Positions 1-64,000 of a DNA stretch of 64,000 nucleotides are shown here, one piece after another. A program made the position numbers and the translations under genes. The notes under the pieces were generated by a model. It made no database searches. It had not been told where the DNA came from and saw only the letters and a list, made by a program, of their open reading frames with translations. This DNA is from Phycisphaeraceae bacterium (lineage in GTDB: Bacteria > Planctomycetota > Phycisphaerae > Phycisphaerales > Phycisphaeraceae), in assembly GCA_028277745.1 (NCBI GenBank), contig JANQFR010000076.1, forward strand, positions 1-64,000. Reading direction: 5' to 3'. The stretch's first letter is position 1; every line of letters begins with the position of its first letter.

Positions 1-840
1 AGCCGCGCCGCCTCCGCGGCGAAGCCCGACCTGCCCGAGCCTCTGTTCGAGCGGTATCTGGCGCTGCTCGAACAGGAGGTCGGTGAAGAACTGGCCGTGG
101 AGATCATCAGCGAGGTGCGCAACGCGCTGGGCGAGGCCGGGCTAACCGACAACGAGGCGGTCACCGCTGCCATCCGCGCCAAGATCGCCGAGTTCCTGCC
201 GACCGATCCCGCGGCCGGGCGGCTGGACCCGCCCGGCGACGGCCGGCCGCGCACCATCGCGCTGATCGGCCCCACCGGCGTGGGCAAGACGACCACCATC
301 GCCAAGCTCGCCGCCACCTTCAAGCTCAAATACAAGAAACGCGTCGGCCTGATTACCCTCGACACCTACCGCATCGCCGCGGTCGAGCAGCTCAAGACCT
401 ACGCCGGCATCATCGGCGTGCCCCTGCACGTGGTGATGTCGCCCCAGGAGCTCGCCGACGCCCTCGCCCAGTGCGGCGGCTGCGACGTGATCCTGATCGA
501 CACCGCCGGCCGGGCGCCCCGGGATGACCAGCGGATTGCAGAACTTTCACGTTTTCTCGACACGGCGCGCCCGCACGAGACCCATCTGGTGCTATCATCC
601 ACCTGCACCGAGTCCGTGCTGATGGACACGGTCGATCGGTTCGGGAAGATCGATTACGGCCGGATCATCTTCACCAAGCTGGACGAAGCCGTCACGTTTG
701 GCGTGCTGCTTAATGTGTCCCGCCGGGTGAACAAGCGTCTGAGCTACATCACCACGGGCCAGGAAGTGCCGCACCAGATCGAAGCGACCGAGTCGGCGCG
801 TTTGGCGGATTTGCTGCTGGGAGAGCGATTGAACAAGTGA
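1..840 (+). CDS. flhF: Flagellar biosynthesis GTPase FlhF, 5' end outside window
   Basis: This is an SRP-family GTPase that helps place the flagellum at the membrane. The frame is open from base 1 to the TGA at 838-840, so the N-terminus is missing; the first in-window GTG (97) is not the true start. About 279 residues are visible. They hold the P-loop GPTGVGKTTT (about bases 268-297), the SRP-GTPase motif DTYRIAAVEQL, the G3-like DTAGRAPRD and the G4-like TKLDEA. This is the NG GTPase domain, with part of the preceding helical domain. The stop overlaps the flhG start (GTGA), and fliA lies two genes downstream, the usual flhF-flhG-fliA order. The family assignment is firm. Confidence 0.95.
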   Translation, partial: SRAASAAKPDLPEPLFERYLALLEQEVGEELAVEIISEVRNALGEAGLTDNEAVTAAIRAKIAEFLPTDPAAGRLDPPGDGRPRTIALIGPTGVGKTTTIAKLAATFKLKYKKRVGLITLDTYRIAAVEQLKTYAGIIGVPLHVVMSPQELADALAQCGGCDVILIDTAGRAPRDDQRIAELSRFLDTARPHETHLVLSSTCTESVLMDTVDRFGKIDYGRIIFTKLDEAVTFGVLLNVSRRVNKRLSYITTGQEVPHQIEATESARLADLLLGERLNK

Positions 841-1739
841 CCACCACCACCATGGATCAGGCAGGAAGGCTCCGGGAGCTGGTCGAGACCCAGGCGCGGC
901 CGCCGCAGCCCCGCCCGGCGCGGCCCCGGGCGCGGACAATCGCGGTGACCAGCGGCAAGGGTGGGGTCGGCAAGTCGACGGTCTGCGTCAACCTCGCCGC
1001 CGCGCTCGCCGCCGAGGGCCGCCGGGTGATCGTGCTCGACGCCGACCTGGGCACCGCGAATGTCGACGTGCTCTGCAACGTGTCGCCAACGCTGAATCTC
1101 GCTCACGTCGTGGCGGGCCGGGCGTCGCTGGACGAGGTGATCGTGGAAGCGCCGGGGGGGTTTTCTTTGATCCCCGGCGCATCGGGCTTGGCGCAGATGG
1201 CGTCGCTCGGCGGGTACGAGCGGGCGCAGCTCATGCAGCAGATGCAGCAGCTCGAGGCCGAGGCCGACCTGATGCTGATCGACACCGGCGCGGGTGTGGG
1301 CCCCAACGTGTTGGGGTTTCTGGCGGCGTCGGACGAACTGCTTGTGGTGACCACGCCCGACCCGACCGCGATCACCGACGCCTACGCGGTGATTAAGACG
1401 CTGGTGCGCTGGGTCCGGCAGGACGGATCGGCGCCGATGCCGAGCATCCGTTTGTTAGTGAACGTTGTTCGTGACGCGGCGGAAGGCCGCGCGGTGTATG
1501 AGCGCGTCGCCGCGGTGTGTCGCCGTTTCCTGGACCTTTCGCCCAGCTTCGCGGGACACGTGGTGGCCGATACGCGGGTCAGCGCTTCGGTCCGCCGTCG
1601 GCGTCCGTTTGTCTTGGAGAGCCCGACGTGCGCCGCCTACAATTGCATCAATCAAGTGGCGCATCGTCTGGACCGTCATGTCGCATCGCCTCCCGCCGAA
1701 GGGTTGTTTCGGCGCATGGCGACATGGCTCGCCGGGTGA
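837..1739 (+). CDS. flhG: MinD-like ATPase FlhG (flagellar number regulator)
   Basis: This is a ParA/MinD-type ATPase that works with FlhF to limit flagellar number and site. The 300-residue protein has the deviant Walker A motif SGKGGVGKST at residues 39-48 and a switch region DADLGTANVD, followed by a typical MinD core (LIDTGAG, TTPDPTAITDAY). The GTG start at 837 overlaps the flhF stop, which implies translational coupling. An alternative ATG lies at 852. The residues before the P-loop contain a DQAxxLRELV-like stretch, the type of N-terminal motif by which FlhG activates FlhF; that reading is by family knowledge. The C-terminal end has no clear amphipathic MinD tail. Confidence 0.93.
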   Translation: MTTTTMDQAGRLRELVETQARPPQPRPARPRARTIAVTSGKGGVGKSTVCVNLAAALAAEGRRVIVLDADLGTANVDVLCNVSPTLNLAHVVAGRASLDEVIVEAPGGFSLIPGASGLAQMASLGGYERAQLMQQMQQLEAEADLMLIDTGAGVGPNVLGFLAASDELLVVTTPDPTAITDAYAVIKTLVRWVRQDGSAPMPSIRLLVNVVRDAAEGRAVYERVAAVCRRFLDLSPSFAGHVVADTRVSASVRRRRPFVLESPTCAAYNCINQVAHRLDRHVASPPAEGLFRRMATWLAG

Positions 1740-1801
1740 CGCGCAAGTTTTACGCACCTTGTCACGGTTCAGCTTTTTTTTCCACATCTACGGTTTAGCC
1801 C

Positions 1802-1830
1802 TTCACAGCGCGGCCTAATCACCATAGAAT
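1802..1830 (+). promoter_or_regulatory. Candidate sigma-70 promoter
   Basis: TTCACA (1802-1807), a 17-base spacer and TAGAAT (1825-1830) match the housekeeping consensus at 5/6 and 5/6 positions. Transcription would start near 1837, just ahead of the small membrane gene at 1854 and of fliA. The promoter follows an eight-T run (near 1774-1781) behind flhG, so the fliA side of the cluster may be a separate transcript from flhFG. Confidence 0.4.
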
Positions 1831-1853
1831 CTTGACTATTCCGATGAAAGGAC

Positions 1854-2189
1854 TTGTCGGATCTTCAGGTTTTGTCGGGCAAAGGAGTGCTCGCCATCCC
1901 CGCTCGCGTCATTGCAACCTGTTTCGCACTGATCGGCTTCGCCGCCGCGTCGGTGGTGGGTGTCGCCGCAGGCAATCCCACCTCGACGGTGCTGCTGCGC
2001 GCCACGGTGGTCATGTTGTTGATCTGGGGCGTCGGCCGCGTGATCGGCGCCATGCTGCAACGCACGATTGAAGACCATATCCGACGATACAAGCACGATC
2101 ATCCCATCCCAGACGATGCGTCGGCCGTGGTTCGGGAAAGTACACCCGGCGCCGCGGAAACCGCGGACGCCGCCATCGGGTCGGCGTGA
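1854..2189 (+). CDS. Small two-helix membrane protein between flhG and fliA
   Basis: A 111-residue protein of unknown function. It has two hydrophobic segments, roughly residues 14-40 (VIATCFALIGFAAASVVGV) and 46-68 (VLLRATVVMLLIWGVGRVIG). These are followed by a charged tail rich in D, H and R. The start chosen is TTG 1854, only two bases after AAAGGA, so the true start could instead be GTG 1887. It sits in the same direction between flhG and fliA, where several lineages carry short flagellar membrane proteins. A role in motor assembly or placement is inferred from position only; no known domain was recognised. Confidence 0.65.
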   Translation: MSDLQVLSGKGVLAIPARVIATCFALIGFAAASVVGVAAGNPTSTVLLRATVVMLLIWGVGRVIGAMLQRTIEDHIRRYKHDHPIPDDASAVVRESTPGAAETADAAIGSA

Positions 2190-2292
2190 TCCCAGGAGCA
2201 TCGCCGTGTAGGCAGGCCTTGTAACCATTTATTGATCTGAAGGCTTGCGGACGGAACGCTGCGCAGGCCAGAGCCGAGTCAAGGAGCAGACG

Positions 2293-3105
2293 ATGGCGCG
2301 AACACGGTCTTCGACCAAGATAGCCCCCCGAGATGAAGATGAGATCCGCCAGCTCTGGTTGGATTACAAGGAGAACGGCGGGGAGCCCCTGCGTAATCAA
2401 CTCATGGAGCGCTACCTGCCGCTGGTGAAGTACAACGCCGAGCGGATCCACGCCAAGCTCCCCGATGAGGTGGATGTCGAAGACCTCATGTCGGCCGGCA
2501 TCTTCGGGCTGATGGATGCGATCGACGCGTTCGACCTCGACCGCGGCGTCAAGTTCGAGACCTATTGCGCCCCGCGCATCCGCGGCGCCATCCTCGACGA
2601 ACTCCGCTCCATGGACTGGGTCCCCCGCCTCGTGCGGTCCCGCTCCAGCCAGATCGAGCAGGCCAAACGCAAGCTCGAGATGGAGCTCGGCCGCAAACCC
2701 ACCGACGACGAGCTGACCAAGAAGATGGGCGTCAACAAGGCCGAGTACGACAAGATCCGCAAGGACGCCGGCGCCGTCGGCGTGGTGTCGCTCAGCCGCA
2801 AGTGGTTCGAGACCGACTCCAACAAGGACGTGCGTGAGATCGATGTTCTCGAAGACGGCAAACAGGTCAACCCTCTCACCGCCGTCCAGAAACGCGACCT
2901 CAAGGACATGATCACCAAGGGCCTCTCCCGCGCCGAGCGGCTGATCGTCATTCTCTACTACTACGAGGAGATGACGATGAAGGAGATCGGCGTCACGCTC
3001 GACCTCTCCGAGTCCCGCGTGAGCCAGATGCACTCCTCGATCCTCGCCCGCCTCAAGGCCCAGCTCCAGCACCGCAGCACCGAGCTGCAAAGCGAAAAAA
3101 CGTAG
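2293..3105 (+). CDS. fliA: RNA polymerase sigma-28 factor FliA
   Basis: This is the flagellar sigma factor for late genes. The ATG at 2293 has AAGGAG at 2281-2286, so it is preferred over the upstream TTG at 2245. The 270-residue protein shows region 2 (DLMSAGIFGLMDAIDAFD, then FETYCAPRIRGAILDELR, the sigma-28/WhiG signature with WVPRLVRSR), region 3 (GRKPTDDELTKKMG) and region 4 (MTMKEIGVTLDLSESRVSQ). Its length fits the FliA/WhiG/SigD group. It is the last gene of the flhF-flhG cluster. A family A hairpin repeat lies 20 bases after the stop. Confidence 0.95.
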   Translation: MARTRSSTKIAPRDEDEIRQLWLDYKENGGEPLRNQLMERYLPLVKYNAERIHAKLPDEVDVEDLMSAGIFGLMDAIDAFDLDRGVKFETYCAPRIRGAILDELRSMDWVPRLVRSRSSQIEQAKRKLEMELGRKPTDDELTKKMGVNKAEYDKIRKDAGAVGVVSLSRKWFETDSNKDVREIDVLEDGKQVNPLTAVQKRDLKDMITKGLSRAERLIVILYYYEEMTMKEIGVTLDLSESRVSQMHSSILARLKAQLQHRSTELQSEKT

Positions 3106-3125
3106 GGCTTCTTCCGCCTTGATTT

Positions 3126-3174
3126 AGCCGGGCCGCTACGCGGCCCTGGCCCAGGCGGGCGTAGCCCGCCGGCT
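3126..3174. repeat. Dispersed hairpin repeat, family A copy 1
   Basis: A 49-base element bounded by AGCCGG and CCGGCT, with two internal hairpins: GGGCCGC-TAC-GCGGCCC and GGCGGGC-GTA-GCCCGCC. It is identical on the opposite strand to the copy at 60827-60875, and one base different from 11955-12003. It lies directly downstream of fliA. It could act as a terminator, an mRNA 3'-end stabiliser or a REP-like mobile palindrome. Confidence 0.9.
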
Positions 3175-3251
3175 ATAGCCCCCTGCTTGACGCGGCGCGG
3201 CAACTCTCCGACGATGACCCGCTTTCGACCGTAACGATCGGCGAGGCGCGT

Positions 3252-4994
3252 GTGGCTGACCTGCAATCCAAACTGGAGTCGATCCTGCGCGACGCGACCG
3301 TCGCCGCGCTGGGCGACGCTTACGCCGACGCCGACCCGCTGGTGACGCCCGCGAAGGACGCCCGGTTCGGCGACTACCAGGCGAACCTCGCCATGGGGCT
3401 GGCCAAGCGCGCCGGACGCAAGCCCCGCGAGATCGCTGAGGCCATCGTCCGACACCTCGGCCATGACGCCTTGAGCAAGGCCGACGTCGCCGGGCCCGGC
3501 TTCATCAACCTGACGCTGAACGATGCGCTGCTGAGCGGCCAGGCCGCTTCGATGCTGCGTGACGACCGTCTTGGCGTCGAGGCCGTCGCCGACCCGCAGA
3601 CCGTCGTTATCGACTACGCCAGCCCCAACCTCGCCAAGGAGATGCACATCGGCCACCTGCGGTCGACCATCATCGGCGACGCCATCGCCCGCGTCCTCGG
3701 GTTCCAGGGCCAACACATCATCCGGCAGAACCACATCGGCGACTGGGGCACCCAGTTCGGCCTCCTGCTCGAACACCTCATCGACACCGACTGGCAGCAC
3801 TCGGCCGACCAGACCATCGGCGATCTCAACGCCCTCTATCAGGAGGCCAGTCGGCGTGAAGACAACGACGCCGATTTCGCCCGGCGCGCCCGCCAGCGCG
3901 TCGTGGCGCTCCAGTCCGGCGACGAGCAGGCCCGCACGATCTGGAAGCTCCTCATCGGCGAGTCGGTCCGCCACATGAACCAGGTCTTCGATCGGCTCGG
4001 CGTCCAACTCACCGACGCCGACCTCGCCCCCGAGAGCTTCTACAACGATCGTTTGGCGTCTGTCGTCGACGCGCTGGATCAGCAGGGCCTGCTCCACGAT
4101 CACAAGGGGGCCAAGGCCGTGTTCGTCGATGGGTTCAAGGACCGCGACGGCAACCCCCTGCCCATGGCGGTCCGCAAGGCCGACGGCGGGTTCGGCTACC
4201 CCGCGACCGACCTCGCCGCCGTTTACTACCGTATCGACGAGCTGCACGCGGACCGCGTGATTTACGTGGTCGACTCGCGCCAGAAGGACCATTTCGCCCA
4301 GTTCTTCCAGGTCGCCCGCCAGGCCGGCTGGGCGGGCGACGGCGTCCGGCTTGAACACGTCGGCTTCGGCACGATCATGGGCAAGGACCGCAAGCCCTTC
4401 AAGACCCGCACCGGCGAGATCGTCAAGCTGGGCGACGTCCTCGACGAGGCGGTCGAACGCGCCGCCCAGGTCGTCGCGGCGAAGAATCCCGAGCTCGACA
4501 ACGCCCGGCGCGACGCGATCGCCCGCGTCGTCGGCATCGGCGCGGTCAAGTACGCCGACCTTTCCAACGACCGCATCAAGGACTATGTCTTCGACTGGGA
4601 CCGCATGCTCGCGCTCGAAGGCAACACCGCCCCGTACCTGATCTACGCCTACGTCCGCATCCGGTCCATCTTCCGCAAGGGCGGGGTCGATCCCGCGTCG
4701 GTGGCCGGGGCGTCGGTGGTGTTGACCGATCCGACCGAGCGGGCGTTGATCTTGAAGCTGAGCCAGTTGCCGCGGGTGATCGAGAGCGTGGCCGACAGCC
4801 TGGAGCCGCACCGCCTGTGCACGTATCTCTACGAGGTGGCTTCGCTGTATCATCAGTTCAACCACACCTGCCCGGTGCTGAAGGCCGAGGACGCGGCGAC
4901 CCGCGACAGCCGGCTGGCGTTGAGTTGGCTGGTCGCCCGGACGCTCAAGCTCGGGCTCGGCCTGCTGGGCATCGGGGTGGTGGAGCAGATGTGA
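3252..4994 (+). CDS. argS: Arginyl-tRNA synthetase
   Basis: This class I synthetase charges tRNA-Arg with arginine. The 580-residue protein has the N-terminal Add1 domain (residues 1-about 110) and the HIGH motif as MHIGH at 131-135, inside the ArgS-typical SPNLAKEMHIGHLRST. The DYVFDWDRML and LEGNTAPYLIYAYVRI blocks follow, and then the C-terminal anticodon-binding domain ending LLGIGVVEQM. No canonical KMSKS is visible, which is normal for many ArgS proteins. The start is GTG 3252, with no strong ribosome-binding site. It is transcribed alone between two repeats. Confidence 0.97.
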   Translation: MADLQSKLESILRDATVAALGDAYADADPLVTPAKDARFGDYQANLAMGLAKRAGRKPREIAEAIVRHLGHDALSKADVAGPGFINLTLNDALLSGQAASMLRDDRLGVEAVADPQTVVIDYASPNLAKEMHIGHLRSTIIGDAIARVLGFQGQHIIRQNHIGDWGTQFGLLLEHLIDTDWQHSADQTIGDLNALYQEASRREDNDADFARRARQRVVALQSGDEQARTIWKLLIGESVRHMNQVFDRLGVQLTDADLAPESFYNDRLASVVDALDQQGLLHDHKGAKAVFVDGFKDRDGNPLPMAVRKADGGFGYPATDLAAVYYRIDELHADRVIYVVDSRQKDHFAQFFQVARQAGWAGDGVRLEHVGFGTIMGKDRKPFKTRTGEIVKLGDVLDEAVERAAQVVAAKNPELDNARRDAIARVVGIGAVKYADLSNDRIKDYVFDWDRMLALEGNTAPYLIYAYVRIRSIFRKGGVDPASVAGASVVLTDPTERALILKLSQLPRVIESVADSLEPHRLCTYLYEVASLYHQFNHTCPVLKAEDAATRDSRLALSWLVARTLKLGLGLLGIGVVEQM

Positions 4995-4995
4995 G

Positions 4996-5170
4996 AGAGA
5001 AAAGCAGGAAATAGTGAAATGCAGGAAAGCAGGAAATTCAGGAGCAGTCAGGAATACGGTCATCGCCGGAAGCCTTCGGGATCGCCAAATGTTGCTGTGA
5101 ACTGATTGACCGGTCCCTGCTTTTCTTCATTTCCTGTTTTCCTGTATTTTCTGCTTTCCTGCTTTTCCAA
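4996..5170. repeat. Long imperfect inverted repeat of CAGGAAA units, family E copy 1
   Basis: The left part (4998-5052) repeats GCAGGAAA-like units. The right part (5116-5170) carries the reverse complement (TTTCCTGTTTTCCTG and similar). About 60 bases of non-repeated spacer separate them. A related element lies at 48470-48622. It fills most of the argS-DUF1802 gap. The T-rich right arm could also terminate argS. Confidence 0.75.
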
Positions 5171-5196
5171 CCGCAGGTTGACATTGGGGGTGACTG

Positions 5197-5763
5197 ATGC
5201 TGGACATCGCGTTGAAAGAATGGGCGGTCGTGTGCGACCTTCTGATCGAGGGCGAGCTGGCGCTGCTCCTGCGCAAGGGGGGCGTCCATGAGTGGGGCGG
5301 GCCCGGCCGGTTCCGGCTGGAGCACGACCGTTTCGCGCTGTTCCCCGCGTGGGAGCATCAGAACCCGGACTGGATTAAGCCCGCGTACCGCGACCGCGTG
5401 GTGCTGTTCGAGGCCGAGCCGCAATGGTTCGAGCTCCGCGGCGTGGCGACGGTCGGGCGGATCTGGCCGGTTCCCTCGCGGGAGGCGTTTGACCAGCTCG
5501 ACGACCTGCACTGCTGGGAGAAGCCGCAGATCGATATGCGGTTCAACTACAAGCCCGAGCGTCCGCTGTATCTGATGGCGGTGAGGGCTTACCGGTTAGC
5601 GGAGCCTAAGACGATCCGCATGACCGATGAGTACCGCGGCTGCATGAGCTGGGCGCCGTTGGCCGCCGACGACCGCGTGGACGACACGGGCGCGACGCCC
5701 GCCCTTGATGACAGCGCGTTCGAAGCGATCGTGGAGCGGGTCGAGCAGGCGTTTAGCGGATGA
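5197..5763 (+). CDS. DUF1802 family protein
   Basis: A 188-residue soluble protein. The start (LKEWAVVCDLLIEGELALLL, then RKGGVHEWGG) and the following FALFPAWEHQ match the conserved N-terminus of the DUF1802 family, whose biochemical function is unknown. No signal peptide or membrane segment is present. It stands alone behind a family E repeat and converges on the glycosyltransferase gene, with a hairpin over the short gap. Family assignment is from recognition of the motif block; no function is proposed. Confidence 0.85.
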   Translation: MLDIALKEWAVVCDLLIEGELALLLRKGGVHEWGGPGRFRLEHDRFALFPAWEHQNPDWIKPAYRDRVVLFEAEPQWFELRGVATVGRIWPVPSREAFDQLDDLHCWEKPQIDMRFNYKPERPLYLMAVRAYRLAEPKTIRMTDEYRGCMSWAPLAADDRVDDTGATPALDDSAFEAIVERVEQAFSG

Positions 5764-5765
5764 GG

Positions 5766-5801
5766 CCAGGCCGCGTTTTCATGCGGGCCTACGCGGCCTG
5801 G
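5766..5801. terminator. Hairpin in the convergent gap, overlapping the GT2 3' end
   Basis: CCAGGCCGCG (5766-5775) and CGCGGCCTGG (5792-5801) form a perfect 10-bp stem around a 16-base loop. The right arm is inside the last codons of the glycosyltransferase gene (stop at 5789-5791). Both converging transcripts would carry it near their ends. There is a short T-run in the loop only, so a classic intrinsic terminator is not certain. Confidence 0.5.
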
Positions 5802-7342
5802 GGTTCGACGGGTCGGCGGTTGTCGAGGTAGCCGCGGATGTGCACGTACAGGCTTGAGAAGCCGACGTAGAAATAGCCGCTGGCGAAGAGCAGGAGGAAG
5901 GGCAGGCCGACGATGGTGTCGGTGATCGTCAGCGAAAGGCGGGCGCATTCGAGCATGTAGAAGCCCATCGCGATCTCAAGGAAGGTGATGGACAGGCGCA
6001 TGGAGGGGATGGGGATGATCCTGGGTTTGCGGGCGGCGGGCCGGTCGCCGTATTTAGGGGTGCGGATGAACGGCGACTCGTGGCGAAACAGCGCCTCGAG
6101 GCAGGCCACCGCGTTGGAGAGCGCCACGCCGATGCCGATCGCCATCAGCAGCGGGGTCTGCGCGATGGTTTTCCACACGGAGCGGTGCTGGATCTTCTGG
6201 CTGGCGACGTAGTAGACCGTGGCGGAAACCGTGCCCATGGCGAAGAAGGTCAACGCGAGGAACACCCCGACCCACGACTCGCTGCCCGCGAAGCGGATGT
6301 TGACGTAGATCGCCGGGTAGAACAGCAGCGTCATCAACGTCATATATAGGTACACCATCGTGCAGGTGAGGTGAAAGAACGCCTCGACCTTGACGCTCAA
6401 CGGCAGCCTGGAGGTCAGGACCCGCGGCAACAGCTTGAGCGCGGTCTGCACCGACCCCTTGGTCCAGCGGTGCTGCTGGCTCTTGAAGGCGTTGATCTCC
6501 GGGGGCAGCTCCGCGGGGCAGCGGACCCAGGGCAGGAAGACGAAGTTCCAGCCCCGCAGCTGGGCGCGGTACGACAGGTCGAGGTCTTCGGTGAGGGTGT
6601 CGTGCTGCCACCCGCCGGCCTGCTCGATGGCGGCGCGGCGCCAGATGCCGGCGGTGCCGCTGAAGTTCATGAACGCCCCGGAACGGCTGCGGGCGGTGTG
6701 CTCGATGAGGAAGTGGCCGTCGAGGAAGATCGCCTGCCCCCGGGTGAGCCAGGAGTCTTCGCGGTTGAGGTGGGTCCAGCGGGTCTGGACCATGCCGACC
6801 TGGTCGTCGGTGAAGTAGTGGATGGTGCGTTTGAGGAAGGCGGGGTTGGGGATGAAGTCGGCGTCGAAGATCGCGATGAAATCGCCGGTGGCGTCGGGCA
6901 TGGCGTCGGCGAGGGCGCCGGCCTTGAAGCCGGTGCGGTCGGTCCGATGACGATATTGGATATCTATTCCCTGTTTTTTCCATTCTTCGGCGCACCGCCG
7001 GGCGATATCCGCCGAGTCGTCGGTCGAGTCGTCCAGCACCTGGACCTGGAGCCGATCGCGCGGGTAGTCCACCGCACAAGCGGCGTCGATGATGCGTTGG
7101 GCGACGGCGCCCTCATTGAAGATCGGCAGCTGGATCGTGACGCGCGGCAGGTCCGCGAACCACCGCTTGGGGCGGGGGATGTGTCTTTGGTGCTTGCGGT
7201 AGAGGTAGACGAGCCAGTAGCGGTGCAGGCCGTAGATGCAGATGGTCAGCAGCAGGGCGATGTAGGCGATGGTGAGCGCCCAGCGCAGGGCGTCTCCGAC
7301 GCCGGTCGCGTCCGCAGCCAGGGTGAGCGTCGTCCCGGTCAT
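5789..7342 (-). CDS. Processive family 2 glycosyltransferase (cellulose/mannan synthase-like)
   Basis: A membrane glycosyltransferase that probably polymerises a beta-linked glycan across the inner membrane. One N-terminal helix (about residues 22-45) is followed by a GT2 catalytic domain. This domain has the nucleotide-sugar aspartates (LDDSTDDS; DAD near 160), the TED catalytic-base motif near 251 and the QxxRW acceptor motif QQHRW near 290. About five further hydrophobic segments follow, forming the channel part. It resembles CslA/CslC-type and bacterial single-gene mannan or glucan synthases. No BcsB or PilZ partner is adjacent. Start chosen at ATG 7342; TTG 7354 is in frame. Substrate is not determinable here. 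Confidence 0.88.
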   Translation of the reverse strand: MTGTTLTLAADATGVGDALRWALTIAYIALLLTICIYGLHRYWLVYLYRKHQRHIPRPKRWFADLPRVTIQLPIFNEGAVAQRIIDAACAVDYPRDRLQVQVLDDSTDDSADIARRCAEEWKKQGIDIQYRHRTDRTGFKAGALADAMPDATGDFIAIFDADFIPNPAFLKRTIHYFTDDQVGMVQTRWTHLNREDSWLTRGQAIFLDGHFLIEHTARSRSGAFMNFSGTAGIWRRAAIEQAGGWQHDTLTEDLDLSYRAQLRGWNFVFLPWVRCPAELPPEINAFKSQQHRWTKGSVQTALKLLPRVLTSRLPLSVKVEAFFHLTCTMVYLYMTLMTLLFYPAIYVNIRFAGSESWVGVFLALTFFAMGTVSATVYYVASQKIQHRSVWKTIAQTPLLMAIGIGVALSNAVACLEALFRHESPFIRTPKYGDRPAARKPRIIPIPSMRLSITFLEIAMGFYMLECARLSLTITDTIVGLPFLLLFASGYFYVGFSSLYVHIRGYLDNRRPVEPQAA

Positions 7343-7611
7343 CGTGAGATTCAAAGGTTCAGGGTCCGCATCATGGGGCCTGGGGCAAGGTCACGGTCAC
7401 GGTGAAACGGGGCGGTCAGACCCGAAGACGCCCGATTGCTGCAGGGTAGTTTCGCACATTTTTTACATTCGTTCCACATGAAACCCCATCCTCAAGGCCA
7501 AAACCCGGCCCGTCCGATAAACCTGAAGCGCACGGCGCGTTCAGGTCCGGCCGGCATTACCCCGATAACACCCTCGCGAAGAAGGACGACCGCCCCCCTG
7601 ACGCCGGACCG

Positions 7612-8961
7612 ATGAGGATCACCATGAGCCTGCGACTTTACCTGCTAACCCTCAGTGTTGCCGCGGTATTCCTCATCCAGAACGGGTGTCAGTACAACGG
7701 GTCGATCCCCAGCGGGACCAGCGACAAGACCAAGGCCGAGCTTGCCCAGTTTATCCAGGAGCAGCAGGACCATCGGGAGGCGGCCCGGCTGGCCGAGCGT
7801 CGCCGGGGACCGGTCGACTTCCAAGGCGCCGGCGAAACCGCCGGGACCAATGCGCCCGACCGCAGCGCCGGCCCCCACCCCGGCTCCAATCCCGACTCGG
7901 TCACCACCACCACGCCCGTCCTCAACCCCGGCTACGCCCCGGCCTACACCGGCCGGCCCGCCGTCGGGGCCCTCGGGCTCTACGGCCAGGTTGCCCCGAC
8001 CCACCGGCCCAACGCCTCGCCCATGGACGGCACGGGCAACCTCCGACGCGTCACCATGACCGCCGAGGGCGCCGATTTCGACCCCCACCTCGACCCCACC
8101 GGCAAGCTGCTGGCCTACGCCTCCACCCGCCACCGCGACACCGCCGACATCTATATCAAACGCGTCGGCGCCGCCGCCGTCACCCAGGTCACCAACGACC
8201 CGGCCAACGACGTGATGCCCGCGTTCAGCCCCGACGGCTCGAAAATCGCCTTCGCGTCCGACCGCGCGGGCAACTGGGACATCTACGTCATGGACGCCGC
8301 CGGCGGCAAACCCATCCAGATCACCAGCGACCCCACCCACGACATCCACCCCAGCTTCAGCCCCGACGGGACCCAGCTCGTCTACTGCACCTACGGCGCC
8401 CCCTCGGGCCAGTGGGAGATGGTCGTCGTCGACCTCAACTCCCCGGCGAGCAAGAAGTACATCGGTCACGGCCTGTTCCCGTCGTGGTCGCCCAACGCCG
8501 ACACGATCCTGTTCCAGCGGGCCCGCCAGCGCGGCACGCGGTGGTTCAGCATCTGGACCCTCGACCTGATCGACGGCGACGCGGGCGCCCCAACCGAATT
8601 GGCCGCCAGCGCTAACGCCGCGTGCATCACGCCGCAGTGGAGCAGCGACGGCCGCAACATCGTTTTCTGCACGGTGATCGACCCGACCGCCGATGAAACC
8701 CAGAGGCCGACCCAGGCGGATGTCTGGCTGATGAAGGCCGATGGCGACGGGCGTGTCCGCATGACCAGCGGCCATTACGCCAATCTCCAGCCGGTCTGGG
8801 CGCCCGACGGCTCGATCTTCTTCGTGTCCAACCGTGGGCCCGAAGGGACGGACAACATCTGGTCTCTGCGATCGGACCGGGCCGTGCAGTTGGCCGAGAA
8901 CACCGCGGCCGGGCCGGCCCCGCAGGCCCCCACCGCGAACGTGCCGACGCCGACCGATTGA
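7612..8961 (+). CDS. TolB-like PD40 beta-propeller envelope protein
   Basis: An exported 449-residue protein. An N-terminal hydrophobic segment (LYLLTLSVAAVFLIQ) ends at Cys, suggesting a lipoprotein, although Q at -3 makes a poor lipobox. A proline/glycine-rich linker leads into repeated propeller blades with the PD40 pattern (FDPHLDPTGKLLAYASTR; FSPDGSKIAFASDRAGNWDI; FSPDGTQLVYCT; WSSDGRNIVFCT; WAPDGSIFFVSNRG). This matches the TolB C-terminal fold, but there is no TolB N-terminal domain. It leads a same-strand run with a CsgG-like lipoprotein. A protein-binding role in the periplasm is inferred. Confidence 0.8.
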   Translation: MRITMSLRLYLLTLSVAAVFLIQNGCQYNGSIPSGTSDKTKAELAQFIQEQQDHREAARLAERRRGPVDFQGAGETAGTNAPDRSAGPHPGSNPDSVTTTTPVLNPGYAPAYTGRPAVGALGLYGQVAPTHRPNASPMDGTGNLRRVTMTAEGADFDPHLDPTGKLLAYASTRHRDTADIYIKRVGAAAVTQVTNDPANDVMPAFSPDGSKIAFASDRAGNWDIYVMDAAGGKPIQITSDPTHDIHPSFSPDGTQLVYCTYGAPSGQWEMVVVDLNSPASKKYIGHGLFPSWSPNADTILFQRARQRGTRWFSIWTLDLIDGDAGAPTELAASANAACITPQWSSDGRNIVFCTVIDPTADETQRPTQADVWLMKADGDGRVRMTSGHYANLQPVWAPDGSIFFVSNRGPEGTDNIWSLRSDRAVQLAENTAAGPAPQAPTANVPTPTD

Positions 8962-8968
8962 TTCACTC

Positions 8969-8987
8969 CCCCGGGCCGCGCCCGGGG
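8969..8987. other. Intergenic GC hairpin
   Basis: CCCCGGGC (8969-8976), loop CGC, GCCCGGGG (8980-8987): a perfect 8-bp stem 8 bases after the propeller gene stop. There is no T-run, so it may be a processing or stabilising site between the two genes rather than a terminator. Confidence 0.5.
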
Positions 8988-9040
8988 TCAACAACCCAAC
9001 GCCTCGCGGAGCCGGGCGACGTAACTTCAGGCAGGACGCC

Positions 9041-9799
9041 ATGACAAGTGAACAGGCCATGCTGACCCTCGCCGTGATGGCGGTGGCCCTCGGGTTAACC
9101 GGCTGTGTGAAGCCGCGGCCGGGCGATGACCAACTCGCCCGGGGCGTCTACCCCCAGCGTCAGATCTGGGCCGTCGCCCCGCTCCGCAACGAGTCGGGCA
9201 GCGACCAGGTCAACGGGGCCCGCGTCGCCGATCATCTGGCCCGGCAGATCGAGATCACGCCGGGCATCGACGTCGTCCCCGTCAACCGCGTGCTCGCGGC
9301 CATGCAGGCGTTGAACATGACCGGCATCCGGTCCCCGCAGGACGCCGAGGCGATCCGCCGAACGCTGGGCGTCGACGCCCTGGTCGTCGGGACCGTCTCC
9401 GACTACGACCCGTACTCCCCACCGAAGCTGGGGATGTCGGTCGAGCTGTATGTCGATGAATCGCAGCCGTGGTTCGCCGAGGTCTTCGACCTCCGCCGCA
9501 TCAGCCGCGCCCCGACGGATGAATGGTCCCGCCCGCCGGCCACCCAGCCGACGCAGCGCCAGCCGATCACCGTGGTGAGCGGCTTCTTCGACGCCGCCAA
9601 CCCCGGCGTCCGCAACGAGCTGCAGGCTTACGCCTCGCACCGCGGCGCGAACCCCAAAGACAAAAACTACTGGCGACAGTATTACCTCAGCATGGATCTG
9701 TACACGGAATTTGTCACCCAGAAGGTGCGGTCCCGTCTGATACAGGCCGAACTCGAACGCCTCGCTCAGCAATACCGCACCGAGCAACCCGCCTCTTAG
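9041..9799 (+). CDS. CsgG/GNA1162-like lipoprotein
   Basis: A 252-residue predicted lipoprotein with lipobox LTGC near residues 19-22, followed by a mature domain starting IWAVAPLRNESGS. The pattern of a beta strand, NxSG, then an ADHLARQ-type helix, DVVPVNRVL and LGVDALVVGTVSDYDPY matches the anticodon-binding-like fold shared by CsgG, LpoB, GNA1162 and TolB N-terminal domains. The frame is open upstream of ATG 9041, but the signal peptide fixes the start here (ATG 9059 is also possible). The adjacent propeller protein suggests that together they act like separated TolB domains; this is inference. Confidence 0.75.
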   Translation: MTSEQAMLTLAVMAVALGLTGCVKPRPGDDQLARGVYPQRQIWAVAPLRNESGSDQVNGARVADHLARQIEITPGIDVVPVNRVLAAMQALNMTGIRSPQDAEAIRRTLGVDALVVGTVSDYDPYSPPKLGMSVELYVDESQPWFAEVFDLRRISRAPTDEWSRPPATQPTQRQPITVVSGFFDAANPGVRNELQAYASHRGANPKDKNYWRQYYLSMDLYTEFVTQKVRSRLIQAELERLAQQYRTEQPAS

Positions 9800-9801
9800 C
9801 C

Positions 9802-9820
9802 GACCGGCCCGACGCCGGTC
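9802..9820. other. Intergenic hairpin
   Basis: GACCGGC (9802-9808) and GCCGGTC (9814-9820) form a perfect 7-bp stem with a 5-base loop, immediately after the lipoprotein gene and before the ribosome-binding site of the next gene. Like the hairpin at 8969-8987, it lacks a T-run. Confidence 0.45.
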
Positions 9821-9842
9821 CCGAGGCGGATCGGAGTGTGTG

Positions 9843-10148
9843 ATGTCGGCCGAGCCTATGCCGCAACCCGAACCCGATGCTCCCCAGCCCCGGCTGAAGC
9901 TGGCCGAAGACTGCGCGGCCAGGGAGCACGAGCTGGTCCTGAACAAGAACGGCCAGCAATACGTCTTCCGCTGCGCCTACGGCAAGGAGCACGACCTGCT
10001 GCTACGCCTCGCCGACGAGGTCCGCAACCCCAATACCGATCTCGACTGGTTCGACGCGGCGGTCCTGTCGCACCAGATGGGCGTCAAACTCAAAGAACGA
10101 CTCGACGAACGAAACCATGGCCCTAGACGGCCCACCCCAAGACCTTAA
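9843..10148 (+). CDS. Small acidic protein of unknown function
   Basis: A 101-residue soluble protein with no signal or membrane helix. A proline-rich N-terminus precedes a block (ELVLNKNGQQYVFRCAYGKE) and a segment HDLLLRLADEVRNPNTDLDW that looks like a compact alpha/beta domain. ATG 9843 has CGGAG at 9832-9836; GTG 9840 is in frame. It sits between the CsgG-like lipoprotein and xerC on the same strand, 45 bases ahead of xerC. No family was recognised. Confidence 0.65.
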   Translation: MSAEPMPQPEPDAPQPRLKLAEDCAAREHELVLNKNGQQYVFRCAYGKEHDLLLRLADEVRNPNTDLDWFDAAVLSHQMGVKLKERLDERNHGPRRPTPRP

Positions 10149-10193
10149 AACCCCACCGCGCTGAACCCCGCACCCGGAAAAGAGGAACGAGAC

Positions 10194-11243
10194 ATGACCT
10201 TCGGCCCGTCCCAACCCCCGTACGAACCTTCTCAACCCGTTGACGCGTCGGCGCAGGCCTCCACGCCCACCCCCGCCGAGGCGTCCAAGCCCGCCACGCT
10301 GGTCGAGCAGTTCGTAGACTACCACCGGCACGAACGGCACTTCTCGCCCTACACCGCCCGGTGCTACGGCGCCGACCTGCGCCAGTACGGCGAGTTCCTC
10401 GCCGACCAGACGCCCGGCGCCGACCCGACCGACGAGCAACGCGCCGTCTGCGAAACCAAGCTCCGCGCCGCCGACGCCATGACCATCCGCGGCTTCCTGG
10501 CCCACCTCGACAACTTCGGCTACTCCCCCGCCACCACCGCCCGGAAGATCGCGACCCTCCGCTCCTTCTACAAGTGGATGCTCAAGCGCAATTACGCCTC
10601 GACCAACCCGATGCTGCTCATCCGCACGCCCAAGCAGACCAAGCGGCTGCCCAAGGCCATCACCGTCGAGCAGATCGAACGCCTGCTGGCCGCCCCGGAC
10701 AACCGCGAGACCCTCGGCGCCCGCGACCGCGCGATCCTTGAGACGCTCTACTCCACCGGCGTGCGCGTCTCGGAGCTGGTCGACCTTAACCGCAACGACC
10801 TCGACTTCGCCGGCCAGACCCTTCACGTCCGCGGCAAGGGCAAGAAGGAGCGGATCGTCCCGCTCGGCTCCCACGCCATGGCCGCCATCCGCCATTACCT
10901 GACCCTGCTCGAGCCGGACCCCCGCTTCGCGGCCCTGCGCCAGCAGTCCATGATGCAGAGCGACATCCCGCTGTTCATCAACAAGAACGGCGGGCGCCTG
11001 TCGTCGCGGTCGGTCCGCCGCAAGCTCGACAAGTACCTCAAGTCGGCCGGGCTCGACCCGTCGATCAGCCCGCACACCCTCCGCCACTCGTTCGCGACCC
11101 ACCTGCTGGACAACGGCGCCGACCTGCGCAGCGTTCAGGAACTGCTGGGGCATCAGTCGCTGTCCACCACGCAGGTCTACACGCACCTGTCAAGCATGCG
11201 GATGCGGACGGCCTACGACGACGCCCATCCCCGGGCGGTCTGA
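10194..11243 (+). CDS. xerC: Tyrosine recombinase XerC/XerD
   Basis: A site-specific recombinase that most likely resolves chromosome dimers at dif. The 349-residue protein has a proline-rich tail of about 34 residues not usual in XerC, a SAM-like N-terminal domain (FVDYHRHERHFSPYTARCYG) and a catalytic domain. The active residues are R191 (STGVRVSEL), K215 (VRGKGKKER), H294 and R297 (SPHTLRHSFATHLL), H320 (ELLGHQSLSTTQ) and the nucleophile Y329. No mobile-element context or att-like repeats flank it, so a housekeeping role is preferred over a phage integrase. A terminator follows at 11320. Confidence 0.9.
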   Translation: MTFGPSQPPYEPSQPVDASAQASTPTPAEASKPATLVEQFVDYHRHERHFSPYTARCYGADLRQYGEFLADQTPGADPTDEQRAVCETKLRAADAMTIRGFLAHLDNFGYSPATTARKIATLRSFYKWMLKRNYASTNPMLLIRTPKQTKRLPKAITVEQIERLLAAPDNRETLGARDRAILETLYSTGVRVSELVDLNRNDLDFAGQTLHVRGKGKKERIVPLGSHAMAAIRHYLTLLEPDPRFAALRQQSMMQSDIPLFINKNGGRLSSRSVRRKLDKYLKSAGLDPSISPHTLRHSFATHLLDNGADLRSVQELLGHQSLSTTQVYTHLSSMRMRTAYDDAHPRAV

Positions 11244-11319
11244 CAAGCGGATCGCGGATGGACCGGAGGCGGGAGAATGGCAAGACCACAACAGCACCCG
11301 TAAGGGAGCGTGGAAAAAC

Positions 11320-11350
11320 GGCCCGGCGAAAGGACTCGCCGGGCCTTTTT
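11320..11350 (+). terminator. Intrinsic terminator after xerC
   Basis: GGCCCGGCGA (11320-11329) and TCGCCGGGCC (11336-11345) form a perfect 10-bp stem with a 6-base loop, followed by TTTTT. It is a textbook rho-independent terminator closing the operon that ends with xerC. Confidence 0.9.
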
Positions 11351-11426
11351 CTGCGCGGATTTTTCCGCTGGGATCGGGTCTCGCCAAAGGTTATACTTTT
11401 ACGTTTCCCCCCCAGGAGTCATGAGC

Positions 11427-11930
11427 ATGGGTTCAGCCGGCGGGCTGTCCGACGCGTTGAGCGATCTCGCGGCCGGGCGGCGTCAAGACGAGGATGACCA
11501 GCGATCGCCCGGGCACGCCGAGTCGGAGGCCGAGGCGGCCGATCCGCTGGCGGCGGGCGAGGCGTACATCGTGGCGGAACTGGACGAGCAGCCGCCCATC
11601 GCCGCCGCCAACCGAAGCGCCCGCCCCCAGCCCCAGCCCGCGGCCCGTCGGCGAACACCGCCCAAACGCAAGCCCGCCCAGGACGGGCTCAAGGCCGTCG
11701 CCGTCCCGATCCTGGCGACCGTTGGCCTGCTGCTGCTGTTCCCCGCCATCTGGGCCACGCTGCTGCTCGCCGGCGTCGAGGTGTGGCAGTCCGAACGCGA
11801 GGACGCCCGCACCATGGCGGTCGCCATGCTGGCGTGCTACCCCGTCGCCCTCGTGATGTTCGCCGGCAGCGGCCTCTTTTTTGTCCAGGTGCAGAACGCC
11901 AAGAAGCAGGCCCCGGCAAAACGCCGTTAA
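11427..11930 (+). CDS. Two-helix membrane protein, unknown function
   Basis: About 167 residues. The N-terminal 85 residues are polar and low-complexity (D/E/A-rich, then PQPQPAARRR), likely cytoplasmic and disordered. Two hydrophobic segments follow, near residues 93-118 (VPILATVGLLLLFPAIWATLL) and 131-152 (VAMLACYPVALVMFAGSGLFF), and a short KK/R-rich tail. ATG 11427 lies 8 bases after AGGAG (11414-11418); ATG 11421 is in frame but too close. It converges on the metallophosphoesterase across a family A repeat. No homologous family was recognised. Confidence 0.6.
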   Translation: MGSAGGLSDALSDLAAGRRQDEDDQRSPGHAESEAEAADPLAAGEAYIVAELDEQPPIAAANRSARPQPQPAARRRTPPKRKPAQDGLKAVAVPILATVGLLLLFPAIWATLLLAGVEVWQSEREDARTMAVAMLACYPVALVMFAGSGLFFVQVQNAKKQAPAKRR

Positions 11931-11954
11931 AACCCAAGCGGCGGAGGTGAGCTT

Positions 11955-12003
11955 AGCCGGGCCGCTACGCGGCCCTGGACCAGGCGGGCGTAGCCCGCCG
12001 GCT
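11955..12003. repeat. Dispersed hairpin repeat, family A copy 2
   Basis: 49 bases, differing from the copies at 3126 and 60827 by one central base (CTGGACCAG against CTGGCCCAG). It keeps both internal hairpins and the AGCCGG/CCGGCT ends. It fills the convergent gap between the genes ending at 11930 and 12026. Confidence 0.9.
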
Positions 12004-12025
12004 GAGGCGGTCACAGCAACCGGCT

Positions 12026-13930
12026 CTAAGGCCTCGCGAACGTCCCTGAGCCGGGGATGTTCTGGTCGGATCGCCACGACGGCCGCCACCAGAGCCTCGC
12101 CCGTTCGCCGCCGGGGGCGTCCATGTCGGTCACGACGACATTGACCCGCGCCGCGGTCCAGCCGGGGTCGTCGCCGCGGGTCCGGGCCAGGGCGCTGTGG
12201 GGGATCTTCAACTCGGCGACATAACCACCGTCGGTCCTGAGACAGACGCCTTCCACGCCGGGCGGGATCATGTCCGGGTCGTTCACCACCATCTGGCCGG
12301 CGGTGTCCCCCGGGCTGGCGGCCCAGGCGGCGTAGGTCTTCCAGCGGTCGCGCCAACTCGCGCCGCGGCTGAGCGAGCGGTCCGGGTCGTCGGCGACGTT
12401 CAGGATGACCTCGACGCTGTCCTGCCGCCAGGTCCGCGTGCCGGGCGCGGCGAGAACCCGGTCGTCACGCACGGCGACCGCGACGTAGACTGCCTCGTCA
12501 TCGTGGGCGATACCGAAGCGGTACGAGCCGTCTTCGGGGCCGGTCCAGCTCTCGGCGCTGCGCCCGACCTGACCGGGTTGATCGACCACGATCGGCAACG
12601 CCGACCAGTCCGACAGGTCCCCATCGATCGTGGGCGCGGCGTTGAGCCGGATCATGGGTAGCGGCCGATACACGGCGGCGGCGGTGGTCCGCGGGAGGCG
12701 GATCGGCCCCTTCGGCCCCTCCAAGATCGCCTCGGCCTCAAAGGGGATGGCCAGGACGTCGCCCGCCGCCATCGCGGCGTCGCCCATCACGCTGAGGTCC
12801 AGGTCGCGCTGGATTTCTTCCCCGGGCTCCAGCCCGATCGCGATCGCGTGCGGGTGGACGTGCAGTTGGTCGGAGGCGCCGAAATACCCGTTGAGGCGCA
12901 TCGGCAGCTCCGAGCGGTTGCGGATGATCAGCCGCGACGCGCCCCGCTTGAATCCGCCGTCGGTCCGGATCGGCTCGGTCAGCACCTGCACCGATCGGCC
13001 GAGTTGCTGCGCCTGTTCATACTCCTCGACCGTCACCACGTCTTCGGGCTGGATCCCGTCGAGCATGAGATTGGCCATCACCGGCCCGTTGTCGGTCATG
13101 GTGATCCAGACGACATGGTCGAACTCGCCGAAGGGCGTGCCGCGGAGCCGGCTGGCGCCGCCGGCGGTCGCGAGGATGTAGTAGCGCCTGTCGTTGCGCA
13201 CGTCCCGCCGGTAGCCGTGCCAATGCCCGGCGAAAACCGTGAACGGCCGGTCCTGAAGCATCGCCTCGACCCGGCCCCAGTTGGCGTAGCCCTCGGCGTG
13301 CCGCTGCCGGTAATGGTCGGCCCACATCGGCTCGTGCATGAACACCAGCGTCCAGCGCACCCGGTCGGCGGGGTGATCCTTGAGGACCTGCTCGAAGTAG
13401 GCGACCTGGGCGTCGGTGATGTTGGCCCGCCCGGCGTCTTCGGTGTTGAGGCAGAGAAACAGCGTGTTCTTGTAGACGAAGTGGTAGTACGCCGCGCCGT
13501 AGCGTTGCTTCCAGACCTCGGCCATGACCGGGTTGGTCACGTCGTGGTTGCCGGGGATGTAGAAGAACGGCATCTCGAGCCGGTCGACGAGCCGGTCGAA
13601 CGCGTCCCACTCCATCTCGATCCGGGCCAGGTCTTCGGTGTAGCCTTCGATGAGGTCGCCGACGCTGATGACGAACTCGGGCCGGAGCAGGTTGGTCTTC
13701 TCCACGGCTTCGGCGAACACGCCGTCACGCCGGCCGCCGGTGCGGTCGGCGACGATCACGAACCGGAAGTGGTCGGGATCGTTGAGCAGGGCCTTGTCTG
13801 TGACCGGGATGGGCTCGGCCAGGTCAGGCAGCACCATGTCCGGGTCCTCGGCGGGCGATTGGGCGGGGGTTTTTCCGGCCAAGAGCGAGCACAGGGCGGC
13901 GGTCAGGAGCACGGATCGGGCGCAAGGCAT
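12026..13930 (-). CDS. Secreted metallophosphoesterase with C-terminal sugar-binding-like domain
   Basis: A 634-residue exported calcineurin-like phosphoesterase. The start is ATG 13930 (AGGAA upstream), giving the signal sequence CARSVLLTAALCSLLAG. Metal-binding motifs appear in order: VIVADRTGG (D), SVGDLIEG (GD), YIPGNHDV (GNHD), VFMHEPMW (H) and FAGHWHGYRR (GHxH). The last third begins TIDGDLSDWSALP and contains AVAVRDDRV and WRQDSVEVILNV. These match the CBM9-like/DOMON-type domain common in secreted planctomycete enzymes. The substrate is unknown; a periplasmic or extracellular phosphoester is likely. Confidence 0.88.
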   Translation of the reverse strand: MPCARSVLLTAALCSLLAGKTPAQSPAEDPDMVLPDLAEPIPVTDKALLNDPDHFRFVIVADRTGGRRDGVFAEAVEKTNLLRPEFVISVGDLIEGYTEDLARIEMEWDAFDRLVDRLEMPFFYIPGNHDVTNPVMAEVWKQRYGAAYYHFVYKNTLFLCLNTEDAGRANITDAQVAYFEQVLKDHPADRVRWTLVFMHEPMWADHYRQRHAEGYANWGRVEAMLQDRPFTVFAGHWHGYRRDVRNDRRYYILATAGGASRLRGTPFGEFDHVVWITMTDNGPVMANLMLDGIQPEDVVTVEEYEQAQQLGRSVQVLTEPIRTDGGFKRGASRLIIRNRSELPMRLNGYFGASDQLHVHPHAIAIGLEPGEEIQRDLDLSVMGDAAMAAGDVLAIPFEAEAILEGPKGPIRLPRTTAAAVYRPLPMIRLNAAPTIDGDLSDWSALPIVVDQPGQVGRSAESWTGPEDGSYRFGIAHDDEAVYVAVAVRDDRVLAAPGTRTWRQDSVEVILNVADDPDRSLSRGASWRDRWKTYAAWAASPGDTAGQMVVNDPDMIPPGVEGVCLRTDGGYVAELKIPHSALARTRGDDPGWTAARVNVVVTDMDAPGGERARLWWRPSWRSDQNIPGSGTFARP

Positions 13931-14104
13931 GGGGGGATTCCTGAGTGTCAAAGACGGGTTTATCGTAGTCGTGGGGCGTCGGCTCCGGCGGGCACTCACC
14001 CTGAGTTAACGAAAAGGGCCAGGACGATCCTTCTGCGGTCGGCGGGTTGCGGCGGTTCCGCATTTCACTAGGATGCGGCCTTTGCGCGATCATGGAATGC
14101 TACG

Positions 14105-14992
14105 ATGAGTCACACCCGCACCGGTTCGTTTCCTATCGGTTTCCGCCTCGGGGGCAGTTCCTGGCAAAAAGACCTGGACACGGCGATCGCGTTCGCGTCT
14201 GGGCACGGCTTTGACCATGTCGACACCCCGGCCCTGGGATTGGACGATCTCAAGAAGCTCACCGGCGCCGGGCTGGCGCTGGGCAGCGTGGACCTGCCCC
14301 AGCCGTGGCAGGACCTGGCGACGGATGACGCGGCCAAGCGCGACGCGGCGGTGCGGGCGTGCGCGGATTATGTCCGCGGCCTCGCTGAGGTGGGCGCGCG
14401 CAACGCATTCGCGGTGATGTTCCCCGCCGATCAGACGGCGCCGCGCGACGAGGCGCACCGCCTGGCGGTCGTGGGGTGGGGCGCGTTGTGTGAAGCGATC
14501 GCCGACACCAGCGTGAAGATCGTCCTCGAGGGTTACCCGGGCGGCCCGCCGCATTACGCGGCGCTGGGCTGCACGCCCGAGAGCCTGCGGGCCCTGTTCC
14601 GCGATATCGACAGCGACGTGCTGGGCGTGAATTACGACCCCTCGCACCTGGTCCGCATGGGCATCGACCCGGTCCGGTTCCTCGGCGAGTTCATCGACCG
14701 AGTGCACCATGTCCACGCGAAAGACACCGAGCTACTGGACGGCGGGTTGTACGACTGCGGGAACCTGCAGCGGGCGGTGTCGTTCAAGCCACACCGCTTC
14801 GGCGCGCACCACTGGCGGTACGCCATCCCCGGCCACGGCCAGGTGCGGTGGGGCAAACTGTTCACGATGCTCGCCGACGCCGGCTACGAGGGGCGCGTCA
14901 GCATCGAGCTGGAAGACGAAGACTTCAACGGCAGCACCGAGGGCGAGCAGCGTGGGCTGATCGCTTCACGAGACTTCTTGATCGGCGCCTGA
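14105..14992 (+). CDS. Sugar phosphate isomerase/epimerase (xylose isomerase-like TIM barrel)
   Basis: A 295-residue AP-endonuclease-2/xylose-isomerase-like barrel. Metal-ligand motifs include KIVLEGYPGG (E), VNYDPSHLV (D and H), VHHVHAKDTE (H and D) and RVSIELEDED (E). It lies 30 bases upstream of a Gfo/Idh/MocA oxidoreductase on the same strand, a pairing typical of sugar or cyclitol catabolism in planctomycetes. The start ATG 14105 has no strong ribosome-binding site. The exact substrate cannot be read from sequence. Confidence 0.88.
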   Translation: MSHTRTGSFPIGFRLGGSSWQKDLDTAIAFASGHGFDHVDTPALGLDDLKKLTGAGLALGSVDLPQPWQDLATDDAAKRDAAVRACADYVRGLAEVGARNAFAVMFPADQTAPRDEAHRLAVVGWGALCEAIADTSVKIVLEGYPGGPPHYAALGCTPESLRALFRDIDSDVLGVNYDPSHLVRMGIDPVRFLGEFIDRVHHVHAKDTELLDGGLYDCGNLQRAVSFKPHRFGAHHWRYAIPGHGQVRWGKLFTMLADAGYEGRVSIELEDEDFNGSTEGEQRGLIASRDFLIGA

Positions 14993-15022
14993 CCGTTTGC
15001 ATGAGATGAGAAAGGTTTGACC

Positions 15023-16033
15023 ATGTCCAAGGTTCGCATTGCGCTGCTGGGTTGCGGCGGTATTCAGAACAAACACGTGCGCACGTTCCGGCAGCGTGAC
15101 GACGCCGAGATTGTGGCGATGTGCGACGTCTCGGAGGCGTCGATCGATCGGCTGGTGGAGCGCAGCGGCCTGTCCGAGGACGGCCCCCTGCCGCCGCGGT
15201 TCGGCGACGCCGCTGAGATGTACGCCGCCGTCGGGCCCGACGCGGTCTCGATCTGCACGCCCCACACGCTGCACTTCCAGCAGGGGATGCAGGCCCTGGA
15301 CGCCGGCTGCCACGTGCTGATGGAAAAGCCGATGGTGACCGACGCCGCCGACGCCTACACCCTGCGCGACAAGATCCAGCAGACCGGTAAGGTGTTGCTG
15401 GTCGCTTACAACACGCCGTGCTCGCCCGAGCTGTTCTACATCCGTCAGCTGATCCGCGATGGCGAGTTGGGCCAGCTCGAGCTGATCAGCGGGCACCTCT
15501 CCCAAGGCTGGCTCAAGGGCACGACCGGCACGTGGCGGCAGAACCCCGAGCTCTCCGGCGGCGGGCAAGCCTACGACTCGGGCGCCCACCCGCTCGCGTC
15601 GCTGTGCTGGACCGTCGAATCCCGCGTCGCCGAGGTGTCCGCGTTCATCGACAACTGCGGCAGCCCCGTCGACATCAACTCGTCGATCAGCATCCGGTTC
15701 GAGAGCGGGGCGATGGCGGCCCTGGCCATCAGCGGCAACTGCCCGGTGAACGGCTCGCACATGGCCTACATGTTCACCGACGGCAAGATCGAGTTCGACC
15801 CGTGGAGCGCCAGCTGGCTGAAGGTCTGGAAGGGCAATCAGCCGGTCAAGTACCCGCCGATCACCGACCCGCCGACCCAGCCCGCGGACAATTTCCTCGA
15901 CGCGATCGCCGGCCGGGCCGAGGCCCGCGCCGGGGCCGACATGGGCATCATCCACAGCGAGCTGATGGACGCGATCTACGCCTCAGCCAAGACCGGCCAG
16001 GTCGCCCGGCCGAAAGCGCCGGCAGGCGTCTGA
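15023..16033 (+). CDS. Gfo/Idh/MocA family oxidoreductase
   Basis: A 336-residue NAD(P)-dependent sugar or cyclitol dehydrogenase. The N-terminal Rossmann motif is ALLGCGGIQNKH. DAVSICTPHTLHF and the EKP motif (LMEKPMVTD) follow, and then the C-terminal beta-sheet domain with GGGQAYDSGAHPL supplying the usual D/H pair. ATG 15023 is chosen over TTG 15017. It forms a two-gene unit with the epimerase at 14105 and is followed 14 bases later by a family C hairpin. It probably oxidises the substrate that the epimerase rearranges, or the reverse. Confidence 0.92.
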   Translation: MSKVRIALLGCGGIQNKHVRTFRQRDDAEIVAMCDVSEASIDRLVERSGLSEDGPLPPRFGDAAEMYAAVGPDAVSICTPHTLHFQQGMQALDAGCHVLMEKPMVTDAADAYTLRDKIQQTGKVLLVAYNTPCSPELFYIRQLIRDGELGQLELISGHLSQGWLKGTTGTWRQNPELSGGGQAYDSGAHPLASLCWTVESRVAEVSAFIDNCGSPVDINSSISIRFESGAMAALAISGNCPVNGSHMAYMFTDGKIEFDPWSASWLKVWKGNQPVKYPPITDPPTQPADNFLDAIAGRAEARAGADMGIIHSELMDAIYASAKTGQVARPKAPAGV

Positions 16034-16047
16034 CGTACAGCAAAGCC

Positions 16048-16077
16048 GAAGCCCAGGGAGTGCAATCCCTGGGCTTC
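16048..16077. repeat. Dispersed hairpin repeat, family C copy 1
   Basis: GAAGCCCAGGGA (16048-16059), loop GTGCAA, TCCCTGGGCTTC (16066-16077): a perfect 12-bp stem. Related copies are at 19122 and 57424; all have a 6-base loop containing GCA. It lies in the convergent gap between the oxidoreductase and carbonic anhydrase genes and is a likely bidirectional terminator. Confidence 0.85.
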
Positions 16078-16096
16078 ACTTGTTGAGATGACCCCC

Positions 16097-16762
16097 TCAG
16101 TCCGCTGCCTGATGCGTCAGCAACGTGTCCTGTTGCGGGTGAGCGCCCAGCAGGCGGACCCAGCCGGTGTGCAGGTCGTAGACGGCGCCGACGAGCTTGA
16201 TGCGTCGGTCGTATAGCCGGTCGCGGATGATGGCGCTGCGGCGGATAAGGTCGGCCATGGCCTGGAAGACGTTCGCCTCGATGGCGAAGTCCAGCAGGGC
16301 GTCGGCGTCGCCGTCGTGGTGCTCGCGGGCGTGCTCGGCGGCGGCGGCGATCGGCGCGACGATGCGGGCGATCGCGCCGTCAACGGGCGTCTGATCGACC
16401 GCGGCCGCGACCGCGCCGCACCCGGTGTGGCCCAGGACCACGACCAGCGGGATGCCCAGGTGGGCGACGCCATACTCCAGCGAGCCGACCCCGCTCGTGT
16501 GGGCCGCGTTGCCCGCCACCCGGACGGTGAAGATATCGCCAATCCCCCGGTCAAAGATCAGCTCGACCGGCGTGCGCGAGTCCGAACAGGACAGGATCGC
16601 GGCGAACGGCGCCTGGTCGTCTTCCGCGGCCGACGGCGGGGCGAAGCCGACGTTCTGAAGCTCCCCCGCGACCCACCGCCGGTTGCCCGCTTCGAGCTCG
16701 CGCCAGGCCCGGTCGGCGTCGGCCCATGTCGCCCGGTCAAGTTCTGGCTGGGTCGGTTTCAC
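16097..16762 (-). CDS. Beta-carbonic anhydrase
   Basis: A cytoplasmic zinc enzyme interconverting CO2 and bicarbonate. The start chosen is GTG 16762, giving about 221 residues. Zinc ligands and the active-site dyad are visible: SCSDSR (C59, D61, R63) and GHTGC (H112, C115), with VRVAGN between them. It has no signal peptide. The start overlaps the stop of the upstream DUF6886-like gene (GTGA), so the two are translationally coupled. Upstream in-frame codons exist but belong to the overlapped gene. Confidence 0.93.
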   Translation of the reverse strand: MKPTQPELDRATWADADRAWRELEAGNRRWVAGELQNVGFAPPSAAEDDQAPFAAILSCSDSRTPVELIFDRGIGDIFTVRVAGNAAHTSGVGSLEYGVAHLGIPLVVVLGHTGCGAVAAAVDQTPVDGAIARIVAPIAAAAEHAREHHDGDADALLDFAIEANVFQAMADLIRRSAIIRDRLYDRRIKLVGAVYDLHTGWVRLLGAHPQQDTLLTHQAAD

Positions 16763-17346
16763 GTTCCCGCGCGGCTCCTGTGCGTCAGACCGTTCCCCTC
16801 GGCCGGGCTTTCCCGCGGCTGGGCGTTGCGCATCCGGATGTTGGAAAACTGCAGGGACGACGCGATGACCGCGTCGCTCAGCGGCCACAAGGACGGCGTG
16901 ATCCGCAGCTCGACGCCGCGCTCGATCATCATCTCCAGCGGACGGTCCGCCCGGATCACCTCCACCGGCTCGACCGCTTCATAGCTGACGTAATATCCGG
17001 CGCCGTCGTCGATGGGGCGTTCGAAAGCCTCGGCGGGCAAGCGGTAAAGATAAAGCGCCGCGTCACGGGCGCGCTCATACCACGCCGACTCGATCGCCAC
17101 GACGTAAGCGGCGGCCGTTTCCCCCATCAGCCGCTGAACGTCGGCCGGGTCGGAATCGTCGCGGGCGTAGAACGTCACCCGTGGGCAGTCGCGGGGCAGC
17201 AGGTAGTTGTGCATGAGCCGGTCTTCGATCGCCCAGACCGCGTCGCGTTCGGCCGCGTCATTACGCGGCGAGGGCCGGGGGATGAACCGCTCGATGGCCG
17301 GTTCTTCGCTGACGTGATAGAGCGTCCGATGGGTGACCCGCGACAT
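16759..17346 (-). CDS. DUF6886-like protein
   Basis: A 195-residue soluble protein starting SRVTHRTLYHVSEEP, then IERFIPRPSP, VWAIEDRLMHNYLLPRDCPRV and a central TAAAYVVAIESAWYERA. The opening H-V-S-E-E-P...F.PR and VWAI...LPRDCPR blocks match my memory of the DUF6886 family, which has no assigned reaction. Start at ATG 17346; ATGs at 17355 and 17358 are in frame. It is translationally coupled to carbonic anhydrase. The small beta-rich fold with an N-terminal YHVS has some likeness to ADP-ribosyltransferase-like domains, but this is weak. Confidence 0.7.
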   Translation of the reverse strand: MSRVTHRTLYHVSEEPAIERFIPRPSPRNDAAERDAVWAIEDRLMHNYLLPRDCPRVTFYARDDSDPADVQRLMGETAAAYVVAIESAWYERARDAALYLYRLPAEAFERPIDDGAGYYVSYEAVEPVEVIRADRPLEMMIERGVELRITPSLWPLSDAVIASSLQFSNIRMRNAQPRESPAEGNGLTHRSRAGT

Positions 17347-17549
17347 CCCCGCCATCATAGCGTTGAACAGGTGGCGGAGACCCACCGGGCGCCCCGCGGC
17401 CCAATGGCGGGATTCGGATGGTCGATGGGCCGGCGGAAAAGGCCCGTTTTCTGTCTATTCATCGGTAACCGTGTTTAACCGCGGGACAGCGCAAAAAAAT
17501 AGGAAAAGCTGCAATCAAACGACGCGCGCCCGGCGTTGGTGTTCATGTC

Positions 17550-18062
17550 ATGCCTGTTCACCCCGACCCCGCGACCATCCGAGACCTGCTCCAGGCGGGA
17601 TATCGGTACGCCTGGACGCTGACCCAGGACCGCGACGCGGCGGAAGACCTGCTTCATGACGCCTGCCTGTCGCTGGCGCGGGGGTCGCGGCCGTGGAGCC
17701 GGGGCCTGCTGTTCAGGGCGATCAAGCACCGCTGTATCGACGCTCACCGCCGCCGGGAGCGCACGGTCGCCGAGGCCCGGTTCGACGCGGCGGGGTTGGC
17801 CGAATATGCCGAGGATTCCAGCGAAGACGGGGTGCTGGCGCGGCTGATCCAGACGGATGAGGTGGAGCACGCCCTGTCCCGATTGAGCGACACGGAGCGG
17901 GAGGTGGTCTACCTGGCGTGGTGTGAAAACTACACCGCACGAGAGATCGCCCGCGCGGTCAGCCGGCCGCGCAACACGGTCCTGAGCGTGCTGCACCGGG
18001 CCCGTCAGAAACTACGCGTCTGGCTCCAGACGTCCGACCAGAGCCGGAGGGCAGGCTCATGA
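17550..18062 (+). CDS. ECF-type RNA polymerase sigma factor
   Basis: A 170-residue sigma-70 family protein with only regions 2 and 4. Region 2 (YAWTLTQDRDAAEDLLHDAC, then FRAIKHRCIDAHRRR) and region 4 (LSDTEREVVYLAWCENYTA, REIARAVSRPRNTVLSVLHRARQKL) are both clear. The gene overlaps the next (ATGA at 18059-18062), a membrane protein of anti-sigma type. Together with a periplasmic thioredoxin downstream, this suggests an envelope-stress or redox-sensing unit. No autoregulatory ECF promoter was identified with confidence in the 17386-17549 gap. Confidence 0.9.
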   Translation: MPVHPDPATIRDLLQAGYRYAWTLTQDRDAAEDLLHDACLSLARGSRPWSRGLLFRAIKHRCIDAHRRRERTVAEARFDAAGLAEYAEDSSEDGVLARLIQTDEVEHALSRLSDTEREVVYLAWCENYTAREIARAVSRPRNTVLSVLHRARQKLRVWLQTSDQSRRAGS

Positions 18063-18643
18063 ACACCACCGCTTACGACACGCGCGCCCGGGTCCGAGGC
18101 TTCTACGCACGGCAGTCGCTGCGCCCCGAGAAGATGGTCGAGATCATGTCCGACCTGTCCGCCGTCGAGACGCCCCCCCATCATCGGAGGTTCGGCGGCT
18201 GGCGGCAGGCGGGCCTGCTGGCCGCCGCGCTGGCGCTCATGGGCTTCGTCGGCTGGGCCTGGCTGTCGGCCGACTCGCTCGACCGGGTGGTGGCGCGTGA
18301 GATCGCCCTCAACCACGTCAAGGGGCTCAAGCCGGATTACCCGGCGAACGGCTTCGGCGACCTGTCGGGGATGACCGACAAGCTCGGGTTTACGCCGTTC
18401 GCTCCCGATGCCCTGGCGGGCCAGGGCTTCGAGCTGGTGGGGGCCCGCTACTGCTCGGTTCAGGATTGCATGGCGGTTCAGCTGCGCCTCACCGACCGCG
18501 ACAACCGGGCGTGGACCCTCTATCAGGTCCGGCCCAACGCGGAGCTCGCCGAGCTGGAGTCGACCGAGGTCGCTGTCGATGGTGTCCGCGTGCGTTTGTG
18601 GAAAGAGTCGGGGCTGGTCATGGGGCTGGCCCACAATCAATGA
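18059..18643 (+). CDS. Membrane anti-sigma factor candidate with periplasmic Cys pair
   Basis: A 194-residue single-pass membrane protein, translationally coupled to the ECF sigma gene. The N-terminal 50 residues would be cytoplasmic and bind sigma. One helix lies near residues 52-69 (GLLAAALALMGFVGWAWL). About 125 residues would then be periplasmic. No HxxxCxxC zinc anti-sigma motif is present. The only two cysteines in the whole protein are C132 and C137 (YCSVQDC), both on the predicted periplasmic side. The anti-sigma role is inferred from position and topology, and the redox role from the Cys pair and the thioredoxin neighbour. Confidence 0.7.
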   Translation: MNTTAYDTRARVRGFYARQSLRPEKMVEIMSDLSAVETPPHHRRFGGWRQAGLLAAALALMGFVGWAWLSADSLDRVVAREIALNHVKGLKPDYPANGFGDLSGMTDKLGFTPFAPDALAGQGFELVGARYCSVQDCMAVQLRLTDRDNRAWTLYQVRPNAELAELESTEVAVDGVRVRLWKESGLVMGLAHNQ

Positions 18644-18675
18644 ACGATCACCCCCCCTTTTTGAAGGAGAAAGTC

Positions 18676-19098
18676 ATGAGAATGTTCAACGTGCAATCGA
18701 CCCTGGTGCTCGCCGTCGTGATGATGGGTTCGCCCGCCGCGTGGGCCCAAAGCGATCCCCCGCCCGGCCCCGAGCTGATCGCGGTGAAGTTCCACGCCGA
18801 CTGGTGCGGGTCGTGCAAAGCGATGGGCGACACGTTCACCGACCTGGCCAGCAAGCTCGACAGCGAGCCGGTCCTGTTCGTCGAGCTCGACCTGACCACC
18901 AGCGCCCAGTCCGATCAGGCGGGCTACCTCATGAATGTCATAGGCGGCGAGGACATCTGGTCCGAGTACGGCGGGAAGACGGGATTCATCCTGCTGATCG
19001 ATCCCGAAGAGATGAATGTGGTGGGCAAGCTCACCCGGGACATGGGTTTCAAGGAGATGGTGGCTGCCATCCACGACGCCCGTCAATCAGCCTCGTGA
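18676..19098 (+). CDS. Exported thioredoxin-fold protein
   Basis: A 140-residue protein with signal peptide (STLVLAVVMMGSPAAWAQ) and a thioredoxin domain with active site WCGSCK (C44, C47). The start ATG 18676 has AAGGAG at 18664-18669, so the longer frame is rejected. A GFILLIDPEEMNV segment supplies the strand following the catalytic helix. The usual cis-Pro is not obvious before that strand (GKTGFILLID), which is atypical for a classical thioredoxin. It lies 32 bases after the anti-sigma candidate. A reductase or oxidase acting on the anti-sigma Cys pair is a reasonable inference. Confidence 0.85.
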   Translation: MRMFNVQSTLVLAVVMMGSPAAWAQSDPPPGPELIAVKFHADWCGSCKAMGDTFTDLASKLDSEPVLFVELDLTTSAQSDQAGYLMNVIGGEDIWSEYGGKTGFILLIDPEEMNVVGKLTRDMGFKEMVAAIHDARQSAS

Positions 19099-19121
19099 GC
19101 GCCGTGTCGTGGCGCTTTATT

Positions 19122-19151
19122 GAAGCCCAGGGACCGCAGTCCCTGGGCTTC
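19122..19151. repeat. Dispersed hairpin repeat, family C copy 2
   Basis: GAAGCCCAGGGA (19122-19133), loop CCGCAG, TCCCTGGGCTTC (19140-19151): the same perfect 12-bp stem as copy 1, with a different loop that keeps GCA. It lies in the convergent gap between the thioredoxin and PhoD-like genes. Confidence 0.85.
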
Positions 19152-19161
19152 TCAGTGCGCG

Positions 19162-20208
19162 CTAAAGCTCCAGTTCGCTGAGTGGGAAGCGGGTGGAGGT
19201 GAGGACCTCGCCGGCGCCGGACACGCCCTCGAGCGTGATGACCGGGTCGTCGTCGGACCAGTCGATCCGGATCAGGCCGAAGTTGGGCTGGCGGTAGACG
19301 CCGCCGATGCGGAAGCGGTTGGGGTCGTTGACGGTGTTGCTGCCCCAGTTGAAGCCGGAGGAGGTGAGGTCGTAGAGGGGATAGGGGACGCCCTTTTCGG
19401 TGTCGCGTGAGATCTCGACGAGGTGGCGGTCGCCGGAGATGAACAGGACGCCGTTGGCCTTGGCGTTGGCGATGAGTTGGTAGAGGCGTCGCCGCTCGTG
19501 GGGCATGTTGCCCCAGGTCTCCCAGCGGTGCTCGTGGGCGATGACCTGGATGCTGGAGGCGATGATGCGCAGGTCGGCGGGCTGTTTGAGCTGCTGTTCG
19601 AGCCAGGCCCACTGCGCGTCGCCGAGCAGCGTGCCCTGGCCGTCGGCGTTGGGGATGTAGGGCCCCAGGCCTTTGACCCGGCCCTTGGGGTTGCGGGTGA
19701 GTGGCGAGCGGAAGTAGCGGGTGTCGAGCAGGATGACCTGCACCCGCTTGCCCTCGGGGCCGAAGGTCCAGGCGCCGTAGACGCCGGGCCGGGTCCAGCG
19801 GGGCGAGTCGGCGGGCTCCTCGAAGAAGGTCAGCAGCAGCGCCTGGGACGCGTCTTTGAGTGGGTACTCGACGCCGGCGTCGTTGAGGCCGTAGTCGTGA
19901 TCGTCCCAGGTGGCGAGGATCGGGCAGGTCGCCTTGAGTTTCTGGTAGCCGGGCATGGCGCCCAACTCGGCGTACTTCACGGCGATGTCGTTGGGCGTCG
20001 TCGGCTTGTCGGGGACGTCGGCGTAAATGTTGTCGCCGATGAAGAGGAACAACTGCGGGTCCTGGGCGACGATGGTGTCCCAGATCGGCTGGTCGCGGTC
20101 GGACCGGGCGCAGGACCCGAACGCGATGGTGGTCAGCGGCTCCTGAGGCTGGCCCGTGCAGGGCAGGGCGAGCAGCAGGGCCAGAACGGACGCGGCGGTG
20201 CGAAACAT
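19162..20208 (-). CDS. PhoD-like secreted alkaline phosphatase
   Basis: A 348-residue exported phosphoesterase. Its signal peptide is TAASVLALLLALPCTG. Motifs typical of PhoD-type metallophosphatases appear in order: IAFGSCARSDRD (D and C metal site), LFIGDNIYAD (GDNIY), ATWDDHDYGLND (WDDHDYG), LDTRYFRSP and LFISGDRHLVEISR (SGDRH). The enzyme would release phosphate from phosphodiesters or monoesters in the periplasm. It lacks the N-terminal domain of Bacillus-type PhoD. No Pho box was recognised upstream. A family D hairpin lies upstream, belonging to the RNase H 3' end. Confidence 0.92.
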   Translation of the reverse strand: MFRTAASVLALLLALPCTGQPQEPLTTIAFGSCARSDRDQPIWDTIVAQDPQLFLFIGDNIYADVPDKPTTPNDIAVKYAELGAMPGYQKLKATCPILATWDDHDYGLNDAGVEYPLKDASQALLLTFFEEPADSPRWTRPGVYGAWTFGPEGKRVQVILLDTRYFRSPLTRNPKGRVKGLGPYIPNADGQGTLLGDAQWAWLEQQLKQPADLRIIASSIQVIAHEHRWETWGNMPHERRRLYQLIANAKANGVLFISGDRHLVEISRDTEKGVPYPLYDLTSSGFNWGSNTVNDPNRFRIGGVYRQPNFGLIRIDWSDDDPVITLEGVSGAGEVLTSTRFPLSELEL

Positions 20209-20306
20209 GACGGGCCTCCCAGTTCGGCGGTTTACTGGGTTATAGCGATCGCCCGCGGAAGAACGGTGGATGAGGCGGGCGGGTTAACGGTTTATTGACA
20301 ATTCCC

Positions 20307-20336
20307 CGTTTAGCGCCGGCCCGCAGGGCCGGGCTG
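20307..20336. repeat. Dispersed hairpin repeat, family D copy 1
   Basis: A 30-base element beginning CGTTTAGCG, with stem CCGGCCC-GCA-GGGCCGG and end GCTG. It is identical (opposite strand) to 27929-27958, with a one-base variant at 55956. It lies 11 bases past the RNase H stop codon. Confidence 0.8.
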
Positions 20337-20347
20337 TCGTGAATGGC

Positions 20348-20770
20348 TCACGACGTGAGCACGGTGTCGGCCTGGGCGTCCATCGCGATATTGGCCAGCT
20401 GATCGGCCCGCTTGTTCTTCTCCCGCCGGACGTGGGTGAGCGTCCAGTTGTCGAACCCGGCGAGGCGCTGGACCGCCTGCTGGAAGAGCGGCTTGAGGTC
20501 GGGGGACTTGACGCGGTATTCGCCGTGGATCTGGCGGACCATCAGCTCGGAGTCGCTGTGGATATCGATCCGCCCGGCGCCGAGGTCGGCGGCGGCGTCG
20601 AGAGCGCGGAGCAGGCCGTTGTACTCCGCAACGTTGTTCGTGGTCTTGCCGAGGAAGTAACCGGCCTCAAGCAGCGGCTGGTCGTTGTCGGCGTCGACGA
20701 TCACCACGCCCGCCGCGGCGGGGCCGGGGTTGCCGCGGGCGCCGCCGTCGATGTGGATGGTGCAGTGCAT
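20348..20770 (-). CDS. rnhA: Ribonuclease HI family protein
   Basis: A 140-residue RNase H fold enzyme. The start at ATG 20770 leads directly into HIDGGARGNPGPAAAGVV. Catalytic acids D8, E49 (NNVAEYNGLLRAL), D73 (IHSDSELMV) and D123 (KRADQLANIAM) are all present. The C-terminal end keeps HVRREKNKRAD. It lacks the basic protrusion of E. coli RNase HI, as in the RNase HI-like group that has reverse-transcriptase-like annotation. It lies 20 bases downstream of the zinc-ribbon coiled-coil gene on the same strand, a common pairing in bacteria. Confidence 0.92.
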   Translation of the reverse strand: MHCTIHIDGGARGNPGPAAAGVVIVDADNDQPLLEAGYFLGKTTNNVAEYNGLLRALDAAADLGAGRIDIHSDSELMVRQIHGEYRVKSPDLKPLFQQAVQRLAGFDNWTLTHVRREKNKRADQLANIAMDAQADTVLTS

Positions 20771-20790
20771 GTGGATGGGGTCGGCCGGGA

Positions 20791-21543
20791 TTACTTCGAG
20801 CCGATCGCGGCCTTCAGGTCGGACGTGATGACGAGGATGCGGCCGCAGTTGGGGCAGTTGACCAGCGCGTCGGGGTTGCTCATCGCCGCGTTGACCGCCT
20901 GGATGGGCAGGGCCATGTAACACTCGCCGCAGGTGTATTCCATGCGGCGGCGGTCCTGCTCCTCGATCTCAGCGAGGGCCTCGCCGTCATGGTTATGCGC
21001 CAGCCGGTCATAGACCCGCAACGTTTCGCCGTCGATCTCCCGGGCGGCGTCGTCGCGCTCGGCGGTGACCTCGTCGAGCCGGTCCTTCACTTCGGCCTCG
21101 GCCTCGGCCAGCTCGTTCTGGGCGCCCCTGACCAGCTTCTGCTGATCAGCGATCTTGGCGTCGACCTCCGCGATCTGCGTCTGGGTCGCCTCGGTCTTGT
21201 CCATCGCCTCGAGCGCCTTCTCCTCCGCTTCGCTCTTCTCGATCTTGAGCGTGTTGACCTCAACCAGCAGGGCGGAATACTCCTTGTTGCTGGTCACGTT
21301 GTTCATGCGGTCGCGCAGCTCTTGGATGCGCGCATCGGCGGTCCCCACCTCGGTCTCCAGGTTGTGGGTCTGGACCTTGGCGAGCTTGAGTTGTTCGGTG
21401 AGTTCGGCGTGCTGGCGTTGGAACTGGGCGAGCTTGGCGTTGAGGTTGTCGAGGCGGCGGGAACGGGCGTCAAGACGGCTGCGCAGACCACGGACCTGGA
21501 GGTCGACATGGTGCAGGGCCCGTAGTTTTTCTTGCAGGGTCAA
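20791..21543 (-). CDS. Coiled-coil protein with C4 zinc ribbon (CT398/DUF164-like)
   Basis: A roughly 250-residue protein made of a long antiparallel coiled coil (residues about 10-185, heptad-rich, with NVTSNKEYSALLVEVNTLK in the middle) followed by a C4 zinc ribbon, CGEC...CPNCGRIL. This is the CT398/DUF164 architecture, often encoded next to RNase H-type genes and proposed to act in RNA or translation-related assembly. TTG 21543 with GGAG seven bases upstream is preferred; TTG 21573 is also in frame. Function is not established for the family. Confidence 0.85.
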   Translation of the reverse strand: MTLQEKLRALHHVDLQVRGLRSRLDARSRRLDNLNAKLAQFQRQHAELTEQLKLAKVQTHNLETEVGTADARIQELRDRMNNVTSNKEYSALLVEVNTLKIEKSEAEEKALEAMDKTEATQTQIAEVDAKIADQQKLVRGAQNELAEAEAEVKDRLDEVTAERDDAAREIDGETLRVYDRLAHNHDGEALAEIEEQDRRRMEYTCGECYMALPIQAVNAAMSNPDALVNCPNCGRILVITSDLKAAIGSK

Positions 21544-21761
21544 GGAGGGTCTCCAGCGGGTGGGAGTCGTCAATTCCTACTATAAGCGACGGGGCGGGGT
21601 TCGCCAACACGCGGCGGGGCGTCGACCCGGCCGATTGTGCCGGTTCGCCCGCGGTTTTCCCCGCCGCCCGCCCCCGCCGCGGCTTGACCGCGGTGGGTCG
21701 GCGCGCAACAATTCCTGTTCCGAAAGAGGCCGCGCCCTCTTTATCATTAGATTAAGGATTC

Positions 21762-22172
21762 ATGAAGATGATTGACCAGGACGAGCAACTGCGGCTGGAA
21801 GGCCGGAAAATCCTCATTGTCGACGACGATTCGGAGGTCCGGGCCGCGATCGACAACGCCCTCCAGGCGGAAGGGGCCCTGACCCAGACCTGCGGCGACG
21901 GCAACTCGGCGGTGCGGATCTGTGAGGTCGACCCCCCCGATCTCGTCGTCCTGGACATGATGCTGCCCAAACGCAGCGGGTTCCTGGTCCTTGAAAAGAT
22001 CAAGCGGTTCGATAAGGCCCCCTACGTCATCATGGTCACCGCCAACGAAGGCCGGCGTCACCAGCAGTACGCCGAGGCCCTCGGGGTCGACGGCTACGTC
22101 CTCAAGCCCGTGCGCCTCGAGCGGCTGATCACCCTGGCCCAGGAACTGCTCGAAGGCCCGGCCGAGGAGTGA
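21762..22172 (+). CDS. Single-domain response regulator
   Basis: A 136-residue stand-alone receiver. The fold signature is complete: DDD at 21-23 for magnesium, phospho-acceptor D65 (LVVLDMMLP), T93 (MVTANEG) and K115 (YVLKPVRLE). There is no output domain, so it should act by protein contact (CheY- or Spo0F-like, or as a phosphorelay shuttle). No histidine kinase is nearby. The start ATG 21762 follows AAGGATTC. It is followed by two secreted-protein genes on the same strand, but the 146-base gap argues against a tight operon. Confidence 0.93.
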   Translation: MKMIDQDEQLRLEGRKILIVDDDSEVRAAIDNALQAEGALTQTCGDGNSAVRICEVDPPDLVVLDMMLPKRSGFLVLEKIKRFDKAPYVIMVTANEGRRHQQYAEALGVDGYVLKPVRLERLITLAQELLEGPAEE

Positions 22173-22318
22173 CCGCCTCCCCCAGTCCCGGGCGGCCTGG
22201 TTAGCCGGGCGAGCATTGCGCCGGGTGTTTTCCTATAATGGATGGCGACTCGCAAGCCCACGTGCTTCAAGGAGTTGCCCGTGGGTTTGACTGCGCATCC
22301 CCTCATGGAGATGGCGAC

Positions 22319-23527
22319 ATGCCCAATTCCCGACGCTCCGCGACGCGTTGGCTGATTCCCGTTCTGCTCGGCCCGCTCGCTTGCCTCGCCTCGACGCTCG
22401 TTGCCGCCGAACAAGCCACCGTCACCACCAAAGACGGCCGCAAGCTCACCGGGCAGCTGCTTCAGCAGACCCCCGAAACCATCACCCTCGAGATCTCCGG
22501 CATCCGGACGCCGATCGAGATGGACACCGTCGAGTCCGTCCAGATCGGCGCCACCGTCGATGAGATCTACCAGCAGCGCAAGGCCGATCTCGACCCCACC
22601 GACTTCGATGCCGGCTACGGCCTCGCCTACTTCCTGTTTGAGAACAAGATGTACAGCGCCGCCAAGACCGAACTGGCCGAACTGGCCAAGCGGTTCCCCG
22701 ACAATGATCAGATCGCCAGGCTCGAGACCGTGATCGACCAGCGCGTCAAGCTGCTCGCCGACCCCGGCGGGACCGTCCCGGTCCGTCCCGCCGCTCGTCC
22801 GACGCAGCCGGCCGGCGATCAGGCGGAGCAGCCCGCTCCCGAAGACCAGCTGCTGACGACCGAGCAGGTCAACCTGATCCGTCTCTGGGAGCTCCCCGCC
22901 GATCTGCTGGGCACTCAGCCGCGGATCACCATCCCCAAGGACGCGATCCGGGAGTTTCTCGACGTGTATCGCGACCACGACCGGGTCCCCAAGGGCAGGA
23001 CCGCCCAGCGGGACTTCCTCGCCCTCAAGGGGTACGAACAGCTGGACCTGCTCTTCCAGCTCCGCGCCCGCGAGTTTTATCAGGACGTGATCGTCCGCGA
23101 CGACCCGCCCGCTCTCGCCCCGTTCCGCCGCATCATCAACCCGACCTACGTTGCCCGGTTCTTCCGCCGGCATTTCGGGACCGGGCAGGTCCCCGACTTC
23201 TACCTCATCGGCCGGAACCCCAACGGCGTCGCCGAAGCCTACACCAACTTCTACATCCTCTCGGAAACGAATATCAACGGCGCCCCGATGATCAACCGGG
23301 CCGAACCCGAAAAGTCCCTGCTCCTTCAATGGGGGCTCCCGCGTGACGCCGCGTCGTTCCCCGCGCCGGACGTCCCCGGCTGGCGCCCGTTCTTCGCCGC
23401 GGGGCTCGACGACCCCCGTTTCCTTGAGTACGTTCGCTGGATCCAAAGGCTGTTCAATCCCAAGCCGAATTACGGCATCAGCTTCACCCTGCCCCAACCC
23501 CCCGACCCCGACGTCGAATCCCCGTGA
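22319..23527 (+). CDS. Secreted protein with N-terminal small beta-barrel-like domain, unknown function
   Basis: A 402-residue protein. ATG 22319 yields a signal peptide (TRWLIPVLLGPLACLASTLVAA). The mature start (VTTKDGRKLTGQLLQQTPET and ITLEISGIRTPIEMDTVESV) has the form of an SH3-like strand domain often seen at the start of planctomycete secreted proteins. A helical TPR-like stretch (AAKTELAELAKRFPDNDQIA) and a larger conserved-looking C-terminal part follow. That part has IINPTYVARFFRRHFG and LLLQWGLPRDA. No enzyme motif was recognised. Its stop is 26 bases before the next gene, so the two are probably cotranscribed. Confidence 0.75.
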   Translation: MPNSRRSATRWLIPVLLGPLACLASTLVAAEQATVTTKDGRKLTGQLLQQTPETITLEISGIRTPIEMDTVESVQIGATVDEIYQQRKADLDPTDFDAGYGLAYFLFENKMYSAAKTELAELAKRFPDNDQIARLETVIDQRVKLLADPGGTVPVRPAARPTQPAGDQAEQPAPEDQLLTTEQVNLIRLWELPADLLGTQPRITIPKDAIREFLDVYRDHDRVPKGRTAQRDFLALKGYEQLDLLFQLRAREFYQDVIVRDDPPALAPFRRIINPTYVARFFRRHFGTGQVPDFYLIGRNPNGVAEAYTNFYILSETNINGAPMINRAEPEKSLLLQWGLPRDAASFPAPDVPGWRPFFAAGLDDPRFLEYVRWIQRLFNPKPNYGISFTLPQPPDPDVESP

Positions 23528-23553
23528 CCGGCTCCCTTGCGAGGACCTTTTCT

Positions 23554-24912
23554 GTGATCAAGACCCTTCTCACCACGTCCCTGTTCGCGGCTCTGGGCCT
23601 GGCCCAGGTCGGCTGCAACCAGCAGGCCGCCCAGCAGGCCCAGGCCCAGAACGACCTGGCCAAGGCCGTCACGCTCATCGAGACCGCGGAGCGCGGCTTC
23701 ATCCCCGAGGATCAGAAAGCCGGCGAGGGCGCCGATGACGCGCTGGCGCACCGCAACCAGGAGTTGGGCAAGGCGCTGACCGATCTCGACGCCGCGATCG
23801 CCTCGGGCAGCCCCCAGCAGCAGGCCGCCGCCGGCCAGCTCAAGGCGATGGTGCTGTTGTCCGACGCCCGGTTTCAGACCCGTGAGGCCCTCGCCGCTTA
23901 CGCCGAGCTGGCGCCGCAGGCGGTCGCGCTGATGCGGTACCTGATCAACGTGGATCGCGGCGACGCCGGCGTCGCCGCGCTGCAGGTGGATGAGTCCGCC
24001 ATGCTGCAACAGCTCGCCGCGGAGTCCCAACGCCAGTCGGCCCGGCAGCAGCAGTTGACCCAACGGGCCGATGAGCTCAAGCGCCAACTCGCCGCCCTGC
24101 AGGCCGAGGTCCAGCAGCACAAGACCGAGGCCCAGCAGGCCAGCGCCGTCGCGGCGGACCTGCGGAGCAAGGCGTTCACCGCCGAGGGCGACGCCCGGTT
24201 CGACCTCGCCGACCAGGCGGCCGACTCGACCCTGGCCGCGGACAAGGCCTCGGCCGCCGCGGACAAGGTGACTTCCCGGATCGACAAGCTCGACGTCCAG
24301 CTCCGACTGGTCGACGCCGAGCTCAAGGGCGTCGACCTGGTGATCACTCGTCTGGAGGAGCGTAGCCGCGAGACGCGGGAGCGTGAGTCGCAGCGCGTCA
24401 CTGCCCGCAGCTCGGCCGAGGCCGATCAGACCAAGGCCGCAGAGGAGCTGGTCAGCTATTTCAACCAGATGACCGAGGCCTACGCCCAGCGGGTCGACCA
24501 GCCCCTGCTCGCCGCAGGCGAGCGCGCCGCGGAGGCCGTCGCCACCCTGCGGCAGGCCGTGAACGCTGCTCCCCGCGCCAGCCGGGCCGCGGTCGAGCAG
24601 GACCTGCTCGCCGCCTTCACCACCCAGGCCCACGTCCTTACCGAACACGCCCTGGCCGCCCAGAACTTCGGCCAGACCATCTCCGTCGTCATCGCGTCGG
24701 GCGACCGGCTGCTCCCCGCCGTCGCGTCGCAGTTCAAGCAGACCGCCGACGACCTCACCCAGAAGCAGGGCCAGATCATCGACCAGGCCCGGCAGGTGAT
24801 CACGGACGGCGTCGATCTGGCCAACCGCCTCGGGGATGAGGCCGCCCTCACGCAAAAGGCGTTCCTCGAAGCCTATGAGCAGCGGCTCAACGGGTCCGAC
24901 CTGCGCCGGTGA
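23554..24912 (+). CDS. Coiled-coil envelope protein, probable lipoprotein
   Basis: About 452 residues. GTG 23554 has GAGGA at 23541-23545; GTG 23524, overlapping the preceding stop, is in frame. The N-terminus (TLLTTSLFAALGLAQVGC) is a signal peptide ending in Cys with an imperfect lipobox. The rest is almost entirely alpha-helical and coiled coil, rich in A, Q, E and K, with a long stretch at residues about 145-300. No catalytic motif is visible. A structural or scaffolding role in the envelope, together with the gene upstream, is the most that can be said. Confidence 0.75.
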   Translation: MIKTLLTTSLFAALGLAQVGCNQQAAQQAQAQNDLAKAVTLIETAERGFIPEDQKAGEGADDALAHRNQELGKALTDLDAAIASGSPQQQAAAGQLKAMVLLSDARFQTREALAAYAELAPQAVALMRYLINVDRGDAGVAALQVDESAMLQQLAAESQRQSARQQQLTQRADELKRQLAALQAEVQQHKTEAQQASAVAADLRSKAFTAEGDARFDLADQAADSTLAADKASAAADKVTSRIDKLDVQLRLVDAELKGVDLVITRLEERSRETRERESQRVTARSSAEADQTKAAEELVSYFNQMTEAYAQRVDQPLLAAGERAAEAVATLRQAVNAAPRASRAAVEQDLLAAFTTQAHVLTEHALAAQNFGQTISVVIASGDRLLPAVASQFKQTADDLTQKQGQIIDQARQVITDGVDLANRLGDEAALTQKAFLEAYEQRLNGSDLRR

Positions 24913-24934
24913 GCCCTGCTCAACCCCACCGGCC

Positions 24935-25705
24935 TTATGCCGTGAACGCCACGACCAGTTCCGGCCCTTCGCCGTAGATTTGACCGTCGTAGCCGCCCCA
25001 ACGGCCGGTGACCGTGAACCCGTACGATGTGATGCGCCCGATCAACTCATCGGGGTAATAACACCGCATCGCGATCCGCAGCACCGCCTCGTCCACAAGC
25101 CGGCCGTCCCGGTGAAGCTGATAGATCAGATCGGGGTACAGCACGAGCGGCTCGGTTTGGCAACGCTCGAGGCGTTCGATCAGGCGGATGGTCCCGTCCG
25201 GCGTTTCTTTCTCGTCGGAAAGCCGCTCCCGCGGCACGGCCCACGCCTCGATCAGCGACGCGCGGTCGGTGTTGGGGTTGAACACGTTGAGAATCGCTTC
25301 CCCGCCGGGCTTGAGATGACGGCGGATCGTGGCGAACAGGCCGTCCACCTGTTCGTCGGTCTCGAGGTTCTGCATCACGCGGAACGGGGCGGTGATCAGG
25401 TCGAACCGGCCGCCCAGCCGCAGGTCGGTGATGTCGCCTTCCTCGACGCGGGCCCGCTCCGCCGGGACGCGGGCGGCGTCGAGCTTCCGGCGGCAGAGGT
25501 CGAGCATGGCCGGGGAGTGGTCCACCCCCTGGATGAAGCCGCACGACGCCGCCAGCGGGAGCAGCACCCGCCCTGTCCCGCAGCCCAGCTCCAGCACCCG
25601 GGCGGCAGGGCCCTGGAGGCGGCCGCGGTAGAAACTCACATCGTCGTACGGGTCAGCGAAAAGGTCGTAATAACGGGCGGCCCGTTCTCGGTAGCCGGGA
25701 TCCAT
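24935..25705 (-). CDS. Class I SAM-dependent methyltransferase
   Basis: A 256-residue Rossmann methyltransferase. Motif I is VLELGCGTGRVLLPLA, the acidic loop is GVDHSPAMLDLC, and motif II/III regions follow (EEGDITDLRL; FDLITAPFRVMQNL). FKPGG-like KPGGEAILNVFNP precedes a C-terminal beta-rich part. ATG 25705 with CTGGAG six bases upstream is chosen over the longer frame. The substrate is unknown. It follows rpsT on the minus strand, but the strong terminator at 25762-25788 separates them. Confidence 0.9.
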   Translation of the reverse strand: MDPGYRERAARYYDLFADPYDDVSFYRGRLQGPAARVLELGCGTGRVLLPLAASCGFIQGVDHSPAMLDLCRRKLDAARVPAERARVEEGDITDLRLGGRFDLITAPFRVMQNLETDEQVDGLFATIRRHLKPGGEAILNVFNPNTDRASLIEAWAVPRERLSDEKETPDGTIRLIERLERCQTEPLVLYPDLIYQLHRDGRLVDEAVLRIAMRCYYPDELIGRITSYGFTVTGRWGGYDGQIYGEGPELVVAFTA

Positions 25706-25761
25706 GGGGTGCTCCAGATGAGCCCCGCGGCTCGGCGGGGCGCGTCCCACCATGGGCGCAG

Positions 25762-25788
25762 AAAAAACCCCGCCGAAGGTCGGCGGGG
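25762..25788 (-). terminator. Intrinsic terminator after rpsT
   Basis: On the minus strand, CCCCGCCGA (25788-25780), loop CCT, TCGGCGGGG (25776-25768) and then TTTTTT (25767-25762). It is a perfect 9-bp stem with a six-T tail, 36 bases past the rpsT stop. Confidence 0.92.
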
Positions 25789-25824
25789 CGGTGATTTCGT
25801 TCGTGCGAAAGCCGTGCCTCCGCC

Positions 25825-26100
25825 TTACGCCGCGCCCGCCTTCTTGGCATTAAACCTGGCGGCCAAGCGGGACTTATAGCGGGCGGCGGTGTTCTTGTGC
25901 ATCGCCGGGGTTGAGGCGACCTGGTCGAGGATCTTGTATAGGCCGTCGAGCTGCTTCTGGGCGTCGTCCACGGAGCCGTGGAGGATAGCCTCGCGGTACT
26001 CCTTGGCGGCCTCGCGGAAGCGGGTCTTACGCCAGCGGTTGCGGGCGCGTTGCTTGACGTTCTGGCGGATGCGTTTCTTGGCGCTCAGCGAGTGGGCCAT
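25825..26100 (-). CDS. rpsT: Ribosomal protein bS20
   Basis: A 91-residue basic protein of the 30S subunit that binds 16S rRNA. The start HSLSAKKRIRQNVKQRARNR is the classic S20 signature, followed by the helical bundle ending in MHKNTAARYKSRLAARFNAK. ATG 26100 with AAAGGAA five bases upstream is certain, and the longer frame is an artefact. It is monocistronic, with its own promoter (26135-26163) and terminator (25762-25788). Confidence 0.97.
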   Translation of the reverse strand: MAHSLSAKKRIRQNVKQRARNRWRKTRFREAAKEYREAILHGSVDDAQKQLDGLYKILDQVASTPAMHKNTAARYKSRLAARFNAKKAGAA

Positions 26101-26134
26101 GGGGATTCCTTTGGTCGGCGTAGTCGAGCCGCGT

Positions 26135-26163
26135 AATGTAGGCGATGGCGGCGAGCGTGTAAA
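26135..26163 (-). promoter_or_regulatory. Candidate rpsT promoter
   Basis: On the minus strand, TTTACA (26163-26158), a 17-base spacer and TACATT (26140-26135). This gives 5/6 and 4/6 consensus matches with ideal spacing. The predicted leader is about 28 bases before the rpsT ATG. Confidence 0.5.
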
Positions 26164-26259
26164 GCGGCATGGGAGACGACGGTGGGGCGGGTCGTGGGGC
26201 AGTGTGAAATCGCAGGGGCTGACCAGCAGCATTGAACCCAGGCGTGAGGACCCGCGAGG

Positions 26260-26303
26260 TTGACAGAGGGCCGTCATTACTGATAATGATAATTTATTAT
26301 CAG
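26260..26303 (+). promoter_or_regulatory. Sigma-70 promoter overlapped by a Fur-box-like palindrome
   Basis: TTGACA (26260-26265) and GATAAT (26282-26287) are 16 bases apart. The -10 lies in a palindrome with 8-bp arms CTGATAAT (26280-26287) and ATTATCAG (26296-26303). Read as hexamers, it is GATAAT-GATAAT-TT-ATTATC, against the classical Fur arrangement GATAAT-GATAAT-C-ATTATC. It is AT-rich in a GC-rich region. Binding here would block RNA polymerase at the -10. Confidence 0.55.
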
Positions 26304-26331
26304 CTTTGCTACTCTCATCGGAAGCCTCGCC

Positions 26332-26544
26332 ATGCAAACCCCATGTTCTCACTGTCCTTACGAAGCGATCGGCACCGAGGCGGCCTCGGCCTGCGTGGAA
26401 TGCGGCAGCGTCGCCGTGGCCGGCGCATCGATGAGCCTGCCGATGATGCTTCTCATCGCCGGTTCGATCGCGTTGGTGTGCGTCGTCGCATCGCGCCTGC
26501 CCCTTGGGCGAATGGTGTTCGGGCGGCGTCAGGTGTCCGCCTAA
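26332..26544 (+). CDS. Small zinc-ribbon-like membrane protein
   Basis: A 70-residue protein. The N-terminus holds two CxxC pairs (C5/C8 and C21/C24), as in a minimal zinc ribbon (CSHC and CVEC). A single hydrophobic helix follows near residues 37-54 (MMLLIAGSIALVCVVASRL), with a short basic tail. ATG 26332 is preceded by GGAAG eight bases upstream. It is the only gene downstream of the Fur-box-like promoter at 26260-26303. A role in metal homeostasis is inferred from that promoter and the Cys pairs; no family was recognised. Confidence 0.6.
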   Translation: MQTPCSHCPYEAIGTEAASACVECGSVAVAGASMSLPMMLLIAGSIALVCVVASRLPLGRMVFGRRQVSA

Positions 26545-26655
26545 CGCCGGCGTCCGCCGGTTGGATTTCAGACTGATCTACACACCTCGGGGTAGGAGAT
26601 GAGGCCGGTTGCGCAGCGGCGCTTTCCCTGCGCTCCGCCGCGGGCGGTTGCCCTT

Positions 26656-27129
26656 TCACCTGGCCCCGGCGATGGCCTCGCCGCATTCGGGGCATGTCGG
26701 AGAGCCGAGCCCTCGGGTCGGGTAGCCGCACGCGACGCAGCACCCGCGTCGCCGGCGTCGCCGTCTCACCACGGCCGGGATCGCCGCCGCGGTGGCCATG
26801 AGCACCCAGCCCAGGAGAACCCCCACCACGCCGTACGTAACGTGTTGATAGGCAAGCCGGTGGAGTTCCTCACCATGGCTAAGCCCCATTTCAAGGTTGA
26901 AGTTATACACTTGCTCGAATAGCCACTTGTCGAATGCAGTCCAATGCTGCCAGCGATCCTCAAAATGCTGCCAGCCATCCCCCCAAACACTCGCGTTCAG
27001 CGTCCAATCAAGCCAATCGGCCCGCCAGGCAATGCCAAGCATGACACCACCGCTGACAAACGCGGTGATCGACAGGGTCAGCAAACATGTGCGTAATCGT
27101 TTCGTTGCGGGTCTCCGTGTTTGGACCAA
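26656..27129 (-). CDS. Membrane protein with C-terminal zinc ribbon
   Basis: A 157-residue protein. Helix 1 is near residues 13-36 (LLTLSITAFVSGGVMLGIAW). A soluble W/H-rich loop (residues 37-90) and helix 2 (YGVVGVLLGWVLMATAAAI) follow, then an R8 stretch and the zinc ribbon CVACGYPTRGL...CPECGEA. The CxxCGY.xRG...CPECG ribbon is very common in planctomycete small membrane proteins. It is paralogous to the adjacent gene at 27139, which lacks the ribbon. It starts at TTG 27129, nine bases after the upstream stop. Function is unknown. Confidence 0.75.
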   Translation of the reverse strand: MVQTRRPATKRLRTCLLTLSITAFVSGGVMLGIAWRADWLDWTLNASVWGDGWQHFEDRWQHWTAFDKWLFEQVYNFNLEMGLSHGEELHRLAYQHVTYGVVGVLLGWVLMATAAAIPAVVRRRRRRRGCCVACGYPTRGLGSPTCPECGEAIAGAR

Positions 27130-27138
27130 AGCGGGTCG

Positions 27139-27528
27139 TTACGTCATGACCGTTGTCCGCCGTTTTGCTGTCGCCGAGACCGCGAGATATGCAGCTAATG
27201 CGATCCAACTGCAGATCGCCAACAGGCCGCTGACCCCCATCAGTCGATATGAGAGTTGATGGACCTCATCACCATAAGGCGGCCTGGACGAAAGTGATTC
27301 ATAACGCCAGACCCGCCTGACAAGCCACTCGTCAAACCAAGTCCAGTGTAAATCATCGTCGAGAAAAAGACTTTCCCTCGCGACCATGGCCTGATCAAGC
27401 CGCTCGGCTCGCAGGGCGACGCCAAACAGGGCGACGCCGCCCACGAACGCGGCGATCGAGAGGATCAACAAAGTGGTGCGCAGGCGTTTCGTGGTGAGTC
27501 CCCAGGCGTTGGCCGCGGCCAACTTCAT
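27139..27528 (-). CDS. Membrane protein, paralogue of the adjacent gene
   Basis: A 129-residue protein with the same plan as its downstream neighbour: RLRTTLLILSIAAFVGGVAL against RLRTCLLTLSITAFVSGG, then a W/F-rich loop with WTWFDEWLVRRVW against WTAFDKWLFEQVY. A HQLSY-like stretch and a second helix follow. It ends just after a short basic tail, with no zinc ribbon. The two genes look like a tandem duplication in which one copy lost or never had the ribbon. Function is unknown. Confidence 0.7.
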   Translation of the reverse strand: MKLAAANAWGLTTKRLRTTLLILSIAAFVGGVALFGVALRAERLDQAMVARESLFLDDDLHWTWFDEWLVRRVWRYESLSSRPPYGDEVHQLSYRLMGVSGLLAICSWIALAAYLAVSATAKRRTTVMT

Positions 27529-27534
27529 TCAACA

Positions 27535-27852
27535 TCACCCGCCATCTCGTTTCGCTCCTGCCTGGCAGCCATACGGGCCAGCGCTAGACGATGAATGACT
27601 TGCCTCGTCGTTATTGAGGTCTTCATGGGGCGTTGGCTCGCCCGAGATCTCATCGCCTTCACAGCCGGTCCGTGAGCGGAAAAACATGAACAGCGCCACG
27701 ATAAATGCCAGTAGAGAGACAAACGGCATAACGATCGGCTGATTGGCGTCGAACAACAGGGCCCAGGCGCCCTGGGCGGGGAACGTAACATAGTCGGGCG
27801 GAATGTAGATCAGACTATTCATGAACCCGTCCGTATTGTCGGTGCAGTCCAT
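27535..27852 (-). CDS. Small single-helix membrane protein
   Basis: Up to 105 residues. One hydrophobic helix (PFVSLLAFIVALFMFFRS, near residues 43-60) precedes a hydrophilic S/G/D-rich tail. It ends six bases before the start of the paralogous membrane gene at 27528, so the three genes form one minus-strand unit. Start choice is uncertain: ATG 27852 lacks a ribosome-binding site, and ATG 27822 is in frame. No family was recognised. Confidence 0.55.
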   Translation of the reverse strand: MDCTDNTDGFMNSLIYIPPDYVTFPAQGAWALLFDANQPIVMPFVSLLAFIVALFMFFRSRTGCEGDEISGEPTPHEDLNNDEASHSSSSAGPYGCQAGAKRDGG

Positions 27853-27928
27853 TGATTGTAATAGTTTGACGGCACAATTCAGAGGAAGCCGGGGTCATCT
27901 AAGCATGACTCTGCCATCTGCCGTCTCC

Positions 27929-27958
27929 CAGCCCGGCCCTGCGGGCCGGCGCTAAACG
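27929..27958. repeat. Dispersed hairpin repeat, family D copy 2
   Basis: The exact reverse complement of the 30-base element at 20307-20336 (stem CCGGCCC-GCA-GGGCCGG). It begins 5 bases past the stop codon of the MazG-like gene. Confidence 0.8.
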
Positions 27959-27963
27959 AGGGC

Positions 27964-28287
27964 TCATTTGGTCCCCTTCGGCCCGTCGCCGTCGAGGTAC
28001 TTCTTGCGAACGGCGGCGGCGAGGTCCACGTCGTTGATGTTGGCCAGGGTGCAGAGCCAGGCGAGGACGTCGGCGAACTCGCCCTCGAGGTCTTCGTGGG
28101 TCGACCCGCCGGAGGTGTCGCCGCCCTCGCCGGCGACCTTGTGGAGCGTGGTCGCCAGCTCGCCGATCTCTTCGATCAGCCACATGAAGGTGCCGGGCGT
28201 GCCGCGGGCGGCGTCGGTGGGGTGGTAGCGGTCGTAGATGAACCGCTGGAAGGCTTCGAGCGTGAGCGGCGGATCGTGGTCGGGCAT
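27964..28287 (-). CDS. MazG-like nucleotide pyrophosphohydrolase
   Basis: A 107-residue single-domain all-alpha NTP pyrophosphatase. The metal-binding helix EEIGEL (residues 39-44) and the second helix EFADVLAWL (ExxD) are both present, as in the MazG-like/iMazG group. It would hydrolyse non-canonical or excess dNTPs to dNMP and pyrophosphate. It is divergent from copA with only 34 bases between the start codons. The ATG at 28287 is supported by the domain boundary. A role in house-cleaning is by family knowledge. Confidence 0.85.
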   Translation of the reverse strand: MPDHDPPLTLEAFQRFIYDRYHPTDAARGTPGTFMWLIEEIGELATTLHKVAGEGGDTSGGSTHEDLEGEFADVLAWLCTLANINDVDLAAAVRKKYLDGDGPKGTK

Positions 28288-28291
28288 GCCG

Positions 28292-28317
28292 GCATCATAC
28301 CCCCGCGGCTATGATGC
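28292..28317. promoter_or_regulatory. Inverted repeat filling the mazG-copA divergent gap
   Basis: GCATCATA (28292-28299) and TATGATGC (28310-28317) form perfect 8-bp arms around a GC-rich 10-base spacer. The whole gap between the two start codons is 34 bases. It could be a shared operator or an RNA hairpin at the copA 5' end. It does not match the CueR or CopY operator patterns I know. Confidence 0.4.
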
Positions 28318-28321
28318 GGAG

Positions 28322-30520
28322 ATGGACACCGGCCTGACCACCGCCCGGCTGCACGTGGCCGGGATGCATTGCGCCTCGTGCGTCAACCACGTCGAGAAGA
28401 AGCTCAAGGCGGTGAGCGGCGTGCGCGACGCCCGGGTGAACCTCGCGACCGAGACCGCGACCGTCGAGGTCGAGCGCGACACGCCGATGTCGGTCCTGCT
28501 CGACGCGGTCAAGGCGGCCGGCTACGAGGGCGTCGCCCAGACCCCCCACGACGGGGCGGCCGATCACGCTCACCACGACGGCGGCCACGATCACGACCAC
28601 GGCCCGGCCAACGCCGCCGCTCGGCCGCCGATCGTCTGGATCGTCGGCGCCGCCCTCGCGGTCCCCGTGTTCCTGATGGGCATGACCTGGATGAGCCCCG
28701 TTTCGGCGTGGATTCAGCTCGCCCTGGCGACGCCGGTGCAGGTCATGCTCGGGTATCCGTTCTACGTCGGCACGTGGAACGGCCTACGCCGCCGGCGGGC
28801 GGACATGGACAGCCTTGTCGCCATCGGCACGACCGTCGCGTTCCTCTACAGCGTCGACGTCGTGGTCCGCGGCGGCCACTTCGTCTACTTCGACACCGCG
28901 GTCACGATCCTCGTGCTGATCGGCCTGGGCAAGTGGCTCGAGGCCCGCGCCCGCCACGCCGCGGCGTCGGCGATCGCCGGGCTCATGGCCCTGCGCCCCG
29001 ACAAGGCGACCGTGATCCGCGACGGCCGCGAAGTGGAGGTCGAGGTGGACGATGTCCAGGTCGGCGAGCATGTCGTGGTCAAGCCGGGGCAGAAGGTCCC
29101 CGTCGACGGCAAGGTGATCGAGGGCCGCTCGAGCGTGGACCAGTCCATGGTGACCGGCGAGTCGATGCCGGTGGAGGTGGCGTACTTCGACCCGGTCTAC
29201 GGCGGGACGGTCAACGGGGCGGGCGCGTTCACGATGGAGGCGACCGCGACCGGCTCGGGCACGCTGCTGGCGCAGATCGCGGCGATGGTGACCGAGGCGC
29301 AGGCGAGCAAGGCGGACGTGCAGCGGATCGCCGACGCGGTGTCGGGGGTGTTCGTGCCGATCGTGCTGGTGATCGCGGCGCTGACGCTGCTGGGCTGGGG
29401 GGTGTTCAGCGGGTATTGGGTGTTCGCGATGACGTGCGCGATCGCGGTGCTGATCGTGGCGTGTCCCTGTGCGCTGGGGCTGGCGACGCCGACGGCGATC
29501 ATGGTGGGGACGGGCCTGGGCGCTCAGCGCGGGGTGCTGATCAAGGACGCGGCGGCGCTTGAGCGGGCGGGCCGGCTGACCGACATCGTGCTCGACAAGA
29601 CCGGCACGCTGACGACCGGCCGGCCGGAGGTGACGGGGGTGGTCACGCTGGACGGCGCGGTCGATGAGGGGGAGGCCCTGCGGCTGGCGGCGGCGGTCGA
29701 GCGGCGGAGCGAGCACCCGCTGGGCCAGTCGGTCGTGCAGGCGGCCGAGCAGCGCGGGCTCGACGTGCCGGAGGTGACCCAGTTCACGTCCATCACCTCG
29801 GGTGGGGTGCTGGGCGTGGTCGGCGAGCGGCGGGTGATGGTGGGGCGGCTGTCGGCGTTGCGCGAACGCCGTGTCGAGGATGTGGACGTGTTGACCCAGC
29901 GGCTCGGCGAGGTGCTGGGCGGCGCAAGGACGGCGGTCGGCCTGGCGGTCGACGGCAAGGCGGCGGGGCTGATCGCGTTCGCCGACCGGCTCAAGCCCGA
30001 GGCGCCCGAGGTGATCGAGAAGCTCAAGGGGATGGGCCTGCGGCCGGTGCTGATGAGCGGCGACCACCGCGAGGCCGCCGAGGCGGTGGGCGGCCGGCTG
30101 GGCATCGACGAGGTGCTGGCGGAGGTGATGCCGTCGGACAAGCGGGCGAAGGTGGCGGAGCTGCGCAGGGCCGGCCGGGTGGTGGCGATGGTGGGCGACG
30201 GGATCAACGACGCGCCCGCGCTGGCGGAGGCGGACATCGGCGTCGCGATGGGCGGCGGGACCGACATCGCCGCCGAGGCGGGTCACGTGGTGCTGGTGGG
30301 CGGCGACCTGCGGGCGCTGGCGACGGCGGTGCGGCTGAGCCGGGCGACGATGCGGCGGATCTACGTCGGCCTGTTCTGGGCGTTCGCCTACAACCTCGCG
30401 CTGATCCCGCTGGCCGTCGCGGGGCTGCTGCACCCGATGTTCGCCGCCGCGGCGATGGCGTTCAGTTCGGTGAGCGTGGTGCTCAACGCGCTGTGGCTGC
30501 GGTGGTCGTGGAAGGATTGA
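28322..30520 (+). CDS. copA: Copper-exporting P1B-type ATPase
   Basis: About 732 residues, exporting Cu(I) from the cytoplasm. One N-terminal HMA domain carries GMHCASC (C17, C20). A His-rich linker (DHAHHDGGHDHDHG) follows. The membrane part has the CPC ion-binding motif (ACPCALGLATPTA), the phosphorylation site DKTGTLTTG, the P1B-specific HP (SEHPLGQS) and the hinge GDGINDAPAL. The last helices show YNLALIPLA and MAFSSVSV, the Y-N/M-S-S pattern of Cu(I) transporters. ATG 28322 has GGAG directly adjacent, so initiation is unusual. A family B hairpin follows. Confidence 0.94.
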   Translation: MDTGLTTARLHVAGMHCASCVNHVEKKLKAVSGVRDARVNLATETATVEVERDTPMSVLLDAVKAAGYEGVAQTPHDGAADHAHHDGGHDHDHGPANAAARPPIVWIVGAALAVPVFLMGMTWMSPVSAWIQLALATPVQVMLGYPFYVGTWNGLRRRRADMDSLVAIGTTVAFLYSVDVVVRGGHFVYFDTAVTILVLIGLGKWLEARARHAAASAIAGLMALRPDKATVIRDGREVEVEVDDVQVGEHVVVKPGQKVPVDGKVIEGRSSVDQSMVTGESMPVEVAYFDPVYGGTVNGAGAFTMEATATGSGTLLAQIAAMVTEAQASKADVQRIADAVSGVFVPIVLVIAALTLLGWGVFSGYWVFAMTCAIAVLIVACPCALGLATPTAIMVGTGLGAQRGVLIKDAAALERAGRLTDIVLDKTGTLTTGRPEVTGVVTLDGAVDEGEALRLAAAVERRSEHPLGQSVVQAAEQRGLDVPEVTQFTSITSGGVLGVVGERRVMVGRLSALRERRVEDVDVLTQRLGEVLGGARTAVGLAVDGKAAGLIAFADRLKPEAPEVIEKLKGMGLRPVLMSGDHREAAEAVGGRLGIDEVLAEVMPSDKRAKVAELRRAGRVVAMVGDGINDAPALAEADIGVAMGGGTDIAAEAGHVVLVGGDLRALATAVRLSRATMRRIYVGLFWAFAYNLALIPLAVAGLLHPMFAAAAMAFSSVSVVLNALWLRWSWKD

Positions 30521-30535
30521 CCCGTTGGCAGCGTT

Positions 30536-30615
30536 AAGCCGGACCTGAGCGCAGCGAAGGTCCGGATGGCTTGGGCCGGTCGTATCCGGACCTTCGCTGC
30601 GCTCAGGTCCGGCTT
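30536..30615. repeat. Dispersed long hairpin, family B copy 1
   Basis: 80 bases: two 32-base arms in perfect inverted repeat (starting AAGCCGGACCTGAGCG, ending GCTCAGGTCCGGCTT) around a 16-base loop. At the variable stem position this copy has GCGCAGCG paired with CGCTGCGC. It fills the convergent gap between copA and purK. Related copies are at 47259 and 53784. Confidence 0.95.
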
Positions 30616-30623
30616 CAAGGGGG

Positions 30624-31805
30624 CTACCTTTTCAGCGCATCGCGGGCGGCGATGACCTTGGCGCGGGCCTCGTCGGGCGTGTCGGCCATGGCGACGAGGT
30701 GGCCCATCTTCCGGCCCGGGCGGGCCTCGTGCTTGCCGTAGAGGTGGAGCTTGACGTCGGGGAGGGCCAGCAGGGCGGGCCAGTCCGGCTCGGCGGGTTC
30801 GCCGGCGTCGTTGAACCACAGGCCGCCGAGGAGGTTGGCCATCGCGGCGGCGGGGCGGAGCAGGGACGGGTCGCCCAGGGGCAGGCCGCAGACGGCGCGG
30901 AGCTGCTGCTCGAACTGGCTGGTGACGCAGGCGTCGAACGTGTAGTGGCCCGAGTTGTGCGGGCGGGGGGCGAGCTCGTTGACGATGAGCTGCTCGGCGC
31001 CGTTTTGCTTAACCAGGAACAGCTCGACGGCCAGCACGCCGATGAGGTCGAACCGCTCGGCGATCCGGGTGGCGATGTCGACCGCCGCGGCCTGGGTGGC
31101 GTCGCTGACCCGGGCGGGGGCGATGGTGACGTCGAGGATGTGGTTGGCGTGCTCGTTTTCGGCGGCGGGGAAGCAGGCGGTCTGGCCGTCGGCGGTGCGC
31201 GCGATGATGATCGACATCTCGCGGTCGAACGGGACGAAGCCCTCGAGCACGGCCTCGGGCGGGTCGAGTTGGCGCCAGGCGTCGGCGGCCTGCGCGGGGT
31301 CGTCGATCCGCACCTGGCCCTTGCCGTCGTAGCCGAACTCGGCGGTCTTCAGGATGCACGGCGCGCCGAGTTTCTCCATGCCCGCGGCCACGTCGTCGGC
31401 GCTGCGGCAGACATGGAACGGCGCGACCGGCACGCCGGCGTCGTCGCGCAGGAACTCCTTCTCGCGCACCCGGTGGCGGCACGTGTGCAGCACCCGCGGC
31501 GAGGGGTGGATCGCCCGCACCTTGGTGATCGCTTCGAGCGTCTCGGCGGGCACGTTCTCGAACTCGAAGGTCAGCACGTCGGCGGTCTCGGCGAACTTGC
31601 GGACCGCGTAGGCGTCGTCGTAGGGGTGCGTGGCCTGGTAGTCGCCGCAGTGGGCGGTCGGGCAGTCGGCGACGGGGTCGAGCACGTGCAGGCGGTAGCC
31701 CATGCGCTTGGCGGCGATGGCGAGCATGCGCCCGAGCTGGCCCCCGCCGAGCACGCCGACCGCCCCGCCGGGGAGCACGATGTTGTCCTGGGCGGTCGCG
31801 GTCAT
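30624..31805 (-). CDS. purK: N5-carboxyaminoimidazole ribonucleotide synthase PurK
   Basis: A 393-residue ATP-grasp enzyme converting AIR, ATP and bicarbonate to N5-CAIR in purine synthesis. The N-terminal [20 protein letters not shown] is the PurK signature, followed by [29 protein letters not shown] and [18 protein letters not shown]. Length and motif order are normal. ATG 31805 overlaps the purE stop (ATGA), so the pair is translationally coupled. It uses bicarbonate; a beta-carbonic anhydrase is encoded elsewhere in the window. Confidence 0.96.
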
Positions 31806-32302
31806 GGCAGCTCCGACTGGTCCAGCACGCTCTGGGTCTGTTCGTCGCGGAACGCCTGGACGCGCTGCGCCAGCGTCTCGTCATGTGTGGCGAGGATCTG
31901 GGCGGCCAGGAGCCCGGCGTTACGCGCCCCCGATTCGCCGATCGCCAGCGTGCCCACGGGGATCCCGCCGGGCATCTGCGCGATCGAGAGCAGCGAGTCG
32001 ATCCCGTTGAGGGCCCGGCTCTTCACCGGCACGCCCAGCACGGGGAGGATGGTTTTGCTGGCGCACATGCCGGGGAGGTGCGCGGCCCCGCCGGCGCCCG
32101 CGATGATGACCTTGAGGCCGCGCGACGCGGCGGTCGAGGCGTACTCGAACAGCAGGTCCGGCGTGCGGTGGGCGCTGACGACTTTCATCTCGTACGCCAC
32201 GCCCAGCTCGCCCAGCGCATCGGCGGCCTTCTGCATGGTCGGCAGGTCGCTGGTTGAGCCCATGATGATGCCTACGCGCGGCGGGCGGTCGTCGGTGTTC
32301 AT
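31802..32302 (-). CDS. purE: N5-CAIR mutase PurE
   Basis: A 166-residue class I PurE that shifts the carboxylate of N5-CAIR to give CAIR. Conserved blocks are [24 protein letters not shown] (the catalytic His), [14 protein letters not shown] and [10 protein letters not shown]. Presence of purK next door confirms the bacterial two-step route. The start overlaps the stop of the small His-rich membrane gene at 32299-32302, and its stop overlaps purK, making a tightly coupled three-gene unit. Confidence 0.97.
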
Positions 32303-32547
32303 CGTGGCGTTTCCTCGCGTTGGACTCTGCGTCGAACCGCGGACCGGACGGCCCAGGCGGCCATCACGACGCCGGCCGCCCCCGCGATGACCGCCACGCC
32401 CAGGATCGGGATCGCCGTGGCGTGATCGGCCGGATCACCCACGTGCACGTGGGCCGGGCCGGGATGGGCGATGGCCGTCCCGGGTCCGGGAAAAAACGTC
32501 AAAAGCGGGAGTAAACCCGTCAAAATCCGCACAAATGGGCGTGTCAT
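32299..32547 (-). CDS. Small exported His-rich membrane protein
   Basis: An 82-residue protein. A signal-like N-terminal segment ([22 protein letters not shown]) is followed by [15 protein letters not shown], which has five His in a short span. One hydrophobic helix ([21 protein letters not shown]) and a basic tail complete it. ATG 32547 is the second in-frame Met. The stop overlaps the purE start, so it would be cotranslated with purEK. The His cluster between two membrane segments could bind a metal. No family was recognised, and its link to purine synthesis may be only positional. Confidence 0.55.
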
Positions 32548-32683
32548 GCCCGACAGTATACCGCCGTCCGCGGCCGAACTTGGCGAACCTCCACCCGGGG
32601 CCAGGCGTATGACTGGTGGAACCGGGAGGAGCGCCAACGCGGCGCTTCCAATTCTTAAGAGATGTTTTTAGTGAGGACTCTAT

Positions 32684-32911
32684 ATGAAGCCTTATTCCAG
32701 AAAAGATCGTCGGGGTTATCGTAATCTGGCGGCCTCCGCTGTGGCGGCGGGCATTATGTTTATGGGCGGCGCCGCTGTTCCCGCCAACGCCAAGACCATG
32801 ACCGCCCAGTCGACCAAACCCCATCACGCGCCGGCCAACAACGCGATGACGCGATCCGACGACGAAACCTACGGTGATCGACTGGGCGACCTTCTTCGCG
32901 ATGCGCTCTGA
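32684..32911 (+). CDS. Small secreted protein
   Basis: A 75-residue protein. A basic N-terminus (KPYSRKDRRGYRN) precedes a hydrophobic stretch (LAASAVAAGIMFMGGAAV) and the cleavage-like PANAK. The mature part is about 40 residues, polar, ending DRLGDLLRDAL. ATG 32684 has GAGGA eight bases upstream, and a local AT-rich leader contrasts with the surrounding GC. It stands alone between two minus-strand genes. Function is unknown. Confidence 0.6.
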   Translation: MKPYSRKDRRGYRNLAASAVAAGIMFMGGAAVPANAKTMTAQSTKPHHAPANNAMTRSDDETYGDRLGDLLRDAL

Positions 32912-32957
32912 TGATTTGTGTCCGGCCCACGGGCCGACGACAACTTGATTCAACGCT

Positions 32958-32995
32958 CAGACCCCGTGCGGATTTCCCTCCACCGCCGGGGTCTG
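32958..32995. terminator. Hairpin in convergent gap
   Basis: CAGACCCCG (32958-32966) and CGGGGTCTG (32987-32995) form a perfect 9-bp stem with a 20-base loop, immediately before the ABC ATPase stop at 32998-33000. A short CTTTA follows on the plus strand. It probably serves the converging small gene and the ABC gene; it is not one of the dispersed families. Confidence 0.5.
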
Positions 32996-32997
32996 CT

Positions 32998-33861
32998 TTA
33001 TGAATGGACCAGGTCCAGCCACGCCTCGGGCAGCACCTCGAGCCAGAAGCGGCCGTGAACCCGCCGGACGTAGACCTTGCACCCGAACGCGGCGCTGAGG
33101 GTCTCGGGGGTGATCACGTCTTCGGGTCGGCCCTGATGGATGAACCGGCCCCGCTGCATGAGATAGACCGTGCTTGTGCGCGGGGAGAGCTCCTCCACGT
33201 GGTGGGTGATCATGAGCACCGCTGGGGGATTGGGGTGGGCGAGGATGGTCTCGATCGTGGCCAGCACCTGCTCGCGGCCGGCGAGGTCGAGCCCGGCGGT
33301 CGGCTCGTCGAGGATCAGCAGCTCCGGCATGTGCGCCAGGGCGCGGGCGATCAGCGCCCGCCGCTGTTCGCCGGTGGAGAGCAGGCCGAATCGGTGGTCG
33401 AGCCGGCGCCCCAGGCCGACGTTTACGAGCAGGTCGCGGGCCCGCTGCCGTTGTTCGTCGGTGGGTCGGTCGTACAGGCCGACGCTGGCGAAGTAACCGG
33501 TGACGACCGCCTCGACGGCGGTGAGCGAGGCGTCGACCACCGCGCCGGTGACGTGGGCGTCGCCGGCATCGGTGGTGGGGTTGACCACGCCGATGCGGCG
33601 GCGGAGGCGGCGCACGTCGGTCTGGCCAAGCGTTTCGCCCAGCACCCGGACGACGCCCTGGGTCGTGAAGACCTGACCGAGCAAGGTCCGCGAAAGCGTC
33701 GTTTTGCCGCAGCCGTTGGGGCCGAGGATCGCCACGCAATGCCCGCGCGGGATCCGGCACGAGACGCCGTCGAGGATGGTGGTCGACCCCCGCACCACCC
33801 GGACCGACTCGACGTCCACCGCCAGCGGCGAATCCTCCTTGTTTTCCGAACGATCGTTCAT
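32998..33861 (-). CDS. Orphan ABC transporter ATP-binding protein
   Basis: A 287-residue ATPase. Walker A is GPNGCGKTTL, the signature is LSTGEQRRA (C-loop variant of LSGGQ), Walker B is LLILDEPTAGLD, and the H-loop is MITHHVEEL. It resembles the ModF/iron-type soluble ATPases with one NBD and an additional C-terminal strand region. No permease or binding protein is adjacent; the nearest solute-binding lipoprotein is at 53880. The ATG at 33861 is 22 bases from the divergent peptidase start. Its substrate is unknown. Confidence 0.88.
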   Translation of the reverse strand: MNDRSENKEDSPLAVDVESVRVVRGSTTILDGVSCRIPRGHCVAILGPNGCGKTTLSRTLLGQVFTTQGVVRVLGETLGQTDVRRLRRRIGVVNPTTDAGDAHVTGAVVDASLTAVEAVVTGYFASVGLYDRPTDEQRQRARDLLVNVGLGRRLDHRFGLLSTGEQRRALIARALAHMPELLILDEPTAGLDLAGREQVLATIETILAHPNPPAVLMITHHVEELSPRTSTVYLMQRGRFIHQGRPEDVITPETLSAAFGCKVYVRRVHGRFWLEVLPEAWLDLVHS

Positions 33862-33883
33862 ACGGCAGGCTTATACTACCGCC

Positions 33884-35014
33884 ATGTCCCAAGCCGCGAC
33901 CGAACGACACGAGTCGTACCTGACCCAGCTGACCAGCCTGCCGACCGCTTCGGGGCGTGAGCACCGCGTGATCGACTGGATCACGGCCTGGTCGGCGAAG
34001 CGTCCGAACACGGTTATCCGTCACGACCGGTTCGGCAACCTCATGCTCAGCCGCCGCGGCGCCGCGGCGCGGAAGCCGATCATCTTCACGGCTCATCTGG
34101 ACCACCCGGCTTTCGTGGTGACCGGCGTGGAAGGCCGGCGTGTCCTGGCGGAGTTCCGCGGCGGCGTCCACGCGGACTTTTTCCCCGGCGCCGGCGTCCG
34201 TCTCTTTCACGCCGATCGGCGGCCCCAGCGCGGCGTGGTCCGGGATTTCACCCCCTTGGATCAGGCGCATCCGTTTCATCGCGTAGCCGCCGTGTTCCCG
34301 CGCGACGTCCACGCCCGTGTCGGCGATGTCATGACCTGGGACCTGCCCCCCGCCCGCATCCGCGGTGGCCGGCTCTGGGCGCCGGCGTGCGACGACCTCG
34401 CCGCCGTCGCCGCCGCCCTTGCCGCCTTCGAGACCGTGCACCGCTCCGCCCGGCCCGGCCCCGATGTCCGCGTGTTGCTCACCCGCGCCGAAGAGGTCGG
34501 CTTCATCGGCGCCCTCGCCGCCTGCCGCTCCCGCCTCATCCCGAAGCAGGCCCGCCTCATCCCGCTCGAGGTTTCCAAGTCGTTCCCCGAGTCGCCCATC
34601 GGCGCCGGGCCGATCATCCGCGTCGGGGACCGCATCAGCATCTTCAACCACGCCCTGACCTATCAACTGGTCCAGCTCGCCCAGTCGCTCGACGCGGATC
34701 GCCCCGATTTCCGCTGGCAACGCAAACTGATGCCCGGCGGCGCCTGTGAAGCCACCGCGTTCCAGGAGTTCGGCTTTTCCGCCGCCTGTATCTGTCTGCC
34801 GCTGGGCAACTACCACAACATGGACGAAGACGCCGGCCGCATCGCGGCTGAAACCATCGCGCTGACCGACTATCACAACCTCATCCAATTGCTCGCCGCC
34901 ATCGCCCGTCGGCTGGATCAGAGCGGCAAGCCCGATGCGCTGCGCACCCGCCTGGACCGCTTGTTTGAGCAGCGCGTTCACTTGCTCGACGGTTCGGTCC
35001 CGCCGAGCGCATGA
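33884..35014 (+). CDS. M42/M20-like metallopeptidase
   Basis: A 376-residue dinuclear zinc aminopeptidase-type protein. Expected ligand motifs appear in order: FTAHLDHPAF (H, with D), APACDDLAAVAAAL (D), LTRAEEVGFIGA (EE, catalytic base and ligand) and a late LGNYHNMDED (H). This order fits M42 glutamyl aminopeptidase/endoglucanase-like proteins better than M20. The start is ATG 33884; the longer frame overlaps the divergent ABC gene. A cytoplasmic peptide-trimming role is by family knowledge. Confidence 0.85.
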   Translation: MSQAATERHESYLTQLTSLPTASGREHRVIDWITAWSAKRPNTVIRHDRFGNLMLSRRGAAARKPIIFTAHLDHPAFVVTGVEGRRVLAEFRGGVHADFFPGAGVRLFHADRRPQRGVVRDFTPLDQAHPFHRVAAVFPRDVHARVGDVMTWDLPPARIRGGRLWAPACDDLAAVAAALAAFETVHRSARPGPDVRVLLTRAEEVGFIGALAACRSRLIPKQARLIPLEVSKSFPESPIGAGPIIRVGDRISIFNHALTYQLVQLAQSLDADRPDFRWQRKLMPGGACEATAFQEFGFSAACICLPLGNYHNMDEDAGRIAAETIALTDYHNLIQLLAAIARRLDQSGKPDALRTRLDRLFEQRVHLLDGSVPPSA

Positions 35015-35176
35015 CCTGCGCGGCGCCGCAGCCCTTGCGCCTCGGCAACTCTTGCGCGGAGGCCGCCGTTGGGGATTCACCGGAGAGGCGCCGGCCTGGC
35101 GTCGGTTTTCATAAGTCTTTTATTTGAATGTGTATATGGTCGGGCTGGGCGTTAAATCAAACGCGCGGGCGGGCAA

Positions 35177-35191
35177 TGGCATCGTCGTTGC
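35177..35191 (+). promoter_or_regulatory. Sigma-54-type promoter of the rod/ring operon
   Basis: TGGCATCGTCGTTGC matches the -24/-12 consensus TGGCAC-N5-TTGC, with the GG and GC separated by the required 10 bases. The predicted start is near 35203, ahead of the small gene at 35234 and flgF. The AT-rich stretch 35109-35160 upstream may hold activator sites. RpoN itself is not in the window. Confidence 0.65.
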
Positions 35192-35233
35192 GTAATGCAG
35201 CGGCGGACCGTGCCGTCTATTGAGGACCCATCC

Positions 35234-35506
35234 GTGCCGAATCGCCACGCTTCGACATCTGATTCTGGAAGTTGGCTTGAGCTGATCCGGGCAGCGCGGC
35301 AGCGCGACCCCGAGCAGACGTTGGGGCAAGCGCTGGTCCGCCTGGCGCAACTCGCCGAAGCGGCCCATCAATATCAGCACACCCATCACCTGCTGCCTCT
35401 GCACCCCGATATCCCGGACCATCGGTTAAAGGCCCACGGACGGGTCTTAGGGCGCGTAGACGCCGCGCTTCGGCGCGGGTCGGACCGAAAGGAGTCGGAC
35501 CGATGA
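35234..35506 (+). CDS. Small protein coupled to flgF
   Basis: A 90-residue basic protein. GTG 35234 has GAGGA seven bases upstream; an ATG at 35195 is in frame but lies before the predicted transcription start. The centre is helical (LELIRAARQRDPEQTLGQAL, then LAQLAEAAHQYQ), with an H-rich stretch and an Arg-rich tail. The stop overlaps the flgF ATG (ATGA), which implies coupled translation. As first gene of the rod/ring operon it may be a flagellar accessory or chaperone. No family was recognised. Confidence 0.55.
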   Translation: MPNRHASTSDSGSWLELIRAARQRDPEQTLGQALVRLAQLAEAAHQYQHTHHLLPLHPDIPDHRLKAHGRVLGRVDAALRRGSDRKESDR

Positions 35507-36288
35507 ACTACGGCCTGTATCTCTCCGCCTCGGGCGTCCTGACGAACAGCTATCGTCAGGACGTCTATGCCAACAATCTGGCCAATGTGGAGACCGCCGG
35601 CTTCAAGCCGTACATCCCCACCATCAGCCAGCGACCGCCCGAATCGATCGAGGACCCCCAGCAGTTCGGGCTCTCGCAGAAGCTCCTCGACCGGCTTGGC
35701 GGCGGGGTCCTGACCGGGCCCGAACGCCTTAACTTCATGACCGGCCCCCTCCGGCACACCGGCCGGGAGCTCGACGCCGCCCTCACCCGGCCCGACCAGT
35801 TCTTCGCCGTCCAGCACACCGATCCCCAAACCGGCCGGACCAGCCTCCGCCTGACCCGCGACGGGCGGTTCAGCCGTAACGAAGATGGCAATCTCGTCAC
35901 CCAGACCGGCCAACGCGTGCTGGACCGGGAGAACCAGCCGATCACGATCCCCGACGGCGTTTTGCCGAGTATCAACGGCTCGGGTGAAATCATCGATCAG
36001 GACGGCAACGTTGTAGCCGGCATTCAAGTCACCCGGGTCTACGGACCGGAGGACAAGCTGCGGGCCTACGGCCAGAACCTCTTCGGCTTCAAACGCGGGG
36101 ACGACCGGGAACTCATCGACAACCCCGTGATCGAGGCGGGTTTCACCGAGGATTCGTCGGTCAACCCGATCCACACCCTGATGAAGCTGATCGCCGCCAC
36201 CAAGTCCACCACCGGCAACGCTCAGATGATCAAGTACCAGGACCAGTTGATGGACCGGGCGATCAACACGCTTGGACGTGTCGCATAA
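35503..36288 (+). CDS. flgF: Flagellar rod protein FlgF
   Basis: A 261-residue proximal-rod component. The N-terminal rod signature is DVYANNLANVETAGFKP. A central LTRDGRFSRNEDGNLVTQTG block matches the FlgE/F/G conserved sequence. The C-terminal NPIHTLMKLIAATKS and QLMDRAINTLGRVA form the second coiled-coil arm. It is followed by flgG after a 72-base gap. FlgF rather than FlgE or FlgG is preferred from its order before flgG and length; the three families are close. Confidence 0.88.
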   Translation: MNYGLYLSASGVLTNSYRQDVYANNLANVETAGFKPYIPTISQRPPESIEDPQQFGLSQKLLDRLGGGVLTGPERLNFMTGPLRHTGRELDAALTRPDQFFAVQHTDPQTGRTSLRLTRDGRFSRNEDGNLVTQTGQRVLDRENQPITIPDGVLPSINGSGEIIDQDGNVVAGIQVTRVYGPEDKLRAYGQNLFGFKRGDDRELIDNPVIEAGFTEDSSVNPIHTLMKLIAATKSTTGNAQMIKYQDQLMDRAINTLGRVA

Positions 36289-36360
36289 AACCGCAATAAG
36301 CATGACGTATAGCTTTGATCCAAAACATCAATGAGATTGAATTGAACGAGACTTAAATTT

Positions 36361-37170
36361 ATGGCTGTCACCGCACTTCATTCCGCCGCCACCGGGCTCT
36401 CCGCTTTGTCGACCCAACTCGACGTCATCGCCAACAACCTGGCGAACGTCAATACCGACGGGTTCAAGGCCTCACGCGTGAACTTCGAAGACCTGATCTA
36501 CCAGGTCCGCCAGGAGCCGGGTGTTGAGAACGCCCTGGGCGAGCAGCGGTTCGCCGGGACGCTCGTGGGCACCGGCGTGCGGGTTTCCAACACGCAACTC
36601 GATTTCCGCCAGGGTGAGCCCCGGCCGACCGGGCGCGAACTCGACGTCACCATCACCGGCAAGGGCTTCTTCCGGGTTCAGTCGCTCCCTGATCAAGGCG
36701 ACGGCTTCGCTTACACCCGGGCCGGCAACTTCGCGAAAAACCGCGATGGCGTGCTGGTTTTAGGCAACGCCGACGGCCCGAGGCTGGTGCCGGAAGTGGA
36801 TATCCCCGAAAACGTCACCGGCATTGAAATCACCAACACCGGCGAGATCCTGGCGTTCACCAATGAGAACGTGGAGCCGGAGCGGGTCGGCCAACTCGAG
36901 TTGTTCAACTTCGTCAACCCCGAGGGCCTCAAGCAGATCGGCGGCAACCTGATGCTCGAGACCCCCGCCTCCGGGCCCCCGGTCCAGGGCCTGCCCGGGG
37001 AGGGGCAGTTCGGCACGGTCCTCCAGCGTTTCCTTGAAGGATCGAATTCCGATCCGGTGGAGGAGCTCGTCGCTTTGATCAAGGCCCAACGCGCGTTCGA
37101 GATGAACTCGCAGACCATCCAGGCGGCGGACCAGACGCTCCAGGTGGTCAGCAACCTCAGACGGTTCTAA
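36361..37170 (+). CDS. flgG: Flagellar distal rod protein FlgG
   Basis: A 269-residue rod component. The N-terminal motif LDVIANNLANVNTDGFKASR and the C-terminal LIKAQRAFEMNSQTIQAADQTLQVVSNLRRF are diagnostic of FlgG. FTRAGNF-like YTRAGNFAKNRDG is present in the middle. The 72 bases upstream are AT-rich and have no recognisable ribosome-binding site, so initiation may be weak or the leader structured. It is followed 13 bases later by flgA. Confidence 0.95.
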   Translation: MAVTALHSAATGLSALSTQLDVIANNLANVNTDGFKASRVNFEDLIYQVRQEPGVENALGEQRFAGTLVGTGVRVSNTQLDFRQGEPRPTGRELDVTITGKGFFRVQSLPDQGDGFAYTRAGNFAKNRDGVLVLGNADGPRLVPEVDIPENVTGIEITNTGEILAFTNENVEPERVGQLELFNFVNPEGLKQIGGNLMLETPASGPPVQGLPGEGQFGTVLQRFLEGSNSDPVEELVALIKAQRAFEMNSQTIQAADQTLQVVSNLRRF

Positions 37171-37183
37171 TCGGTAAACAGTC

Positions 37184-38338
37184 ATGATGGCGATCAGGCG
37201 TAAACAGAATAAGAAACCGTCAGGCCCGGCTTGGGTGATCGCTTTGATCGTCGCTGTATCGTTGGCTTCTCATGTGTTGGCGAACACCGTTCGGCTGCAC
37301 GAGCAGGCGGGGTCGTCGGGGCCCACCGTCACGCTGGAAGAGGTCGCCGACCTTGACGGCGACGACGCTTCCCGGTTCGGCGGCGTCATCGTCGGGGCGT
37401 TTGGCGAAAACGCACCCACGCTCCAGGTCTCGATGGAAACGGTCAGGGAAGCGTTGACGCGCCAGGGCGCCAACTGGGGCACCCTCTCTCTGGTCGGCTT
37501 CAACCGCTGCCAGGTGACGCGCCTCCAGGAGCCGGCGGTGGTGGATGCCGACCGTCCCGAGGTGGATCACGCGACGGTCGCTGTGAATCTCGAGCATGAG
37601 ATCGACCTGAAAACCCCCTTGACGCTGCGCGATCACCTGCGGGAGACCATCGCCAGCCGGTGCGGGGCGGACCCGGCCGACCTGCGGATCACTTTTCGCG
37701 AAGCGGACGGCGCCCGGCTGGACATGTCGTTGATGCGGAACCGCTTTGAGGTTGGGTTCGCCACCAAAAATGTGTTGGGACGGATCCCCATCAGGATCCA
37801 TACGCTCAGCCGCGGCCGCACCGACGGGTCCTTTATGATCACCGCCCGGGTCGAGCGGCGTGTCCTGGGGGTGGTCGCCACCCGGGTGATCCCCTCGCGG
37901 AGGCCGTTCCCTTCTGACGCCGTTGAAGTGCGTGAACTCTGGCTGGATACGGAAGACGGCCCGCCGCTCACGGACCTTTCCATGGTGGTGGGGCAGATGG
38001 CCGCGGTGGCGATCCGCCCCGGGATGGCGATCTCGGCGCACATGATCCGTCCGCCGCTGCTGGTCCGCCGCGGGGACCCGGTCACGGTCCGTGTCGTGAT
38101 CGGCGACCTGTCGGTCCGGTCGGTCGCCAAGGCCGTCGAAGACGGTGCGCTGGACGACGTAATCACGCTCCGGCGCCAGGGCGGGCGCGACACGTTCACG
38201 GCGACGGTGACCGGCTTGCGCGAAGCGACGATCCTGATGGACCCCATCGCCCCGCGCCCCGCGGCGCCCGCGTCGGCGCGGCGGTCGCCTGACGGCCTTT
38301 CACGGACCATCGCCACATTCAGGGAGCAGTCAAAATGA
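37184..38338 (+). CDS. flgA: P-ring assembly chaperone FlgA
   Basis: A 384-residue periplasmic protein needed for FlgI ring formation. An N-terminal signal helix (WVIALIVAVSLASHVLA) is followed by an extended N-terminal region and the C-terminal SAF domain (RPFPSDAVEVRELWLDTE; VRRGDPVTVRVVIGDLSV). The SAF domain carries the FlgA function. The protein is longer than E. coli FlgA (219 residues); the extra sequence is in the N-terminal half. The start is ATG 37184 or 37187. The stop overlaps flgH (ATGA). Confidence 0.88.
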   Translation: MMAIRRKQNKKPSGPAWVIALIVAVSLASHVLANTVRLHEQAGSSGPTVTLEEVADLDGDDASRFGGVIVGAFGENAPTLQVSMETVREALTRQGANWGTLSLVGFNRCQVTRLQEPAVVDADRPEVDHATVAVNLEHEIDLKTPLTLRDHLRETIASRCGADPADLRITFREADGARLDMSLMRNRFEVGFATKNVLGRIPIRIHTLSRGRTDGSFMITARVERRVLGVVATRVIPSRRPFPSDAVEVRELWLDTEDGPPLTDLSMVVGQMAAVAIRPGMAISAHMIRPPLLVRRGDPVTVRVVIGDLSVRSVAKAVEDGALDDVITLRRQGGRDTFTATVTGLREATILMDPIAPRPAAPASARRSPDGLSRTIATFREQSK

Positions 38339-39036
38339 TCCGCGGTTCTGTCGTCTTTCTGTTGTTCATCACCGGCGCGACGGCGTACGCTCAATCGGCC
38401 TCGTTGTATTTCGAGCAGGTCGACGTGCCGGGCTATGTCGGCAACATCTATGTCCCGCCGTCTCCCCAGAAGACGATCTCCCCGGCCATCGCCGCGACGT
38501 CGCTGATGGCGGTGCCGATGCCGGAGCCGCGCCAATTCGCGGTCGGCGACCTGATCACCATCATCATCCGTGAAACGACTCAGGCCGACTGGTCGGGCAA
38601 GCTCGACACCTCCAAGGAGGTTGATTTCAACGGGTCGGTGGATCAGTTCCCGCGTTTCTCGTTCGCCGACTTCGCGTTGCGCAACGGCATCGGGACGCCG
38701 ATCCAGCTGGATATGGGCTACGAACACGAGTTTGAAGGCGAGGGTGAGCTGCGCCGCCATGAAACCATCACCGGCCGCATGACCGCGCGGATCATCGATG
38801 TTAAACCCAACGGAACCCTCGCGATCGAGGCGACCAAATACAACCAGGTCGACAAAGAGACCCTCCGCCTCACCCTCACGGGCGTCTGCCGGTCTGACGA
38901 TGTCTCGATCGAGAACACCATTCTTTCCAGCCAGATTTACGACCTGCACCTGGTGAAGGAACACACCGGCGAGCTCCGCAAGGCCACACGCAAGGGCATC
39001 CTCACCCAGCTTTTCGAGCTGCTGTTCAACTTTTAA
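38335..39036 (+). CDS. flgH: Flagellar L-ring protein FlgH, without lipobox
   Basis: A 233-residue outer-membrane ring protein. The family core is clear: FAVGDLITIIIRETTQAD, GEGELRRHETITGRMTARI, PNGTLAIEATKYNQVD, LTGVCRSDDVSIENTILSSQI. The N-terminus (GSVVFLLFITGATAYAQ) is a signal peptidase I-type signal with no Cys, whereas most FlgH proteins are lipoproteins. The overlap with flgA and the 17-base gap to flgI indicate one operon. Its presence implies a true outer membrane. Confidence 0.94.
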   Translation: MIRGSVVFLLFITGATAYAQSASLYFEQVDVPGYVGNIYVPPSPQKTISPAIAATSLMAVPMPEPRQFAVGDLITIIIRETTQADWSGKLDTSKEVDFNGSVDQFPRFSFADFALRNGIGTPIQLDMGYEHEFEGEGELRRHETITGRMTARIIDVKPNGTLAIEATKYNQVDKETLRLTLTGVCRSDDVSIENTILSSQIYDLHLVKEHTGELRKATRKGILTQLFELLFNF

Positions 39037-39053
39037 GACATGGTTGATTTGAG

Positions 39054-40118
39054 ATGATGAAAGCTATCCTCCTGACGCTGATGATTCTGCTGGCGGCTGC
39101 TCCGGCGCACGCGGTCCAGATCCGCGATATCGTCCGGCTCAAGGGGTCGGAGCACAACAAACTCATCGGCCAGGGCGTCGTGGTCGGGCTCAACGGCACC
39201 GGCGACGGTGCCCACCCGCCCACGCTCGAGATGCTGGCGCAGTTCATCGGCCATTACGGGGTCCCGAACGTGAACGCCGGGATGCTCAGCAACAACAAGA
39301 ACGTGGCGCTGGTGTACCTGTCGGCGCAGATCCCCGACGAGGGTATCGCGGAGGGCGACCGGATCGACGTGAAGGTGTCGGCGGCGGGCCCGGCGACCAG
39401 CCTGGCGGGCGGCACCCTGATCATGATCCCAATGACCGGGCCGCTGCGCGACAGCCCGGTGCTGGCCTACGCCGAGGGCCGGATCAATATCCCGGACCCC
39501 AAGGCGCCCAACGACGGGATCATCACCATGGGCGCCCAGCTGATTCAGGACATTTCCACGTCGGCGATGGACCCGTACTTCCGGCTCCGCCTGGTGATCG
39601 ACGAGGCCTACGCCGGCTGGCCGACCGCCAACGCGATCGCGGGCCAGATCAACGGCGTCATGTCTCCCGACGGGCCAGACATCGCCAAGGTGGCGGACGG
39701 GAAAAACGTCCTGGTCAACGTGCCGGTCTATCAGCGCGACAACCCCGCGCAGTTCATCAACGACATCCTCGTGACCTACATCGACATGGCGTTCGTTTCC
39801 GGCGGGGCCAAGGTCGTCGTGAATGAGCGCAGCGGCACGATCGTGATCACGGGTGAGGTGGAGGTCTCGCCGGTGCTGATCAGCCACGCGGGCCTGACGG
39901 TGACGACGCTGACGCCCGAACCGATCGGCACGCCGTTCGAACCGATCGAGACCCAGACCCATTTCGTCGCGATGGACCCGCAGGACCGGGGCGGCGCCAG
40001 GCTGGCGGACCTCCTCGCCGCGTTCAATCAGCTGAAGGTCAGCGCCAAAGACCGGATCCAGATCCTGCGGATGATGCACCAGGCCGGCCAGCTTCACGCG
40101 GAGTTTATTGTCGAATGA
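39054..40118 (+). CDS. flgI: Flagellar P-ring protein FlgI
   Basis: A 354-residue periplasmic ring protein. The signal peptide LLTLMILLAAAPAHA precedes VQIRDIVRLKGSEHNKLIGQ and GVVVGLNGTGDG, the FlgI signature. VAAVMVTA-like and DRIDVKVSAAGPATSLAGGT stretches follow, with LITPL-type ends. Full length for the family. The stop overlaps the next gene (ATGA at 40115-40118). Confidence 0.97.
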   Translation: MMKAILLTLMILLAAAPAHAVQIRDIVRLKGSEHNKLIGQGVVVGLNGTGDGAHPPTLEMLAQFIGHYGVPNVNAGMLSNNKNVALVYLSAQIPDEGIAEGDRIDVKVSAAGPATSLAGGTLIMIPMTGPLRDSPVLAYAEGRINIPDPKAPNDGIITMGAQLIQDISTSAMDPYFRLRLVIDEAYAGWPTANAIAGQINGVMSPDGPDIAKVADGKNVLVNVPVYQRDNPAQFINDILVTYIDMAFVSGGAKVVVNERSGTIVITGEVEVSPVLISHAGLTVTTLTPEPIGTPFEPIETQTHFVAMDPQDRGGARLADLLAAFNQLKVSAKDRIQILRMMHQAGQLHAEFIVE

Positions 40119-40471
40119 CCCCCGTCCACGCATTGACAGACCGGACCGCGGCGGCCGCGGCGCAGCCCCACCGGAAGGACGCCGCCGCCGACTTCGAGCG
40201 GGCGCTGACGGCCGCCTCGTCGGGCGACCAGGTGCGCGACGCCGCCCGCGGGCTGGTTTCCTCCGCGTTCCTGCTGCCCATGCTCGCGCAGGTGCGGGCG
40301 TCGGCCAAAGAAGGCGATCTGCTCCACGGCGGCTTCGGCGAAGACGTTTGGCGGCAGCAGCTGGACACGATGATCGCGGACCGCATCCTGCAGAAATCAA
40401 ACTTCTCGGTCGTCGAGGCGGTTTACCGGAACATCGTCCCGAAACAGGCGGAGGCGGACGTCTATGGCTAG
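40115..40471 (+). CDS. flgJ: Rod-binding protein (FlgJ N-terminal type)
   Basis: A 118-residue protein corresponding to the rod-binding domain of FlgJ: ARGLVSSAFLLPMLAQVRAS, then GEDVWRQQLDTMIADRIL. The muramidase domain of gamma-proteobacterial FlgJ is absent, so peptidoglycan must be opened by a separate enzyme. It overlaps flgI at its start and flgN at its end by 8 bases, indicating tight coupling. Confidence 0.85.
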   Translation: MTPVHALTDRTAAAAAQPHRKDAAADFERALTAASSGDQVRDAARGLVSSAFLLPMLAQVRASAKEGDLLHGGFGEDVWRQQLDTMIADRILQKSNFSVVEAVYRNIVPKQAEADVYG

Positions 40472-40979
40472 AAACATCCAACCCACGCTTACCGCTCTCG
40501 AGACGGTGATCCAGCAGCAACTTCAGATTCATGATTTTCTTCTGGAGACGGCGCCCAAAAAGCAGGATGCGTTGCGGTCGGGCGACGCCCCGAAGCTCGC
40601 GGAGCTTTGCCGCCTCGAGAACGAGAAGGTTCAGGCGTTGAGCGAGCTTGAAAAGAAACGCCTGGAGGTCGCGGCCCGGCTGACGCTGCTGGTGAAGCCC
40701 GGCGCCGCTGAGCCGATGCGGCTCAAGGACATCGCCGAGCACCTGGCCGAGCCAGCGCGGCGTAAGCTCCTGCTCCTGCGAGATGAGTTGACCCAACGGG
40801 TTCAGCAGGTCAAGCAGCAGACCGCGGTCGCGCGGCGGGCGACCGACGCGCTGATGAAGCACATGCAGGGCGTGGTCCAGACCATCGGCGCGATGGCGAC
40901 CGGCGTTTCCACTTATTCGGATGACGGCATGCGGCCGACGGCGGCCACGGCGGTCAGCACCTTCAGTATGACGGCGTAA
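40464..40979 (+). CDS. flgN: FlgN-like export chaperone
   Basis: A 171-residue, almost wholly helical protein positioned just before flgK. The pattern (TALETVIQQQLQIHDFLLET, then KKQDALRSGDAPKLAELCRLE NEKV) fits FlgN, the chaperone for the hook-junction proteins FlgK and FlgL. Its stop is 3 bases before the flgK start. The family is divergent, so position carries much of the weight. Confidence 0.8.
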   Translation: MARNIQPTLTALETVIQQQLQIHDFLLETAPKKQDALRSGDAPKLAELCRLENEKVQALSELEKKRLEVAARLTLLVKPGAAEPMRLKDIAEHLAEPARRKLLLLRDELTQRVQQVKQQTAVARRATDALMKHMQGVVQTIGAMATGVSTYSDDGMRPTAATAVSTFSMTA

Positions 40980-40982
40980 CCC

Positions 40983-42695
40983 ATGACACTCGGCGCTTCT
41001 CTCCAGATCGGACGGACCGGCTTGCTCGCGTCGCAGGCCGCGCTGGAAGTGGCGGGCAACAACCTCGCCAACGTCGCGACCCGCGGCTATCACCGCCAGA
41101 CGATCTCGCTGGCGCCGAACCCGTACCAGGAGATTCAACAAGGCGTTTTCGCAGGCCGGGGGGTGCAGATCTCCTCCATCACCCGACAGATCGACGAGGC
41201 GCTCGAGGCCCGGCTCCGCGGGGCGGTCTCCGACGGCGGGCGGTCCGCGGCGATGGTGAACCTGCTGTCGCAGGTCGAGTCGCTTCAGAATGAATTCACC
41301 GAGGCCGACCTGTCGACCCGCCTCGGCACCTTCTTCAACGCCTGGTCTCAGCTTGCCAACAATCCTCAGGACCAGTCACTGCGAACGCTGGTCGTGCAGG
41401 AGGCGGCGACGCTCTCCACCTTTATCCGCGACCTCGACCAGGACCTGGGCGAACTCCAGCTCCAGACCGACCGCACCACCGGGCAGGTGGTTGAAACGGT
41501 CAACGACCTCCTGTCGCGCATCGAGCAGGTGAACCAGAGCATCGCCCTGGCTGAGGGCGGCAACCCGGGCGGGGCGGGGGGGCTGCGCGACCAGCGCGAC
41601 CAGTTGTTGAGCGAGCTATCGCAGTACCTGGACATCTCCACGGTGGAAAGCCCCAACGGCGTGGTCGACGTGTTTGTCGGGTCGATCCCGATCGTCCTGA
41701 ACGGGCGGAGCCGGGGCGTCGAACTGCGTGAGCGAACCATCGACGGCCAGGTCCAGACGGACGTGGTGGTCGCGGCGGATCAGTCCCCGCTCGATATCTC
41801 CTCGGGCGAGTTGGGGGCGTTGGTCCAGTTCCGCCAGAATGACCTGCAGGACGCCATCGACACCCTCGACACCCTGGCCAGCCAGTTGATCTATCAGGTC
41901 AACCGCATCCATTCGCAGAGTCAGGGGCTGAGCGGCTACACGAGTCTGACCAGCCAGAGCCGGGTGATCGACGCCTCGGCCGCGCTGAACGACCTCGACG
42001 CCACCGGGCTTGACTTCGCGGCCGGCCACGGCTCCTTCCAGCTCCACCTGACCCAGAAGTCGACCGGCCAGCAAACCACCACCACCATCAACATCGATCT
42101 CGACGGCATCAACCCGGCCGGTGACACGACGCTGACGAGCCTCGCCGCGGAGATCAACGCGGTGAGCGGCGTCAGCGCCGTGGTGACCGCGGACGGCCGC
42201 CTACAGATCGACTCGGCCAGCGCTGATTTCGAGGTGACCTTCAGCGACGACAGCTCGGGTGTCCTGGCGGCGCTGGGGATCAACACCTTTTTCACGGGCG
42301 GCGACGCGTTCGATATCGACGTGAACGCCGCGTTGCTGACGTCGCCGGATCACCTCGCCGCCGCTCGGGGACATCTGCCGGGCGATAACAGCGGGGCGCT
42401 GGCGATCGCCGACCTGCGCGACCAGTCGCTTGGTGAGCTGAATGGGCAAAGCCTGACGCGGTATTGGAACCGCCATGTCGAGGATTTCGCGATCCGCCTG
42501 GCGCAGGCCCAGGAACAGGAGCGGGCGGATGCGGTGGTGCGCGAGTCGTTGGAGGCTCAACAGCAGTCGGTGTCGGGCGTGAACATGGATGAAGAAACGA
42601 TCGATCTGATCCGCTACCAGAGCTCTTACCAGGCGAGCGCGCGGTTTCTGAGCGTGGTTGACGAGTTATACAGAACGTTGTTGGGGCTGATTTAA
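40983..42695 (+). CDS. flgK: Hook-associated protein 1 FlgK
   Basis: A 570-residue hook-filament junction protein. The N-terminal LAVAGNN-type LEVAGNNLANVATRGYHRQ is diagnostic, followed by GVFAGRGVQISSITRQIDE. The C-terminal end SGVNMDEETIDLIRYQSSYQ, then ASARFLSVVDELYRTLLGLI matches the family. The middle carries a flagellin-IN-like segment (TTLTSLAAEINAVSGVSAVV). Translated directly after flgN. Confidence 0.96.
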   Translation: MTLGASLQIGRTGLLASQAALEVAGNNLANVATRGYHRQTISLAPNPYQEIQQGVFAGRGVQISSITRQIDEALEARLRGAVSDGGRSAAMVNLLSQVESLQNEFTEADLSTRLGTFFNAWSQLANNPQDQSLRTLVVQEAATLSTFIRDLDQDLGELQLQTDRTTGQVVETVNDLLSRIEQVNQSIALAEGGNPGGAGGLRDQRDQLLSELSQYLDISTVESPNGVVDVFVGSIPIVLNGRSRGVELRERTIDGQVQTDVVVAADQSPLDISSGELGALVQFRQNDLQDAIDTLDTLASQLIYQVNRIHSQSQGLSGYTSLTSQSRVIDASAALNDLDATGLDFAAGHGSFQLHLTQKSTGQQTTTTINIDLDGINPAGDTTLTSLAAEINAVSGVSAVVTADGRLQIDSASADFEVTFSDDSSGVLAALGINTFFTGGDAFDIDVNAALLTSPDHLAAARGHLPGDNSGALAIADLRDQSLGELNGQSLTRYWNRHVEDFAIRLAQAQEQERADAVVRESLEAQQQSVSGVNMDEETIDLIRYQSSYQASARFLSVVDELYRTLLGLI

Positions 42696-42720
42696 GACGT
42701 AACGGAAGGCTGACTGAATC

Positions 42721-44676
42721 ATGGCCGGTGTTGGCTCGATCTCATCACGAACCACTTCGCTTCAGATCAATGACAGCCTGTTGCGTTCCCTGCAGCGTAC
42801 GCAGCAACAGCTGTTCAGGGCTCAGAACGAGATCAACACGCTCAAGTCGGTGAACAAGCCCAGCGAGGGGCCGGACAAGACGTCCTCGATCCTGTTTCTG
42901 GAGCAGAACATCCAGGAGCGGGTGCAGATCAACGAGAATCTGCAGTTCGCGCTGTCGATGCTCAATAACGCCGACGCGGCGCTGGGGGACGTGACGGATG
43001 TGTTGATCGAGGCTCAGTCGCTGGCCTCCGGCCAGGTGGGCGTCGGCTCGGACGACGAGACCCGCAAGGCGACCGCCGAGGTGGTCGACGCTCAGTTGAC
43101 GGCCATCATCGAGATCGCGAACCGGCAGTTCAACGACCTGTCGATCTTCGGCGGCAACAACGGCGCCGGTCGCAACGGCGAGGTGTTCGTCGAGTTCCTG
43201 GGAGGGATCCGGTATCTCGGGTCGGACACGAGCCTGACGGGCGACATCGGCGACGGGCGCACCCAGACCATCAACAGCAACGGCCTGGCGGCGTTCGGCG
43301 CCCTCTCGTCACGCGTCAGGTCCCAGGTCGATCTTGATCCGACGCTGGTTCCGACGACGAAACTGTCGGACGTCAATGGGGCTCAGCAACTGGGCGTGCG
43401 CAGCGGATCGGTGCAGCTGGTGGTGGACGGGGCCGCGACGGTCGTGGATCTGACCTCGGCCGAGACGGTTGACGACGTCGTCACGCGGATCAACGCGGCG
43501 ATCAACGTCATCGACCCAACCGCCGGCGCCGTCACGCTCAACGACCACCACTTCGACCTGACCGCCAACGCCGGACACACCATCACCATCGCCGACATCG
43601 GCGAGTCCCAGACCGCCGCGGACCTGGGGATCACCGGGACCGCCGCTTCCGTGACCCTCGCCGGGGGGGACCTCAACGCCCGCATCACCCAGCAGACCAG
43701 CCTCGGCTCGCTCGACGCCATGATCGACTTCGTCAACGGCCTGATGATCACGCAGGGGACCGAAACCCGGACCGTGGCGGTCAATGCGACCGATACGGTG
43801 CAGGACCTTCAGAACCGGATCGAATCCCTGGGCATCGGCGTCCGGCTGGAGATCAACGACGCGGGCGACAGCTTCAACCTGATCAGCGAGGTCAGCGGCC
43901 TGAGCATGAGCATCGGTGAAAACGGCGGAACGACCGCCGCCGACCTGGGCCTGCTGACGCTGGGAAGCGACACCCGGCTCGACAGCTTCCGCAACGGCCT
44001 GGGTGTCGAGCCCCAGGAAGGCGTCGACGATTTCCGCATCAGCCTGCACGACGGCACGACGATCGATATCGACGCGACGGGCCTGACCACGGTCGGTGAC
44101 CTGATGGCGCGGATCCAGGCCGAGGCCGACGCGGTCACCGCGATGCCGGGCGATCTGACCGTCAGCCTGGCCACGGTCGGGACGGGCATCGTGTTGACGG
44201 ACAACACCGCGGGCGGGGGTGAGTTCAAGGTCGAGAATCTGGGATTGAGCCTCGTCGCCGATCAGTTGGGGCTGACCGCCAACGCCGGGGCCGGCGCCGC
44301 CGGCGCCTCCCTCACCAGCGAGGACAAGGCCCAGGTCCGGGTCGACAGCGTCTTCACCCATTTGAAAGATTTAAGCGAGGCTTTGCGGAATAACGACACG
44401 CTTGGCATCACCCTTGCTGGAGAAAGGGTGGAGAACGACGTGGAAAGCGTCACCTCCGCCCGGGCGACCGTCGGCATCGAAGCCGCCCGCGTCGTGCAGA
44501 CCCAGCAACGCATGGATGACATCGACATCATGGAAAAAAGCATGCTCAGCCAGCTTCAGGACGCGGACCTCACCGAGGTGATTACGCGGTACGCCCAGTT
44601 GCAGCAGCAGTTGGAGGCGTCGCTGCAGTCGGGCTCCCTCCTGAACCAGTTGAGCTTACTGGACTTTTTGCGCTAG
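42721..44676 (+). CDS. flgL: Hook-associated protein 3 FlgL
   Basis: A 651-residue flagellin-like junction protein, about twice E. coli FlgL (317). The flagellin-type N-terminus (SLQRTQQQLFRAQNEINTLK, then SVNKPSEGPDKTSSILFLEQ) and C-terminus (RATVGIEAARVVQTQQRMDD, ending ASLQSGSLLNQLSLLDFLR) are both present. The extra length is in the middle, where a unit recurs at least three times: VDDVVTRINAAI, VQDLQNRIESLG, VGDLMARIQAEA, each with a following ADLGL or ADQLGL turn. These look like flagellin-IN motifs. It ends the hook-junction part of the operon. Confidence 0.92.
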   Translation: MAGVGSISSRTTSLQINDSLLRSLQRTQQQLFRAQNEINTLKSVNKPSEGPDKTSSILFLEQNIQERVQINENLQFALSMLNNADAALGDVTDVLIEAQSLASGQVGVGSDDETRKATAEVVDAQLTAIIEIANRQFNDLSIFGGNNGAGRNGEVFVEFLGGIRYLGSDTSLTGDIGDGRTQTINSNGLAAFGALSSRVRSQVDLDPTLVPTTKLSDVNGAQQLGVRSGSVQLVVDGAATVVDLTSAETVDDVVTRINAAINVIDPTAGAVTLNDHHFDLTANAGHTITIADIGESQTAADLGITGTAASVTLAGGDLNARITQQTSLGSLDAMIDFVNGLMITQGTETRTVAVNATDTVQDLQNRIESLGIGVRLEINDAGDSFNLISEVSGLSMSIGENGGTTAADLGLLTLGSDTRLDSFRNGLGVEPQEGVDDFRISLHDGTTIDIDATGLTTVGDLMARIQAEADAVTAMPGDLTVSLATVGTGIVLTDNTAGGGEFKVENLGLSLVADQLGLTANAGAGAAGASLTSEDKAQVRVDSVFTHLKDLSEALRNNDTLGITLAGERVENDVESVTSARATVGIEAARVVQTQQRMDDIDIMEKSMLSQLQDADLTEVITRYAQLQQQLEASLQSGSLLNQLSLLDFLR

Positions 44677-44816
44677 GAAGCGCAACGCTTGCGCGGCCGG
44701 CCGAACGTCAAGGCCAATCGACCGGACGCGACCTCAAAGACGGCAGGAAGCCGTCGACCCGAAGGACCGGGTTGGATAACTCAGGATGATCGGCCTTGGA
44801 TTGAGGATGCGTGATC

Positions 44817-45266
44817 ATGTTGATCCAGACCTCTCGATTCGGTGAAGTGGACGTGGATGAGACCCGGATCATCACGTTCGCCAAAGGGCTTCTGGGATTC
44901 CCCAAGTACCGGCGGTACGTGCTCATCGAGGCCGGCCAGGACAGTTATTTCTGGTGGCTCCAGTCGATCGAACTGCCCGAGTTGGCGTTCGTGGTGACCG
45001 ACCCGAGCCTGTTCGTGCCGACCTACCGCGTGCCGCTCAAGGTCGAGCAGATGCGGGAGATGGGGATCGAGAACCTCGACGAGGCGCAGGTGTTCGTGAT
45101 CGTGAACAAGCGCGAGAACGTCTTGACCGGCAACCTGCAGGGCCCGCTGGTCGTCCACGTGGGCAAGCGGGTCGGCGAGCAGCTGGTGCTCAGCGACCGA
45201 CGGTTCACCACGCGGGTGCCGCTGATCGAGCTGGGCGCCCCGATGAAGCAGGCGGCCAGCGCGTGA
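44817..45266 (+). CDS. fliW: Flagellar assembly factor FliW
   Basis: A 149-residue beta-barrel protein. The start [20 protein letters not shown] is the FliW signature, with [18 protein letters not shown] following. In other bacteria FliW binds either flagellin or CsrA, so that CsrA is freed to block flagellin translation until export proceeds. ATG 44817 lies nine bases past GAGGA; GTG 44811 is in frame. It is followed by csrA and fliC in the classical order. Confidence 0.95.
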
Positions 45267-45366
45267 GCGCGGCGAAGCCGCGCCTCACTGGAATTGCGTT
45301 AGACGGGACGGCGCACGGAAGCGCCGAAGAAGACGACGAACGGCCCAAGGAAGGAGCCACCCAAGC

Positions 45367-45627
45367 ATGCTCGTGCTATCCCGGCAACGCGACGAGACGA
45401 TCATGATCGGCGACGAGGTGGAGATCACCGTCGTCGACATCCGCGGGGATAAGGTCAGGCTGGGCATCAACGCCCCTCGACAGGTCCAGGTGCACCGCAA
45501 GGAAGTGTATGAGGCGATCAAACGTGAGAACGCCGAGGCCAGTCAAACCCCAGTCCGTATGGATGATCTGAACGTCGCAGACCAAAACCTGAGAGCCCGC
45601 GCCAACGGCCGGCCTCAGACAAGATAG
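45367..45627 (+). CDS. csrA: Carbon storage regulator CsrA
   Basis: An 86-residue RNA-binding regulator. The sequence [20 protein letters not shown] and [19 protein letters not shown], then [14 protein letters not shown], is the complete CsrA dimer core. A non-conserved tail of about 25 residues follows. CsrA binds GGA in hairpin loops. Two such hairpins sit in the fliC leader directly downstream, and a CAAGGA also lies in its own leader (45346-45351). The AAGGAG nearest the ATG is 12 bases away. Confidence 0.97.
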
Positions 45628-45654
45628 ATCGGAACCGCCAACGAACTTTTTCAC

Positions 45655-45713
45655 CAGCAAGGAACGCTGAACCGAGGCCCAGGCCTCGAACACGACAATC
45701 AAGGAGGATTGTC
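45655..45713 (+). promoter_or_regulatory. fliC leader: two CsrA-type hairpins, second encloses the Shine-Dalgarno
   Basis: Three small hairpins lie in the 88-base csrA-fliC gap. Hairpin 1 is CAGC-AAGGAAC-GCTG (45655-45669). Hairpin 2 is CGAGGC-CCAG-GCCTCG (45673-45688). Hairpin 3 is GACAATC-AAGGAG-GATTGTC (45694-45713), whose loop is the fliC ribosome-binding site. Hairpins 1 and 3 both read CAAGGA at the top of the stem into the loop, matching the CsrA core (ACARGGA). CsrA bound to hairpin 3 would block the ribosome, three bases ahead of the ATG at 45716. Confidence 0.8.
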
Positions 45714-45715
45714 AA

Positions 45716-47179
45716 ATGAGCCGGATCAACACCAACGTTTCGTCACTGATCGCCCAGAACAACCTCGCCCGGTCGAACGCCGACCTGGCGACCAGCCTGC
45801 AACGCCTCAGCACCGGCCTGCGGATCAACCGCGGCGCCGATGACCCGGCCGGACTGATCGTGTCCGAGCGGTTGCGGACCGAGATCCAGGGCGTCGGGCA
45901 GGCGATCGACAACATCGAGCGGGCGTCCAACGTCATCGCCACCGCCGAGGGCGCCCTCAACGAGATCAACACCCTGCTGGTCGACATGAAGTCGCTGCTC
46001 GTTGAGGCCGCCAACACCGGCGCCTTCTCCAAGGACGAGGTCGCGGCCAATCAACTGCAGATCGACTCGGCGATCGACTCGATCACCCGCATCGCCAACA
46101 CCACCAGCTTCGCGGGCCTCAAGCTGCTCAACGGTTCGCTGGACTACATCCATTCCGGCCTCGCCGCGTCGCAGATCGCCGACCTGAAGCTGCTGGGCGT
46201 TAACTTCGGCACCAACGACTCCGTCCCCGTCAGCGTCGAGGTGCTCAACTCCGCCGAGACCGCCTCGCTGACCATCTCCGCCGCCAACGCCACCGGCTCG
46301 GCCATCCTTTCCAGCGTCACCTTTGAGGTCGCCGGCGCCACGGGCTCCGAGGTCTTCGAGTTCACCTCCGGCACCGCCACCTCCGCCATCGTGTTCGCTG
46401 TCAACACCGTCAAGGACGCCACCGGCGTCTCCGCCACGCTCGTCAACAACTCCGCCGTCCAGCTCAACTCGACCACCTTCGGCTCCGACGCCTTCGTCAG
46501 TGTGCGTCAGCTCACCAACGACACCCAGAACTTCTTCACCGTTGACGCCCCCGACGGCGCCCAGATCAACCGGGATCAGGGCGAAGACGTGCTGGCCCTC
46601 GTCAACGGCTCGCTCGCCCTCGGCGACGGGCTCGACGTTAGCCTGCGAACCAGCACCCTCAACCTCGAGCTCACCCTGACCACGGACGCCGCCCAGACCA
46701 TCAACACCCCCTACACCTTTGATATCACCGGCGGCGGCGCCACCTTCCAGATCGGCCCCAACGTCAACACCCAGCAGCAGATCGGGTTCGGCATCCAGTC
46801 CGTCGCCGCCGCCAACCTCGGCAACTCGATCGTCGGCTTCCTCAGCTCGCTCAGCACCGGCGGCTCCGCGTCACTGGTCACCGGCGACACCGCCGACCAG
46901 TCGCGGATCGCGTCGGCCATCGTCGACGAATCCATCGACCAGATCTCGATCCTCCGCGGCCGGCTGGGCGCCTTCGAACGCAACACCCTCCAGACCACCC
47001 TCAACAGCCACCAGATCGGGCTGGAAAACCTCACCGCCGCGCAATCCGATATCCGCGACACCGACTTCGCGGAAGAAACCGCCAACCTGACCCGGGCCCA
47101 GATCCTTCAACAGGCCGGCACCTCCACCCTGGCCATCGCCAACACCACCGCTCAGAGCGTGTTGTCCCTCCTCGGATAA
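45716..47179 (+). CDS. fliC: Flagellin
   Basis: A 487-residue filament protein. The N-terminus (RINTNVSSLIAQNNLARSNA, then LATSLQRLSTGLRINRGADD) and C-terminus (ILRGRLGAFERNTLQTTLNS, then AEETANLTRAQILQQAGTST and SVLSLLG) are the conserved D0/D1 coiled coils. The middle (about residues 160-380) is variable and T/S/A-rich. The leader carries CsrA-type hairpins, and a UUCG-tetraloop terminator follows. It is last of the fliW-csrA-fliC block. No second flagellin gene is in the window. Confidence 0.97.
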   Translation: MSRINTNVSSLIAQNNLARSNADLATSLQRLSTGLRINRGADDPAGLIVSERLRTEIQGVGQAIDNIERASNVIATAEGALNEINTLLVDMKSLLVEAANTGAFSKDEVAANQLQIDSAIDSITRIANTTSFAGLKLLNGSLDYIHSGLAASQIADLKLLGVNFGTNDSVPVSVEVLNSAETASLTISAANATGSAILSSVTFEVAGATGSEVFEFTSGTATSAIVFAVNTVKDATGVSATLVNNSAVQLNSTTFGSDAFVSVRQLTNDTQNFFTVDAPDGAQINRDQGEDVLALVNGSLALGDGLDVSLRTSTLNLELTLTTDAAQTINTPYTFDITGGGATFQIGPNVNTQQQIGFGIQSVAAANLGNSIVGFLSSLSTGGSASLVTGDTADQSRIASAIVDESIDQISILRGRLGAFERNTLQTTLNSHQIGLENLTAAQSDIRDTDFAEETANLTRAQILQQAGTSTLAIANTTAQSVLSLLG

Positions 47180-47207
47180 CACCTAACCCAACCCGCTCGC
47201 TCGTCCC

Positions 47208-47243
47208 AACGGCTCGCACGCTTCGGCGTCGCGAGCCGTTTTA
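47208..47243 (+). terminator. Intrinsic terminator of fliC with TTCG tetraloop
   Basis: AACGGCTCGCACGC (47208-47221), loop TTCG, GCGTCGCGAGCCGTT (47226-47240, one bulged base), then TTTT ending at 47242. This is a very stable terminator, as expected after a highly expressed gene. A family B hairpin follows 16 bases later. Confidence 0.88.
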
Positions 47244-47258
47244 CTTGAGATGTAATTT

Positions 47259-47338
47259 AAGCCGGACCTGAGCGTAGCGAAGGTCCGGATCGCGTTGGCG
47301 AAAACCATCCGGACCTTCGCTACGCTCAGGTCCGGCTT
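47259..47338. repeat. Dispersed long hairpin, family B copy 2
   Basis: 80 bases with two perfect 32-base arms and a 16-base loop ending GGCGAAAACC. At the variable stem position this copy has GCGTAGCG paired with CGCTACGC. It is in the convergent gap between fliC and accA. Confidence 0.95.
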
Positions 47339-47410
47339 CTCACGCACGTTCAGAATGTCTTCAATTGAGCGTTGTTGGAAAGTACAGAATGGCTAAGCGG
47401 TCAGGCGGCC

Positions 47411-48421
47411 TTAAGCATCCGTGATTTCGCCGATCATGCGCAGCCGGGCGTAGCGCTTGTTGAGCAGGTTGTCGATCTTGAAGCGTTTGAGTTCGCGCAG
47501 GGTCTGGATGATGTACTTTTCGACGAGGTGAGCGGCCTCGGCGGGGCGGCGGTGGGCGCCGCCGAGGGGCTCGGGGATGATGTCGTCGGCGACGCCGAGC
47601 TTAAGGTTATCGTTCGCGGTGAGCTTGAGGGCCTCGGCGGCGGCGCTGTTGGTTTCGGGGTTGGCGGTCTTCCAGAGGATCGCGGCGCAGCCCTCGGGGC
47701 TGATGACGCTGTACCAGGCGTACTGCATCATCGCCAGCCGGTCGCCGACCGCGATACCCAGGGCCCCGCCGCTGCCGCCCTCGCCGATGACAATGCTGAC
47801 GATCGGCGTGCGCAGCCGGGCCATCTCCTGCAGGTTGACGGCGATGGCCTCGGCCTGGCCCCGCTCCTCGGCGCCGACGCCCGGGTACGCCCCGGGGGTG
47901 TCCACCAGCGTGACCACCGGCAGGCCGTATTTCTCGGCCAGCTTCATCGCCCGCAGCGCCTTGCGGTACCCCTCGGGGTGAGCGCAGCCGAAGCGGCAGG
48001 CGATCTTGTCCTTGGTGTCCTTGCCCTTGTGGTGGCCGATGAGCAGACACTTGTGCTGCCCGATCCGCCCGAAGCCGGTGATGATCGCCTTGTCGTCGGC
48101 GAAGCGGCGGTCGCCGTGGATCTCCATGAAGTCCTTCACGAACGCGTCGATGTAATCCACGGTCTGCGGCCGGTCGCGGTGGCGGGCGACCTTGACGACG
48201 TTGCCGGCGGACAGCTTGGCGTAGATCTTCTTGACCATCGCCGTGTGCGACTGGCGGAGCTTACGCAGGTCGGCCGAGAAGTCGACATTGGGGTCGAGGC
48301 CGACCGCGGAGCGTTCGGGGTCGGCCTGGGCCTCGAGGTCGGCGATCTGTTTTTCCAGCGCGACCAGCGGCCGCTCAAACTCGAGTTCGTAAGCCCCCTG
48401 ATAAGTGCTCAGCTGCGACAT
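47411..48421 (-). CDS. accA: Acetyl-CoA carboxylase carboxyltransferase subunit alpha
   Basis: A 336-residue subunit that transfers the carboxyl group from biotin to acetyl-CoA in fatty acid synthesis. It has the helical N-terminus (YELEFERPLVALEKQIADLE) and the crotonase-fold core: MEIHGDRRFADDKAI, GFGRIGQHKCLLIGHHKGKD, PVVTLVDTPGAYPGVGAEER and SIVIGEGGSGGALGIAVGDR. The length fits AccA (about 320). No accD, accB or accC is nearby. It is transcribed towards fliC, with a family B hairpin in the gap. Confidence 0.97.
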   Translation of the reverse strand: MSQLSTYQGAYELEFERPLVALEKQIADLEAQADPERSAVGLDPNVDFSADLRKLRQSHTAMVKKIYAKLSAGNVVKVARHRDRPQTVDYIDAFVKDFMEIHGDRRFADDKAIITGFGRIGQHKCLLIGHHKGKDTKDKIACRFGCAHPEGYRKALRAMKLAEKYGLPVVTLVDTPGAYPGVGAEERGQAEAIAVNLQEMARLRTPIVSIVIGEGGSGGALGIAVGDRLAMMQYAWYSVISPEGCAAILWKTANPETNSAAAEALKLTANDNLKLGVADDIIPEPLGGAHRRPAEAAHLVEKYIIQTLRELKRFKIDNLLNKRYARLRMIGEITDA

Positions 48422-48469
48422 AGCGCGGGATCTCCGGCGGGCGGGTCAAACGTGATATGGTAGCGGATT

Positions 48470-48622
48470 AGGAAACGCAGGAAAGCAGGAAACACAGGAA
48501 CCGCAGGAAATGAAGAGAAACATGGTTGACACGCCTGCTGACGAGTGGATTTCACCATGCCTGTCGCCGCGACGGTCGATACGGGGCCGTATTTCTGTAT
48601 TTCCTGTTTTCCTGTTTTTCAG
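48470..48622. repeat. Imperfect inverted repeat of CAGGAAA units, family E copy 2
   Basis: The left part (48470-48520) has four CAGGAA units. The right part (48588-48622) carries TTTCTGTATTTCCTGTTTTCCTG-type reverse units. The spacer between them is unrelated to that of copy 1 (4996-5170). It lies in the divergent gap between accA and tyrA, so it must overlap or flank their promoters. Confidence 0.7.
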
Positions 48623-48631
48623 AGATTCTCC

Positions 48632-49495
48632 ATGATTAACGCCTCTCAGATCGCCATCATCGGGACGGGCCTGCTGGGGGCCAGTACGGGCCTGGCGTTG
48701 AAAGCCGCGGGCTACGCCGGCCGAGTCGTCGGGATCGGCCGACGTCTCGACACGGCCCGCCGGGCCGTCGCCGTGGGCGCCTGCGACGCCGCCGCGGTCG
48801 ACTTCGCGGTGGTCGCCGACTGCCAACTCGCGGTTATCGCGGTCCCGCTGTCGGGCTTCGACGCGGTGTTCCAGCAGCTCGCCGCTCACGACCACGACGC
48901 TTTGGTCATCACCGACGTGGGCTCGACGAAGCTCGACGTGGTGGAGAAGGCGAACCGTTACCTGCCGGCGCCGGCGCGGTTCATCGGCGCCCACCCGATG
49001 GCCGGCAGCGAGCGGACCGGGCCCGACGCGGCGACCGCCGACCTGTTTCAGCACAAGCCGTGCATCATCTGCAAGGACGAGCGAAGCGACCCTGACGCGG
49101 CTGAGCAGGTCGAAGCCCTCTGGCGCGCCGTGGGCTGCCAGCTCTTGCATATGGACCCGCTGGAGCACGACCGGGCGACCGCGGTGACCAGCCACCTGCC
49201 CCACGCGGTCGCCAGCCTGCTCGTGCTCGTGGCCGAGCAACTCGGCGGGTTTGAGGTTGCGTCGACCGGCTTCACCGGCGCGACGCGTCTGGCCAGCGGC
49301 GGGCCCGACATGCGGGCCGACCTCATGCACGCCAACGCCCCGCGCCTCGCCGACGCCTTGGCGGCGCTGAGCGGCCAGATCGACGCCATGCGTGACGCGT
49401 TGACGTCGGGCGACCACGCCCGTCTTTTGAACATGCTGAACGACGCCAAGCAGCGGCGGGACGCGTGGCTGTCCCAGCGGGAGCAAAACGCATGA
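48632..49495 (+). CDS. tyrA: Prephenate dehydrogenase
   Basis: A 287-residue NAD(P)-dependent enzyme converting prephenate to 4-hydroxyphenylpyruvate in tyrosine synthesis. The Rossmann motif is IAIIGTGLLGASTGLALKAA. TDVGSTKLDVV, FIGAHPMAGSERTG (the catalytic His) and TSHLPHAVASLL follow in the TyrA order. There is no ACT or chorismate mutase domain. ATG 48632 is chosen, because the longer frame runs through the family E repeat. The stop overlaps proC (ATGA). Confidence 0.94.
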   Translation: MINASQIAIIGTGLLGASTGLALKAAGYAGRVVGIGRRLDTARRAVAVGACDAAAVDFAVVADCQLAVIAVPLSGFDAVFQQLAAHDHDALVITDVGSTKLDVVEKANRYLPAPARFIGAHPMAGSERTGPDAATADLFQHKPCIICKDERSDPDAAEQVEALWRAVGCQLLHMDPLEHDRATAVTSHLPHAVASLLVLVAEQLGGFEVASTGFTGATRLASGGPDMRADLMHANAPRLADALAALSGQIDAMRDALTSGDHARLLNMLNDAKQRRDAWLSQREQNA

Positions 49496-50295
49496 ACCAG
49501 ACGCTCGGTTTCATCGGCGCGGGCCACATGGCCGAGGCGGTCGCACGGGCCGCGATCGAGCACGGCGTGCTGCCGGCGGATCAACTCATGGCGTATGACC
49601 CCAGCGAAGAACGCCGCGAGGTCTTTGCGGCGATGGGCGTCGTCGCGGCGGGGTCGGCGGCGGAACTGGTCGGCGCGTGCGGGCAGGTGATGCTGGCGGT
49701 CAAGCCCCAGGTCATGGCCGACGCGGTGGGCGGCGTCGCTCACGCTTTCAACGATCAGCACGTGGCGATCTCCATCATGGCGGGAGTGAGCACCGCCCGG
49801 CTCACGGGCGTGCTCGGCCGACCGACGCGCCTCGTGCGGGTCATGCCCAACACGCCCATGATGGTCGGCCGGGGCATGGCGGGCGTCGCGCTGGGCGATC
49901 ACGCCCGTCCCGGGGACGACGACCTGACCATGCGGCTCTTCTCGGCCGGCCAGAGCGTGGCGATCCGCGTCGATGAAGCCCATCTCGACGCGATCACCGC
50001 CGTGTCCGGCTCGGGGCCCGCGTACCTGTTCTACCTCGCCGAGGCGATGCAGCGGGCCGCCGATGAGCTGGGCCTGGGCGACCACGCCCGGCTGCTGGTT
50101 TCGCAGACGCTCCTCGGCGCCGCCGACCTGCTCACGCGGTCGGACCACCTAGCCGCCGAGCTGCGGCGACGCGTCACCAGCCCCGGCGGCACGACCGAGG
50201 CGGCGATCAACCATATGGAGTCCGAACACGTGCTCGACACGGTGGTCGACGCCATCCGCGCCGCCGAGGCGCGCTCCAAAGAGCTCGACGGCTAG
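49492..50295 (+). CDS. proC: Pyrroline-5-carboxylate reductase
   Basis: A 267-residue enzyme for the last step of proline synthesis. The N-terminal LGFIGAGHMAEAVARAAIEH, the central VKPQVMADAV and VRVMPNTPMMVGRGMAGVAL, and the C-terminal AVSGSGPAYLFYLAEAMQ and VTSPGGTTEAAI are all diagnostic. ATG 49492 overlaps the tyrA stop, indicating translational coupling. It is nine bases from the ubiD-like gene. Confidence 0.96.
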   Translation: MNQTLGFIGAGHMAEAVARAAIEHGVLPADQLMAYDPSEERREVFAAMGVVAAGSAAELVGACGQVMLAVKPQVMADAVGGVAHAFNDQHVAISIMAGVSTARLTGVLGRPTRLVRVMPNTPMMVGRGMAGVALGDHARPGDDDLTMRLFSAGQSVAIRVDEAHLDAITAVSGSGPAYLFYLAEAMQRAADELGLGDHARLLVSQTLLGAADLLTRSDHLAAELRRRVTSPGGTTEAAINHMESEHVLDTVVDAIRAAEARSKELDG

Positions 50296-50304
50296 AATCC
50301 TGCC

Positions 50305-51957
50305 ATGGCTTACCGCACTCTCCGTGATTTCGTCGAAGCGCTCGAACAGGCGGGCGAGCTGCACCGCGTGAAGGCGCCCGTCTCGCCCATCCTCGAGGTC
50401 ACCGAGATCGCCGACCGCGTGAGCAAGTCACCCGCCGCGCGGCCGAGCGATCACGCCAAGGCGTTCGACCCGCATCACCACCATCTCGGCGGCAAGGCGC
50501 TGCTGTTTGAAAACGTCGAGGGCGCCGCCTGGCCGCTGCTGATCAACGCGTTCGGCAGCTACCGCCGGATGGAGATGGCCCTGGGTTGCGAGGCGGGCGG
50601 GTTCGAGGCGCTGGCGCAGAAGGTGGCGGCGATCGCCAAGCCCGAGCCGCCGACCGGGCTGGTGGAGAAGATCAGGAAGGGGCTTGAGTTCGCCAAGATC
50701 GCCGCGATGGCGCCGAAGGCGGTGCGCTCGGGGCTGTGCCAGGAGGTGGTGCGGCAGGGTGACGAGATCAACCTGCTCGAGCTGCCCGTCATCAAGTGCT
50801 GGCCGCACGACGGCGACCCGCGGTCGTGCGGCTACGCGGTGACGCCGCAGGAGGCGGGCACGGCCAGGGGAGAAGGGCGTTACATCACGCTCGCCGGCGT
50901 CTACACCATCCACCCGGACGATGCGGGCAAGCCCGCGGGCACGCCCCGGCCGTCGCGCAACATCGGCATGTACCGGGCGCAGCTGATCGACGAGACCCGC
51001 ACCGCGATGCACTGGCACATGCACCACGACGGGGCCCGACACTGGCGCGCGTGGAAGAAAGCCGGCCGGCCGATGCCCTGCGCTATCGTGTTCGGCGGCG
51101 AGGCGGTGCTCCCCTACGCCGCCACCGCGCCCCTGCCGCCGGGGATCAGCGAGCTGCTCTTCGCCGGGTTCCTCAACGACGGCGGCATCCCGCTCGTGCG
51201 GTGCCGGACCATCGACTTGGACGTCCCCGCCAACGCCGAGCTGGTGATCGAAGGGCACGTCGACACCGAGGCGGGCGTCATCGGGTTCGATCCCACCCAG
51301 GAAAAATTAGGGCCGGGCGCCGTGTTTGAAGGGCCCTTCGGCGATCACACCGGCTTCTATAGTTTGCCCGATCGTTATCCGATCTTCACCGCTTCCGCGG
51401 TCACCCACCGAAACGACCCGATTTACCCGACCACGATCGTTGGCCTACCCCCGCAAGAAGACTATTATCTCGGCAAGGCGACCGAGCGGATCTTCCTGCC
51501 GTTGCTCCAGACGCTGATCCACGACATTATTGATTACGATCTACCCATGTTCGGGGCTTTCCATAATTGCGCTTTTGTCAAGATCAGGAAAGAGTATCCC
51601 CTGCAGGCCCGCCGGGTGATGCACGCGATCTGGGGCGCGGGGCAGATGGCGTGGACCAAGATGATCGTCGTGGTGGACGAGGACGTGGACGTGCACGACC
51701 ACGAGCAGGTGCTGTTTCACCTGTGCGCGAACATGGACCCCGGCCGGGACATCGAGGTGGTCAACGGCCCGCTGGACATCCTCGACCACGCGGCGCCGCG
51801 CCTGGGGGCGGGACACAAGATCGGGCTCGACGCGACGCGGAAGATCACCGGTGAAGAAGCCGGCGGTCACCCGGTGCGCGCCTGGCCGCAGCTGCTGGCG
51901 ATGTCGGAGCCGGTTCGGGCGCTGGTGGATCAGCGCTGGTCGGAATACGGGTTTTGA
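50305..51957 (+). CDS. UbiD-family decarboxylase
   Basis: A 550-residue prenylated-FMN-dependent decarboxylase. Family blocks include the N-terminal YRTLRDFVEALEQAGELHRV, RNIGMYRAQLIDETRTAMHW and HMHHDGARHW, then DGGIPLVRCRTIDLDVPANA, EGPFGDHTGFYSLPDRYPIF and TIVGLPPQEDYYLGKATERI. The R...E...E active-site set is likely within the middle blocks but was not mapped by alignment. The substrate could be a quinone precursor (ubiquinone or menaquinone) or another aromatic acid. No ubiX is adjacent. It follows tyrA-proC in one direction. Confidence 0.9.
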   Translation: MAYRTLRDFVEALEQAGELHRVKAPVSPILEVTEIADRVSKSPAARPSDHAKAFDPHHHHLGGKALLFENVEGAAWPLLINAFGSYRRMEMALGCEAGGFEALAQKVAAIAKPEPPTGLVEKIRKGLEFAKIAAMAPKAVRSGLCQEVVRQGDEINLLELPVIKCWPHDGDPRSCGYAVTPQEAGTARGEGRYITLAGVYTIHPDDAGKPAGTPRPSRNIGMYRAQLIDETRTAMHWHMHHDGARHWRAWKKAGRPMPCAIVFGGEAVLPYAATAPLPPGISELLFAGFLNDGGIPLVRCRTIDLDVPANAELVIEGHVDTEAGVIGFDPTQEKLGPGAVFEGPFGDHTGFYSLPDRYPIFTASAVTHRNDPIYPTTIVGLPPQEDYYLGKATERIFLPLLQTLIHDIIDYDLPMFGAFHNCAFVKIRKEYPLQARRVMHAIWGAGQMAWTKMIVVVDEDVDVHDHEQVLFHLCANMDPGRDIEVVNGPLDILDHAAPRLGAGHKIGLDATRKITGEEAGGHPVRAWPQLLAMSEPVRALVDQRWSEYGF

Positions 51958-52215
51958 TGAGCGCCTGCGTTCGCCGCCGCGCGTTGATGAGGTCGTGCGG
52001 CGTCGCGAGGTTGGGCGGCCGCCAGGGTTCGGGGCTCCGCGGGTCGTGGAACAAACGATAAAGCCATTGATGGAGTTTCATGTCCGGCGCCTTCCCGTTC
52101 GTCTGGGTTCCGAATTTACGGCGCCTCGGATCGTGCGGCCGCCGAAAAACGGGCGGGGATTTTGGTTGTTTTTCCGGCACGTGACATGATGCGGGCCGAC
52201 CCCGGCGTCCGGTAG
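51958..52215. other. Gene-free stretch between ubiD and the MocR regulator
   Basis: Together with 52216-52327 this is a 370-base gap. The first part holds no repeat family and no clear promoter. A minus-strand frame (52081 down to 51845) runs through it into the ubiD 3' end, but it is not well supported as a gene. The second part holds the symmetric GCACAG/CTGTGC array. Confidence 0.6.
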
Positions 52216-52292
52216 GCACAGCCTCCGCCGCGCGGCGGGGGCACAGCGGGATTGACGCCGACTGTGCCGGTCGGGTTCGCGGCCAACTGTGC
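52216..52292. promoter_or_regulatory. Four-site symmetric operator-like array upstream of the MocR gene
   Basis: GCACAG occurs at 52216-52221 and 52241-52246. Its reverse complement CTGTGC occurs at 52262-52267 and 52287-52292. Start-to-start spacings are 25, 21 and 25, so the array is exactly symmetric about 52254. A TTGACG (-35-like, 52252-52257) lies at the centre. The inner pair extends to GGCACAG/CTGTGCC. This probably is the autoregulatory site of the regulator at 52328. Confidence 0.55.
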
Positions 52293-52327
52293 ATGGCTTT
52301 CGAGCGTCGGGGCGGTAGCATGGGGCG

Positions 52328-53782
52328 ATGACGACGATGACAGACAACCCGGACCAGCGCCGGCTGTACGAGCAGGTGGCGGAGCGGGTGTCGGGGCTGA
52401 TCGCGTCGGGGGTGCTCGGCCCGGGGGACCGGGTGCCCTCGATCCGGCAGATGCGCGAACAGGCGTCGGTGAGCGTGTCGACCGTGCTGGAGGCGTACCG
52501 GCTGCTGGAAGACCGCGGGTTAATCCGAGCCCAGCCGCAGTCGGGGTATTTCGTGCGGGCGACGGCGGCGGACGCGCTGGCGGAGCCGGGAACCACGCCG
52601 GTGCCGGGTACGGTCAACAAAGTGGCGGTGCGGGCATTGTCGCTACGTCTGAGCCAGGAGCTCAATAACGGCAAGTCGGTCAGGCTCGGAGCGGCGTCGC
52701 CGGACATGGCGTTGCTGCCGCTGGCGGCGGTGAACCGCTGCCTGTCGCGGGTGGTGCGTGAAGACCCCGCGTCGGCGCACGCATACGCGCCGCCGCCGGG
52801 TCCGCTGCGGCTGCGCCGTCAATTGGCCAAGTGGATGCTGCGGGCCGGGTGCACCGTCGGGCCCGATGAGATCGTGGCGACCAACGGTGCGACGGAGGCG
52901 GTGTCGCTGTGCCTCCGGTCGGTGACGCGGCCGGGCGACACCGTGGCGATCGAGTCGCCGACGTATTACGGGCTGCTGGAGACGATGGAGGGGCTGGGGC
53001 TCCAGGCGATCGAGGTGACCACGTCGCCGCGGGACGGGATCGACCTCAACGCGCTCGCCGAGGCGTTCGACTCGGGCGGGGCTCGCGTGCTGGTGTTGAA
53101 CACGAGCTTCAGCAACCCCCTGGGCCATTGCGTGTCCGATTCGAAGAAGCAGCACTTGATCGGGATGCTTGAACGCTATGACGCGGTGCTGATCGAAGAC
53201 GACATCTACGGCGAGCAGGGGTTTGAGGGCGTCCGCCCCAAGGCCTACAAGGCGTTTGACCGCGGCGACCATGTGATGTACTGCAACTCGCTGTGCAAGA
53301 CGATGTCGCCGGCGCTGCGTGCGGGGTGGTGCGTGCCGGGCGCGCGGCGGCAGGGTGAGGTCGAACTGCTGAAGCTGGCGTTGTCGCACTCGTGCGCGAC
53401 GATGTGCCAGCTCGCGGCGGCGATGATGCTCGAAAGCGGCGGGTTCGACCGGTCGCTGAGGCGGCTGCGGCGGGCGTATCGGAGCAATATCGAGAAGATG
53501 ACCGACGCGGTCGCCCGGGAGTTCCCCTCCGGGACGCGGGTGACGCGGCCGCGGGGCGGGCACGTGCTCTGGGTGCAGATGCCCGAGGCGATCGACAGCC
53601 TGGCGCTGCATGACGAGGCGAGCCGCCGGGGGATCAGTATCGCGCCGGGCCACTTGTTTTCGACCACCGACCGCTACCGGCACTGTATGCGCCTGAACGC
53701 GGCCCTGCCGTGGGACGGCCGAGTCGCCGAGGCGCTGGCGACGCTGGGCCGGCTGGTCGCGAGTGACCTGGAACATGGGTGA
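52328..53782 (+). CDS. MocR-type regulator (GntR domain plus PLP aminotransferase fold)
   Basis: A 484-residue transcription factor. The N-terminal GntR winged helix (LYEQVAERVSGLIASGVLGP, then GDRVPSIRQMREQASVSVST and VLEAYRLLEDRGLI) is fused to an aminotransferase class I/II domain. That domain has VATNGATEAVSLCLRSV, a PLP-contact ESPTYYG, NPLGHC (usually NPxG) and the PLP lysine in YCNSLCKTMSPALRAGW. The group senses PLP or an amino compound. No obvious metabolic target is adjacent. An operator-like array precedes it, and a family B hairpin follows one base past the stop. Confidence 0.93.
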   Translation: MTTMTDNPDQRRLYEQVAERVSGLIASGVLGPGDRVPSIRQMREQASVSVSTVLEAYRLLEDRGLIRAQPQSGYFVRATAADALAEPGTTPVPGTVNKVAVRALSLRLSQELNNGKSVRLGAASPDMALLPLAAVNRCLSRVVREDPASAHAYAPPPGPLRLRRQLAKWMLRAGCTVGPDEIVATNGATEAVSLCLRSVTRPGDTVAIESPTYYGLLETMEGLGLQAIEVTTSPRDGIDLNALAEAFDSGGARVLVLNTSFSNPLGHCVSDSKKQHLIGMLERYDAVLIEDDIYGEQGFEGVRPKAYKAFDRGDHVMYCNSLCKTMSPALRAGWCVPGARRQGEVELLKLALSHSCATMCQLAAAMMLESGGFDRSLRRLRRAYRSNIEKMTDAVAREFPSGTRVTRPRGGHVLWVQMPEAIDSLALHDEASRRGISIAPGHLFSTTDRYRHCMRLNAALPWDGRVAEALATLGRLVASDLEHG

Positions 53783-53783
53783 G

Positions 53784-53863
53784 AAGCCGGACCTGAGCGG
53801 AGCGAAGGTCCGGATCGCATCGGCGAAAACCATCCGGACCTTCGCTCCGCTCAGGTCCGGCTT
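53784..53863. repeat. Dispersed long hairpin, family B copy 3
   Basis: 80 bases with two perfect 32-base arms and a 16-base loop (nearly that of copy 2, ending GGCGAAAACC). At the variable stem position this copy has GCGGAGCG paired with CGCTCCGC. It starts one base past the MocR stop and lies 16 bases from the converging lipoprotein gene. Confidence 0.95.
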
Positions 53864-53879
53864 GACCATTCACATTTGC

Positions 53880-54677
53880 TCAGGGATCGCAGATGGTGCG
53901 CGGCCACTCGACGTGATACTTCTTGAGCACCTGAAGGAATCGCCCGCTTTCGCAGAGCTCGACGATGCGTTGATTGAACGTGTCGCGCAGGCCCGCGTCT
54001 TTGAAGCCGGCTCCGAATTCGGTGGCCTCTGAGAAGATGGTGTGGTAGACGACGTCGCCGGTGTTGTGGCCCGCCTGCGCGGTGAAGTAGTCGAAGATGC
54101 TGCGGTCGATGACGATGACGTCGGCCTCGGCCTCCCAGAACGCCCGCACCTGATCGGCCTGGTCGGCGAACGCGGTGTAGTTTTCACGCTGCGGCCCGTT
54201 CGGGGCGTAGAGCTTCTTGAAGTCGGGGCCGAGTTCGAGGTCGGCGCCCTGCCAGGCGAGCACCTTGTGCCCGGCCAGGTCCGCGACGCGGTCGATCTCC
54301 AGGCCCGCGGACTTCCGGGTGATGGCGGCGTTATGGAAGGCGATGAATTCTTTGGAGTAAAACACCCCGTCGTCGCTGAACTTCAAGACGGCGACGGCGA
54401 CATCGGCGCGTCCTTCCGGCACCGCGGCCTGTAACGCGTGGTACGGCATCTGAATGAATTGAATGGGCTTACCCGGCAACGCCTCGCGCACGAGGTCGAC
54501 CTCGATGCCGGACGTGGCGCGGTCGATGACGTAAGGGGGGATATCCAACGAAATCGCAACCCTCAGCGGCCGCTGCGTGACCGGCTGCTGGCAGCCGGCC
54601 AAGAACAGTACGAGCGGCATCGCGGCGATGAATACCGCACGCCATACAGGAACGACGGTGTGGAAAGTGCTGATCAT
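53880..54677 (-). CDS. Solute-binding lipoprotein, family 3
   Basis: A 265-residue periplasmic binding protein. ATG 54677 with AAGGAA upstream gives a signal ending in lipobox LAGC (PLVLFLAGCQQ). The mature domain starts PLRVAISLDIPPYVI and has EVDLVREALPGK, GRADVAVAVLKFSDD and DVIVIDRSIFDYF, as in the SBP family 3 amino-acid binders. No permease or ATPase gene is adjacent, so it is an orphan receptor, or the rest is encoded elsewhere. Confidence 0.88.
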   Translation of the reverse strand: MISTFHTVVPVWRAVFIAAMPLVLFLAGCQQPVTQRPLRVAISLDIPPYVIDRATSGIEVDLVREALPGKPIQFIQMPYHALQAAVPEGRADVAVAVLKFSDDGVFYSKEFIAFHNAAITRKSAGLEIDRVADLAGHKVLAWQGADLELGPDFKKLYAPNGPQRENYTAFADQADQVRAFWEAEADVIVIDRSIFDYFTAQAGHNTGDVVYHTIFSEATEFGAGFKDAGLRDTFNQRIVELCESGRFLQVLKKYHVEWPRTICDP

Positions 54678-54826
54678 CTGGTTCCTTATCTTGCTTGAAT
54701 GGACATCCCTCATTTGAGCCTCGCCCGACTACGCCCGAATTTTCATGCACCAGTGTAATGTCCCTCAGGAACCCCGGCTTACGACCTTCCCCAAGGTCGG
54801 ACCTTTCCGTGAGAAAATTCCTTCCA

Positions 54827-54851
54827 CTCTGTGGTCTCTGTGTACTCTGTG
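54827..54851 (+). repeat. Three CTCTGTG units, period 9
   Basis: CTCTGTG at 54827-54833, 54836-54842 and 54845-54851, in the divergent gap between the lipoprotein and metallophosphoesterase genes. A perfect 7-bp hairpin, CGACCTT-CCCC-AAGGTCG (54782-54799), lies just upstream. It is the only copy in the window. Similar short-period CTCTGTG strings occur in many bacterial intergenic regions. Confidence 0.6.
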
Positions 54852-54907
54852 TTTTATCCCATCAGATCCTATCGAGCGAGACCGCTTAAAATGCGGTCGG
54901 TCAGACC

Positions 54908-55960
54908 ATGGTGATTGCTTTATTCATCCTCGCGGTGTTGGGTTGGGCGATGCTGCTGCGCCTGTGGGTGGGGTGGCTCTACACGTTCGGCCCGTCGGAC
55001 GGGCTGCTGTCGGGGTTGTATCTGCTGCACGCTGCGGTGCTGGCGGGCGTCGCGGTCTGGCTCGGTTGGGGCCTGGATGAACCCGGCGCGGCGACGCATT
55101 GGTTCGTGGTGCTGGGCGCCGCGGCGTTCGTGGGACTGATGGCGGCGTACGCGTGGCGGTGGATCACGCGGCAACGCGTCCCGACGCGGGCCGAGGTTCA
55201 CCGCTTCTCGCCGGACATGGCGCTGGGCGGGCTCAAGGGGTGGGCGGCTCGGTTACCCGGCAATGAGCTGCTGTCGCTGCGCGTCGTGGAGTATGAGTTG
55301 TGGTTCGAGCGGCTGCCCGAGGCGATGGACGGCAAGACACTGCTGCACCTGACCGACACGCACTTCAACGACACGCCGACCCGGGCGTACTACGCCGAGG
55401 CGATCCGGCTGGCGAACCAGAAGCCGGCGGACCTGATCGCGCTGACCGGCGACGTGATGGACCACCTGGAAACCCGCGACTGGCTGGAAGACACGCTGGG
55501 CCAGCTCGACGCGCCGCTGGGGCGTTACTTCATACTGGGGAACCATGACGTCGACGGCGCCGCGGAACGCCGTGAGGCCCTGGAGGCGCTGGGCTGGGTT
55601 GACACCGCGGGACGCAGCGTCCGGGTCGCGGGCATGGAGGTCGGCGGGAGTGAGCGGCCGTGGATGGGCGAGCGGCCGACCTGGGCCGGCGAGGGGTTCC
55701 GGCTGTTGCTGAGCCACACGCCTTACGAGTTCAACTGGGCGCGGAAGGCGGGGGTCGACCTGATGCTCGCCGGCCACCTGCACGGCGGCCACCTGCGGCT
55801 GCCGGTGGTGGGCTGCCCCAACGGCGCGCCCTACAAGCACGGCGTCTACCGCCGCGGCCGGACGACGCTGGAGGTGTGTGCCGGGCTGGGGCAGGTGACG
55901 CCGCTGCGTTACGGCTGCCGGCCGGAGGCGGCGCGGCTGGTGCTGCGGCGCGGGGTTTAG
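54908..55960 (+). CDS. Membrane-anchored metallophosphoesterase (YaeI-like)
   Basis: A 350-residue protein. Three N-terminal hydrophobic segments lie within residues 1-85 (VIALFILAVLGWAMLLRLWV; GLYLLHAAVLAGVAVWLGW; FVVLGAAAFVGLMAAYAW). A calcineurin-like domain follows: LLHLTDTHFND (DxH), LIALTGDVMDHL (GD), YFILGNHDVDG (GNHD), LLLSHTPYE (H) and MLAGHLHGGHLRLP (GHxH). It resembles YaeI-type lipid or UDP-sugar phosphoesterases. The TAG stop is supplied by a family D repeat. The cardiolipin synthase downstream suggests a phospholipid role. Confidence 0.85.
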   Translation: MVIALFILAVLGWAMLLRLWVGWLYTFGPSDGLLSGLYLLHAAVLAGVAVWLGWGLDEPGAATHWFVVLGAAAFVGLMAAYAWRWITRQRVPTRAEVHRFSPDMALGGLKGWAARLPGNELLSLRVVEYELWFERLPEAMDGKTLLHLTDTHFNDTPTRAYYAEAIRLANQKPADLIALTGDVMDHLETRDWLEDTLGQLDAPLGRYFILGNHDVDGAAERREALEALGWVDTAGRSVRVAGMEVGGSERPWMGERPTWAGEGFRLLLSHTPYEFNWARKAGVDLMLAGHLHGGHLRLPVVGCPNGAPYKHGVYRRGRTTLEVCAGLGQVTPLRYGCRPEAARLVLRRGV

Positions 55961-55983
55961 CGCCGGCCCGCAGGGCCAGGCTG
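55956..55983. repeat. Dispersed hairpin repeat, family D copy 3
   Basis: TTTAGCG followed by CCGGCCC-GCA-GGGCCAG and GCTG: the family D element with one base changed in the right arm. The stop codon of the preceding gene (TAG 55958-55960) is inside the element. Confidence 0.75.
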
Positions 55984-56034
55984 CCGCTGCATGCCATGGG
56001 TTTTGCTCGCGTCGCGGCGCCGGTATCCTGTTGA

Positions 56035-57417
56035 ATGATGCATATTTTCTGGCCGCTGATTCATCTCTCCTTCGCGGTAGGGGCGCTGCTGGCGATGGTG
56101 GCGGGGGCGCACATGATCCGTCAGCAGCGATCGCCGTCGAGCACGATCGCGTGGCTGTTGGTGATCGTGATCATGCCGTACATCGGGGTGCCGCTGTACC
56201 TGATGCTCAGCGGCCGGAAGGCGAAGCAGCGGGCGTCACGCAAAGGCGTGTTGAAGATCGCCCAGCAAGAAGCCGCGCCGCTGGACCAGACCGGCCGGGC
56301 CGACAGCCTGCTGCGCGCCTATTCCCTGCCCGCGGCGACCGTGGGCAACCGGGTCGAGCTGTGCGTGAACGGCGAGATCGGCTATCAGCGCCTCGTCGAG
56401 CTGATCGAGTCGGCGACCCGGAGCATCGACCTCGCGACGTTCGTGTTCCACCTCGACGAGGTCGGCCGGGAGATCCTCGGGCGTCTGTCGCGCAAGGCGG
56501 AGGCGGGGGTCGACGTGCGGCTGCTGGTGGACGCGGTCGGGACGTTGCCGGTCACCAGGCACGGGTATCACCCGCTGGTCGAGGCGGGCGGGCACGTGGC
56601 GATGTTCATGCCGCTGGTTCATTTCCACGGTCACAGCAACCTGAGGAACCACCGCAAGATCCTGGTGGTCGATGGGGTGCGGGTGATCGCGGGGGGGACG
56701 AACATCGGAAACGAATACATCGGCCCGACGCCGATGGCGGGGCGGTGGCGCGACTTGTCGTTCGTGCTGGAGGGGCCGGGGGCGGCGACGTACGCCGCGA
56801 TCTTCGACTCGGACTGGCGGTTCGCCAACGGCGACGGGGCGCCGCCGAAGACCGAGAGGCCGGTGCGGACCGGCGTGGGCGACGCGGTCGTTCAGGTCAC
56901 GCCCGCCGGGCCTGACGTGGAGACCGACGCGCTGTACGACGTGATCCTCTCGTCGATTTTCGACGCTCAGCGCCGCGTATGGATCGTCACCCCGTACTTC
57001 GTGCCTGACGACGCGCTGGCGCAATCCCTGGCGATCGCGGCCCGGCGGGGGGTCGACGTGCGCGTCCTGACGCCCCGCAAGTCCAATCACCTGATGGCCA
57101 ACCTCGCCAGCGGCACGTATCTCCGCGAGGCCCAGTCTGCCGGCGTCAAGGTGCTGCTCTACCCCGAGGGGATGGTCCACGCCAAGGCCATGATCGTGGA
57201 CGACGAACTGGCCATGATCGGCTCGGCGAACATGGATATGCGGAGCCTGTTCCTCAATTACGAGGTGTCGATGTTTGTGTATTCCCGGCGCGAGATCGAC
57301 CTGACCGTCGCGTGGTACGAAGACCTGGCCGGCTACTGCGAGCAGGGGATCGACGACGTCGGCCCCGTGCGCGACCTGGTGGAAGGCATCGCGCGGATCG
57401 TCGCGCCCTTGTTGTAA
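56035..57417 (+). CDS. cls: Cardiolipin synthase (phospholipase D family)
   Basis: A 460-residue inner-membrane enzyme joining two phosphatidylglycerols. Two N-terminal helices (FAVGALLAMVAGAHM; TIAWLLVIVIMPYIGVPLYLM) precede two PLD domains. The first catalytic motif is HSNLRNHRKILVVDG (H-x-K, with an NLRNHRK lead typical of Cls). The second is VHAKAMIVDDELAMIGSANMD. The length fits ClsA (about 480). It follows the metallophosphoesterase after 74 bases and converges on the acetylesterase across a family C hairpin. Confidence 0.94.
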   Translation: MMHIFWPLIHLSFAVGALLAMVAGAHMIRQQRSPSSTIAWLLVIVIMPYIGVPLYLMLSGRKAKQRASRKGVLKIAQQEAAPLDQTGRADSLLRAYSLPAATVGNRVELCVNGEIGYQRLVELIESATRSIDLATFVFHLDEVGREILGRLSRKAEAGVDVRLLVDAVGTLPVTRHGYHPLVEAGGHVAMFMPLVHFHGHSNLRNHRKILVVDGVRVIAGGTNIGNEYIGPTPMAGRWRDLSFVLEGPGAATYAAIFDSDWRFANGDGAPPKTERPVRTGVGDAVVQVTPAGPDVETDALYDVILSSIFDAQRRVWIVTPYFVPDDALAQSLAIAARRGVDVRVLTPRKSNHLMANLASGTYLREAQSAGVKVLLYPEGMVHAKAMIVDDELAMIGSANMDMRSLFLNYEVSMFVYSRREIDLTVAWYEDLAGYCEQGIDDVGPVRDLVEGIARIVAPLL

Positions 57418-57423
57418 ATCTCC

Positions 57424-57453
57424 GAAGCCCAGGGATGGCAATCCCCGGGCTTC
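57424..57453. repeat. Dispersed hairpin repeat, family C copy 3
   Basis: GAAGCCCAGGGA (57424-57435), loop TGGCAA, TCCCCGGGCTTC (57442-57453): 11 of 12 pairs, with one A/C mismatch on the plus strand (a G/U pair on the minus). It is followed by CTTCTTC. It lies in the convergent gap between cls and the acetylesterase gene. Confidence 0.8.
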
Positions 57454-57462
57454 TTCTTCACC

Positions 57463-59487
57463 TCAGCGCGGCCCGCTCCCCATCGGGAACGTGTCGGTCC
57501 GGAACGGGGCTGCGGGCAGTTGCTCCGAGTTGACGAGGTTGACGCGGTCGGGGTTGTCCGCCCAGGCGTAGCGCACGTATTTTGGCTCGGGCACGTCGGC
57601 GGACCAGACGACGACGGTGTCGCCGTCGATCCTCGCGTCGGCCCAGACGAAGCGTCCGTCGGCGCCGGCGATGGTGAACTCCGCGGGCGGGTGGCCGTCG
57701 GTCGTGGTCAGGCCGTCGGCGGTCTGGTCGAAGTGGAGCGTGATCTTGTCACCCCCGACCTGGGCGCGGGTGAACCGCGGTCCGGACTTGACCACGGATC
57801 GGCCGTACACGTCGGCGAGCGCCCAGCGGGCGAGACGTTTGCCGACGTCCTGCTTGTTGCGGGGGTGGATGTCGTCGGCCTCGCCGATGTCGATGATCAC
57901 CGCCAGCCCGGCGTTGGGCGTGGTCTGGGCGGTGTGATCCTGAGCCTCGCGCAGGCGGGCCCAGGCGGTGTCGCTGGGACGGTCGGAGGCCGCCTTGAAG
58001 TTCGCCAGCTGCACGATGCCGAAGGGGAACTCGCCCTGGCCCCAGGCGTTGCGCCAGTCGCCGATCATGGCGGGCAGCAGGACGCGGTACTGGTCGAACC
58101 GGCCGGCGTTGGATTCGCCCTGGTACCAGATCGCCCCGCGGATCGCGAAGGGGACGAACGGCTGAATCATCCCGTTGTAGAGGTTGGCGGGCCGATGGGG
58201 GCTGTCGGGCCCACGGGGCGGGCGACGGTTACGCTGATTGTTGTTGGGCCCGACAGCGTTGGGCAGGCGCTGCGCGACGTGCATCTTCCACGCCCCCGCG
58301 AGCGGGACCGACGCGCCGTCCGGCCCCTCGAGGCGCATGTCTGACGGCGGGCCGGTGAAGCCCCCCGCCCCGAAGTGGTCGAAGACCCGCACCGCCAGGG
58401 TCACCACGCCGTCGCGGGTCAACTCGGCGGGGACCGTGTAACGCCGCGGCGTCATCCAGGCGTTGCCGTCGGTGGTCGATCCGATCTGCTGGCCGTTGAC
58501 GTAGGTGGTGTCAAAGTCGTCGATGGTCCCCAGCCGCAGCGTCAGGTCCTGGCCGACCATGCCGGCGGGCAGCTCGACGCGTTTGCGATACCAGACCACG
58601 CCGTCGAAATCCTGGCCGCTTTCCTCCCAGGCGCCGGGCAACTTCGCGTCGGCCCATTGCGCATCGTCGAAGTCTGGGGCGGCGAAGCCTTGCTTGACGC
58701 CTTCGTTGCCCGGGTCCTTGTGGAACGCGGGGACGCTGGGCTGGCCTTGCTCCTCGGCCTCACGGGCCTTCTTCCATTCCGCCAGCACGCGGGGATAGTC
58801 GGCCAGCCGCTTCTCCCATTGGTCGAGCAGCACCGCGGTCTCTTCATGAGCGCCCAGCGCCTCGGCGCTGGTCCACGCCTCGGCGGGCGTCCCGCCCCAC
58901 GACGTGTTGATCAGCCCGATCGGCACGTCCAGCGCATCGTACAGGTCGCGCCCGAAAAAGTAGCCGACCGCGCTGAACGCCCGGACCGACTGCGGCGAGC
59001 AGGGCGCCCACTGGCCCTTGATCGTGAACGCGGGCGCGTCGCTGACCGTGCGGGCGGCGTTGAACAGCCGGATCTGCGGATAGTCCGCCGCGGCGATCTC
59101 GGCCTCCGCGTCGTTGCTGCGCAACACCGGCCACTGCATGTTCGACTGGCCCGAGCAGACCCACACCTCGCCCACCAGGATGTCGCGCAACGTCAGCGTG
59201 TTGTGGCCGGCGATCGTCATCGTCCGCGGCGTCTTCGACGCTTCCATCGGCGCCAGCGTCACCCGCCAACGGCCCTGCTCGTCCGCCGTCGCGGCCGCCC
59301 GCTGGTCGGCGAACGTCACCGTCACCGTCTCGCCCGGCTCGGCCCGGCCCCAGACCGGCACGTCCTGACCCCGCTGAAGCACCATGTGGTCGCCCAGGAC
59401 CGACGGCAGCGTCACGTCCGCCCGCGCCGGGGCCATCCCACTGAGAATCACAACACACAGGCCGATCAGACGATAGAAATGTTTCAT
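57463..59487 (-). CDS. Secreted sialate O-acetylesterase-like protein
   Basis: A 674-residue exported SGNH-type esterase. The signal is HFYRLIGLCVVILSGMAPA. Its catalytic blocks are VWVCSGQSNMQWPV (the GQSNM nucleophile), INTSWGGTPAEAWTS and IWYQGESNAG, with the acid/His pair region VIIDIGEADDIHPRNKQDVG. A beta-sandwich insertion (ARKLPGAWEE-type, with LRLGTIDDFDTTYVNGQQIG) is usual for this family. ATG 59487 is chosen; ATG 59496 is in frame. It should remove O-acetyl groups from sialic acid or plant or algal glycans. Confidence 0.9.
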   Translation of the reverse strand: MKHFYRLIGLCVVILSGMAPARADVTLPSVLGDHMVLQRGQDVPVWGRAEPGETVTVTFADQRAAATADEQGRWRVTLAPMEASKTPRTMTIAGHNTLTLRDILVGEVWVCSGQSNMQWPVLRSNDAEAEIAAADYPQIRLFNAARTVSDAPAFTIKGQWAPCSPQSVRAFSAVGYFFGRDLYDALDVPIGLINTSWGGTPAEAWTSAEALGAHEETAVLLDQWEKRLADYPRVLAEWKKAREAEEQGQPSVPAFHKDPGNEGVKQGFAAPDFDDAQWADAKLPGAWEESGQDFDGVVWYRKRVELPAGMVGQDLTLRLGTIDDFDTTYVNGQQIGSTTDGNAWMTPRRYTVPAELTRDGVVTLAVRVFDHFGAGGFTGPPSDMRLEGPDGASVPLAGAWKMHVAQRLPNAVGPNNNQRNRRPPRGPDSPHRPANLYNGMIQPFVPFAIRGAIWYQGESNAGRFDQYRVLLPAMIGDWRNAWGQGEFPFGIVQLANFKAASDRPSDTAWARLREAQDHTAQTTPNAGLAVIIDIGEADDIHPRNKQDVGKRLARWALADVYGRSVVKSGPRFTRAQVGGDKITLHFDQTADGLTTTDGHPPAEFTIAGADGRFVWADARIDGDTVVVWSADVPEPKYVRYAWADNPDRVNLVNSEQLPAAPFRTDTFPMGSGPR

Positions 59488-59558
59488 GCCCTCCATTGTC
59501 CGCCGTGACGGGGCGATCTGCAAAACCGGCTGGGCTCGGGGCCGCCCCTCGACCGATA

Positions 59559-60203
59559 ATGAGGCGGATGGGTCAACGCATCGGAACCACGATCAGCGTG
59601 CTCCTGGTCATCGCCGTCGCGGCGACCGGCTATCTGCTGCTGCGGGCCAACCTCACCGCCGAGGTGTACCGAGATCGCCTCGTCGAGTTGGGGGAGGACT
59701 ACGAGGCCCTGGCCGATCAATACAACGAGGCGGTGCGGCGGACGGCGGTGACCGAGCTGCTGGTCCGTGACGGCAAGGTGTGCGTGACGGTGCGGACCGC
59801 CGAGGGGGTGATCGAGACGATCCCCACGCCGTTTTCCGCCGGGGGCGAGGTGTATGTGGATTACGTGGTGCTGGACGGCCGGCTCTGGATCCGGCGGGTG
59901 TTTGATGGCCAGACGCCCCCCAGCCAGGGCGTGGTGATCAACCCGAGGCTGGTCACGATCGACTGGGACGCCGACGACGCGGTGCACGGCAAAGCGGCGT
60001 ACCGCAAGCTCCGCGACGGGCGGTGGGCGGTGACCGTGACCGGCGGCGGGGCCCTGGGCCTGTCGCGGGTCGGCGAGGGTGAGGAGGTGGAGCTGACGCC
60101 CCCGCCGGCGATCCGCGACTACGACCAGGTCGAGGCGGAGGTCGAGCAGCAGGTCGAAGCGATCGGGCCGGCCGACGTGCTCAAGCGGCTGGTGGCCCCC
60201 TGA
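59559..60203 (+). CDS. Single-pass membrane protein, unknown function
   Basis: About 214 residues. One N-terminal helix (TTISVLLVIAVAATGYLLL) is followed by a short coiled-coil stretch (YRDRLVELGEDYEALADQYN) and a beta-rich domain (VRDGKVCVTVRTAEGVIETI, then TIDWDADDAVHGKAAYRKL). A charged helical tail ends the protein. Starts at ATG 59559 or 59568. It is divergent from the acetylesterase gene with 71 bases between. No family was recognised. Confidence 0.7.
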   Translation: MRRMGQRIGTTISVLLVIAVAATGYLLLRANLTAEVYRDRLVELGEDYEALADQYNEAVRRTAVTELLVRDGKVCVTVRTAEGVIETIPTPFSAGGEVYVDYVVLDGRLWIRRVFDGQTPPSQGVVINPRLVTIDWDADDAVHGKAAYRKLRDGRWAVTVTGGGALGLSRVGEGEEVELTPPPAIRDYDQVEAEVEQQVEAIGPADVLKRLVAP

Positions 60204-60222
60204 GATGATGATCATTCGGGGG

Positions 60223-60266
60223 TTGACGTGCGATCGGCCGGGCCTTATATTTAACCAATAGGTTAA
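60223..60266 (+). promoter_or_regulatory. Promoter with palindromic operator before the SRPBCC gene
   Basis: TTGACG (60223-60228), a 17-base spacer and TATATT (60246-60251) form a near-consensus promoter. It is followed at once by the perfect palindrome TTAACCAATAGGTTAA (60251-60266). The operator overlaps the -10 end and the start region, so a bound repressor would block initiation. SRPBCC/AHSA1 genes are commonly controlled by ArsR-family repressors; none is encoded nearby. Confidence 0.6.
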
Positions 60267-60304
60267 GTTTTATCTCCCCCCGCAACCCGACACGGAGCCC
60301 CGCC

Positions 60305-60784
60305 ATGACCCAAGCCGCCGCGACCGAGTCCCTGCGTCTCACCCGCCTGATCCCCGCCCCGCGTCAGCGTGTGTTTGACGCGTGGGTCGACCCCGCCCAG
60401 CGGATGAAGTGGTGGGCCGCCGGGCCGGGGATGTTCTGCGACCTTTGCGAGATCGACGCCCGGCCGGGCGGGTCGTACCGCATCAACATGAAGAAGCCCG
60501 CCGACGCCGACGGGCCGGCCAAGGAGTGGGTCTGCGTCGGTGAGATGGTCGAGTTCGACAGGCCCAGCCGGCTCGCGTTCACCTGGTCGTGGGAACACGA
60601 GGATGAAGATACCCCCGGCAGCGCGGCCCGCGACACGCTGGTTACCATCGAGCTTCGCGACGCCGGCGGCCAGACCGAGCTGGTCCTCACCCACGAGCGC
60701 TTCGCGACCAGGCCGATCCGCGACGACCACGAGAGCGGCTGGAACGGCTGCCTCGACCACTTGGCCCAGTACCTCGCGGCTTGA
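60305..60784 (+). CDS. SRPBCC (AHSA1/activator of Hsp90-like) protein
   Basis: A 159-residue START-like ligand-binding protein. Typical blocks are LTRLIPAPRQRVFDAWVDPA, RMKWWAAG, DARPGGSYRINMK and the terminal HESGWNGCLDHLAQYL. These match the AHSA1 group with a hydrophobic pocket for lipids or aromatic compounds. ATG 60305 follows GGAG. It is preceded by a strong promoter with a palindromic operator and followed by a family A repeat. The ligand is unknown. Confidence 0.9.
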   Translation: MTQAAATESLRLTRLIPAPRQRVFDAWVDPAQRMKWWAAGPGMFCDLCEIDARPGGSYRINMKKPADADGPAKEWVCVGEMVEFDRPSRLAFTWSWEHEDEDTPGSAARDTLVTIELRDAGGQTELVLTHERFATRPIRDDHESGWNGCLDHLAQYLAA

Positions 60785-60826
60785 GCCGGCGGGATCGCTG
60801 AGAGCAGATCAACTCTTTGACGCCAT

Positions 60827-60875
60827 AGCCGGCGGGCTACGCCCGCCTGGGCCAGGGCCGCGTAGCGGCCCGGCT
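60827..60875. repeat. Dispersed hairpin repeat, family A copy 3
   Basis: The exact reverse complement of the 49-base element at 3126-3174. It lies in the convergent gap between the SRPBCC and LapA-like genes. Confidence 0.9.
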
Positions 60876-60907
60876 AGTCGCACCATGAGCGGTCAGGCTG
60901 ACACGCG

Positions 60908-61156
60908 CTACGATTTCCTCTTGCCGCGCATCAGCGCGGCGCCGCTGATCGCGCCCAGGACGAACCCGATCGCGAGCGTAACCATCAGCAGCACCACACG
61001 CGGCATGGTCACGGTGACGAAGAGGAAGCGGGTCTCCACCGCCGCGGTGTTCTGTGCGAAGATGATGATCAGCAGGATCACGCCAATCACCGCGGCGCCG
61101 ATCTTGAGCTTCGTGACGAGGGACGTGCCTTGCGGCGAGGGGGAGGCGTCGGTCAT
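60908..61156 (-). CDS. LapA/DUF1049-like small membrane protein
   Basis: An 82-residue protein with two helices: LKIGAAVIGVILLIIIFAQN and VVLLMVTLAIGFVLGAISGA. The link TAAVETRFLFVTVTMPR between them is the hallmark of the LapA (DUF1049) family (QN..VxxRFLF...xPL). LapA is linked to lipopolysaccharide assembly in E. coli. The tail is basic (RGKRKS). It is a single gene; no LapB partner is adjacent. Confidence 0.82.
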   Translation of the reverse strand: MTDASPSPQGTSLVTKLKIGAAVIGVILLIIIFAQNTAAVETRFLFVTVTMPRVVLLMVTLAIGFVLGAISGAALMRGKRKS

Positions 61157-61286
61157 GGAAGGGTTCCCAGGAGATGAACTGCGCGACAGGCGCCGCGGCG
61201 GATAAGTTTAAACTCCGACATGGACTAATAGTTACCATAGAACGGACACTGGAGGCAAGGTCGACTTTTACGTTCCCGGGGCCGCC

Positions 61287-62114
61287 ATGACGATACCGCT
61301 GGCAATCGTACTAATCCTCGTGTTCGTCTTGATCGCACTGACTTTGTATGAACGTGTTTGCGTTCGGCGGGCCGCAAGAGAAGCCGCGGACGAAACCGAG
61401 GGCCGCGAACGCAACCCGCCGCGGTACATCCCCGCCAACCCTAAAGACTTCACCTGGCTGGATCAGATTTTTTATGACCGCGCCGCCAACGAACTGAGCC
61501 GGCTTGGGTTCAGGTTCATCGCCGATATGGAGAACACCACCGAGTCGGCCTTGACCCCCTACCTTCGACGTTTCTCACGGGTCTTGCTTAACAAAGACGG
61601 AACGATCATCGCTTCGATCGTGATGATCGCGCCCCACCGCCGTGAGATGCCTTGGCGCCTGCGTTGGATCCCGGTCACCCCGGCTCGGTTAATCAACTTC
61701 TCGACAAAGACCGCAGACTCGATCCGCCTTGAGACGAACAACACACGAGGCGTCGCCGCCGAGTTGCCCGACCTTCCCGGCTGCGTGATGCAGATTTTCA
61801 ACCCCGACACCCCGATCGACGTGCTGCTGCGGCATCATGAAAGCGCGATCGCCGAGATCCTGGAGGCGGAGCCTGACCTTCAGTTCCAACGTTTTCTGAG
61901 CTGGCGGGATGTGCAGGAAGAAGCTCAAAATGAGCACGAGTGGCTTAAGGCATGCGATGGATACAACCAGATTTCCCTGGCATCGACCGATTTTGTCGGG
62001 CGGAAAGACCCCGACCTCAAGGAAGCCTCGGGCTTGATCAAGCAAGCTTACAAGCGTGAAAGACACCGGCGCGCCCAGATCCATCAAGCGATGAAACAAG
62101 GCCCGGGCCGCTGA
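61287..62114 (+). CDS. Membrane-anchored protein, unknown function
   Basis: A 275-residue protein with a single N-terminal helix (IPLAIVLILVFVLIALTLY) and a cytoplasmic domain of about 240 residues. The domain contains KDFTWLDQIFYDRAANELSR and LGFRFIADMENT, then RVLLNKDGTIIASIVMI and FSTKTADSIRLETNNTRG, and an EHEWLKACDGYNQ helix. This alternation looks like an alpha/beta domain, but no motif was recognised. It ends four bases before the converging thiG stop. Base composition is a little less GC-rich than its neighbours. Confidence 0.75.
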   Translation: MTIPLAIVLILVFVLIALTLYERVCVRRAAREAADETEGRERNPPRYIPANPKDFTWLDQIFYDRAANELSRLGFRFIADMENTTESALTPYLRRFSRVLLNKDGTIIASIVMIAPHRREMPWRLRWIPVTPARLINFSTKTADSIRLETNNTRGVAAELPDLPGCVMQIFNPDTPIDVLLRHHESAIAEILEAEPDLQFQRFLSWRDVQEEAQNEHEWLKACDGYNQISLASTDFVGRKDPDLKEASGLIKQAYKRERHRRAQIHQAMKQGPGR

Positions 62115-62118
62115 ATCT

Positions 62119-62964
62119 TCACTCCCCCGGGATGTAGCTGATGACCCCGGACCAGGGGGAGCTGGCGGCGGCGTAGAGCTTCTTGGGGATGCGGCCGGCG
62201 CGGTAGGCGAGGCGGCCGGCGTCGAGGGCGCAACGCATCGCGCGGGCCATCGCGACCGGGTCGTCGGCGTGGGCGACGCCGGTGTTGAGCAGGACGCCGT
62301 CGGCGCCGAGCTCCATCGCGGCGGTGACGTCCGACGCGGTGCCGACGCCCGCGTCGACGATCACCGGGTAGTCCGGGTCGTTCTGCTTGAGCAGCTCGAG
62401 GATGATCGTGATGTTGTTGGGGTTGAGCACGCCCTGGCCCGAGCCGATGGGCGAGCCGGCGGGCATGACCGAGGCGGCGCCGGCGTCCTTGATCTTGCAC
62501 GCCATGACCGGGTCGTCGCTGGTGTAGCAGAGCACCTGAAAGCCGTCGGCGACGAGCTGGCGGGTCGCCTCGAGCGTGCCGACGGGGTCGGGCAGCAAGG
62601 TCTTCTTGTCGTGGAGGACCTCGAGCTTGACCCAGTCCTTGCCGGGGTTGTCGAGCTGGTCGAGCAGCTCCCGGCCGAGGCGGGCGACACGGATCGCGTC
62701 GTCGGCGGTGAAGCAGCCGGCGGTGTTGGGGAGGATGGTGTAGCGGTCGGTGTCGATGAAGTCGAGCAGGGACTCGCCCCGGTCGTTGTAGAGCCGTTCG
62801 CGCCGGACGGCGACGGTGATGGCGTCGGCGCCGGAGGCGTCGAGCGCGGCCTGCATGGTGGGGTGGTCCTTGTACTTGCCGGTGCCGACGATCAGCCGGC
62901 TCTTGAGCGTCCGGCCGCCGACGGCGAGGGCCGCGTCCTGAATGGGTTCGATGACCTGGGGCAT
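62119..62964 (-). CDS. thiG: Thiazole synthase ThiG
   Basis: A 281-residue TIM-barrel enzyme forming the thiazole phosphate of thiamin from deoxyxylulose 5-phosphate, a glycine-derived imine and ThiS thiocarboxylate. Signature blocks: [56 protein letters not shown] (the imine lysine), [19 protein letters not shown] and [20 protein letters not shown]. Full length. It follows thiS by 24 bases; no thiF, thiH or thiO is in the window. Confidence 0.97.
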
Positions 62965-62988
62965 GGCGATGTCCTTCGTGTGTCTGGG

Positions 62989-63189
62989 CTACCCGCCGCC
63001 GACCAGGGTCACCACTTCGAGCACGTCGCCGTCGTGGAGCGGGGTCTGGTCGTGGGCTTTGCGGGGCACGACGTGGCGGTTGAGCTCGACGGCCACGGGC
63101 TGCTCGGCCAGGCCGAGCTGTTCGATCAGCTGGCGCACGGTGGCGGCGTCGGCGTCGTGGGGTTGGCCGTTGAGGGTCAGTTTCATCAT
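62989..63189 (-). CDS. thiS: Sulfur carrier protein ThiS
   Basis: A 66-residue beta-grasp carrier. It starts [20 protein letters not shown], has [20 protein letters not shown], and ends VTLVGGG. The C-terminal Gly is thiocarboxylated and supplies sulfur to ThiG. The GGG end occurs in other ThiS proteins, for example in Bacillus. ATG 63189 or 63186 is the start. Upstream, two small hairpins (GGGATT-CGC-AATCCC at 63210-63224 and GGGAC-GA-GTCCC at 63225-63236) are present, but no thiamin-pyrophosphate riboswitch motif was seen. Confidence 0.93.
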
Positions 63190-63264
63190 GTCATCCTAGA
63201 CGCTGGCCGGGGATTCGCAATCCCGGGACGAGTCCCTCCCGATTGGTTTTTCGTGATGGATGAT

Positions 63265-63433
63265 GGAACCGCGGATGAACGCGGATAAACGCCGATCTGA
63301 GAAGAGGCCTATGAGTTATCCGCCTGAATTTTACCAGCCACCCACATCCGGTCTCACGATCTTGAAGTTTATGTCAAAACATACGTTAAGTCATTTTATC
63401 TGCGTTGATCGGCGTTCATCCGCGGTTTCATCC
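63265..63433. repeat. Inverted repeat of CGGATRAACGC units, family F
   Basis: The left arm (63265-63297) reads AACCGCGGATGAACGC, CGGATAAACGC and CCGATC. The right arm (63407-63433) is the reverse complement without the middle unit. About 110 less GC-rich bases lie between them. It occupies the divergent thiS-thioredoxin gap (304 bases). No other copy is in the window; strings of this unit type occur in many environmental bacterial genomes. Confidence 0.7.
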
Positions 63434-63493
63434 CTGTCGTGAAACCATTCGTTGAAAGTTTGCCCAAACGGCGGGTCGGCCTATGATCGTGCG

Positions 63494-64000
63494 ATGCGCA
63501 AAGGCTTTTTAATCGTTGTGGCCGTCGCGGCGTTGCTGGCGGCCGGGTGCGGTGAAGAGCCCGCCGGGACCACGGACGGGGCGGAGACGGAGCTGCTGCC
63601 CCGGATCGACCTGGCGGGCATCGAGCGGCTGATCGCCGAAGCCGACGCCCAGGACAGGGTGCTGGTGATCGATTTCTGGGCGACGTGGTGTGTGCCGTGC
63701 GTCGAGATGTTTCCGGGTCTGCACGCGGGTCTGAAGGACCTTGGCGACCCGGTCCTGCCGGTGACGATCACGCTCGACGCCCCGGGCCGGCTTGAGGCGG
63801 CGGCGATCGCGTTTCTGAAGACCCATCACGCGATGAAGAACGCCTATCTGTTGGAGCCCGACAGCGACGCCCAGCTGGCGGTGATCGAAAAAATCGGCCC
63901 GAACTGGAACGATCTGGTGGTGCCCGCTATCTTCGTATTCGACCCCGACGGCCGTCTGGCCGGCGAGTTTCTCGGGGCGGCCGATCCCGACGAAGAGGTG
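63494..64000 (+). CDS. TlpA-like thioredoxin lipoprotein, 3' end outside window
   Basis: The first 169 residues of an exported thioredoxin. ATG 63494 gives a signal peptide (FLIVVAVAALLAAGC) with lipobox LAAGC-type at the end. The active site is WATWCVPCVEMF in the TlpA/ResA pattern. An inserted helical part (RLEAAAIAFLKTHHA) precedes VVPAIFVFDPDGRLAGEF, the cis-Pro strand. The frame runs open to base 64000. A role in periplasmic disulfide reduction or cytochrome maturation is by family knowledge. Confidence 0.85.
   Translation, partial: MRKGFLIVVAVAALLAAGCGEEPAGTTDGAETELLPRIDLAGIERLIAEADAQDRVLVIDFWATWCVPCVEMFPGLHAGLKDLGDPVLPVTITLDAPGRLEAAAIAFLKTHHAMKNAYLLEPDSDAQLAVIEKIGPNWNDLVVPAIFVFDPDGRLAGEFLGAADPDEEV

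Follow-up and report, generated by a model that had tools for sequence, protein, structure and literature searches.

In B. subtilis, the hag leader contains two CsrA sites, one of them on the Shine-Dalgarno (SD) sequence (PMC7652899), and the DNA analysed here raised the question whether flagellin synthesis in a Phycisphaeraceae bacterium may be gated in the same manner. The window (the whole stretch of 64,000 nucleotides that was analysed) is contig C18 of a draft genome, and its closest named flagellin relatives were found in Phycisphaeraceae MAGs. In the window, fliW, csrA and a flagellin gene (fliC) were consecutive and each was confirmed by Pfam; flgK-like and flgL-like genes and further flagellar genes preceded this row. 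The features of the locus are as follows.

44755..44774, + strand: fliW-leader hairpin CGACCCG-AAGGAC-CGGGTTG, 7-bp stem with ANGGAN hexaloop, candidate CsrA site
44811..45266, + strand: fliW (Pfam FliW 1.2e-32), longest open reading frame from GTG, in-frame ATG at 44817
45309..45326, + strand: csrA-leader hairpin CGGCGC-ACGGAA-GCGCCG between fliW and csrA, 6-bp stem with ANGGAN hexaloop, candidate site for autoregulation by CsrA
45347..45356, + strand: csrA ribosome-binding site AAGGAAGGAG with two GGA, read from the sequence; GGA doubled in most relatives
45367..45627, + strand: csrA (Pfam CsrA 1.9e-25), carrying R44 and N55
45655..45669, + strand: hairpin 1, CAGC-AAGGAAC-GCTG, GGA at 45661-45663, 4 bp and 7-nt loop, weak, not conserved
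45673..45688, + strand: spacer hairpin CGAGGC-CCAG-GCCTCG, not conserved
45694..45713, + strand: hairpin 2, GACAATC-AAGGAG-GATTGTC, loop = flagellin SD with GGA at 45703-45705, conserved site of CsrA type by sequence
45716..47179, + strand: flagellin, fliC (Pfam Flagellin_N 2.2e-34, Flagellin_C 1.9e-17), ATG at 45716

The flagellin leader in the window

The csrA stop codon and fliC were separated by 88 nt. The first-pass annotation had placed three adjacent hairpins in this gap; their sequences and coordinates were exact and RNAfold predicted all three. GGA was unpaired in both CAAGGA hairpins with a probability of 0.96-1.0, and the second GGA loop was indeed the flagellin SD, presented by the hairpin at 45694-45713. 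Folding of the whole three-hairpin stretch was mildly better than that of shuffled sequences (z = -2.08, 8/200). A single-sequence z-score of this size is weak, so one sequence alone would not prove the hairpins, and the SD hairpin was settled by comparative evidence, namely a genome-best model match and covariation. With the SD-hairpin model R1, the best match in the window's genome was this fliC leader (E 5.5e-4), the next being at 0.11. Rfam gave no relevant match for 38000-50000, even with the E threshold relaxed to 1. A sigma-70 promoter and terminator scan identified no promoter and was uninformative.

Hairpin 1 and the spacer hairpin were absent from the remaining family members that were read. 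The upstream CAAGGA hairpin and spacer, which had been proposed as a shared design, are peculiar to this genome; of the hairpins expected to be kept in close relatives, hairpin 2 is kept and hairpin 1 is not. Additional ANGGA hairpins were counted in the region between csrA and the SD hairpin. With a stem of at least 4 bp they were present in 27/104 leaders (about 26%) compared with 7.8 ± 1.9 in shuffles, and with a stem of at least 5 bp in 20 leaders compared with 3.3 ± 1.5; ANGGA in hairpin loops ranked first of 256 motifs of that shape. Since these hairpins occurred in about a quarter of the leaders and at varying positions, a second site appears to be a recurrent, fast-changing option. The idea of two CsrA sites in the leader thus stands in so far as a second ANGGA hairpin recurs, and falls as a common plan.

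The leader in the window gives nearly the same picture as the C. jejuni flaA leader, in which two ANGGA stem-loops are found, the second on the ribosome-binding site, with compensatory changes within Campylobacter (PMC4894983): here too an upstream ANGGA loop is followed by one on the ribosome-binding site. In contrast to flaA, the hairpin on the ribosome-binding site alone is common to Phycisphaerae, and the two GGA of the window are 42 nt apart instead of 21. C. jejuni belongs to a separate phylum, and the likeness of the RNAs does not imply their common descent. The locus also resembles B. subtilis hag in having FliW, CsrA and flagellin, a CsrA-type site overlapping the flagellin SD and N55, and differs from it in that Phycisphaerae do not conserve a second site in the flagellin leader.

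The Shine-Dalgarno hairpin across Phycisphaerae

Flagellin relatives, searched for with the N-terminus, were present in 227/298 genomes of the class, and 110 leaders were read; the genomes used were mostly drafts. The motif A-N-G-G-A-G was located 12-17 nt before the start codon in 108/110 Phycisphaerae flagellin leaders; since the motif filter itself demanded A.GGAG, this number counts leaders fitting the filter and is not an unbiased column count, and the fair statement is that only 2/110 failed. The loop was closed by a C-G pair in 108/108, and the second pair was T-A in 105, A-T in 2 and G-C in 1. Base 2 of the loop was free (A.42, C.24, G.18, T.17). An ANGGA hexaloop, ideally with a C-G closing pair, constant on a covarying stem, is what characterizes a CsrA site, and the loop fits the published high-affinity ANGGAN / CANGGANG CsrA loop (PMC7652899, PMC4894983). 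The loop letters that are read by CsrA, among them the A two bases before GGA, were thus kept, whereas the adjoining base, to which CsrA is indifferent, was free; pairing with 16S rRNA alone would not lead one to expect this pattern. Judged by its sequence, the element at 45694-45713 is of the published CsrA/RsmE site type and more than a plain SD, and CsrA probably binds it, as in homologous systems.

The covariation score of the stem was 0.225, compared with 0.142 ± 0.012 in shuffles and 0.051-0.092 for slid structures; covariation was also computed for the five inner pairs alone. Among 90 distinct sequences, both sides had changed yet still paired in 53 cells, compared with 29.8 ± 4.8 in shuffles. 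Because related sequences can mislead, changes were also counted by parsimony on a tree built from three proteins (FliW, CsrA, flagellin) at 103 loci. The true pairs showed 12 compensatory co-changes, whereas 500 random column pairings gave a mean of 3.4 and a maximum of 10; examples were A-T for T-A at pair 2 (L004) and T-A for A-T at pair 4 (L028). On the same tree, position 2 of the loop changed 29 times and the other five positions 0 times. The comparison of fliC leaders across Phycisphaerae that had been suggested as a check thus found hairpin 2 kept with a covarying stem. The contiguous stem was just 2-3 bp long in 26/108 leaders, about a quarter, and this counts against the CsrA-site reading. 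It is very improbable that the hairpin only reflects shared ancestry of the bases surrounding a good ribosome-binding site, its pairing unselected. Most of the host family do have the same inner bases, as this would predict, but the two-sided compensatory changes exceed those in shuffled, slid and random pairings, and the explanation is already disfavoured on that ground.

The stem might instead act without CsrA, tuning translation or sensing temperature at a strong SD. It is small and centred on the SD, and in 35/108 leaders from nine families codons 1-3 pair with bases preceding the SD hairpin in an outer helix, so that the start codon is enclosed and either bulged or paired (e.g. TAGCC with GGCTA in L016, L087 and L106). 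This count compares with 7.9 when the flank was shuffled and with 17 (maximum 24) when the partners were swapped between genomes; such an outer helix was absent from the window leader. However, the SD sits in the loop and not in the stem, the kept A and the free base next to it follow the demands of CsrA sites and not of ribosome pairing, the flagellin SDs of FliW-less genomes lack the motif, and this loop is found again before csrA and fliW, at some distance from the SD. We consider this explanation improbable, and a CsrA site on the flagellin SD remains the preferred reading.

FliW, CsrA and the genomes that carry them

Both fliW and csrA were directly upstream of flagellin in 105/110 cases, and the other five were extra flagellin copies. 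The window CsrA aligned with the Geobacillus CsrA of the FliW complex 5dmb, and the window FliW matched the solved FliW structures 5dmb and 2aj7. All 125 CsrA sequences that were compared had R44. At position 55, CsrA had N in 105/105 FliW-linked copies, while in 20 FliW-less genomes it had K in 17, N in 2 and G in 1. The B. subtilis CsrA variant N55D is deficient in FliW binding (PMC6529632). Family membership confounds the N55 contrast, although the pattern is the one expected under the FliW-CsrA model.

Flagellins of FliW-less genomes had an ordinary SD without the motif; most began with MLAIKNN and represent a different flagellin type. Because the FliW-less genomes belong to particular families with this other flagellin type, descent confounds both the motif contrast and the N55 contrast. 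The other two flagellins of the window's genome (C80 and C89) had no such hairpin or merely a weak one, and Planctomycetaceae MAG flagellin leaders found by similarity were without it. G317 and G450, which belong to other families of the phylum, carried the SD hairpin exactly on the flagellin SD, so the element is not strictly bound to the class. Two kinds of case count against the preferred reading: the csrA-linked leaders L119 and L122 lacked the motif, as did some paralogues, and G189 had the hairpin, yet csrA and fliW were not found in its draft genome.

A second CsrA paralogue of 79 aa (G000:C10:36186, L002) was located beside a NifU-like gene in the window's own genome; it has a short insertion, lacks N55 and is also counted against the preferred reading. 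Two CsrA matches were found in most f1, f2 and f4 genomes. The f8 genomes (G004, G024, G033, G067, G144 and others) had very divergent FliW matches (E 1e-6 to 1e-13) and no flagellin match, and the CsrA proteins of L173 and L175 in this group had R at position 55. Some genomes of the same order had fliW-csrA and no flagellin match, namely G066, G137, G160 and G230 (L176, L168) and G102, G155, G242 and G293 (L171, L169, L170). FlhA was also absent from G066, G137, G160 and G230; FliW and CsrA thus seem to persist in the absence of a flagellum.

Hairpins upstream of csrA and fliW

A stronger ANGGAN hairpin, upstream of csrA, and another upstream of fliW had been missed in the first-pass annotation. 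Hairpins with an ANGGAN hexaloop were present in the fliW-csrA gaps of 40/105 genomes and in the fliW leaders of 17/105 loci. To put these numbers in proportion, all hexaloop hairpins with a stem of at least 5 bp and any loop letters were counted. ANGGAN accounted for 45/167 in fliW-csrA gaps (23/37 with stems of at least 7 bp, the next commonest loop being seen 3 times), 17/133 in the 150 nt before fliW, 7/62 in csrA-fliC gaps excluding the SD hairpin, and 0/448 in three coding regions. The csrA-leader stems were unrelated between genomes, as in GCCCCGAC-ACGGAT-GTCGGGGC (L004), CGCGACAC-ACGGAC-GTGTCGCG (L007) and CGCGCGAC-ACGGAC-GTCGCGTG (L031). An ANGGAN hairpin between fliW and csrA was also detected in L170, where flagellin was not detected, and in the csrA leaders of FliW-less genomes it was found in merely 1/20.

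Over the three leaders, ANGGAN hairpins numbered 69 on the sense strand and 0 on the antisense strand, which points to an element acting at the RNA level. The hairpins are palindromic and intergenic, as DNA operators or terminators would be, but this strand specificity of the loop letters already disfavours such a role, and no terminator-like T-run follows the SD hairpin or the csrA-leader hairpin; operators or terminators are extremely improbable.

By analogy with homologous systems, including E. coli, where CsrA represses its own translation (PMC7652899), the csrA- and fliW-leader hairpins probably serve CsrA autoregulation of the operon. The candidate CsrA sites in the csrA leader recall E. 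coli csrA; unlike there, the gene here is of a FliW lineage and adjacent to flagellin. In B. subtilis the FliW:CsrA ratio is kept partly by translational coupling of fliW and csrA (PMC6529632), whereas in the loci read here the fliW-csrA gap is 69-501 nt long and often holds an ANGGAN hairpin. The two genes are gapped and not translationally coupled, and since the gap often holds such a hairpin, CsrA probably limits its own translation as well; for genes spaced in this way Bacillus-style coupling is unlikely.

The main alternative to the autoregulation arm alone is that these hairpins act chiefly as a cis sink for CsrA or as an mRNA-stability element and not in translational autorepression. 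Their positions vary, about 5-180 nt before the start codon and mostly off the SD, as a sink would allow, and the C. jejuni flaA leader titrates CsrA (PMC4894983). However, gaps contained 0-3 hairpins, mostly 0 or 1, and usually a single one instead of an array; with two GGA in the csrA SD, hairpin and SD could be bridged by a CsrA dimer. We regard the sink as a possible but rather unlikely role, and CsrB-like sponges were rejected for these gaps since no hairpin arrays were found.

Conservation of loop and stem, strand specificity, linkage to fliW-csrA and a residue 55 that tracks FliW were all computed here. In the reading that we prefer, and hold to be very probable on the strength of these sequence features and of homologous systems, CsrA bound to the ANGGAG loop of 45694-45713 would hide the flagellin SD, binding of CsrA by free FliW would relieve this repression, and capture of FliW by flagellin that has not been exported would re-establish it, a homeostasis loop as with Bacillus hag and Campylobacter flaA; CsrA would probably limit its own translation as well through the ANGGAN hairpin of the fliW-csrA gap. 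CsrA binding, repression, relief by FliW and autoregulation are here taken from homologous systems. FliW, CsrA and flagellin are adjacent, N55 is kept, and the flagellin SD carries a CsrA-type site by sequence and structure; the FliW-CsrA-flagellin checkpoint that had been read from this one leader holds across the class in its SD hairpin, its CsrA-type loop and its fliW-csrA linkage. The free loop base, the stem covariation and the FliW-tracking residue 55 are mutually independent signals of the same mechanism.

This kind of mechanism is already known from Bacillus hag and Campylobacter flaA; the novelty lies in the csrA-leader arm and in evidence at the RNA level from Planctomycetota. In the open-access literature, no study was found that deals with CsrA and the flagellin leaders of Phycisphaerae, and the checkpoint is extended by sequence evidence to a phylum for which no report was found there. 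The SD hairpin with its ANGGAG loop is a compact, testable RNA element. The csrA-leader hairpins raise the question of how the critical FliW:CsrA ratio is kept without translational coupling. It is an evenly balanced proposition that CsrA controls the entire checkpoint operon in those Planctomycetota that have FliW, and that through the ANGGAN hairpins before fliW and csrA it sets its own level and its ratio to FliW post-transcriptionally, in place of Bacillus translational coupling.

Further CsrA targets were sought genome-wide with R1; the fliC leader was the sole convincing match, and most other matches were not located just before a long open frame. With model R2, built on the csrA/fliW-leader hairpins, the window sites were not recovered at E up to 10; R2 holds too little information, and therefore no regulon is claimed. 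The genome-wide search for CsrA targets lacked power.

Other hairpins were also observed in the window. AAGGCCC-ACGGAC-GGGTCTT (35429-35448) is located about 70 nt upstream of a flgF-like gene that opens a flagellar gene run, and CGGGCA-AAGGAG-TGCTCG (1876-1893) at the start of a small membrane-protein-like open reading frame between flhG-like and fliA-like genes. At 11320-11345, after a tyrosine-recombinase-like gene, a terminator-like hairpin (10 bp, AAGGAC loop) precedes a T-run; as regards CsrA, its loop is probably due to chance. Rfam miRNA matches near 47260 were rejected as chance matches at an intergenic palindrome, such spurious matches being triggered by a palindromic intergenic repeat. 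This repeat was found at 47183-47347, 30388-30819, 52643-53869 and 53763-54032, gives the chance translations KPDLS-AKVR...IRTFA-LRSG at several places, and looks like a dispersed repeat.
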